Positions 1 to 37,186 of a DNA stretch of 37,186 nt are shown here, one piece after another. Within the stretch, counting starts at the first letter, position 1. Each line of letters starts with the position of its first letter. The translations under genes and the position numbers were made by a program. Under the pieces are notes generated by a model, which saw only the letters and a program-made list of their open reading frames with translations, made no database searches and had not been told where the DNA came from. The stretch comes from Clostridia bacterium (GTDB lineage Bacteria > Bacillota > Clostridia > Christensenellales > Aristaeellaceae): positions 1 through 37,186 of the forward strand of contig JAFZPI010000029.1 of NCBI GenBank assembly GCA_017552615.1. The letters run 5' to 3'.

Positions 1-672
1 GGTAAAGAAATCACCTATACCTGGACCGAGAGCGGACTGCCTGAAGGCTATGAGCTGACAGACACGAGCGCGGATGGTACAGTCACGACCCTGACCAACA
101 CACACGAGCCGGAAGAGACCGAAGCGACGGTGAAGAAGGTCTGGGACGACGCAGAGAACCAGGACGGCAAGCGTCCGGACGAACTGAAGGTCAAACTCAG
201 CAATGGCACGGAAGTGACGCTGAACGAGGCCAACGGCTGGACCGCGAAGGTAGAGCATCTGCCGAAGTACGCGGATGGTAAAGAAATCACCTATACCTGG
301 ACCGAGAGCGGACTGCCTGAAGGCTATGAGCTGACAGGCAATAGTGCGGATGGTACGGTTACAACCCTTACCAACACACACACACCGGAAGAGACCGAAG
401 CGACGGTGAAGAAGGTCTGGGACGACGCTGAGAACCAGGACGGCAAGCGTCCGGACGAACTGAAGGTCAAACTCAGCAACGGCACGGAAGTGACGCTAAA
501 CGAAGCCAACGGCTGGACCGCGAAAGTCGAGCATCTGCCGAAGTACGCGGATGGCAAAGAAATCACCTATACCTGGACCGAGAGCGGACTGCCTGAAGGC
601 TATGAACTGACAGATACGAGCGCAGATGGCACGGTCACGACCCTGACGAACACGCACGAGATCGAGAAGACG
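1..672 (+). repeat. 276-bp tandem repeats encoding CnaB domains
   Basis: The unit starting GGTAAAGAAATCACC at 1 recurs at 277 and 553, and the unit starting GAAGCGACGGTGAAGAAGG at 121 recurs at 397, a period of 276 bp or 92 codons. Copies differ by only a few, mostly synonymous, bases, which points to recent duplication or gene conversion. The array probably continues to the left of the window. Confidence 0.9.
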
Positions 673-1629
673 AAGGTCGAAGGCGCGAAAACGTGGTCGG
701 ACAGTGAAGACGCTGACGAGATTCGTCCTGCGAGCATTACGATCCACCTGATGGTGGGTGAGACCGAGATTGACAAGAAGACGGTCACGGAAGCCGACGG
801 ATGGAAGTGGAGCTTCACAGATCTTGACAAGTATGCCGACGGCAAAGAGATCGAATACACCATTACAGAAGATAAGGTTGATGGGTACGATCAGACGATC
901 AGCGGCTATGATGTGACCAACACCCATCTGCTGACCCGGGTCAGGGTCGAGAAGGAACTCACAGAGATCCTCCGCGGCGATGAAGTAATCGCGGACCACA
1001 GCAAGGCCAAAGCCGGCGACGTGATCACCTATACCGTACGACTGACCAACATCGGTGAAGCAGACCTGCCGACAGGTGCCGAGGTTAAGGATACCATGAC
1101 TCGCACTTTGAGTGACGGTTCGAAGACAGAAACTGTCCGGACCTTCGCTTCCACGAAGGATCTGGCACCCGGTGAATACGAGGAATTCACTTATACCTAC
1201 ACTGTACAGGACAACGATGGCTACCTGAGCAACGCGGCTACGACGGACATTCCCGGCGACCCGCCACCACCTCCGGTTGAAGTGCCCATTGTGAAGACAG
1301 TGACGATCGTCAAAGCTTGGAAGGATCGGAACAATGCCGACAAACAGCGCCCCGAAAGCCTGACGGTGACTCTCCTGGCGGATGGCAAGCCGGTTCAGGA
1401 CGTGACCCTGAATGAGGGCAACGAGTGGACCGCGGAAGTGGAAGACCTGATGGTTCTGACCGAGGACGGACAGCCCATAACGTATTCCTGGAGCGAGGTT
1501 GAGGTTGAAGGATACACCTTGGTCTCGACCACAACGGAAGGCAATGTCACCACGATGACTAACCGGCAGGATGACAGCCCGACGCCCGTAATGAACGTGT
1601 TCCTCAACATTGGCGAGTGCTATGAGTAA
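1..1629 (+). CDS. CnaB-repeat surface protein, C-terminal part (5' end cut off)
   Basis: The frame is open from base 1 to the TAA at 1627-1629, so the gene starts upstream of the window. The visible 542 residues hold a partial and then two complete, nearly identical CnaB-type domains of 92 residues, a diverged CnaB domain (about 664-930), a DUF11-like domain of about 120 residues with the VITYTVRLTNIG signature, a proline-rich PPPPPVEVP linker and a last CnaB domain. Each CnaB unit shows the Lys of KKVW, the Glu of TWTES and the Asn of TNTH, the residues expected for an intramolecular Lys-Asn isopeptide bond. Such domains form stiff stalks of adhesins and pilins. The protein ends in VMNVFLNIGECYE: there is no LPXTG motif, no hydrophobic segment and no basic tail, so sortase anchoring is not predicted from this end. 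Family call is firm; role as an adhesin is inference. Confidence 0.85.
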   Translation, partial: GKEITYTWTESGLPEGYELTDTSADGTVTTLTNTHEPEETEATVKKVWDDAENQDGKRPDELKVKLSNGTEVTLNEANGWTAKVEHLPKYADGKEITYTWTESGLPEGYELTGNSADGTVTTLTNTHTPEETEATVKKVWDDAENQDGKRPDELKVKLSNGTEVTLNEANGWTAKVEHLPKYADGKEITYTWTESGLPEGYELTDTSADGTVTTLTNTHEIEKTKVEGAKTWSDSEDADEIRPASITIHLMVGETEIDKKTVTEADGWKWSFTDLDKYADGKEIEYTITEDKVDGYDQTISGYDVTNTHLLTRVRVEKELTEILRGDEVIADHSKAKAGDVITYTVRLTNIGEADLPTGAEVKDTMTRTLSDGSKTETVRTFASTKDLAPGEYEEFTYTYTVQDNDGYLSNAATTDIPGDPPPPPVEVPIVKTVTIVKAWKDRNNADKQRPESLTVTLLADGKPVQDVTLNEGNEWTAEVEDLMVLTEDGQPITYSWSEVEVEGYTLVSTTTEGNVTTMTNRQDDSPTPVMNVFLNIGECYE

Positions 1630-1638
1630 TCGACGGAA

Positions 1639-1665
1639 CCCGCGCTCTTCTCTGAGGAGCGCGGG
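1639..1665 (+). terminator. Hairpin after the CnaB gene, weak terminator
   Basis: A 9-bp perfect GC-rich stem (CCCGCGCTC at 1639-1647 with GAGCGCGGG at 1657-1665) and a 9-nt loop lie 9 bases after the stop. No T run follows, so it may be a 3' stabiliser or partial terminator. A TTGACA at 1675 has no -10 partner, so the next gene may be read through from upstream. Confidence 0.45.
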
Positions 1666-1703
1666 CTAACCCGATTGACAAAAGGGAAAGGAAGACATCG
1701 GAC

Positions 1704-3602
1704 ATGAAAAGATGCAGTGCGCTGTTATTGGCGATCCTTCTGCTGATTGTACAGTCGATGACTCTGGTGCAAGCCGCTGCGGAAGGGGATACCCTGCGGG
1801 TGGGCAATACCACTGCCATGCGTGGCGAGTTCTTCACGGAGCTCTGGGGAAACGCGACCAGCGATATTGACGTTCGCATGCTGCTCCACGGCTACGACCT
1901 GGTTTATTGGGATGCCAGCGCGGTCATGTTCTCCTTCGACAAATCGGTGGTCAGCAAATCAACCGTGAAGAACAATGCGAACGGCGATCGCGAATATACG
2001 CTTGTACTGAAGAATGATCTGTATTATTCGGACGGGACCCGGATCACCGCCTGGGACTATGCCTTCTCCATGCTACTGCAGATGTCTCCGGTAATCACCG
2101 AACTCGGCGGCACGCCCAAACACCGGGATTTCCTGGTGGGAGGAGAGGCGTATCTTGAAGGCGAAACCGACGTGCTGGCCGGTGTTCGCGTTCCCGCGGA
2201 TAATACGCTGGTTGTGACGATCCGAAAAGAGTACTTACCGTTCTTCTATGAGATCGGTCTGCTTGAATGCAATCCCTACCCGATTTCCGTGATCGCCCCC
2301 GGCGTGGTGGTCCGGGATGACGGAAACGGCGTATATCTGGCGAACGAGGACACAAGTGTCACCGAGCCGGTCTTCACCGCAGAACTGCTTCAGAAGACCA
2401 TTCTGGATCCGGAAACGGGCTATCAGTCCCATCCATCCGTGGTCAGCGGCCCCTATCAGCTGACCAGTTGGGATGGCCAAACGGCGACATTTACTATCAA
2501 CCCCTATTTCAAGGGGGATGAAAACGGCAAAAAGCCCAGTATCCAGAACCTCACCTATACGCTGGCGGAAAATGAAACCATGCTGGCCAAACTCCGTTCC
2601 GGCGAGTTCGACCTGCTGAACAAAGTCATGCGGGCCGATGCCGTTGCGAAAGCGCAGCAGATGGCGAAGAGCGGCGAAGCGACTGTGACTGCTTACCCCC
2701 GTACAGGCTTGAGCTACATCAGCTTTGCCTGTGAGAAGGCCACGGTCAGCAGCGAAAAAGTGCGTCAGGCAATTGCCTGGTGCATGGACAGGGACAAGAT
2801 CGTCGCGGATTATACGGCCGGGAACGGAACCCGTGTGGATGGCTATTACGGTGTCAGGCAGTGGATGTACAGGATGGTCACCGGCGCAACCGAACCGCCG
2901 CTGACCAAGCCCACCGCGGAAAGCACCGTTGAAGAGCAACAGGCATACGAAAAGACTTTGGCGGCATACAAGGCGCTGAACCTGAAGAAGCTGACCGTGT
3001 ATACGGTCGACGTAGATCGCGCCATTGCTTTGCTGGAGGAAGACGGCTGGACGCTGAACGCCGATGGGATCCGGGAAAAGGAAATCGACGGTGAAAAAGT
3101 CACCCTGGAACTGACTTTGGCATACCCGGAGGGGAATACCATTGAAGCAGCTTTCCAGGCGTATCTGATCCCGAATCTGGAGAAGGCGGGGATTCGCCTA
3201 ACGCTCCAGCCGATGCCCATGGCGGATATACTGACCGCATTCTATAAGCAGGGCGACCGCGAGACAGATATGCTCTATCTCGCCAGCAACTTCGACCTGC
3301 TGTTCGACCCGGCTGTGAATTTCATTCTTGATGAGGACGGCACTCCCAATTGGTCTTTCACCAACCACGAGGACGAGGAACTGTACCGCCTTGCGCTGGA
3401 ATTGCGCCGCACCAAACCGGGCGACACCCTGGCCTACCTGCAGAAATGGGTGAAATTCCAGGAGCGTTTCAACAAGGCTCTGCCCATGATTCCCATCTAT
3501 TCCAACACTTACTTTGATGTGTACACAACCAGCCTGAAGAACTACAAGGTTGCACAGTACACCACGTGGAGCGAGGCTATCATTCCGGCTTATCTGAAAT
3601 AA
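1704..3602 (+). CDS. Extracellular solute-binding protein, family 5 (peptide/nickel type)
   Basis: A 632-residue protein of the SBP_bac_5 (OppA/DppA) class that captures oligopeptides or similar solutes outside the membrane for ABC import. The N-terminus is a clear signal peptide (basic MKR, hydrophobic LLLAILLLIV core, AxA-like cut near LVQAAAEG). The body follows the family: GDTLRVG start, a YSDGTRITAWDYAFS segment typical of the first lobe, and a C-terminal lobe ending in a domain-closing helix. A good ribosome site (GGGAAAGGAAG) precedes ATG 1704. Odd points: there is no lipobox cysteine, although Gram-positive binding proteins are usually lipoproteins, and no permease or ATPase gene lies next to it. 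The protein may be soluble or wall-associated, or may serve a transporter encoded elsewhere. The substrate cannot be told from sequence. Confidence 0.85.
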   Translation: MKRCSALLLAILLLIVQSMTLVQAAAEGDTLRVGNTTAMRGEFFTELWGNATSDIDVRMLLHGYDLVYWDASAVMFSFDKSVVSKSTVKNNANGDREYTLVLKNDLYYSDGTRITAWDYAFSMLLQMSPVITELGGTPKHRDFLVGGEAYLEGETDVLAGVRVPADNTLVVTIRKEYLPFFYEIGLLECNPYPISVIAPGVVVRDDGNGVYLANEDTSVTEPVFTAELLQKTILDPETGYQSHPSVVSGPYQLTSWDGQTATFTINPYFKGDENGKKPSIQNLTYTLAENETMLAKLRSGEFDLLNKVMRADAVAKAQQMAKSGEATVTAYPRTGLSYISFACEKATVSSEKVRQAIAWCMDRDKIVADYTAGNGTRVDGYYGVRQWMYRMVTGATEPPLTKPTAESTVEEQQAYEKTLAAYKALNLKKLTVYTVDVDRAIALLEEDGWTLNADGIREKEIDGEKVTLELTLAYPEGNTIEAAFQAYLIPNLEKAGIRLTLQPMPMADILTAFYKQGDRETDMLYLASNFDLLFDPAVNFILDEDGTPNWSFTNHEDEELYRLALELRRTKPGDTLAYLQKWVKFQERFNKALPMIPIYSNTYFDVYTTSLKNYKVAQYTTWSEAIIPAYLK

Positions 3603-3643
3603 TGAATACCGATAGCTATGGCTTCTAACGTATAGGAGATAAC

Positions 3644-3690
3644 AAAACTGCCCTTGCGGTACAGGAATACCGACAGGGCAGTTTTCATTA
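3644..3690. terminator. Bidirectional intrinsic terminator
   Basis: AAAACTGCCCT at 3644-3654 pairs perfectly with AGGGCAGTTTT at 3675-3685, and an inner CGGTA/TACCG stem extends the helix. T-rich sequence follows on the plus strand, and the A tract on the left gives a T run on the minus strand. It sits between convergent genes (binding protein and EamA transporter) and can stop both. Confidence 0.85.
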
Positions 3691-3694
3691 TTCT

Positions 3695-4549
3695 TTATTG
3701 TTTGCTCCCCTTCGCCATCCACACATTATATCCCAGGATCGATCCCACTACGATCACAGACCCCACCACTGAGAGCGGCGTGAGTGACTCCCCATAGAAC
3801 AATGCAACCCACAATGGATTGAGGATGGGTTCCATGCCGGTGATAAGGCTGGCGGTGATGGGTGGGGTGCGGCGGATGCCATAGGAGAAAAGGATGTAGG
3901 CGCCGCCCACCTGGATTGCGCCGAGGGCGAACACGGATGCCATGACGGGGGCGGAGAAGTCTGTTTCCAGTGCGCAGAGGGGTGTGAACAGGATCCCGCA
4001 GGCCAGCTGGCCCAGAAAACAGGAAGAGATCGCGTCAGCTTTGTTGCCGGTGTTCATCATGAATACGCCGGCATAGCAGATGCCGGACAGGATGGCGGTG
4101 ATGTTGCCGAGCAGGTTGCCGACGCGGATGCCGTCCACGAAGAACAGGCACACGCCCAGCAGCACGGCGGCGCAGGTCAACAGGTCGATCCGTTTGGGAC
4201 GGACATGATAGATCAGCGCCATCAGCAGGATGACGAACACCGGCGCGGTGAACTGGAGAACGATGGCGTTGGCGGCGGTGGTCAACTTGTTCGAAACGGC
4301 AAAAAGCGTGGTGACGCCCATCATGGACAGCGCACCGATCAGGACTTGCCTGCTGAAAACCAAGCGGTGCCGGGTCATCAGGAGGTAGATCCCAATGACA
4401 GTCGATCCGATGAGATTCCGTGCGCCGTTGATGGCAAGGGGCGCCCACGGGATCAGCTTGATGAAAAGACCGCCAGTGGAAAAACACACAGAGGCCAGGA
4501 ACACGCAGAATACCGCGCGTCCGGAGTAGGTTTGTTCTGTTTCAGGCAT
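3695..4549 (-). CDS. EamA/DMT-family transporter
   Basis: A 284-residue membrane protein of the drug/metabolite transporter superfamily with about ten transmembrane helices in two EamA halves. Helix 1 holds FLASVCFSTGGLFIKLIPWA, and the second half carries the family pattern ITASLITGMEPILNPLWVALFYGE. Members move metabolites, amino acids or drugs by secondary transport; substrate is not predictable. It starts 8 bp after the stop of the 581-residue gene upstream on the same strand and is almost surely co-transcribed with it, so its substrate may be linked to that protein. The short basic end (WMAKGSKQ) is followed by the bidirectional terminator. Confidence 0.85.
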   Translation of the reverse strand: MPETEQTYSGRAVFCVFLASVCFSTGGLFIKLIPWAPLAINGARNLIGSTVIGIYLLMTRHRLVFSRQVLIGALSMMGVTTLFAVSNKLTTAANAIVLQFTAPVFVILLMALIYHVRPKRIDLLTCAAVLLGVCLFFVDGIRVGNLLGNITAILSGICYAGVFMMNTGNKADAISSCFLGQLACGILFTPLCALETDFSAPVMASVFALGAIQVGGAYILFSYGIRRTPPITASLITGMEPILNPLWVALFYGESLTPLSVVGSVIVVGSILGYNVWMAKGSKQ

Positions 4550-4557
4550 GGCGGACC

Positions 4558-6303
4558 TCAGCGCTGGATCTGGTACAGGATAAAGCGTCCCGGCGTGAGC
4601 GGGACTTCAAAAATGGCTTCTTCGCCCTTGGTATACAGGGGCTCGATCGGCTTCGGGAAGCCGGGGATGGCCAAGGATTTGGCACCTTTGACGTGCAGTC
4701 GGCCGAAAGCTCGGCGTGCGCCGGTCATCACATAGGGGTAGACAATAAACGTGTCATTGTCATAAATGAATAAGCTGATGCGCGTGGGGCCTTCCAGCCA
4801 GATGCCTTCAACAGGGAAAGCTTCCCGGATGCGGCTGATCACCGGGGCTGGAAGCCGGTATAAATCAGAGTATGTGTCTGGGACAGCCAGTGTCCACAGG
4901 TGACCGTCGCAATAGTCATCGCGCAGCAGGATAGCAGTATTCTCTTCGCCGTGGCAGGCTTTTACGACGGCCCAGGTGGCATTGTTGCGGAACTCCGGTA
5001 CCGGGAATGTCACCGGGTGCGCTGCTTCAGGATAGGTGCAGCCGCTGCGGCCGGTACCTTCGACCCGGTAGCTGTCCGCGGTGAGGGAGCGGCCGCGCAT
5101 CCGGATGCTGGTGAGCGCTGCGATACCCCGGTCCGCCGTGGCTTCGATAAAGCCCGTGGTCACGAGGGCGTTGCCATCGGTTTCGCGCAGGTAACGCTCG
5201 AGCTTCTCCACGATATCGGGATCACAGGCCGAGGTGCGGGTGAGGAGGATGGCAGGCGCATTTTCCGGGAAATAGGGGGTGCAGACGATGGGCAGGCCGT
5301 TCATGCCAAGAAAATCCTGCACGTTGTCCTCGCCCTGACCGTTGTCTGGCAGATAGCAGGCGATGCCTACAGGCGATCCGGCGTAATCCAGCAGTTTGTC
5401 GAGTTTATCCAACTGGAAGCCGAGGGCGGCCGCCAGCATGTTGTCCTGTAAGGACTGGAAGCAGAAAAGCATGAGTTCGCGCGGCTTGGAGAAGGCGGTG
5501 AGGTACGCCTGTTCGAGATAGTGTTCGGTGACGCTCACGTCAAAGGTATCGAACCAGCCACCTCCGTTGTGCCCGGGCCACATCGCTTCCATGTACGTCA
5601 TCAGGGAGAAGCTCAGGTAGCGGGGAAGGTGCTGGTCGGTGATCTCGGAGTCTCGGGCTTCGGTACCGGTGTAGATGGCGTCGAACATCTCCCGCTGGTC
5701 CTTCGGGTTATAGCCCGTTTCCTGGTAGCTCTTCGCCCAGTTGGGGTACTTGATGATGATGCGGACGTTCGGGTTGACGGCCTTTGCCGGGCCAATCATG
5801 TCCTCGGCGCTGACCCTGCGCATCAGGTCAAGCCGGTACGCCTGCCAGCTTCCGTCGGTGATGCCGTGGGCTTGGTTGTAGGCGTTCTTCTCCCGAATAC
5901 AGTTTTCGCACATGCAGTTCGTGAAAAAGAAGTCGTCGATGATGAACTCGTCAAAGTGCTGCGCGGTGAAGGCACTGGCCTCCCGCAGCCGTGCCCGCAT
6001 GACCGGGTCGTTGTAGCACATCGTATCGAAGAGGCGCGCCTTGGGTTTGGCGCCTTCCGGGGTGCGCATGACGGTGGTAATGCCGCCTGAAACCTCGATC
6101 CCGTGGGCCAGGAAAACTTCCTTGCACATCTCCACCTGTTCGTGGGAGGCCTGCTCACCGCGGTAAGCTTCGAGATAAACCTTGTCAAGACGCAGGTATT
6201 TCAGAATGGCATTCAGCTGGGTTTCCAGCTCTTCCCGCGTGACACGGGCAGTGGCGTGGGCGACAAAATAAGTGGCCAGCTTAAAGTTGCGATAATTCCC
6301 CAT
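4558..6303 (-). CDS. Putative TIM-barrel glycoside-hydrolase-like protein, function unknown
   Basis: A 581-residue soluble protein without signal peptide. I do not recognise a named family. The first 330 residues look like a TIM barrel of the glycoside-hydrolase-like type: repeated strand-helix pattern, an acidic FIIDDFFFTNCMCENC motif near residue 120 (Asp-Asp at a strand end followed by a CxCxxC cluster, a pattern seen in several uncharacterised hydrolase-like groups), then RIIIKYPNW and an FDVSVTEHYLEQAY stretch. A middle part (LPIVCTPYFPENAPAILLTRTS) resembles the glutaminase/trimerisation-like domain of beta-galactosidase relatives, and the last 150 residues look like a beta domain. The start ATG at 6303 has a GGAGGG site. 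It shares a promoter with the EamA transporter, which suggests uptake or export of a sugar derivative handled by this protein; that is inference only. Confidence 0.6.
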   Translation of the reverse strand: MGNYRNFKLATYFVAHATARVTREELETQLNAILKYLRLDKVYLEAYRGEQASHEQVEMCKEVFLAHGIEVSGGITTVMRTPEGAKPKARLFDTMCYNDPVMRARLREASAFTAQHFDEFIIDDFFFTNCMCENCIREKNAYNQAHGITDGSWQAYRLDLMRRVSAEDMIGPAKAVNPNVRIIIKYPNWAKSYQETGYNPKDQREMFDAIYTGTEARDSEITDQHLPRYLSFSLMTYMEAMWPGHNGGGWFDTFDVSVTEHYLEQAYLTAFSKPRELMLFCFQSLQDNMLAAALGFQLDKLDKLLDYAGSPVGIACYLPDNGQGEDNVQDFLGMNGLPIVCTPYFPENAPAILLTRTSACDPDIVEKLERYLRETDGNALVTTGFIEATADRGIAALTSIRMRGRSLTADSYRVEGTGRSGCTYPEAAHPVTFPVPEFRNNATWAVVKACHGEENTAILLRDDYCDGHLWTLAVPDTYSDLYRLPAPVISRIREAFPVEGIWLEGPTRISLFIYDNDTFIVYPYVMTGARRAFGRLHVKGAKSLAIPGFPKPIEPLYTKGEEAIFEVPLTPGRFILYQIQR

Positions 6304-6342
6304 AACTTACCCTCCGAATCCTTATCAATACACCGGAAACAG

Positions 6343-6391
6343 AAAACGCCTGTTCCCTGCTTGCTGGATGCATTATAACAGGGGACAGGCG
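6343..6391 (-). terminator. Intrinsic terminator of the MoxR/DUF58 operon
   Basis: On the minus strand CGCCTGTCCCCTG (6391-6379) pairs with CAGGGAACAGGCG (6359-6347), 13 bp with one wobble or mismatch, followed by TTTT at 6346-6343. It lies 20 bases after the stop of the lipoprotein gene. The loop contains the -10 box of the next operon. Confidence 0.8.
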
Positions 6392-6400
6392 GGTTGACAA
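6372..6400 (-). promoter_or_regulatory. Sigma-A promoter of the TIM-barrel/EamA operon
   Basis: On the minus strand TTGTCA (6400-6395), a 17-base spacer and a consensus TATAAT (6377-6372). Transcription should start near 6365, giving a leader of about 60 nt before ATG 6303. The upstream arm of the terminator hairpin forms most of the spacer. Confidence 0.75.
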
Positions 6401-6410
6401 GCGGATTTCC

Positions 6411-7418
6411 TCATTTATACCAGAATATGGAATCTGTGTTTACAGTACCGGTTGCTTCCTCAGTCAGGACTTCGAATGCCTGAATCAAATCCGTATCTGC
6501 AAATAGATCTGGATAGGCGGTCTTGGCGATGACCAGCATGGCCGCCACCCGCAGGTGCGGCGCTTCCAGCAATTCTTCTGAGAGAAGCAGTACATTCCCT
6601 TCCCGAACGGCGGTGATCCCTTTCCAGTCCATTCTCGACATGAGTTCTGCCTGAAGCTGACGCGCAGTGTCTGCCGAATAGACCCTTGCGCCGAGAACGT
6701 GACCGTCTGTGATCTTCACAATGACTTCCGGGTTTTTCCGGTAGACCCAGCCGTCGTCCACGAGCAATCGTTCCTCTGTCAGCCGACCGGACACATCATA
6801 GCAGCCGCTGTCGAGAATGAGCCTGTGCTCCGCGGATGTCCGGTAGATCGTCCGGTGGTCTTCCGCTGTCTCCCAGTAGATGTTCATCCGCTTGCATTCG
6901 AAAAGGGTTCCCAGGCGATCTTGCAAGAGCACGGTATAGTACCGCAGTGCGCTGTCCGCTTCCTCCGCGTCGGGAGAGACCCCCATCCGGTCTGACGATT
7001 CGCTCGGTACGGTGATCTTTGCGGCTTTGATCGCGTCGGAATGCAGCTGGTTGGCGCTTCCGTCTGTTCTGTCTCCCGTTTGGGGCAACCCATCTGCGTC
7101 TCCTTCGGTGTGGAGGAAGCGATCCGTTCCTGCTGCAATCTCCGCGCCTGCGTTTTCGTCATATTCCCGTCGGGAAGCTTCCGGGTTCTCCCGGCTTTGG
7201 CTGTCACGATCCGGGGCTGCATCCCTGGCTTCTGTTTCTGGAGCCATCGCAGAACCCTCAATATTTCCGGCTTGGCCGGCTTGTGCCCCGCCGGCCTGTT
7301 CCTGATGGACTTCGGAGTCTGCCGGCTGTATCTGCGTGGTGCGCACACGGCAGCCAGCCAGCAGCAAGGCGGCCAGCAGCCAAATGCAGAGCGCTGCCCG
7401 TGTCCAAACATGTTTCAT
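6411..7418 (-). CDS. Lipoprotein with C-terminal half of a periplasmic-binding fold
   Basis: The N-terminus is a lipoprotein signal: basic MKHVWTRA, a hydrophobic stretch and a lipobox LLAGC. About 110 residues of Gln/Glu/Ala/Asp-rich, probably disordered, linker follow. The C-terminal 180 residues resemble only the second lobe of a BtuF/FhuD-type (Peripla_BP_2) binding protein: NPEVIVKI, then WKGITAVREGNVLLL, then LRVAAMLVIAKTAYPDLF. The first lobe is missing, so ligand binding in the usual cleft is unlikely. I chose ATG 7418, which overlaps the previous stop as ATGA and has GGGGAG upstream; a GTG at 7430 has no ribosome site. It is the last gene of the MoxR/DUF58 operon. An envelope role is likely; the exact one is unknown. 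Confidence 0.6.
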   Translation of the reverse strand: MKHVWTRAALCIWLLAALLLAGCRVRTTQIQPADSEVHQEQAGGAQAGQAGNIEGSAMAPETEARDAAPDRDSQSRENPEASRREYDENAGAEIAAGTDRFLHTEGDADGLPQTGDRTDGSANQLHSDAIKAAKITVPSESSDRMGVSPDAEEADSALRYYTVLLQDRLGTLFECKRMNIYWETAEDHRTIYRTSAEHRLILDSGCYDVSGRLTEERLLVDDGWVYRKNPEVIVKITDGHVLGARVYSADTARQLQAELMSRMDWKGITAVREGNVLLLSEELLEAPHLRVAAMLVIAKTAYPDLFADTDLIQAFEVLTEEATGTVNTDSIFWYK

Positions 7419-8593
7419 AGGTGCAGACACTCCCCATAGCGCAGTCGCAAACGCTGCCGGAGACCGGCCTTGTCGTACAGCAGCGCCTCGGTTTCATTCA
7501 GCAGGTCCCGCACCTGTTCACGCGCGGAGGCAGGCAGCGGGTGGTCGGAATAAGCGGCTTCCTCAAATATCGACACACAGGCCCGGCAACGGTTGCGATA
7601 GGTTTCCGGCAGTGAATTGCTTAAGTTTTCGACTGCCCCCGAAAACAAAAGATTCGGTTCATTTCCCGCTGTATTCAGATAACGCATCACATGCCGGAAC
7701 ATCGCGCAGATGGCTGTCGAATTATCTTCCGCATCAAAAGCAGCCCGGGTTTCAAGGGCCTTTTTTCGGCGGGCATTCATAGCTGCGAACGGAAGAAAAG
7801 GCAGCACGAGTGCAGCAATAGCCAGCAGAAGCAGCAGCCCGATTTTTACATAGTCAACCCATCGTGGCATGGAGATCTGCTGTTCCTCAACGGTCACCAA
7901 ACGATAGGATTGATCGGGTTCTGCTTCGCCACTGCCTTCCAGCAGGGATTGGCTGTTTACGTGCCGTGTTTCGCGGATGGCGGTTTCCTCCGCCGCACCG
8001 ACGCCGTCTGCCGACGCGGCAGCCGGATGCCCAAGGGCATCCCGTACCCGCTCGGAAGCAGCCTCTGTGGCTTCGTCTACGCCCGGCCAGGCGAGAAGGA
8101 TTCCCGCTGTCAGAATCAAAACCATAAGGCAAAAGGCCATGATACTTTGGGTTTTCAAACCCCGCATCATGCGGATGGCCAACATGCCATAAATCGGGAT
8201 CAATGCCCACCATGGCAGCGCCAAGCCCAAGTACGCCTGTCCTGCGGAGAGCCCAACAGCCGTCAACAACGCTGGCAAACAGCTTGGACAGGCAAAAACG
8301 ATGGCAATCCAACTGATCCCCATGATTGCGAGAAATATGATTGCCAATCCTGATGTTTGACTTGCCGAAACCGAAAAGCGCGTGTAAGCATAGCGATTCA
8401 CTGCTTCGCTGGCATCAAAAAGCCGGTTACAAAGCGCTTCGGTGCCGTAACGAGCTTCGGGGATCAGCAGGAGAAGAACTGATGTAATGACAAGGATTAT
8501 AGAAGGAATGATCAATAAGTGTATATGCTGTTTTTCTTTCTTTCTATCAGGAAGGGATAGATGCAACCCGTCTTTATAATCGTTATGGCGCAT
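7415..8593 (-). CDS. Membrane protein of the MoxR/DUF58 cluster (DUF4129-like tail)
   Basis: A 392-residue membrane protein. It has a hydrophobic helix near residue 27, four more between about 80 and 175 (one starting FACPSCLPALL, with a CxxC at the membrane edge), an outside loop rich in Ala/Glu (about 175-240) and a last helix IGLLLLLAIAALVLPFLPF. A cytoplasmic tail of 120 residues follows with ICAMFRHVMRYLN and Arg-rich helices, similar in layout to DUF4129 tails found in transglutaminase-linked membrane proteins. ATG 8593 has a GGAGGTG site. It sits between the DUF58 gene and the lipoprotein gene, and couples to the latter by a 4-nt overlap. The family match is by layout only and could be wrong. 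Confidence 0.5.
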   Translation of the reverse strand: MRHNDYKDGLHLSLPDRKKEKQHIHLLIIPSIILVITSVLLLLIPEARYGTEALCNRLFDASEAVNRYAYTRFSVSASQTSGLAIIFLAIMGISWIAIVFACPSCLPALLTAVGLSAGQAYLGLALPWWALIPIYGMLAIRMMRGLKTQSIMAFCLMVLILTAGILLAWPGVDEATEAASERVRDALGHPAAASADGVGAAEETAIRETRHVNSQSLLEGSGEAEPDQSYRLVTVEEQQISMPRWVDYVKIGLLLLLAIAALVLPFLPFAAMNARRKKALETRAAFDAEDNSTAICAMFRHVMRYLNTAGNEPNLLFSGAVENLSNSLPETYRNRCRACVSIFEEAAYSDHPLPASAREQVRDLLNETEALLYDKAGLRQRLRLRYGECLHL

Positions 8594-8637
8594 CTCTTCA
8601 CCTCCCGAAGATTCATGATCAAGTTTCTCTTGTAGAC

Positions 8638-9759
8638 TCAGACTTTCAGTTCCGGTTCTTTCCCGAAACTCACGACTTGCAGTCCGGCATCCGCGCCGGT
8701 GTAGGGAACAGTGTCCGGCAGAACCAAGGTCACGGGGCCGTGTTCGGACAGGATTTGTGTTTCTGCGTCCGGACGCGGACTGAAGACCAGGATGCGGCGG
8801 AAGCGGACATCCGAAAGCTCCCGGAGAAGACGGGAGATGACGCTTTCGCCTTCTTCACTGATTGCGGTGGATAGGAGCAAGGAACGAGCCGTTGCTGCGT
8901 CTTCTGCTGTCTGCGCTTCAGCCCAGTGGGGGGCGTCTTCGCCAGACGCCTGCCAGCAGAGGAGATGAGGAAGGTCCTGGGCTGCCAGGGCTTCGGAGAC
9001 GGAGAGGATCGCGCGCATGGACGCGTCGAGGGCCTCGGAGCTTGCGCCGTCGAGCCAACAGGTTTCGAGGAGCAGCAGGACCTGATCACGGTACTCATCG
9101 GCGGTCTCCCGGAGCAGCAGGCGGTCCAGCTTGTCGGAGAGCTTCCAGTGGATCTGGCGAACAGGGTCACCGGGACGGTAATCCCGGATCTCGGTGCCAT
9201 CCGGCTCGTCGGAGCGGCGCAGGCGGCCGTCCCCGGCGGCGCCGGTGTCCCCGGGGCCGGGTTCGGCGTCGATCAGGACCGTCACGGGTTCCGGCTTCAG
9301 GGTGACTTCCGTGTGGAGGTTTGCCTGCTTGGCTTTGGTCCACAGGCCGAACCAGTCGCGCACTTTGACTTCCTGCAGGGTCACGCTCACCTGTCCGCAT
9401 CGGCGGCTGTGCAGGATAAAGGTCGCGATCCCGCGGCCGTCGACCGGGACTTCGAGGGTGGAGCGCTCGCCGGTGAGGCGGTTTTCACAGACCACGGAAC
9501 AGGTCGCCTGGCAAAGGGCGAGGAGCTTCCCGGCCGTGATCGCGCAGCGGCCCGAGACCGGCTCACCGCTGACGGCGCTCTCGGGAACTTCGAGGGCACA
9601 GCCCAGGCGGCGCGCAATGTGGCGTGCGGAGATCAGGGAGATGAGCGGCACGAGGATCGAGGTTGCGAGCAGCGCGCGGGTACCCGAGTTGTTTTCAAAA
9701 AAGTAAAGCGCTGTGACTGCCGCCAGCCACAGGAGACAGATTGCCCTTCGCTTGTGCAT
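8638..9759 (-). CDS. DUF58 domain-containing protein
   Basis: A 373-residue protein with two N-terminal membrane helices (CLLWLAAVTALYFF and ATSILVPLISLI), a beta-rich extracytoplasmic-like part and the DUF58 signature around residue 190: GTEIRDYRPGDPVRQIHWK. The C-terminal half is a von Willebrand A-like region with LLLLETCWLDG. DUF58 proteins are standard partners of MoxR ATPases and are thought to be their clients in envelope or enzyme maturation. ATG 9759, preceded by GGGGGGTG, is preferred over a TTG at 9774 because it avoids overlap with moxR, leaving a 2-bp gap. Confidence 0.85.
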   Translation of the reverse strand: MHKRRAICLLWLAAVTALYFFENNSGTRALLATSILVPLISLISARHIARRLGCALEVPESAVSGEPVSGRCAITAGKLLALCQATCSVVCENRLTGERSTLEVPVDGRGIATFILHSRRCGQVSVTLQEVKVRDWFGLWTKAKQANLHTEVTLKPEPVTVLIDAEPGPGDTGAAGDGRLRRSDEPDGTEIRDYRPGDPVRQIHWKLSDKLDRLLLRETADEYRDQVLLLLETCWLDGASSEALDASMRAILSVSEALAAQDLPHLLCWQASGEDAPHWAEAQTAEDAATARSLLLSTAISEEGESVISRLLRELSDVRFRRILVFSPRPDAETQILSEHGPVTLVLPDTVPYTGADAGLQVVSFGKEPELKV

Positions 9760-9761
9760 GC

Positions 9762-10700
9762 TCACACCCCCCAATCCGGTACCGGGACTGTGGTTAACAG
9801 ATCGTTCAGCACGGCCGGGACGGCGGCGTTTTCCATCCGCCCGCGCCGGGAGAGCAGGACCCGGTGCGCACAGACGTCATGGAAGACAGTTTGCACGTCC
9901 CCGCCGGTGACATAATCCCGGCCTTCCGACCAGGCGCGGGCCTTGGCCATGCGGTTCAGGAACAGCGCGCCACGGGGACTGATGCCGACTTCGATCCGCG
10001 GATCGTCCCGGGAGGCCATGGCCAGCCGGGCAATGTAGTCAAGGATAGCGTCTTTTACGGTGATCAGTTTGATCTCGTCCTGTATACGGAGAAAGTCGTC
10101 CCGGGACAAGGCGCATTCAACATGGTCCAGCGGGTTGCCGGTCTGTCGGTCGCGCAGTAGGGCGACCTGGGCTTCGCGGTCCGGGTAACCCACGGTCAGC
10201 TGGGCCATGAAGCGGTCCAGCTGGGCGTAGGGCAGGAGCTGGGTCCCAGCGGCACCGACATGGTTCTGGGTGGCGATGACGGCAAAAGGCCTGGGGAGGG
10301 GATAGGTCTGCCCGTCCACCGTGACCTGCCGCTCTTCCATGGCTTCCAGCAGGGCGGACTGCGTCTTGCTGGAAGTGCGGTTGATCTCGTCGCCGAGGAG
10401 GAGATTGGCGTCGTTGACGACGCCGGGTTGGTAACGGAGAGATCCGGTTTCCCGGTCCACCGTGGAGAAACCCACAATATCCGAGGGCAGCACATCCGGT
10501 GTGAATTGGACCCGGCGGCAGCGCAGACCGATGGCACGGCCGAGGGCCAGCGCAAGGGTTGTCTTGCCCACACCCGGCACGTCGTCCAGCAGAACATGGC
10601 CCTCTGCGAGGAGGACCAGAAGAATCTTTTCGATGACGGCGGTTTTGCCCACGATGGCCTTTTCGACTTCGCGCAGGACGGACTGCATCTCGGCTCGCAT
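9762..10700 (-). CDS. MoxR-family AAA+ ATPase
   Basis: A 312-residue AAA+ ATPase of the MoxR family, chaperone-like proteins that mature partner complexes. Visible are the Walker A PGVGKTT (residues 42-48), the Walker B-like region LLLGDEINR, sensor-type ATQNH, the family stretch LLPYAQLDRFM and the C-terminal lid ISPRGALFLNRMAKARA. The reading frame extends to 10748, but those codons lie in a palindromic repeat and the ribosome site GAAGGGG sits 8 nt before ATG 10700, so this start is chosen. It is followed after 2 bp by the DUF58 gene. Assignment is firm; the client is unknown. Confidence 0.92.
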   Translation of the reverse strand: MRAEMQSVLREVEKAIVGKTAVIEKILLVLLAEGHVLLDDVPGVGKTTLALALGRAIGLRCRRVQFTPDVLPSDIVGFSTVDRETGSLRYQPGVVNDANLLLGDEINRTSSKTQSALLEAMEERQVTVDGQTYPLPRPFAVIATQNHVGAAGTQLLPYAQLDRFMAQLTVGYPDREAQVALLRDRQTGNPLDHVECALSRDDFLRIQDEIKLITVKDAILDYIARLAMASRDDPRIEVGISPRGALFLNRMAKARAWSEGRDYVTGGDVQTVFHDVCAHRVLLSRRGRMENAAVPAVLNDLLTTVPVPDWGV

Positions 10701-10735
10701 AAGGATTTCCCCTTCTTGAAGGACGCTTCTGGAGA

Positions 10736-10843
10736 AAACCTCATCCACCGCTGCGCGGTCCCCCTTCCCCTAAAGGGGAAGGCTTTTGGTTACTGTTCTG
10801 CCTTCCACTTTAGGGGAAGGTGCCCGAAGGGCGGATGAGGTTT
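10736..10843. repeat. Palindromic MITE/REP-like intergenic repeat
   Basis: Perfect 11-bp terminal inverted repeats (AAACCTCATCC at 10736-10746 and GGATGAGGTTT at 10833-10843) enclose two inner hairpins, CCTTCCCC-TAAA-GGGGAAGG (10763-10782) and its near copy at 10801-10820. The whole 108 bp can fold on itself. Similar CCTTCCCC/GGATGAGG palindromes are, from memory, common between genes of gut Clostridia. It fills the gap between the 5'-nucleotidase-like gene and moxR and codes for nothing. Confidence 0.75.
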
Positions 10844-10854
10844 CGAGAGTTTGC

Positions 10855-11730
10855 TTATTCCCCCGTGACCAGCGTGATCCGGCCCTGGGGCTCGGCATAG
10901 CCTTCGCCGATCTGGTTGTTTTGCTGGGTCGCGATGAACATCCAGATCACGTCGCGAACCACGGCGGTGGTGATTGTGCTCTCCTGGTTGGCTTCGGCCG
11001 CGGCCTTGAAGATATAGGAGGAGTCCATACCATTGAAGTTCGCGTTGCTGGTGATCACGGCGTAGGTGGCCTCCGGGTCGAAGGGCTGGCCGTTGACCTC
11101 GGTCACAGTGACGCGGCCCAGGGTGGCGGCGGTGAACCAGTGCTCTCCGTAGGCTTCGCCCTTGTCATAGGGGACGGTGAGGTCTACGGTGTAAGAGAGC
11201 CCGGAGACCTGCATCAGGGAAGCGCAGGCCGCTGTGGTCTCCTCGCTGAAGGGGAGACCCTGGGAGGCGGCTTCAAGCGCTTCGAGAAGCTGGGCACCGG
11301 TCATGTAGACGACAGCGACTTTGTTCGGATAGGGGAGGACCTCGGCCAGCTGTTCCGCGCCGAAGATCCCTTCGGGAATGTCGGTCTTCAGGTTGCCGGC
11401 ATTCCACAGGGCCACGACATGGTCGGCGTCGACCGAGAGGGCCGTGATGCCTGCGGCGACATCGTCTTCCTCAAAATAGGCGTTGATTTCCCCGGAGACG
11501 GCGAACCAGCGCAGGGCGTCGGCCCAGAAGTCGCCGAGGTTCGTTTCACCCTTGCGGGCCGCGTTGTCAGATCCGACAAAGGTGACGGAAGCGTAGGCCT
11601 GCAGGGTCTCGTCGAGTTCGATCTCGTTGCCGTGGGCGTCGATAAAGGTGGAGGCGAGGGCGGCCGTGCACAGGCTGCAGCCCAGGCAGAGGGCCAGGAT
11701 CAAGGAGATGAGGGTACGGATGGTGCGCAT
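10855..11730 (-). CDS. Secreted 5'-nucleotidase C-terminal-domain protein (no catalytic domain)
   Basis: A 291-residue protein with a signal peptide (MRTIRTLISLILALCLGCSL, cut near ALAS). All of the mature part matches the 5_nucleotid_C domain: TNLGDFWADALRW, ALWNAGNLKTDIPEG (the family's NGG-R substrate loop, altered), VVYMTGAQLLEALE, SGLSYTVDLTVPYD, and GRVTVTEVNGQPFDPEATYAV. The N-terminal metallophosphatase domain that carries the metals and catalysis in UshA-type enzymes is absent, so by itself it should not hydrolyse nucleotides. It may bind nucleotides or sugars, or be a structural module. ATG 11730 has a GGAGG site at 8 nt; longer starts lack one. It heads the MoxR/DUF58 operon, separated from moxR by the palindromic repeat. 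Confidence 0.75.
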   Translation of the reverse strand: MRTIRTLISLILALCLGCSLCTAALASTFIDAHGNEIELDETLQAYASVTFVGSDNAARKGETNLGDFWADALRWFAVSGEINAYFEEDDVAAGITALSVDADHVVALWNAGNLKTDIPEGIFGAEQLAEVLPYPNKVAVVYMTGAQLLEALEAASQGLPFSEETTAACASLMQVSGLSYTVDLTVPYDKGEAYGEHWFTAATLGRVTVTEVNGQPFDPEATYAVITSNANFNGMDSSYIFKAAAEANQESTITTAVVRDVIWMFIATQQNNQIGEGYAEPQGRITLVTGE

Positions 11731-11764
11731 GAATTTAACCTCCTGTTTGTTTGGTGCATTCTGC

Positions 11765-11809
11765 CCAAAAAGCAAAACACCCGGAAAGCTTCCGTCCGGA
11801 AGCTCTCGG
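11765..11809 (-). promoter_or_regulatory. Attenuator-like hairpin in the leader
   Basis: On the minus strand AGCTTCC (11804-11798) pairs with GGAAGCT (11793-11787) around a GGAC loop, with a weaker outer stem, and is followed by TTTTGCTTTTT (11775-11765). It lies between the promoter at 11924 and ATG 11730, so it could end transcription early. Further small hairpins lie upstream in the leader. No known riboswitch class was recognised. Confidence 0.45.
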
Positions 11810-11895
11810 CGTCTTCATGACACCGGAATGTTGGTGAATCGGATCGTATGGTATCCCGCTTCTGCGGACCTTGTCCAGCTTCAGCTGACACATGC

Positions 11896-11924
11896 ATCGT
11901 ACCATGCGAAGACGGGCTTGTCAA
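11896..11924 (-). promoter_or_regulatory. Promoter of the 5'-nucleotidase-C/MoxR operon
   Basis: On the minus strand a consensus TTGACA (11924-11919), a 17-base spacer and TACGAT (11901-11896), just after the terminator of the sirtuin operon. The leader is about 160 nt long. Confidence 0.65.
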
Positions 11925-11938
11925 TCGGAGTCTTCGCC

Positions 11939-11970
11939 AAAAAGCTCCGGAATTGTAATTCGTTCCGGAG
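11939..11970 (-). terminator. Terminator of the sirtuin/macrodomain operon
   Basis: On the minus strand CTCCGGAA (11970-11963) pairs perfectly with TTCCGGAG (11952-11945), followed by C and TTTTT. It begins 6 bases after the sirtuin stop codon. Confidence 0.85.
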
Positions 11971-11976
11971 TTTCAA

Positions 11977-12861
11977 TCATAAAAGCAGTTTCCGAATAAT
12001 CTCCGCGGAATCCCCGGAGATCGCAACCGAACGATCGCGGATCGCGTCCGGTACCGGCATATCCTCCATATTCAGGCAGACATAGGCGGCATCCGGGTTT
12101 CGGTAGACCTGCTGCCAGAAACTGTACTTGATGATCCCGGGCGTATTGTATCCCACGCCGATTTCCAGGAAAACGACCCGTTTGCCCTGATGGGCGGTCA
12201 GCCATACTTCGAATTCTACTGCGGCGTTTTGCCAGCCTTCGTCTTCGACGAACCTGTCGTCGGATCGCAAGTTCATCGTCAGGGGACGTCCGCAGTTGGG
12301 ACATTTCGGTATCAGATCCGAGGGGATGGTCATCGCCGCGCTTTTACCTTCCGGGAGTGTGAGTTTATTGCCTTCCTCGATGGTGTACCCTTGTGCGGAA
12401 ACCATTCTGCGAATGATGGCTTGGTTATCCCAGGTCTTTTTGCAACAGGGTTTTGTGCATTGAAAGAGTCCGTAATCCCCTTGGGTATAGAACAGGCGCT
12501 TCTTATCAAATCCTGCTTTCTGGAAGCAATGGTCCACATTCGTAGTCAGAACGAAATAGTCTTTCCCCTGAACCAGGCGCAGAAGATCGGCATAGGTACT
12601 CCTGGGCGGGTCCATATATCGGTTGACCCAGATATAACGACTCCAGTAGGCCCAGAATTCTTCCTGTGTTTTGTATGGATAAAATCCGCCGGAATACATA
12701 TCCGTAAAGCCGTACTTGCGGCCAAAGTCGCCGAAAACCTTCTCAAATCGCTCGCCCGTGTACATAAACCCGGCTGCGGTGGACAGACCGGCACCTGCTC
12801 CGATCATGACGGCGTCCGTTTGCCGGAGCCTTTCTTTTACCCAAGCTGTTTTTTCGTCCAT
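11977..12861 (-). CDS. Class M sirtuin (SirTM), NAD-dependent protein ADP-ribosyltransferase
   Basis: A 294-residue sirtuin. The NAD-binding IGAGAGLSTAAGF (residues 20-32) and TTNVDH (106-111) are clear, and a zinc site is formed by CTKPC (135-139) and CPNC near 190. In place of the catalytic His-Gly of deacetylating sirtuins there is QGDYGLFQC (Gln127), as in class M sirtuins of Staphylococcus and Streptococcus, which ADP-ribosylate a lipoylated GcvH-like carrier instead of deacetylating. ATG 12861 has an AGGAG site at 6 nt. It is the last gene of an operon with a zinc macrodomain hydrolase that removes the same modification. No GcvH-like or lipoate ligase gene is in this operon, so its substrate here is open. 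Confidence 0.85.
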   Translation of the reverse strand: MDEKTAWVKERLRQTDAVMIGAGAGLSTAAGFMYTGERFEKVFGDFGRKYGFTDMYSGGFYPYKTQEEFWAYWSRYIWVNRYMDPPRSTYADLLRLVQGKDYFVLTTNVDHCFQKAGFDKKRLFYTQGDYGLFQCTKPCCKKTWDNQAIIRRMVSAQGYTIEEGNKLTLPEGKSAAMTIPSDLIPKCPNCGRPLTMNLRSDDRFVEDEGWQNAAVEFEVWLTAHQGKRVVFLEIGVGYNTPGIIKYSFWQQVYRNPDAAYVCLNMEDMPVPDAIRDRSVAISGDSAEIIRKLLL

Positions 12862-12885
12862 GGCAGACTCCTGAATCAGGCAAAG

Positions 12886-12911
12886 GCCCCGGCAAAGCGC
12901 TTCACCGGGGC
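12886..12911 (-). other. GC-rich intercistronic hairpin
   Basis: GCCCCGG at 12886-12892 pairs with CCGGGGC at 12905-12911 between the 112-residue gene and the sirtuin gene. Only CTTT follows on the minus strand, so it is more likely a partial terminator or processing/stability element that lowers sirtuin expression. Confidence 0.5.
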
Positions 12912-12930
12912 ACGAAGGGGAATCGTGTGA

Positions 12931-13269
12931 TTAGATGATGGCCGTTGCGACGACCGTTCCGTCGGCGGCTGTAAAGATGCCGTTTTCTCCCTGCACCAAG
13001 GGATCGGCATGGCTGGTGATTGCCTTGGCAGCTTCGGCGTCATACCAGAATCCGTTCATGCCCAGCACAGCATTCTCCGGCAGGTCAAAAACGTAACCGT
13101 TTGCTTCTTCCGCCGCAAAGTCCACAATTTTTGCGATCTCATCCGGTGTATACGGTGCCGCGGTCAGAGGATTTACGATCCCTTCCCCGGCAAAGTACGT
13201 TTTCCCGTAGTAAATTGTTCCGACGCCATTGATGCTCACGCCGTACGCCCAGTTCTTCTGTTCTTTCAT
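12931..13269 (-). CDS. Uncharacterised 112-residue protein of the sirtuin/macrodomain operon
   Basis: I do not recognise this protein. It is soluble, acidic, has no signal peptide or membrane helix, and has no cysteine in the chosen frame. It begins MKEQKNWAYGVSINGVGTI and reads YYGKTYFAGEGIVNP, a TPDEIAKIVDFAAEE helix, then LGMNGFWYDAEAAKAI and a C-terminal beta-like end. ATG 13269 has AGGAG at 9 nt; an upstream extension to 13398 would overlap the macrodomain gene and give an odd Cys/Lys-rich leader. The gene sits between the macrodomain gene (91 bp upstream) and the sirtuin gene, the place where other lineages keep the GcvH-like carrier. It lacks a lipoyl ExxK hairpin pattern, so it is not an evident GcvH relative. 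A target or cofactor of the sirtuin is a possible role, by position only. Confidence 0.55.
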   Translation of the reverse strand: MKEQKNWAYGVSINGVGTIYYGKTYFAGEGIVNPLTAAPYTPDEIAKIVDFAAEEANGYVFDLPENAVLGMNGFWYDAEAAKAITSHADPLVQGENGIFTAADGTVVATAII

Positions 13270-13360
13270 TTCTGCCAGCTCCTTTTGCTTTTTGCCGGAT
13301 TTCTTCCGACAGCCAAAGCATACCGCACGGCAGCTGGCAAAACAAGTACGCACTATTTTA

Positions 13361-14170
13361 TTACATAGGCACCTTTTGGTAACTGCCTCCCGTGCCAAGC
13401 AAATGCTGATAGATCATGAGATCACTGTCTTTGAACACATTGAAAACGACGCGTTGGATTTGATTATTGCTTTCGAGATAATTCTCAACTGCCTGAACTG
13501 CAACTTCTGCCGCGCGCTGTGCCGGGAAACTGAACACGCCCGTGGAGATGCAGCAGAAAGCGACAGAACGAAGACCGTTCTGTGCCGCCAGTTTCAGGCA
13601 GTTGCGGTAGCAGGAAGCCAGCAGCGCGTCATGCTCTGCGGTCACTTCACCATCAATGATCGGTCCGACCGTATGCAGTACATACTTTGCCGGAAGATTG
13701 AACCCCGGGGTGATTTTCGCCTGCCCGGTGGGTTCCTCATGTCCCTGTGTTCGCATGAGCTCATGACAGGCAAGTCGCAGCTGTACGCCGGCCATCGAGT
13801 GAATGATGTTGTCAATGCAGGAGTGCATCGGAACAAAACAGCCGAGCATCTGGCTGTTGGCGGCGTTGACGATGGCGTCGCATTTCAGGGTCGTGATGTC
13901 GCCCTGCCAGAGGACAAGACGCGGATTACTGGGAGCAGCGGGAAGGGCATCCACGTCCGTGATGCCTTTCTCGGCGGTCATCTGCTGCAGGAATGCATCC
14001 TGGACGCGCAAAAACTCTTCCGTCACGGGCATGGGCGGACGGACGTTCATCAGGCTGCGGAGAAGCTGCCATTGCCGGGAGAGGGTGAAGGGAAACACGT
14101 CATACCGGTACTGAGGCATCTCTTTCAGCAGTTCCTGAATGAGCCACAGACATCTTTCCTGCTGATTCAT
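13361..14170 (-). CDS. Zinc-containing macrodomain protein-ADP-ribose hydrolase
   Basis: A 269-residue macrodomain protein of the Zn-Macro class. A helical N-terminal part of 80 residues is followed by the macrodomain: LVLWQGDITTLKCDAIVNAAN (residues 85-105), the zinc loop GCFVPMHSCIDNIIH with predicted ligands Cys111, His116 and Cys118, the YVLHTVGPI strand and the ISTGVFSFP phosphate loop. Members remove ADP-ribose put on proteins by the partner class M sirtuin. ATG 14170 overlaps the HxlR gene's stop as ATGA, so the two are translationally coupled. A longer start at 14209 lies inside the regulator gene and has no ribosome site. Confidence 0.88.
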   Translation of the reverse strand: MNQQERCLWLIQELLKEMPQYRYDVFPFTLSRQWQLLRSLMNVRPPMPVTEEFLRVQDAFLQQMTAEKGITDVDALPAAPSNPRLVLWQGDITTLKCDAIVNAANSQMLGCFVPMHSCIDNIIHSMAGVQLRLACHELMRTQGHEEPTGQAKITPGFNLPAKYVLHTVGPIIDGEVTAEHDALLASCYRNCLKLAAQNGLRSVAFCCISTGVFSFPAQRAAEVAVQAVENYLESNNQIQRVVFNVFKDSDLMIYQHLLGTGGSYQKVPM

Positions 14171-14544
14171 TCTGCCTCCCGCACAAGCTGCTGGTATCCG
14201 AGACCCCAAGCTTCCATGGCCTTGATGATCGGACGCATGGTCTCGCCCAGTTCACTGACGGCATACTCTACGCGGGGCGGCACTTCGGCATAAACTGTCC
14301 GGGTGATGATCCCGTCCACTTCCAGCGCCCGCAGGTTGTCCGTCAGTACTTTCTGACTGATACCGGGGATCGAGCGCAGCATTTCATTGAACCGCCAGGG
14401 GCGGGCCATCAGGTTGCGCAGAATCAGCAGCTTCCATTTGTTCCCAATCAGGTGAACGGTGGTGGCAACGGGGCAATCCGGCAGTTCTTCTTTGGTCAGC
14501 AACGGCGGCACCTCCGACAGGGTTGTTTTCTTCGCAGTCAGCAC
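14167..14544 (-). CDS. HxlR-family winged-helix transcription regulator
   Basis: A 125-residue DNA-binding protein of the HxlR/MarR-like class. It carries the family signature CPVATTVHLIGNKWKLLILR with the conserved N-terminal Cys24, known in relatives as a sensor of aldehydes, quinones or oxidants, and the wing segment with ISQKVLTDNLRALEVDG and VPPRVEYAVSELG. The start is probably GTG 14544, 7 nt after a GGAG; a TTG at 14550 is too close to it. It is the first gene of the macrodomain/sirtuin operon and a perfect palindrome covers its own promoter, so autoregulation is likely. This would tie the ADP-ribosylation system to redox or electrophile stress. Confidence 0.88.
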   Translation of the reverse strand: MLTAKKTTLSEVPPLLTKEELPDCPVATTVHLIGNKWKLLILRNLMARPWRFNEMLRSIPGISQKVLTDNLRALEVDGIITRTVYAEVPPRVEYAVSELGETMRPIIKAMEAWGLGYQQLVREAE

Positions 14545-14569
14545 ATTCAAACTCCAAAATCATACAGGA

Positions 14570-14588
14570 ACATCATATCGGATGATGT
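14570..14588. promoter_or_regulatory. Palindromic operator, probably for HxlR
   Basis: ACATCAT-ATCGG-ATGATGT, a perfect 7-bp inverted repeat with a 5-base spacer, overlaps the -10 box of the hxlR operon. Dyads of this size upstream of their own gene are usual for HxlR regulators. It also lies 35 bp before the -35 box of the divergent ATP synthase promoter. Confidence 0.65.
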
Positions 14589-14600
14589 ACGATTTTTCAA
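14572..14600 (-). promoter_or_regulatory. Promoter of the hxlR-macrodomain-sirtuin operon
   Basis: On the minus strand TTGAAA (14600-14595), 17-base spacer, TATGAT (14577-14572). The start point would be near 14565, giving a short leader before GTG 14544. Confidence 0.75.
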
Positions 14601-14622
14601 GGGGAATGAAGCGAAAAAACGG

Positions 14623-14651
14623 TTGACAATCCACACCAAAAAAGATAGCAT
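14623..14651 (+). promoter_or_regulatory. Promoter of the ATP synthase operon
   Basis: Consensus TTGACA (14623-14628), a 17-base spacer with an A tract, and TAGCAT (14646-14651). The start codon of atpI follows about 25 nt after the likely start point. Confidence 0.7.
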
Positions 14652-14680
14652 AAGGGAAGAGTATAAGGGGAGGTGTGCCT

Positions 14681-15101
14681 GTGCCGAAGGTCAGCGGGGC
14701 GGTTCGCCGGGAAACCGTGTGGGTCGCAGCCTGGACGGCGGGATTGACCGTGGTGATGAACCTCGTCTTTGCGCTGATCGGGAAATGGGAGACCGGCGTG
14801 TTGCTGGGGTCTCTCCTCGGCTGTGCCGCGGCGATCGGCTGCTTCTTCTGGCTCGGGATCACAGTGCAGAAAGCGGTTGGCAGGGAACAGAAGGACGCCA
14901 GGCGCATCCTGCAGTTCTCCCAGCTGGGCCGCCTGCTCCTGCAGGGCGCAGTTCTCGCGGCAGGGTTTGCGATCCCGTGGCTGAACGGCTGGGCCGTGAT
15001 GATCCCGCTGTTCTTCCCGCAGATTGCCGTGCGCCTCCGTCCCCTGTGGAAAAAAGGCATTCAGGGCGAAAACCAAAAAGAAAACGAGGCGGAAGGAGGA
15101 G

Positions 15102-15115
<14 letters not shown>
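14681..15115 (+). CDS. atpI: ATP synthase protein I-like (AtpI)
   Basis: A 144-residue membrane protein with four hydrophobic helices (about 14-34, 40-60, 81-97 and 101-118) and a charged tail. Its place as first gene before subunit a and its four-helix layout fit AtpI, an accessory factor that helps assemble the c-ring or handle Mg2+/Ca2+; AtpI proteins are poorly conserved, so the call rests largely on position. GTG 14681 is 7 nt after AAGGGGAGG; a GTG at 14675 is too close to that site. The 3' end overlaps the subunit a gene. Confidence 0.7.
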
Positions 15116-16366
<1,251 letters not shown>

Positions 16367-16394
16367 ACCCTGAGCACGAGAAACAGGAGTTATT

Positions 16395-16910
16395 ATGCAG
16401 TCACAGCAAATCATCACGGTCAATCTCTGGCAGATCGTCATCTCGCTGTGCAACCTGTGCGTTCTGTTCCTGATCGTCAAGCGCTTTCTCTACAAGCCTG
16501 TGAAGAAAATGCTGGCCCAGCGCCAGGCGCAGGTGGACGGGGTGTATGAGCAGGCGGACGAAGCGCTGCGAAAAGCGGAGGCGGACCAGGCGGCCTGGGC
16601 CGAAAAGATGACCCACGCCCGGGAAGAGGCCGATGCCATCATCCAGCGAGCTTCGGAGAACGCCCACCGTTCCGGCGACGCGATCCTGGCAGGTGCCAGG
16701 AGTCAGGCGGACGGGATCGTTCGCCAGGCCAAGGAAGAGGCACGCCTTACCCACCTGCAGGCGAAAGAGGGCATCCGCCACGAGATCGCAGGCGTGTCGA
16801 CCGAACTGGCAGAAAAGCTCCTCGGCCGCGAGATCAACGAGCAGGATCACCGGAACCTGATTGACGCATTCATCGACGAGATGGAGGACAGCCGTGGCGC
16901 AGATCAGTAA
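16395..16910 (+). CDS. atpF: F-type ATP synthase subunit b
   Basis: A 171-residue peripheral-stalk subunit: one N-terminal membrane helix (IVISLCNLCVLFLIVKRFLY, residues 13-32), then a long charged coiled coil with MLAQRQAQVDGVYEQADEAL and many Ala/Glu/Lys/Arg heptads to the end. Length and layout are normal for a single homodimeric b. ATG 16395 has AGGAG at 5 nt. Its last codons overlap the delta gene by 17 bp. Confidence 0.93.
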   Translation: MQSQQIITVNLWQIVISLCNLCVLFLIVKRFLYKPVKKMLAQRQAQVDGVYEQADEALRKAEADQAAWAEKMTHAREEADAIIQRASENAHRSGDAILAGARSQADGIVRQAKEEARLTHLQAKEGIRHEIAGVSTELAEKLLGREINEQDHRNLIDAFIDEMEDSRGADQ

Positions 16911-17420
16911 GGAATACGCGGCGGCGCTTTTCGCCATTGCCGAAGAAAAGAACCGCACGGTCGCCTGGTCGGAGAGCCTGAAGCAGATCGCAGAGATCCT
17001 TCAGGAAAATCCCCGGTATTTGGCTCTGCTGGCTTCTCCGGAGATCCCGCCGGAAGAAAGAAAGTCCCTCCTGGACCAGGCTTTCGGCGGTATGGCGGAT
17101 CCGGAGGTCATCTCCTTTATGGCGCTGATCTGCCGCAGGGGACGGGCCAAGGAACTGCCCGAGGCCATCACGCATTTCCGGCAGTTGGCGGATATCCGCA
17201 CCCGGACGCGGGTGGCCCGTGTCGTGAGCGCCGCCCCGCTGACGGAACAGGAGAAAAAACGCCTTACCGCCGCGCTCGAAAAGCAGAGCGGCATGAAGGT
17301 GACGCTTTCCTGCGCGGTGGACCCGTCCCTGATCGGCGGCCTGACGGTGGAGATGGACGGCAGGGTGACAGACGGCAGTGTGCGCACGCGCCTGCGTGAG
17401 ATAAAGGAAGTGATCGGCGG

Positions 17421-17424
<4 letters not shown>
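16894..17424 (+). CDS. atpH: F-type ATP synthase subunit delta
   Basis: A 176-residue OSCP/delta subunit that joins the b stalk to the top of F1. It begins [19 protein letters not shown], typical of the helical N-domain, and ends with the conserved C-domain stretch [26 protein letters not shown]. The start is GTG 16894 with GGAGG at 6 nt, inside the end of atpF. The stop overlaps the alpha start as ATGA. Confidence 0.92.
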
Positions 17425-18914
<1,490 letters not shown>

Positions 18915-18920
18915 AGAACC

Positions 18921-19733
18921 ATGCCAGACACGAAGAAACTGCGCAACCGCATCCGCTCGGTGCAGTCGACCCTGCACCTGACTCACGCGATGGAGCTGGT
19001 GGCGTCGTCCAAAATCCGCCGGGCAAACGCGGCCCGGGAGGCCAGCGGGGATCACGCTGCCGCTTTCCGGAAGGCCATGGATGCGCTCGCCGCCTCCGAT
19101 GCCTGTGCCCGCAGCCCGTGGATGCGGCAAAGCGAAGACGGCAAAACCCTTCTGGTGGTCATCGCGGGTGACCGCGGCCTGGCGGGAGGCTACAATGCCA
19201 ACATCTTCCGCGCCATGCGGGAGTGGCCGGACGTTGAGGTCGTCCCCATCGGCAAGCGGGCCTGTGACCGCTATCATCCCGGAGATGAGAACGCCAGGAT
19301 CCTGGCAGAGGGATACACGGCCGCGCACGCCAACGACCTGGCGCAGAGCCTGTGCCAGCGTTTTGAAAGCGGCGAGTTGAGCCGTATGGGCATCCTATAC
19401 ACCCGCTTGGTATCCATGATGTCCCAGGTACCGGAACTCCGGTGGATCCTGCCGTTGCAGCCCCCGGGGGAAGCCCCGAAGACCGGCATGGTCTTTGAGC
19501 CGGATGAAGAGACGATCCTGAATGCCGCCGTTCCTGCCTTTGTGGCCGGGGAGATCATGGCCTGTGTCCAAGAGAGCTTCGCCAGCGAAGTGGCGGCCCG
19601 CCGCAACGCGATGGACAGCGCCGGCAAGAATGCCCGTGAGATGATCGACGACCTGCAGCTGCAGTATAACCGTGCCCGCCAGGGCGCCATCACCCAGGAA
19701 ATCACCGAGATCGTGGCAGGCGGCAACGCCTGA
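18921..19733 (+). CDS. atpG: F-type ATP synthase subunit gamma
   Basis: A 270-residue central shaft. The conserved N-terminal coil reads KKLRNRIRSVQSTLHLTHAMELVASSKIRRA, the middle Rossmann-like part has VVIAGDRGLAGGYNANI, and the C-terminal coil is ARRNAMDSAGKNAREMIDDLQLQYNRARQ followed by ITQEITEIVAGG. Somewhat shorter than the common 285-290 residues, with the loss in the middle domain. It starts 6 bp after atpA. Confidence 0.95.
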   Translation: MPDTKKLRNRIRSVQSTLHLTHAMELVASSKIRRANAAREASGDHAAAFRKAMDALAASDACARSPWMRQSEDGKTLLVVIAGDRGLAGGYNANIFRAMREWPDVEVVPIGKRACDRYHPGDENARILAEGYTAAHANDLAQSLCQRFESGELSRMGILYTRLVSMMSQVPELRWILPLQPPGEAPKTGMVFEPDEETILNAAVPAFVAGEIMACVQESFASEVAARRNAMDSAGKNAREMIDDLQLQYNRARQGAITQEITEIVAGGNA

Positions 19734-21412
<1,679 letters not shown>

Positions 21413-21453
21413 ACGGGTGAGGAATCCCGAACATTCTTCTGATTTCTGACTTT

Positions 21454-21488
21454 AGTCCTGCATTTTTACAGGATTGTTTGTGTATTTT
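21454..21488 (+). terminator. Terminator of the ATP synthase operon
   Basis: AGTCCTG (21454-21460) pairs with CAGGATT (21469-21475) around an 8-nt loop, followed by the T-rich GTTTGTGTATTTTT. The stem is short, so some readthrough into rnj is possible. Confidence 0.6.
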
Positions 21489-21502
21489 TCATCAAAACGT
21501 TA

Positions 21503-21531
21503 TTGAAAGTGTGTTTTTGTTGTGCTATAAT
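21503..21531 (+). promoter_or_regulatory. Promoter of the RNase J gene
   Basis: TTGAAA (21503-21508), 17-base spacer and a perfect TATAAT (21526-21531). The likely start near 21538 gives a leader of about 125 nt with several small hairpins before GTG 21662. Confidence 0.85.
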
Positions 21532-21538
21532 AGCACAA
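21520..21538. promoter_or_regulatory. Perfect palindrome centred on the -10 box of rnj
   Basis: TTGTGCTA-TAA-TAGCACAA is an 8-bp perfect inverted repeat with its centre in TATAAT. A further TTGTGC copy lies at 21563-21568 in the leader. A repressor bound here would block RNA polymerase; the regulator is unknown and none is encoded nearby. Confidence 0.55.
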
Positions 21539-21661
21539 AGCAACAACGGAGAAAAATTTTGTTGTGCGTTTGTCCATGCAACACATGGGAAGTAACATCC
21601 CTGAACGGGACGTTTGGATGATAGGCCCTGTGGGCGGCAACAGCGTGAAAGGAGGCTGACC

Positions 21662-23341
<1,680 letters not shown>

Positions 23342-23387
23342 TGGGAAGCCGGAAGACAATTTTGTTGCCATCGCAGAACACAAATAC

Positions 23388-23420
23388 AACCCGCTGGCAT
23401 ATCGACCGGCGGGTTTATTC
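23388..23420 (+). terminator. Terminator after RNase J
   Basis: AACCCGC (23388-23394) pairs with GCGGGTT (23409-23415) with further inner pairing, then TTATT. It is placed 46 bp after the rnj stop. Confidence 0.6.
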
Positions 23421-23435
23421 AAATCAGTTATTTGT

Positions 23436-23519
23436 TTTACTGCCTGTTTACTGTCTGTTTACTGCCTCAAATTCCTTTACTGTTTCTTTACTGTCGGTTT
23501 ACTGTTTGTTTACTGCTGT
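23436..23519. repeat. Seven copies of TTTACTG, mostly at 11-bp spacing
   Basis: TTTACTG starts at 23436, 23447, 23458, 23476, 23487, 23498 and 23509, so the steps are 11, 11, 18, 11, 11, 11. The unit is about TTTACTGYYTG. On the minus strand each copy reads CAGTAAA, and the last copy contains the final CAG and the TAA stop of the YwaF-like gene. The stretch lies between two convergent genes and codes for nothing else. Confidence 0.85.
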
Positions 23520-24295
23520 AGATGAGTGCCTTCTTGTTTTCTCCGCCGAATCAGAAATACAACACCATAGAAAACAGCGATATACAGCAGAAACAGTCCG
23601 ATCACGCAAAGCGGATAGAGAACGGGGCTCCCACCGACTGCGTTGTAGAAGATATCATACGGGGTTCCGTCGCCGCGCATCAGGAACATATAGTTGTACG
23701 GGATCAGGACGTTGGCGATATATGCGGCGGCGCAGAAGGCGAGGAGGATCGCGATCGTGATCGGGATGTTGCTCTTTTTCAGGCTGCTCATTCCCGCAAT
23801 CAGGATATAGAGCGAAGCGAAGCCCGAGATGGAGTGCGTGATACCGGAGACGACATTGTCGAACCCGAGTACGGGATACGCACTGTAATTCTGCCCGGCG
23901 CCGTAGGTGCCGAGAACCATGCCCAGCACGCCGAAGATCGAGACGAAATCCAGCGCCGCCTCTTTGATTCTGCCTTTTGAAAATGCGGCCAGCGGCAGCG
24001 CGATCAGCTGAATGCTGCACAGGAATAGCGGCAGGTTCGTGAGCCAGTGCATGGGGTTATGCTCGCGGAAGCACAGGAGCACGATCTTGAACAGCTCAAA
24101 TGCGTCGATGGCGATCGCGGCGACAACCAGAACCTTATTCCGTTCTCTGAGCGGGCGGTGCCTGTATTTGCGTCCCAGAATAACGGCAAGAAAGATCGCC
24201 GTCAGAATGAGGAGTGTCACAAACAGCAGATGCTGCCAGGACATATAGCCCTCGGGGGTGCGCTGATAACCGCCAAAACCGAAAAACTCTCTCAT
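23510..24295 (-). CDS. TIGR02206/YwaF-family integral membrane protein
   Basis: A 261-residue membrane protein with about seven helices. The family pattern is visible: MSWQHLLFVTLLILTAIF, then HWLTNLPLFLCSIQLIALPL, FVSIFGVLGMVLG, NVVSGITHSISGFASLYIL and a C-terminal basic LIRRRKQEG tail. Relatives such as Bacillus YwaF have no known function. ATG 24295 has AAGGAA at 6 nt; the longer frame to 24448 lacks a start site. The stop codon lies within the CAGTAAA repeat cluster. Convergent to rnj and divergent from uvrA. Confidence 0.8.
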   Translation of the reverse strand: MREFFGFGGYQRTPEGYMSWQHLLFVTLLILTAIFLAVILGRKYRHRPLRERNKVLVVAAIAIDAFELFKIVLLCFREHNPMHWLTNLPLFLCSIQLIALPLAAFSKGRIKEAALDFVSIFGVLGMVLGTYGAGQNYSAYPVLGFDNVVSGITHSISGFASLYILIAGMSSLKKSNIPITIAILLAFCAAAYIANVLIPYNYMFLMRGDGTPYDIFYNAVGGSPVLYPLCVIGLFLLYIAVFYGVVFLIRRRKQEGTHLQQ

Positions 24296-24331
24296 CACAG
24301 ATTCCTTCTTTGGATCAGATTTCCAAATGAC

Positions 24332-24340
24332 AGTATACCA
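24332..24340 (-). promoter_or_regulatory. Extended -10 promoter of the YwaF-like gene
   Basis: TGGTATACT on the minus strand fits the extended TGnTATAAT pattern; no good -35 box is seen. It is 37 bp before the start codon. Confidence 0.4.
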
Positions 24341-24455
24341 CATTTTGACGATGAAAACACAAAAGTGCGAGAAAAACGTTTCGGAATGCTCTCTTCGCAT
24401 ACATTGACCACTAATTTCGCAACACAAATGATAGAATCCGGACGGCATGTTCGCG

Positions 24456-24484
24456 TTGCACAGAACGCATTGTTGTGGTACACT
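24456..24484 (+). promoter_or_regulatory. Promoter of the uvrA operon
   Basis: TTGCAC, 17-base spacer and TGG-TACACT (extended -10) at 24479-24484. Just downstream GTTCGC-ATGATAG-GCGAAC (24491-24509) forms a dyad in the early leader. It does not match the Firmicute LexA box, whose half-sites are inverted relative to this. Confidence 0.5.
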
Positions 24485-24531
24485 CTTCTTGTTCGCATGA
24501 TAGGCGAACAGAACACGGACCGAGGTGCCGC

Positions 24532-27354
24532 ATGAACGAAAACCTGGTGATCCGGGGCGCCCGGATGCACAACCTGAAGAATGTCAGCCTGACCCTGCCG
24601 CGCGACAAAATGATCGTGCTGACGGGGCTTTCGGGTTCCGGAAAAAGTTCCCTTGCTTTTGATACGATATATGCCGAAGGCCAGCGCCGCTATGTCGAAA
24701 GCCTGTCCAGCTATGCTCGGCAGTTCCTGGGGCAGATGGAAAAGCCCGACGTGGACGCTATCGACGGCCTGAGCCCGGCGATCTCCATCGACCAGAAGAC
24801 CACGAGTCGCAACCCGCGATCCACCGTCGGTACCGTAACGGAAGTTCACGACTACCTGCGTCTGCTCTGGGCGCGGGCGGGTATGCCCCACTGCCCAAAG
24901 TGCGGACGCGAGATCCGCCAGCAGACCGTGGACCAGATGGTGGACGCAGTGCAGGCCTATCCCGAGGGCACCCGCATGCAGGTGTTAGCGCCGATCGTAC
25001 GCGGCCGGAAGGGCGAGCACACTCGGCTGATGGAAGACGCCCGAAAAGCCGGTTTTGTCCGCGTGCGCATCGACGGGGAACTCTATGAACTGGAAGACAC
25101 CCCGCCCCTGGACAAGAAAAAGAAGCATTCCATCGAACTGGTCGTCGATCGTCTGGTGATCCGCCCGGGGAAGGACTTCCAGAAGCGCTTGAGCGATTCC
25201 ATCGAGACCGCGACTCAGCGTGCCGGTGGCTTGGTCGTGATGGACCTGTTTGACAAGGGAGAGCTTCTGTTCTCCATGAACTACGCCTGCCCGGACTGCG
25301 GGATTTCGATCGAAGAGCTCGCTCCGCGCATGTTCTCGTTCAACAGCCCCTACGGTGCATGCCCGACCTGCTCCGGTCTGGGTGTTCTGCGCAAGATATC
25401 CGTGGACGCAATTTTCCCAGACCGGTCCCTGTCCTTCCGGCAAGGGGCGCTGGCTGCGATGGGATTTAACACCGAGGATCCTGACGGCATCGCCGCCCAG
25501 TATTTCAGCGCGATGGGCGAGAAATACGGATTCACGATGGACACGCCTATTGAGCAGCTCTCGGAAGAAGCCATGCACGCCGTTCTCTACGGCACCGGGG
25601 GCGAGAAGGTCACCATCACCTACGACAGCGCGAACGGAAAAGGACAGTACGCTACACCGTTTGAAGGCGTGATCCCCACGCTGGAGCGGCGCTACCGCGA
25701 GACGACCTCCGAGGCCATGAAAACGGCCTACGAAGAATACATGGCGGACGAGGTTTGCCCGGACTGCGGCGGCAAACGCCTGAAACCCGAAGCCTTGGCC
25801 GTGACCGTGGGCGGGCGGAACCTGGCAGAGGTCAGCGATCTTTCGGTTGTGGACAGCCGCGCTTTCTTCCGCAACCTGGAACTGAACGCGACGGGAAAGC
25901 TGATTGCCGCGCCGATCCTCAAGGAGATCGACGCGCGGCTGGGTTTCCTGAACGATGTGGGCCTCGGCTATTTGACATTGAGTCGCTCGGCAGTGACGCT
26001 TTCCGGCGGTGAGGCCCAGCGCATCCGCCTGGCCACGCAGATCGGCTCGGCGCTGATGGGCGTGCTCTATGTGCTGGACGAACCTTCCATCGGCCTGCAT
26101 CAGCGCGACAACCACAAGCTAATCGCCACGCTGAAGAACATGCGCGACCTGGGCAACACTGTGATCGTTGTGGAGCACGACGAGGACACGATGCGGGCCG
26201 CGGATTACCTTGTGGATGTGGGACCCGGCGCGGGTGTTCACGGCGGGGAGATTGTCGCGGCCGGGAGCATTGACGATGTGATCGCCTGCGAGCGTTCCAT
26301 CACCGGGCAGTACCTCTCGGGGAAGCGCTCCATTCCCGTTCCCAGGCGCCACCGCAAGCCATCCGGCTGGCTGCGGATTCTCGGCGCGTCGGAGCACAAC
26401 CTGAAGGATCTGGACGTAGAGATCCCGCTCGGGGTCTTCTGCTGCGTGACCGGGGTTTCCGGTTCCGGGAAGTCATCCCTTGTGAATGAAATCATCTATA
26501 AACAGCTGGCGCGCCAGCTGAACCGCGCCAAGACTCGGCCCGGTTCTTTCCGGGCGATGGAAGGCGCGGAGCAGCTCGACAAGATCATCATGATCGACCA
26601 GAGCCCGATCGGCCGGACCCCGCGCTCGAACCCTGCCACCTATACCGGACTCTTCGACCAGATCCGCAAGCTCTTTGCGATGACTCCGGAAGCCAAATCC
26701 CGGGGCTATAAAGAAAACCGCTTCAGCTTCAATGTGCGCGGAGGCCGCTGCGAGTCCTGCCAGGGTGACGGCGTGCGGCGCATTGAGATGAACTTCCTGC
26801 CGGATATCTATGTCCCCTGCGAGGACTGCAAGGGCCGCCGCTATAACCGGGAGACACTCGAGGTTACCTGGAACGGGAAGAACATCTACGAAGTCCTGGA
26901 GATGACCGTGGAGGAGGGCGTGCGCTTTTTTGAGCACCATCCGACGCTGCGTCGGAAGCTGGAAACCCTCGAGGATGTTGGCTTGGGTTACATGAAGCTC
27001 GGCCAGGCAGCCACAACCCTCTCCGGCGGAGAGGCTCAACGCGTCAAATTGGCCACGGAGCTTTCCCGCAAAGCCACGGGCCGCACGATCTATGTCCTGG
27101 ATGAACCCACGACCGGCCTGCACACCGACGATGTAGCGCGCCTGATCCACGTGCTCCAGCGCCTGACCGAGGCCGGCAACAGCGTCCTAGTGATCGAGCA
27201 CAACCTGGACGTTATCAAGGTCGCGGACTGGATCATCGACCTCGGTCCTGAGGGCGGCGACGCCGGTGGGATGCTGGTCGCCTGCGGAACCCCGGAGAAG
27301 GTCGCGCAATGCGAGGCTTCCTTCACCGGTCAGTTCCTGAGGGAAAAGCTGTGA
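24532..27354 (+). CDS. uvrA: UvrABC excinuclease subunit A
   Basis: A 940-residue ABC-type ATPase that finds DNA lesions for nucleotide excision repair and loads UvrB. Full length for the family. Walker A of domain I is GLSGSGKSS (32-40), the first zinc module starts CPKCGREI, domain I signature is [12 protein letters not shown], Walker A of domain II is GVSGSGKSS, the second zinc finger reads [10 protein letters not shown] with CEDCKG, and the second signature is [12 protein letters not shown] followed by [13 protein letters not shown] 24532 has a GAGGTG site. No uvrB or uvrC is beside it. Its stop overlaps gluQ as GTGA. Confidence 0.97.
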
Positions 27355-28268
27355 GCATTGTTGGGCGCTTCGCCCCCACTCCCAGCGGTCCGCTGCACCT
27401 CGGGAACATCCTGTGCGCGATGCTGGCCTGGCTTTCGGCCAAGTCCCAAGGTGGACAAATCCTCCTGCGGATCGAGGACGTGGATGTCCCCCGCTGTCCG
27501 GAGACCAACACAAAGGCTTGCCTCGAAGCCCTGGACTGGCTGGGCTTTACATGGGACGGTCCGATCATATACCAGAAAAACCGTACCGTATTCTACGAAA
27601 AAGCATTGGGACGGCTGAAATCTCAGGGCCTTGTCTACCCCTGCTTCTGCACGCGGGCGGAACTCCATCCCGAATTGGCGCCGAATCTTGGGGATACCCA
27701 GGCGGTCTATCCGGGTACCTGCCGAAACCTCACGCCCGAGCAGATCGCGGAAAAGTCGCTCCTGCGCACCCCGGCCCTTCGACTGAAAGTCCCCGATCGG
27801 GATGTGACCTTCACGGACGGATTGCAGGGAACGCTTACCGAGAACCTTGCCCGGGACTGCGGGGATTTCGTGCTCCGGCGTTCGGATGGGCTCTTTGGTT
27901 ACCAGTTGGCCTGCGTGGCGGATGACATTGCGAGCGGCGTGACCGAGGTTGTCCGGGGACGGGATATCCTGACCGCAACCCCGCGGCAGATCTATCTTTA
28001 TGAGTGTCTCGGTGAAACGCCGCCAGCTTATGTTCACATCCCGCTGCTGACGGATTCCCAAGGCAGACGCCTGGCAAAGCGCGATCGGGATTTGGGGATT
28101 CAAGCACTTTCAAAACGCTTTACTCCTGACGACATTCTGGGTGCATTGGCTTACGCCTGCCATCTGATTCATCGAATTGAGCCAATGACTCTGGACGAAC
28201 TGATTCCGGGATTTGACTGGCAGCGAATTCCCAGAGATGAGATCCGTTTGCCGGAGTATCTTACATGA
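27351..28268 (+). CDS. gluQ: Glutamyl-Q tRNA(Asp) synthetase
   Basis: A 305-residue paralogue of the glutamyl-tRNA synthetase catalytic core without an anticodon-binding domain. It attaches glutamate to queuosine at position 34 of tRNA-Asp. It has [14 protein letters not shown] (the HIGH equivalent), a zinc site from CFC, Tyr and C in [10 protein letters not shown] and [28 protein letters not shown] in the fold core and RRLAKRDRD for KMSKS. Start GTG 27351 overlaps the uvrA stop. GluQ is most familiar in proteobacteria and cyanobacteria, so its place in this operon is of some interest. It implies that the cell has queuosine. Confidence 0.9.
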
Positions 28269-29041
28269 GGGGAGAACCATCTGTGCCCGATACCATTCCC
28301 CTCCGCCCCGATGAGACCCTTGAGGATCTCCAACTGGGCGGCCTGCGCATCCTGCAGAAAAAGCAGGGCTTCCGCTACGGCATGGACAGTGTGCTGTTGG
28401 CGGATTTCGTGCGCATGGATGCGGAGGATACATTTGCGGATTTCGGTACGGGCACAGGGATTCTGCCCTTGTTGATCATGGGCCGTGGCAAAGGGAAAAT
28501 CTGCGAGGCTATCGAATGCCAGAGCGAGTTTGCGGAGATGGCGGGGCGGTCCATGGAACTGAATGGACTGACCGAACGGGTGAGGATCCATCGTGCGGAC
28601 ATTCGGGATTCGGAGACGATTCTGGGTCGATGCAGTGTGGATCATGTGATCTGCAACCCGCCGTATGGACTTCCCGGGCGGGTTCTGCACAGCCCTTCGG
28701 AAGCGTCGGACATTGCCAGGAATCTTGATGAAGAGGGGCTGTTGCCATGGTTCCGGGCTGCCCATCGTATCCTGCGGGGAAAAGGGCGGCTGAGTCTGGT
28801 CTTCCCCGCTCCCAGGATGCTGGAACTGATGGATCTGCTTCAGGAGGCAAAACTGACGCCCAAGCGCTTCCGACTGGTCTATCCGCGGGTGGACAAACCC
28901 GCGAACCTGGTCCTGATCGAAGCCGTGAAGGACGGGAAACCCATGCTGCACCCGGAGCCGCCGCTGATCGTATACGAGGCGGACGGTCGCATGACCGCGG
29001 AACTCAGGCGAATCTACCATATGGAAGGAGAACCGGAATGA
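28265..29041 (+). CDS. TrmN6-like tRNA (adenine-N6)-methyltransferase
   Basis: A 258-residue class I SAM-dependent methyltransferase. The opening EDLQLGGLRILQKKQGFRYGMDSVLLADF is the family hallmark of the YfiC/YabB group that methylates A37 of tRNA-Val. The SAM loop is DFGTGTGILPLL, and the adenine-N6 catalytic motif NPPYG starts at residue 131. It begins with ATG overlapping the gluQ stop and ends overlapping the next start, all by ATGA. Exact tRNA target is inferred from the family. In Bacillus the gene is usually next to rsmI; here it is not. Confidence 0.85.
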   Translation: MRGEPSVPDTIPLRPDETLEDLQLGGLRILQKKQGFRYGMDSVLLADFVRMDAEDTFADFGTGTGILPLLIMGRGKGKICEAIECQSEFAEMAGRSMELNGLTERVRIHRADIRDSETILGRCSVDHVICNPPYGLPGRVLHSPSEASDIARNLDEEGLLPWFRAAHRILRGKGRLSLVFPAPRMLELMDLLQEAKLTPKRFRLVYPRVDKPANLVLIEAVKDGKPMLHPEPPLIVYEADGRMTAELRRIYHMEGEPE

Positions 29042-30252
29042 CGGAGCGGCAGACAGTGGCCGTTATCGGCGGCGGCGCGGCGGGTCTGGCGGCGGCGATC
29101 TCGGCGGCGGAATGCGGTGACCGGGTGATCGTCCTGGAGCGCATGGACCGGGTCGGGAAGAAGATCCTTGCTACGGGCAACGGACGCTGCAACCTGATGA
29201 ATACAGGCGCGCCTGAATATCATGGAGATGATCGCTTTGCGGAACGCGTGCTGTGGCTCTGTGGCGCAAAGGAGCAGATGCGCTTCTGGCGGGCGCACGG
29301 CCTGGCCCTCTGGGAAGAGGAAGCAGGAAGGGTCTATCCGGTGACCGGACAGGCATCCACGGTCCTGGATACGCTCCGCTTCACGCTTGAGAAACTGGGC
29401 GTGGAGATCCGTACCGGGGTTAGGGTGACAGGCCTGAAGCGTACGGATGCAGGTTGGCTGGTTTTGACGGAAGGGGAGGCTGTTCCCTGCGATCGCGTGA
29501 TTGTGGCGGGAGGCGGAAAGGCACAGCCGAAGCTGGGGAGCGACGGAAGCACTTATGCCCTGCTGGAAGCGCACGGACACCGCCTGATCAATCCCAAGCC
29601 TGCCCTGACCCAGATCGAGACCGAGACCGATCCGATCCGCGGGCTGAGCGGAATCCGCGTCCGGGCGGAAGTCACGGTCCTGCGGGGGCAGCGCCGTATG
29701 CGCCGCGAAGAGGGTGAACTGCTCTTCACGGATTACGGTGTCAGTGGGATCTGCGCGATGCAGTGTGCCGCTTATATCACGCCGGCAGCGGAACTCTCCG
29801 TGAACCTGCTGCCGGGAATGGCGAACGAGAACGAGATTGAGAATGCCCTTCGGCACCGGCGGAACATCTGGCGCGGCCAGCCGGCGGACCGCCTGCTGTG
29901 CGGCCTGCTGGTACCGCGCTTGGCGGAACGGGTGGCTGACCAGGCCGGTGTGAAAACGAAAGACCGAGAAGCGGAAGAACTGAAAAACGATGAACTCCAT
30001 CAACTTGCTTGCGTACTTCGCGATTTCAGGCTGAAGCCCACAGGGATCAAGGGCTTTGAAAGCGCACAGGTGACGGCTGGAGGCATCGACACGGAGGACT
30101 TCAGTCCGATCAACCTGGAATCCCAGCTTGCCCCGGGCCTTCACGCTGCAGGGGAAATCCTGAACGTGGACGGAGACTGCGGAGGCTTTAACCTGATGTT
30201 TGCCTTCGGGAGCGGCATTCTGGCCGGATTAAACGGGAGGAAGAGACCATGA
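29038..30252 (+). CDS. BaiN/HI0933-family FAD-dependent oxidoreductase
   Basis: A 404-residue flavoprotein of the HI0933-like group. The N-terminal dinucleotide fold is VAVIGGGAAGLAAAISAAE, followed by the family motif ATGNGRCNLMN, a central VTAGGIDTEDFSPINLES stretch and the C-terminal FAD loop GDCGGFNLMFAFGSG. Relatives are named BaiN for a proposed bile-acid step, or aminoacetone oxidase, but most have no proven substrate and a housekeeping role, possibly in RNA modification, is equally likely. AAGGAG precedes the ATG. Overlaps both neighbours by 4 nt. Confidence 0.88.
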   Translation: MTERQTVAVIGGGAAGLAAAISAAECGDRVIVLERMDRVGKKILATGNGRCNLMNTGAPEYHGDDRFAERVLWLCGAKEQMRFWRAHGLALWEEEAGRVYPVTGQASTVLDTLRFTLEKLGVEIRTGVRVTGLKRTDAGWLVLTEGEAVPCDRVIVAGGGKAQPKLGSDGSTYALLEAHGHRLINPKPALTQIETETDPIRGLSGIRVRAEVTVLRGQRRMRREEGELLFTDYGVSGICAMQCAAYITPAAELSVNLLPGMANENEIENALRHRRNIWRGQPADRLLCGLLVPRLAERVADQAGVKTKDREAEELKNDELHQLACVLRDFRLKPTGIKGFESAQVTAGGIDTEDFSPINLESQLAPGLHAAGEILNVDGDCGGFNLMFAFGSGILAGLNGRKRP

Positions 30253-32390
30253 ACATCGCGGAAGTCATCGCCAAAGAACTCAGCATCCAACCCTGGCAGG
30301 TGGAGGCGGTTATCGCGTTGATGGATGAAGGCGCAACCGTGCCCTTTATCGCGAGATACCGCAAAGAGCAGCACGGGGAATTGGACGATACGAAATTGCG
30401 TACGCTCGAAGAGCGCCTTCAGCAGCTCCGCAACCTGGAACAGCGGCGCAATGAGATCAGCGAGAGCCTGAAGAAGCTCGACAAGTGGACGGAAGAACTT
30501 CAGGCGGAGCTGGATAATGCATTGACCCTGGCAAGACTGGAAGATATCTACCGCCCGTACCGCCCGAAGCGGCGCACCCGCGCGATGATCGCGAAGGAGA
30601 AGGGACTGGAGCCTCTCGCCGACGCGATGCTGCTTCAACTCCCGACCAAGAAGACACCGGAAGAGATGGCGGCGGAGTATGTCGATGCCGAGAAGGGCGT
30701 GGAATCGGTCGAAGACGCGCTGCAGGGTGCGATGGACATCATCGCAGAGCGTGTTTCCGATGACGCCGCCGTGCGCGACCGCCTCAAGCGGCTGTATGCC
30801 CGGGAGTGCCAGGTGAAGACCGTGGCGGCGAAGGAAGAAGACAGCGTGTACCGCATGTATTATGACTATGCCGAGCCGATGCGCACCATGCCATCGCATC
30901 GCGTGCTTGCGATGGACCGCGGAGAAAAAGAAGGCTGGCTGAAAGTTTCGCTGCAGGTAGATGGGGATCACGCCCACACCGGAACGCGGCAGGGCTGGGT
31001 CATCCAGACGGGTTCTCCCTGCACGGACTATGTGCAGCGGGCCTGCGACGACGCCTACGACCGGCTGATCGCGCCCTCCCTGGACAACGAGCTGCGCGGC
31101 GATATGACCGACCGTGCCCAGGAGGCTGCCATCGGGGTTTTCGCGATGAACCTGCGGCCTTTGCTGATGCAACCTCCGGTGCGTGGGCGGGTCGTCATGG
31201 GACTGGACCCGGGCATTGCCCACGGCTGCAAGATCGCTGTTGTGGATGCGACTGGCCGTGTGTTGGACACCGGCGTAGTCTATCCCCTCCCGCACCAGCG
31301 GCCGGAGGCAGCCAAAGCCACGGTCATGAAGATGATCCGCCAGTGGGGCGTCAGCGTCGCGGCAATCGGCAACGGGACGGCCAGCCGGGAGACCGAGCAG
31401 TTCTTCGTCGGGGTGATGAAAGCCCTTGACCTGGGAGACAAACTGAAGTATATGATCGTCTCGGAGGCCGGGGCTTCGGTCTACTCTGCGTCCAAGCTCG
31501 CAGCCGAGGAGTTCCCGCAGTTTGACGTGAACCTGCGCTCCGCGGTCTCCATCGCCCGGAGATTGCAGGATCCGCTGGCGGAACTCGTGAAGATTGACCC
31601 GAAGGCCATCGGCGTCGGGCAGTACCAGCATGACCTGAAAGAAGCGGAGCTGGACCATGCCCTTGACGGCGTGGTGGAGGACTGCGTGAACGCGGTCGGC
31701 GTGGATGTGAACACTGCGAGCTGGTCCCTGTTGAGCCATATCGCGGGCATCAATGCCACGGTGGCGAAGAATATTGTGACCTACCGCGAGGAGAACGGCC
31801 CCTTTAAGAGCCGGGCTGGACTGAAGAAAGTCCCGCGCCTGGGACCGAAGGCCTTCGAGCAGGCGGCGGGCTTCCTGCGGGTTCCGGACGCGAAGGATGT
31901 GCTGGAAAACACCGGTGTTCACCCGGAAAGCTACGACGCGGCGCGCGAACTGCTCAAGCGCTTTGACCTGACGGCAAAAGAAGCCGCGGGTGGCACTCTG
32001 AAAAAGGCAGCTGAAGAAGCGGGTTATGCATTGCTTGCCAAAGAGCTGAATATCGGTGAGCCTACCCTCCGCGACATTGTGGAGGAGCTGAACAAGCCGG
32101 GCCGAGATCCGCGCGACGAGCTGCCGCCGCCCATGCTCCGCGCTGACGTACTGGAGATGGACGACCTGAAGACCGGCATGGAACTGCGCGGCACCGTGCG
32201 AAATGTGACGGACTTCGGCGCCTTCGTGGACATCGGTGTCCACCGGGACGGCCTTGTACACATCAGCCAGTTCACGCGTCGGGTTCGCCATCCCTCGGAA
32301 ATGGTCCGCGTGGGCGATGTGGTCACAGTGTGGGTCACCGAGGTCGACAAGCAGAAAAACCGAATCGGCCTGACGATGCGCAAGCCGTAA
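30249..32390 (+). CDS. tex: Tex-family RNA-binding transcription accessory protein
   Basis: A 713-residue Tex protein, related to eukaryotic Spt6, that binds nucleic acid and acts around transcription. Domains in order: helical Tex N-domain (VEAVIALMDEGATVPFIARY), YqgF/RNase H-like domain with VMGLDPGIAHGCKIAVVD, helix-hairpin-helix part (NIVTYREENGPFKSRAGLKK), and a C-terminal S1 domain with ELRGTVRNVTDFGAFVDIGV and DGLVHISQ. Length is normal. Start ATG overlaps the previous stop. Confidence 0.95.
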   Translation: MNIAEVIAKELSIQPWQVEAVIALMDEGATVPFIARYRKEQHGELDDTKLRTLEERLQQLRNLEQRRNEISESLKKLDKWTEELQAELDNALTLARLEDIYRPYRPKRRTRAMIAKEKGLEPLADAMLLQLPTKKTPEEMAAEYVDAEKGVESVEDALQGAMDIIAERVSDDAAVRDRLKRLYARECQVKTVAAKEEDSVYRMYYDYAEPMRTMPSHRVLAMDRGEKEGWLKVSLQVDGDHAHTGTRQGWVIQTGSPCTDYVQRACDDAYDRLIAPSLDNELRGDMTDRAQEAAIGVFAMNLRPLLMQPPVRGRVVMGLDPGIAHGCKIAVVDATGRVLDTGVVYPLPHQRPEAAKATVMKMIRQWGVSVAAIGNGTASRETEQFFVGVMKALDLGDKLKYMIVSEAGASVYSASKLAAEEFPQFDVNLRSAVSIARRLQDPLAELVKIDPKAIGVGQYQHDLKEAELDHALDGVVEDCVNAVGVDVNTASWSLLSHIAGINATVAKNIVTYREENGPFKSRAGLKKVPRLGPKAFEQAAGFLRVPDAKDVLENTGVHPESYDAARELLKRFDLTAKEAAGGTLKKAAEEAGYALLAKELNIGEPTLRDIVEELNKPGRDPRDELPPPMLRADVLEMDDLKTGMELRGTVRNVTDFGAFVDIGVHRDGLVHISQFTRRVRHPSEMVRVGDVVTVWVTEVDKQKNRIGLTMRKP

Positions 32391-32427
32391 TGACGGAATC
32401 AAACCGGGAGAAGGGAGGAAGCACCGC

Positions 32428-33501
32428 GTGTCCAATTTGTTTGACTACCTGGACTGGAAGGGCGATGCTTCCTTCCGGGAGGAACCTCTTAACGGTGTGG
32501 ATGCGCTGTGCTTCGCCGAACTCAGTTATGCGGATGTCTGGGAGAACGCAACGGGAGAGAGACATGTTACAATCAAAGAGACTGCCCGAACGCATCCCCT
32601 GCCGGAAAGACTCCCCGACACCCTGAAAGCCCGTTATCACCGCCTGATGCAGGCGATGGCGGAAACGGACAGATTCGGCGGGATCACTGCCTGCAGTTAT
32701 GTCAGCATTCTGGACCCAAAGATCGGCATCCAGTTTGCGGCGGTGTGCTTCGATGTGCCGGATGGTGCGCGTGTGGTCAGCTTTCGTGGAACGGATGCTA
32801 CGATGGTCGGCTGGCGCGAGGACTTTTCAATGGCATACGAGTGCCCGGTTCCGGCCCAGGTCGCGGCTGCACATTACCTGACCTTGGTGGGGCAGGACAC
32901 GGAAAAAAGCCTGATCCTCACCGGCCATTCCAAGGGCGGAAACCTCGCGGCGTACGCGGCGGTTCATGCTCCGTTGGAAATGCAGGCAAAAATCCAGGCC
33001 GTCTGGTCTTTCGACAGTCCGGGGCTGGACGATGCCTCTCTGGCATCCGAGGGATACCGGCGAATCCGGGAACGGATGCACAGCGTCGTGCCGGAAGCGT
33101 CCTTGATCGGACTTCTTCTGGGAAGGACATCCCAGCCCACGATCATTCACTCCACGGGAACAGGACTGTACCAGCACGATCCCTTTACCTGGCAGCTCTT
33201 GCAACCCGGCGTCTGGGATGAGGCGGATGGAACGACCCTCCTGTCCAAAGTGGCGGAAGTGAGTCTGCAGGAGGCCATGCGGCGCGTGGAACCGGCGCAG
33301 CGCAAGGCGATCATCGAAAAAGTATTCAAGATCGCGGAAGCCAGCGGGGCGACCACCACGGCGGAACTCCGGACAAGACTGAAGCCCGCCGCCCTGCTGG
33401 CGCAGCTGCGGGATATTGATCTGGAAAGCGGAATCAACCGAGTAAAACAGAGAATCTTCGGAGGCGATCAGGATGGAAACGAAAACCATGGAAATCAGTG
33501 A
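32428..33501 (+). CDS. DUF2974 (Mbeg1-like) alpha/beta hydrolase
   Basis: A 357-residue cytoplasmic-looking lipase-like protein. The N-terminus SNLFDYLDWKGDASF is typical of DUF2974, the nucleophile elbow is LTGHSKGGNLAAYAA with Ser of GHSKGG, and the region VVSFRGTDATMVGWREDFSM forms the oxyanion side. The start is GTG 32428 after a long purine-rich site (GGGAGAAGGGAGG). Substrate is unknown; lipids or esters are probable. It follows tex by 37 bp and overlaps the next gene by 29 bp, so it likely belongs to the same transcript. Confidence 0.82.
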   Translation: MSNLFDYLDWKGDASFREEPLNGVDALCFAELSYADVWENATGERHVTIKETARTHPLPERLPDTLKARYHRLMQAMAETDRFGGITACSYVSILDPKIGIQFAAVCFDVPDGARVVSFRGTDATMVGWREDFSMAYECPVPAQVAAAHYLTLVGQDTEKSLILTGHSKGGNLAAYAAVHAPLEMQAKIQAVWSFDSPGLDDASLASEGYRRIRERMHSVVPEASLIGLLLGRTSQPTIIHSTGTGLYQHDPFTWQLLQPGVWDEADGTTLLSKVAEVSLQEAMRRVEPAQRKAIIEKVFKIAEASGATTTAELRTRLKPAALLAQLRDIDLESGINRVKQRIFGGDQDGNENHGNQ

Positions 33502-34045
33502 ACTGCGGGAAGAAGCCGCACGCGTACTGGGCACCTGTGTGGCGGCCCTGAAAGAAGCCGGAAAGATCCGGGAGGGCGGTCAGATCGTGCTGGGCTGCTC
33601 CACATCGGAAGTGGCCGGAGCACGGATCGGACATGGGTCGGTCCCCGCATATGGGGAGGTCATTGCTTCCGCGATGCTGGACGCCTGCCGCAGCAACGGC
33701 CTGCATGCGGCTTTCCAGTGCTGCGAGCACCTGAACCGCGCCATCGTGATGGAGCGGAGTGCGTTGGAATCCCGAGGCCTGATTCGGGTCCACGCCATCC
33801 CGCAGCCCAAAGCAGGTGGCAGTGTGCCGGCAGCGGCATGGAAGCTGCTGGATGAGCCTGCCCTGGCAATTGCAGTACAGGCGGATGCTGCGATTGACGT
33901 CGGGGATACCCTGGTGGGTATGCACATCCGTCCGGTCGCTGTGCCCCTGCGTCCGGAATTCCCGACTCTTGGATGTGCCCGCGTGGTTATGGCCTACAGC
34001 CGCTGGCCGCTGATCGGTGGGGAACGGGCAGTGTATAAGGAATAA
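33473..34045 (+). CDS. TIGR01440/UPF0340 family protein (YwlG-like)
   Basis: A 190-residue protein of the YwlG family of unknown function. Family marks are the helical N-terminus, IVLGCSTSEVAGARIGHGS, the FQCCEHLNRA(I/V)V motif with two cysteines, HAIPQPKAGGSVPAAAW and DVGDTLVGMHIRPVAVPLRP. ATG 33473 has GGAGG at 8 nt and lies in the end of the DUF2974 gene. Confidence 0.9.
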   Translation: METKTMEISELREEAARVLGTCVAALKEAGKIREGGQIVLGCSTSEVAGARIGHGSVPAYGEVIASAMLDACRSNGLHAAFQCCEHLNRAIVMERSALESRGLIRVHAIPQPKAGGSVPAAAWKLLDEPALAIAVQADAAIDVGDTLVGMHIRPVAVPLRPEFPTLGCARVVMAYSRWPLIGGERAVYKE

Positions 34046-34082
34046 GCTGAGGTATATATCGGTAAATTTCGCAGCGATTATC

Positions 34083-34112
34083 TTGACACACCAGACGATC
34101 CTGTGTTATTCT
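34083..34112 (+). promoter_or_regulatory. Promoter of the toxin-antitoxin operon
   Basis: TTGACA (34083-34088), 18-base spacer, TATTCT (34107-34112), then CCATGAAAGGGAG leading to ATG 34138. Likely repressed by its own antitoxin, as in other such operons. Confidence 0.6.
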
Positions 34113-34137
34113 CTTTCCATGAAAGGGAGTGAGCCAT

Positions 34138-34461
34138 ATGCCATCTGTCATCAGTGCAATCCGCAACACTGTTCCCATCACGATGTTCAACCGTGGCCTT
34201 GCGGGGAAGATTTTTGACGATGTCAAAACTAATGGCGCAAAGGTTGTAATGAAAAACAACACGCCGGAGTGCGTGATTATTTCACCTGATGAATATCTCC
34301 GCATGATGGACGAGATTGAGGATGCGCGTCTGCTTGCCGTTGCCAACGAACGGCTTGCGAATGCTGATCTTGAGAAAACCATTCTGGAAGCGGATGTATG
34401 GAAACGGCTGAACATCACAGAAGAGGATCTTGATGCCATCGGAGAGGTGGAACTCGAATGA
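34138..34461 (+). CDS. Phd/YefM-type antitoxin
   Basis: A 107-residue protein that starts with the Phd/YefM DNA-binding fold (ISAIRNTVPITMFNRGLAGKIF, VVMKNNTPECVIISPDEYLRMMDE) and ends in an acidic, flexible tail that should wrap the toxin ([15 protein letters not shown]). It overlaps the toxin gene by 4 nt (ATGA). AAAGGGAG provides the ribosome site. The base composition is clearly lower in GC than in flanking genes. Confidence 0.82.
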   Translation: MPSVISAIRNTVPITMFNRGLAGKIFDDVKTNGAKVVMKNNTPECVIISPDEYLRMMDEIEDARLLAVANERLANADLEKTILEADVWKRLNITEEDLDAIGEVELE

Positions 34462-34787
34462 CGTGGTCTGTTCGTTTTCTTCCGGAGGCAGACAAAGACC
34501 TGGACAACCTGTCACGCACCCAGCAAGCCGTCGTCCGCAAGGCCATTGACAAGGTGAAGCAGAATCCTTTACCGCAAAGCGAGGGCGGATACGGAAAGCC
34601 GCTTGGACATAAGCGCGGACTCAATCTGACAAATCTCCTGAAGATCAAGATCCTCAAGGAAGGAATCCGTATCGTTTACAAACTCATCAGGACCGAAACA
34701 CAGATGCAGGTGATTGTTGTCGGAATCCGGAAAGATGAAGAAGCCTATGAAATTGCGAACGACAGACGAAAGCATCACAACCTTTAA
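34458..34787 (+). CDS. RelE/ParE-type toxin
   Basis: A 109-residue basic protein with the RelE fold: [31 protein letters not shown], then [31 protein letters not shown] and a C-terminal [21 protein letters not shown]. Toxins of this type cut mRNA on the ribosome; the basic residues in the C-terminal part fit. It is translated with the upstream antitoxin. Whether it acts on ribosomes or gyrase is not decided by sequence. Confidence 0.82.
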
Positions 34788-34812
34788 GCAATGACCTTCC
34801 CGAAAAAACCTC

Positions 34813-34841
34813 TTTTCAATCCGCCAATCTTGTGTTACAAT
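34813..34841 (+). promoter_or_regulatory. Promoter of the efp operon
   Basis: TTTTCA, 17-base spacer and TACAAT (34836-34841). The start would be near 34848, giving an 87-nt leader. Confidence 0.55.
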
Positions 34842-34860
34842 GCGAATTGGAGAATCGTGC

Positions 34861-34904
34861 CCGTGGGCTGCTGGCTCTTTGGCACGGCAGCCCCTCTGCG
34901 GGCT
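34861..34904 (+). promoter_or_regulatory. Overlapping hairpins in the efp leader
   Basis: GGGCTGC (34865-34871) can pair with GCAGCCC (34887-34893), while AGCCC (34889-34893) can instead pair with GGGCT (34900-34904). The two folds exclude each other. No T run follows, so any control would be at translation. Confidence 0.35.
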
Positions 34905-34933
34905 TACACAAACTGAACATGGAGGAATGCAAC

Positions 34934-35491
34934 ATGATTACTGCCGGCGATTTCAGAAAGGGCATTACCATTGAATGGGAAGGCGGCGTGTGGACAATCG
35001 TCGATTTCCAGCACGTGAAGCCGGGCAAGGGCGCGGCCTTTGTGCGCACCAAGCTGAAGAACGTGCTGACCGGTGCGGTCGTCGAGACTAGCTTCAACCC
35101 TACCTTCAAGACCAGCAAGGCCATCATTGAGACCAAGGAAATGCAGTATTCCTACAACGATGGCGATCTCTATTACTTCATGGACATGGAGACCTATGAC
35201 CAGCTGCCCCTGAACCACGACCAGGTGGAGGATGCCATCAAGTACGTCAAAGAGGGCACCAACGTCACCATCAAGTTCTTTAAGGGCGCGGCTTTCTCCG
35301 TGGATGCCCCGAACTTCGTGACCCTCGAGGTCACCAACACCGAACCCGGCTTCAAGGGCGACACGGCTTCCAACACCTACAAGCCTGCGACCCTCGAGAC
35401 TGGCGTTCAGCTCCAGGTGCCGCTGTTCATCAACAACGGCGACCTGATCCGCGTTGATACCCGCACCGGCGAGTACATGGAGCGCGCATAA
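34934..35491 (+). CDS. efp: Elongation factor P
   Basis: A 185-residue three-domain factor that helps ribosomes past polyproline stretches. The N-domain has [21 protein letters not shown] with Lys32 at the loop tip, the residue modified in Bacillus-type EF-P; the C-domain ends [19 protein letters not shown] 34934 has GGAGGAA at 7 nt; the frame upstream to 34832 is leader. The CD1247-type gene starts 16 bp after the stop. A polyproline run is present in the CnaB protein at the left edge, the kind of target that needs EF-P. Confidence 0.95.
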
Positions 35492-35507
35492 GCGCAGGAG
35501 GCGCACG

Positions 35508-36086
35508 ATGAGCAATCTGACTGAACGTGCCAACTACCTGAAGGGACTTGCAGACGGCCTGCAGCTCAACACCGAGAAAAGCTCCACCAGGCTGCTTTTG
35601 GAGCTGATCGATCTCGTATCCGATATGGCGGACGAACTCGAAGCCCTGCAGACGGATCATGAGGAACTGTCTGATTTCGTGGACGCGATCGATGAAGATT
35701 TGGGCCTGCTCGAAGAAGATGTGGCCGACCTGCAGGAAGGCCCTGATTTCCCGCCGCCCCCGCATTGCCCGAAGCATCCCTGCCACCGGGATGAATTCGA
35801 CGAAGAGGGCGAGAATGACGTCGAGTTGGACGAGGATGAAGTCACCTACAATTGCCCGCACTGCGGCAAGGAAGTGACCCTGGTCATGGACGGCTTCGAC
35901 TTCGACGAGGACATGCCCTGCCCCGAGTGCGGTAAGCCTCTCTTCCCCGAGACCTTTGAGGACACGGACGGCGAGCCCGAAGCCGAAGAAGAAACCACGG
36001 AAGAAGAAAAAGCCGAAGAGGAGAGCAAAGGCGAAACGGACGAAGCCGACGAAACCGACGATATCCACGCGGACGACAACGAATAA
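35508..36086 (+). CDS. CD1247-type protein with zinc ribbon and acidic tail
   Basis: A 192-residue protein. The N-terminal 70 residues form a coiled-coil helix typical of the CD1247 N-domain (LTERANYLKGLADGLQL ... DAIDEDLGLLEEDVADL). A PPPP linker and a His/Cys patch follow, then a zinc ribbon CPHCG (about 124) and CPECGKPLF (about 144), and a long Glu/Asp/Lys tail. It is found next to efp in many Clostridia; its function is not known. GGAGG sits 6 nt before ATG 35508. Confidence 0.8.
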   Translation: MSNLTERANYLKGLADGLQLNTEKSSTRLLLELIDLVSDMADELEALQTDHEELSDFVDAIDEDLGLLEEDVADLQEGPDFPPPPHCPKHPCHRDEFDEEGENDVELDEDEVTYNCPHCGKEVTLVMDGFDFDEDMPCPECGKPLFPETFEDTDGEPEAEEETTEEEKAEEESKGETDEADETDDIHADDNE

Positions 36087-36096
36087 GATGCCAGTT

Positions 36097-36130
36097 ACAG
36101 CCTCGCCCGACACGGACGGGGCTGTTCTTT
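36097..36130 (+). terminator. Terminator of the efp operon
   Basis: ACAGCCTCGCCCG (36097-36109) pairs with CGGACGGGGCTGT (36113-36125), 13 bp with one wobble and one mismatch, followed by TCTTTT. Confidence 0.75.
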
Positions 36131-36152
36131 TGCGCCAAAATCGGAGGACAGG

Positions 36153-36983
36153 ATGCTGAGCAAGAAAGAAAAACTCTTCGCAGCCGTAGAAGCTCTCGGC
36201 GGGCTGGTCTGTCCCACTTGCGGCCGGCCTGTCAGCCGGAGAGGGGATTCACTGGTCTGCCCCAACAGCCATTGCCTGAACGTAAACCGCAGGGGTACCC
36301 TGAATGTTCTCTCGGAGGCTCGGCAGGAGGATTACCGTAGCGATCTTTTTGAAGCCCGGAGCCGTGTTTTTGCCGCAGGCTTTTTTGACCCGGTGGCTGA
36401 GGCAATCGAAACGCTACTGACGGAGAAGGATCACCGCTTGCTTGACGCCGGCTGCGGCGAGGGCTGGTACCTGAACCGCCTTCTGACAGTGCATCCAGAC
36501 TGGACCGGCGCAGGCGTGGACATCAGCCGTGACGCAATTCGCCTAGCTTCTGACCAGCCCTGCACGGCGCTGTGGTGTGTAGCTGACCTCCGGCGGCTGC
36601 CCTTTGCGGACGGAACCTTCACGGCGGTACTGGACATTCTGACTCCTGCAGGCTATGATGAGTTCAGCCGAGTGCTGACCCCGGACGGTTTGCTGATCAA
36701 GGTCTATCCCGGCAGTGAATATTTGAAGGAAATCCGCGTGACCCGGGGTTTGCCGCTCTATGCAGAGGGAGAGGTGGAAACCTATCTCAGGGCAAAGGCC
36801 AGGGTGGTGAGTGAGTGCCATATTCATCAGGAAACTGCGATCACGCCTGAACTCTGGTGCGATTTGATCAGGATGACCCCTATGAACCGTGATCTGACAG
36901 AGGAGAAACTTCATGCGTTGGATAAGGTTCCGGCGCCTGCGGTCACGGTCGATCTTCATGTCGCCGCGGCTGTGCCTGAATAG
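36153..36983 (+). CDS. 23S rRNA (guanine-N1)-methyltransferase, RlmA/TlrB family
   Basis: A 276-residue methyltransferase. The N-terminal zinc finger (CPTCG, then CPNSHCLNVNRRGTLNVL) is typical of RlmA, which methylates G745 or G748 of 23S rRNA. The SAM domain has LLDAGCGEGWYLNRL and GVDISRDAIRLA, and the family stretch LDILTPAGYDEFSRVLTPDGL. The site on the rRNA (745 or 748, the latter linked to tylosin-type resistance) cannot be told. ATG 36153 has GGAGGACAGG. It stands just before an rRNA operon. Confidence 0.88.
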   Translation: MLSKKEKLFAAVEALGGLVCPTCGRPVSRRGDSLVCPNSHCLNVNRRGTLNVLSEARQEDYRSDLFEARSRVFAAGFFDPVAEAIETLLTEKDHRLLDAGCGEGWYLNRLLTVHPDWTGAGVDISRDAIRLASDQPCTALWCVADLRRLPFADGTFTAVLDILTPAGYDEFSRVLTPDGLLIKVYPGSEYLKEIRVTRGLPLYAEGEVETYLRAKARVVSECHIHQETAITPELWCDLIRMTPMNRDLTEEKLHALDKVPAPAVTVDLHVAAAVPE

Positions 36984-37018
36984 GGCTTCAAAAATGTTGA
37001 TTTCAGCGAAAAAACTGC

Positions 37019-37047
37019 TTGACAACCCACCCGATTTATGGTACATT
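37019..37047 (+). promoter_or_regulatory. rRNA operon promoter
   Basis: TTGACA (37019-37024), 17-base spacer, TACATT (37042-37047), 108 bp before the 16S gene. An A-rich stretch precedes the -35 box and may act as an UP element. Confidence 0.8.
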
Positions 37048-37055
37048 AGCAAAGC

Positions 37056-37071
37056 TGACCCGCTGGGGTCA
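37056..37071 (+). other. Hairpin at the start of the rRNA leader
   Basis: TGACCC-GCTG-GGGTCA, a perfect 6-bp stem at the 5' end of the predicted transcript. The rest of the leader to 37154 is A/G-rich and without a gene. Confidence 0.6.
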
Positions 37072-37154
37072 GACCCATGAACCTTGAAAACGATACAGGA
37101 AAGACGAGAAAACGCAAGGAAAAGAGACAGTGTATTCCGGAGAGTAAAAGGATT

Positions 37155-37186
37155 AAACGGAAGAGTTTGATCCTGGCTCAGGACGA
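37155..37186 (+). rRNA. rrs: 16S ribosomal RNA, first 32 bases
   Basis: AGAGTTTGATCCTGGCTCAG at 37162-37181 is the universal 16S 5' sequence (E. coli positions 8-27). The 5' end is set at 37155 by that alignment. The gene runs off the window. Confidence 0.95.

Follow-up and report, generated by a model that had tools for sequence, protein, structure and literature searches.

A cluster of four genes on the minus strand of the window (the whole stretch of 37,186 nucleotides that was analysed) can probably attach ADP-ribose to proteins and take the tag off again. The preferred reading, with a probability of roughly 0.55, is that of a GcvH-L-free SirTM/Zn-macro mono-ADP-ribosylation switch under an HxlR-type regulator, accompanied by a new, co-induced accessory protein of 112 residues. 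All four genes of the operon proposed in the initial annotation are present, in the order hxlR, Zn-macrodomain, 112-residue protein, SirTM, with the catalytic residues in place (Table 1). Six points are readings of sequence: the gene order, the catalytic residues, the new family with its conservation, the linkage of that family to SirTM, the conserved element ahead of the small gene and SirTM, and the failure to find GcvH or lipoate ligase. The host is a gut bacterium. A phage or plasmid home for the operon was rejected, as neither collection gave a match.

Table 1. Features of the operon, with positions in the window.
Feature	Positions	Strand	Basis
P1, promoter-like site TTGAAA-17-TATGAT upstream of hxlR	14572..14600	-	Consensus scan
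hxlR, 111 aa with TTG 14502 as start (open frame extends to 14550); Cys10, its one Cys, in DCPV	14167..14502	-	PF01638 1.2e-31; start from relatives
Zn-macrodomain protein, 269 aa (eraser)	13361..14170	-	NF003163 360.8 bits; MorMacro 8rsi 5.7e-82; SauMacro 5kiv 2.6e-80
Zinc loop codons Cys111 to Cys118 (C-x4-H-x-C)	13817..13840	-	Translation; motif in PMC11490716
P2, TTACCA-16-TAAAAT then AGTGCGTACTTG, overlapping the last macrodomain-gene codons; putative promoter-operator of the small gene and SirTM	13343..13382	-	Conservation; consensus scan
112-aa protein, new 'NWAYG' domain family, no signal peptide in this copy	12931..13269	-	Family search; dN/dS
SirTM, 294 aa, class M sirtuin (writer); N108, Q127, R199	11977..12861	-	Alignment to 5a3a 9.4e-64; residue roles from PMC4518038

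Writer and eraser

The SirTM scores just 15.7 bits against PF02146 (cut-off 24) and aligns well with the solved SpySirTM (5a3a). Its N108, Q127 and R199 correspond to Asn118, Gln137 and Arg192 of that enzyme, a pairing obtained by counting positions in the alignment; mutating these residues of SpySirTM 'dramatically decreased' its activity (PMC4518038). The Gln at the position of the deacetylase His, noted initially, is the residue that pairs with Gln137 of SpySirTM. With Gln replacing the catalytic His, the partner Asn and Arg, and genetic linkage to a Zn-macrodomain in one operon, a pairing that relatives also show, the protein is a class M sirtuin and a predicted protein ADP-ribosyltransferase.

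The macrodomain protein matches PF01661 (7.4e-40) and clears the NF003163 cut-off of 272 bits. The zinc loop described earlier conforms to the published Cx(4)HxC motif (PMC11490716), its ligands C111, H116 and C118 are invariant across the six sequences compared, and the protein also has NAAN at residues 102-105 and an N-terminal extension of ~84-100 residues ahead of the domain.

Lipoyl carriers and the substrate question

According to the initial annotation, the target in described systems is a lipoylated GcvH-like protein made with a lipoate ligase in the same operon, a slot that the third protein would fill here. That description suits the extended operon, but independent SirTM/Zn-macro operons without GcvH-L have also been published (PMC4518038), so no slot needed filling. 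Both genes are indeed lacking from the operon, and neither was matched elsewhere in the window's genome, which is 72.8% complete, or in three almost complete relatives that share the operon (G076, 99%; G355, 2 contigs, 98%; G450, 1 contig, 97%). With neither gene matched in these genomes, a lipoylated carrier is an unlikely SirTM substrate there. More widely, GcvH had no match in 26 of the 31 small-protein carriers, being above cut-off in G085, G463, G469 and G486 and weak in G480, and lipoate ligase had none in 10 of 12 genomes, the exceptions being G008 (Rrf2-type) and G085 (small gene decayed).

The initial annotation had allowed that a GcvH-like carrier elsewhere in the genome could be the real substrate, which would leave the small protein incidental. 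GcvH-L is the demonstrated bacterial SirTM substrate (PMC4518038), and the few GcvH matches above agree with this explanation; it is nevertheless very improbable, given the negative searches and given that the closest solved macrodomain is MorMacro, which comes from a minimal operon and cannot demodify GcvH-L, SauMacro being nearly as close (278 vs 273 bits). GcvH-L is reported not to be demodified by Zn-macros that belong to SirTM pairs or fusions (PMC11490716). A hidden GcvH substrate was rejected on the lack of matches in the window's genome and the most complete operon-bearing relatives, and for the closest relatives this explanation is largely refuted.

A new protein family with exported and cytosolic forms

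The 112-residue protein could not be placed initially, and a database search returned no Pfam, NCBIfam or PDB match for it, indicating an undescribed family. Its gene begins with ATG behind AAAGGAG and is under purifying selection (dN/dS 0.13-0.40; 7 of 8 pairs computable), which together with its conservation excludes a chance ORF. Among 41 members no Pfam match fell below E 0.026, no fold match was found in the PDB and no Lys that could carry a lipoyl group is invariant, so that neither the fold nor the conserved Lys of a lipoyl or GcvH-like carrier was recognized. An internal duplication of the domain is not claimed, the match spanning just 13 columns (P 0.056).

Solubility, also proposed initially, fits the window's copy but not most of the family, as a signal peptide is seen in 20 of the 27 members whose N-terminus can be read (judged from hydrophobicity and sequence rather than SignalP, with L028 and L036 left out as unreadable). 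These exported members mostly adjoin Rrf2, which is present beside 18 of the 19 loci of this second type, and often a flavin (PNPOx)/ferredoxin protein; ACGX-peptide genes also occur among their neighbours. One copy (G942) forms the end of a 794-aa surface-like protein. In operons like that of the window the product has no signal peptide and the gene lies between the promoter and SirTM, except in L030, where an exported form precedes SirTM. Among exported Rrf2-type forms with a readable N-terminus, an ATG stands directly before the domain in 14 of 18 and a GTG in 3 more, behind a GAGGAG-like stretch, and a cytosolic form is therefore possible in these too.

The prevalence of signal peptides, the surface-like fusion and the association with Rrf2 would suit a stress-regulon member that shares only a promoter with SirTM, has an envelope or redox role as in its exported relatives, and never touches the enzyme. 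SirTM is, moreover, absent from the examined stretch at 11 of 28 small-protein loci, and 3 of those 11 genomes show no SirTM at all. The cytosolic form between promoter and SirTM speaks against this explanation, as does the co-occurrence described below, and it is judged somewhat less probable than an even chance.

Linkage to SirTM and loss of the small gene

The small protein would have been dismissed as a chance neighbour had no conserved linkage to SirTM been found in related genomes, but the linkage held, and the third protein counts as a truly linked member of the cluster. In the GTDB collection, SirTM lies within the examined stretch of 17 of 28 small-protein loci (these include two from one assembly, L027 and L037, and four genomes already in the 150-genome search). 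In 250 genomes of the bacterial family, SirTM occurs in 24 of 26 small-protein carriers vs 71 of 224 others (Fisher p 1.7e-9, in a test that ignores the common descent which partly explains adjacency within one family). The 26 carriers exclude G915 (E 0.009 in an 879-aa frame) from an initial 27, and G065, G085 and G998 are remnants; G522 and G549 were dropped (E 0.003-0.004 in frames of 765-777 aa). Of the 10 genomes with a hit in the 150-genome search, three were dropped: G069 and G014, whose matches L009 and L011 are short and fall in a peptidase-like frame and in one that runs antisense to other frames, and G115, whose match L012 was dropped on score alone (E 0.005, 41 residues).

Among 395 genomes of the order, SirTM was found in 94 and the small protein in 4, all adjoining SirTM. 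Of 15 hxlR-macro-SirTM operons among the matches listed, 8 have lost the small gene or retain it in decayed form, and in 7 of these the SirTM frame is unbroken; the 15 are the examined loci in which all three genes are visible in that order, and not a census, as one family search gave loci for its best matches only. G860, G871 and G889, counted among these 8, keep an exported copy elsewhere in the genome.

The small protein was first suggested as a possible new substrate or adaptor; these losses disfavour it as the sole substrate of SirTM. As a dedicated replacement for GcvH-L, it would be ADP-ribosylated by SirTM at E29, E44, D62, D77 or D89, acidic residues conserved in the family, and the macrodomain would reverse the modification. 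The position of the gene, its cytosolic product, the lack of GcvH and lipoate ligase matches in genomes with such operons, the potential cytosolic starts in Rrf2-type genes, and the joint decay in G085 of the small gene and the adjacent SirTM copy, a second SirTM remaining intact, are consistent with such a role, but the counts above, the signal peptides and the missing invariant Lys make it unlikely. Still more doubtful is the boldest version, in which the protein would be the first SirTM substrate outside the lipoyl carriers, with an unseen fold and with exported and cytosolic forms, the latter gaining and losing ADP-ribose under an HxlR redox switch with separate control of writer and eraser. 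Since the small protein accompanies such clusters but many of them lack it, it may act as a client of the writer and eraser or as a co-induced helper.

Proposed regulation by an HxlR-type protein

The regulator carries the HxlR winged-helix domain and has YybR (1.4e-24), HxlR and YodB as PDB relatives. Its start is most likely the TTG at 14502, behind GGAGG, instead of 14550, because relatives start at the matching MLTKEELPDC. The consensus scan returned 8 promoter-like sites in 11500-15000 vs a mean of 1.4 in shuffled sequence, a difference that is not proof of function.

In each of the 11 HxlR-type loci compared, the P2 element stands, with at most 1 mismatch, ahead of the small gene; it precedes SirTM where the small gene is missing. 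It was found in none of 19 Rrf2-type loci at 1 mismatch (one of these, L036, has no upstream sequence), nor at 1 mismatch in divergent-hxlR operons of other families (L072, L073, L078, L079 and L081), nor in the upstream region of hxlR itself. Among the matches listed, 10 of the 24 SirTM loci from the family lack the element even when 2 mismatches are allowed; L029 and L030 have it with no HxlR visible in their stretches, that of L030 being a 3.6 kb contig. A genome-wide HxlR box was ruled out, since a search of the window's genome allowing up to 2 mismatches gave a single site. HxlR may bind the P2 element as a putative operator.

The HxlR-family regulators YybR/HypR, YodB and QsrR are thiol-sensing. 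The window's protein shares their domain, and its N-terminal CPV-motif Cys aligns with that of YybR; it differs in having one Cys only and in its putative target, the SirTM unit. The switch proposed initially finds support in the HxlR-type regulator, in its lone N-terminal Cys and in the conserved operator-like stretch before the small gene and SirTM; the presumed redox link itself derives from family membership.

Under the preferred reading of a GcvH-L-free switch, P1 would transcribe the regulator and eraser, and P2 mainly the writer and small protein. HxlR would sit on the P2 element and leave it once an oxidant or electrophile has reacted with its one cysteine; SirTM would next modify a client at an acidic residue, and the macrodomain would strip the mark. 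The small protein, a presumed cytosolic form of a more often exported domain, may be an optional client or adaptor of the pair, or a mere co-member of the stress regulon, rather than an obligatory sole substrate.

Relation to described systems

The operon resembles lone SirTM/Zn-macro operons such as that of MorMacro, in which SirTM adjoins the Zn-macro without GcvH-L or LplA2 (PMC4518038, PMC11490716), but adds hxlR and the 112-aa protein; no mention of HxlR was found among the listed literature matches on SirTM/Zn-macro systems. With the extended operon of S. aureus and S. pyogenes (LplA2, GcvH-L, OYE/LLM), linked in print to oxidative stress and flavin enzymes (PMC4518038), it shares the writer and eraser families, but has no GcvH-L, lipoate ligase or OYE/LLM, and its 112-aa protein matches no lipoyl domain.

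Finding physiological substrates, for example of Mfs1 fusions, has been named as a way to clarify specificity (PMC11490716). The locus offers a co-located, lineage-restricted substrate candidate in genomes where neither GcvH nor lipoate ligase was detected, operons that have naturally lost the candidate serve as a comparison set, and the promoter element makes control testable. A flavin/ferredoxin protein that recurs before macro-SirTM in other genomes is a second substrate candidate.

Operon content and comparison with described systems

The window's locus is a lone SirTM/Zn-macrodomain operon with a real, new and optional partner, the 112-residue product of its third gene (the small protein). 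The four-gene operon with writer (the class M sirtuin, SirTM) and eraser (the Zn-macrodomain protein) described in the initial annotation was recovered in full. HxlR and the macrodomain gave clear family matches in a Pfam and NCBIfam profile search of the window, the zinc loop was complete on translation, and SirTM fell below the Pfam Sir2 cut-off, yet matched the structure of its S. pyogenes counterpart (5a3a) with an E-value of 9.4e-64. Its putative active residues N108, Q127 and R199 align with Asn118, Gln137 and Arg192, which act in the 5a3a enzyme, confirming the glutamine noted previously. Besides SirTM, the window's genome (2.03 Mb, 49 contigs, 72.8% complete) encodes two sirtuins above the Pfam cut-off.

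PMC4518038 describes bacterial SirTM/macrodomain pairs in independent operons or in extended operons with a lipoyl carrier (GcvH-L) and its lipoate ligase (LplA2), and PMC11490716 reports that a Zn-macrodomain protein encoded in a minimal operon does not reverse the modification of GcvH-L. The window's locus resembles the known lone operons, but with the additional partner. Neither the small protein nor the PNPOx/ferredoxin protein found in related loci was encountered as such a partner in the literature by title or abstract, nor was an operon combining macrodomain, sirtuin and pyridoxamine; HxlR was not mentioned in the SirTM/macrodomain literature among the matches listed.

Features of the window and of relatives' loci (L numbers)
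Locus	Feature	Position	Strand	Evidence
Window	Secreted-looking protein, 5'-nucleotidase C-terminal domain alone	10855-11775		PF02872 1e-26; no metallophosphatase match (Pfam)
Window	hxlR, Zn-macrodomain, 112-residue protein, SirTM (in that order)	14550 to 11977	minus	Translation, family matches
Window	ATP synthase operon, begins divergently from hxlR	14675-18914		PF03899 subunit I at 14675; further subunits by eye
L019	PNPOx_N and two-cluster ferredoxin protein ahead of Zn-macrodomain/SirTM	10574-11191		
L020	Decayed SirTM beside decayed small gene, then second, different, intact SirTM	8840-10681		
L030	ACGX-repeat system	1592-1801		TIGR04341, TIGR04340
L031	ACGX-repeat system	3984-5054		TIGR04341, TIGR04340
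L120	794-residue repetitive surface-like protein, small domain C-terminal	2501-4885		No Pfam or NCBIfam match

A new protein family linked to SirTM

Database searches placed the small protein in no family: neither Pfam nor NCBIfam matched it with the E limit set at 1, the best Pfam hit of any of the 41 domain copies did not fall below E 0.026, and the domain profile found nothing convincing among PDB sequences (best E 0.14). The reading frame nonetheless encodes a true protein, as dN/dS was 0.13 to 0.40 in seven of eight pairs (dS was saturated in the eighth), somewhat higher than for SirTM in the same pairs (0.08 to 0.17). In the samples searched, the protein was confined to the window's bacterial family: hits occurred in 27 of 250 family genomes (26 once one chance hit was dropped), in four of 395 order genomes, all belonging to that family, and, among 391 class genomes, in the window's own alone, plus two weak chance hits. 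This restriction is drawn from these three samples, the family not being given for the 28 loci that the small-protein alignment retrieved from the GTDB collection; 12 of the 28 locus titles name a ruminant stomach or gut compartment.

The suggested association with SirTM was borne out by counting. SirTM lay inside the fetched stretch at 17 of the 28 loci; for the remaining 11 it was found elsewhere in eight genomes and not found in three. All four small proteins of the order sample sat beside SirTM, which occurred in 94 of the 395 genomes. Across the 250 family genomes, 24 had both (three of them with small-gene remnants), two the small protein alone, 71 SirTM alone and 153 neither (Fisher p 1.7e-9, ignoring common descent), so that the small protein, with SirTM in 24 of 26 carriers, strongly predicts SirTM, but the converse does not hold.

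Two operon types

The window's gene order, type A, was shared by L024, L025, L026, L027 and relatives' genomes G355 and G450. Related orders were seen in L029 (macrodomain, small gene, SirTM; hxlR not visible) and L034 (small gene, hxlR, macrodomain, SirTM). In all nine, the window included, the protein is a single domain without a signal peptide, as judged for G355 and G450 from the alignment and open frame. Type B loci begin with the small gene, followed by rrf2 in 18 of 19 (the 19th ends at a contig edge). A gene for a PNPOx/2[4Fe-4S] protein comes next in 14 of the 19 and, in most complete cases, Zn-macrodomain and SirTM genes close the series; the small protein of this type consists of a clear signal peptide and either a single domain or two in tandem. 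SirTM was present in the fetched stretch at 10 of 19 type B loci, counting L042, L050 and L051 with separate pieces only, and at seven of the other nine loci among the 28. L030 and L031 are mixed, with type A-like sequence and promoter element, yet two domains and a signal peptide. Overall, the N-terminus could be read in 27 proteins, the window's and those of 26 loci; 20 had a signal peptide and seven did not. Exported type B copies have an ATG directly before the domain in 14 of 18 cases and a GTG in three more, behind a GAGGAG-like stretch, and a cytosolic form through an internal start is therefore possible. In the domain tree, where inner branches are mostly weak (6 of 39 starred), type A copies cluster with the second domain of exported L028, and L034 falls far outside. 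The PNPOx_N/two-cluster ferredoxin protein is a second candidate partner or substrate.

A further copy of the domain ends the surface-like protein of L120. The PNPOx_N/ferredoxin protein also precedes Zn-macrodomain/SirTM in order genomes with no small-protein hit (L058, L060, L065, L067, L069).

Loss of the small gene and absence of a lipoyl carrier

Among fetched operons showing hxlR, macrodomain and SirTM in that order, the small gene was intact in the seven of type A and missing or decayed in eight: G327 kept the promoter and lost the gene, G998 and G085 had remnants, and G002, G860, G871, G889 and G918 had none in the operon. The SirTM frame was unbroken in seven of these eight (G918 has a stop), and the hxlR frame was interrupted in G871. 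G860, G871 and G889 have exported type B copies elsewhere and so still possess the domain. A remnant precedes macrodomain-SirTM in G065, and in G257 the two genes overlap, leaving no room. These losses argue against the small protein, proposed earlier as a new substrate, being the sole substrate of the pair, and it may still be one client. That it is a dedicated substrate appears doubtful. In L020 the small gene has decayed together with the SirTM copy beside it, and a second SirTM is intact.

An alternative in which a hidden GcvH is the true substrate is very improbable. GcvH was above cut-off in four carriers and weak in one, against no match in 26 of 31, including G076 (99% complete), G355 (98%, 2 contigs) and G450 (97%, 1 contig); the window's less complete genome also gave no match. 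The lipoate ligase model found nothing in 10 of 12 genomes, including these three and the window's, and matched G008 and G085, this search being the less sensitive given that, in 14 control genomes, it matched nine (three over cut-off) and the GcvH model 13 (10 over cut-off).

A putative promoter-operator element and a proposed HxlR switch

The small gene is preceded by TTACCA-16-TAAAAT and then AGTGCGTACTTG; several relatives have GTTACC-N4-GGTAAC with AAAGTGCGTACTT. At no more than one mismatch the AAAGTGCGTACTT element was found at 11 of 11 HxlR-type small loci (type A, L029, L030, L031 and L034) but at none of the 19 loci of type B, one of which, L036, lacks upstream sequence. The window's genome contains a single copy. 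The element also precedes SirTM where the small gene is absent: at up to two mismatches, 14 of 24 family SirTM loci had sites, 11 of them with no intact or decayed small gene, and 10 had none, four of these being type B. Outside type A it also lies upstream of macrodomain-SirTM in L074. This arrangement suggests that hxlR and the eraser may share one promoter, and the writer and small protein another.

HxlR-family regulators can sense oxidants and electrophiles through cysteine, and YybR, YodB and QsrR are relatives of the window's HxlR in the PDB. By analogy with the family, HxlR would bind the element before the small gene and SirTM, and its only cysteine would sense oxidants or electrophiles. 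An HxlR-controlled SirTM/Zn-macrodomain system with an accessory protein is, as a whole, given slightly better than even odds (about 0.55), in a weighing where the rival readings overlap with it, so that the separate odds need not add up to unity. That the small protein is co-regulated and never meets SirTM is a serious contender, at somewhat short of even odds.

In L030, L031 and L133 a mirror copy of the element faces divergent ACGX-system genes. In L030 and L031 these genes encode an ACGX-repeat peptide (TIGR04341, 52.7 bits), its radical SAM/SPASM maturase (TIGR04340, 592 bits) and a quinone oxidoreductase resembling PIG3; they run divergently to the small gene, with the operator-like element common to both sides; a similar maturase frame is divergent from SirTM in L133.
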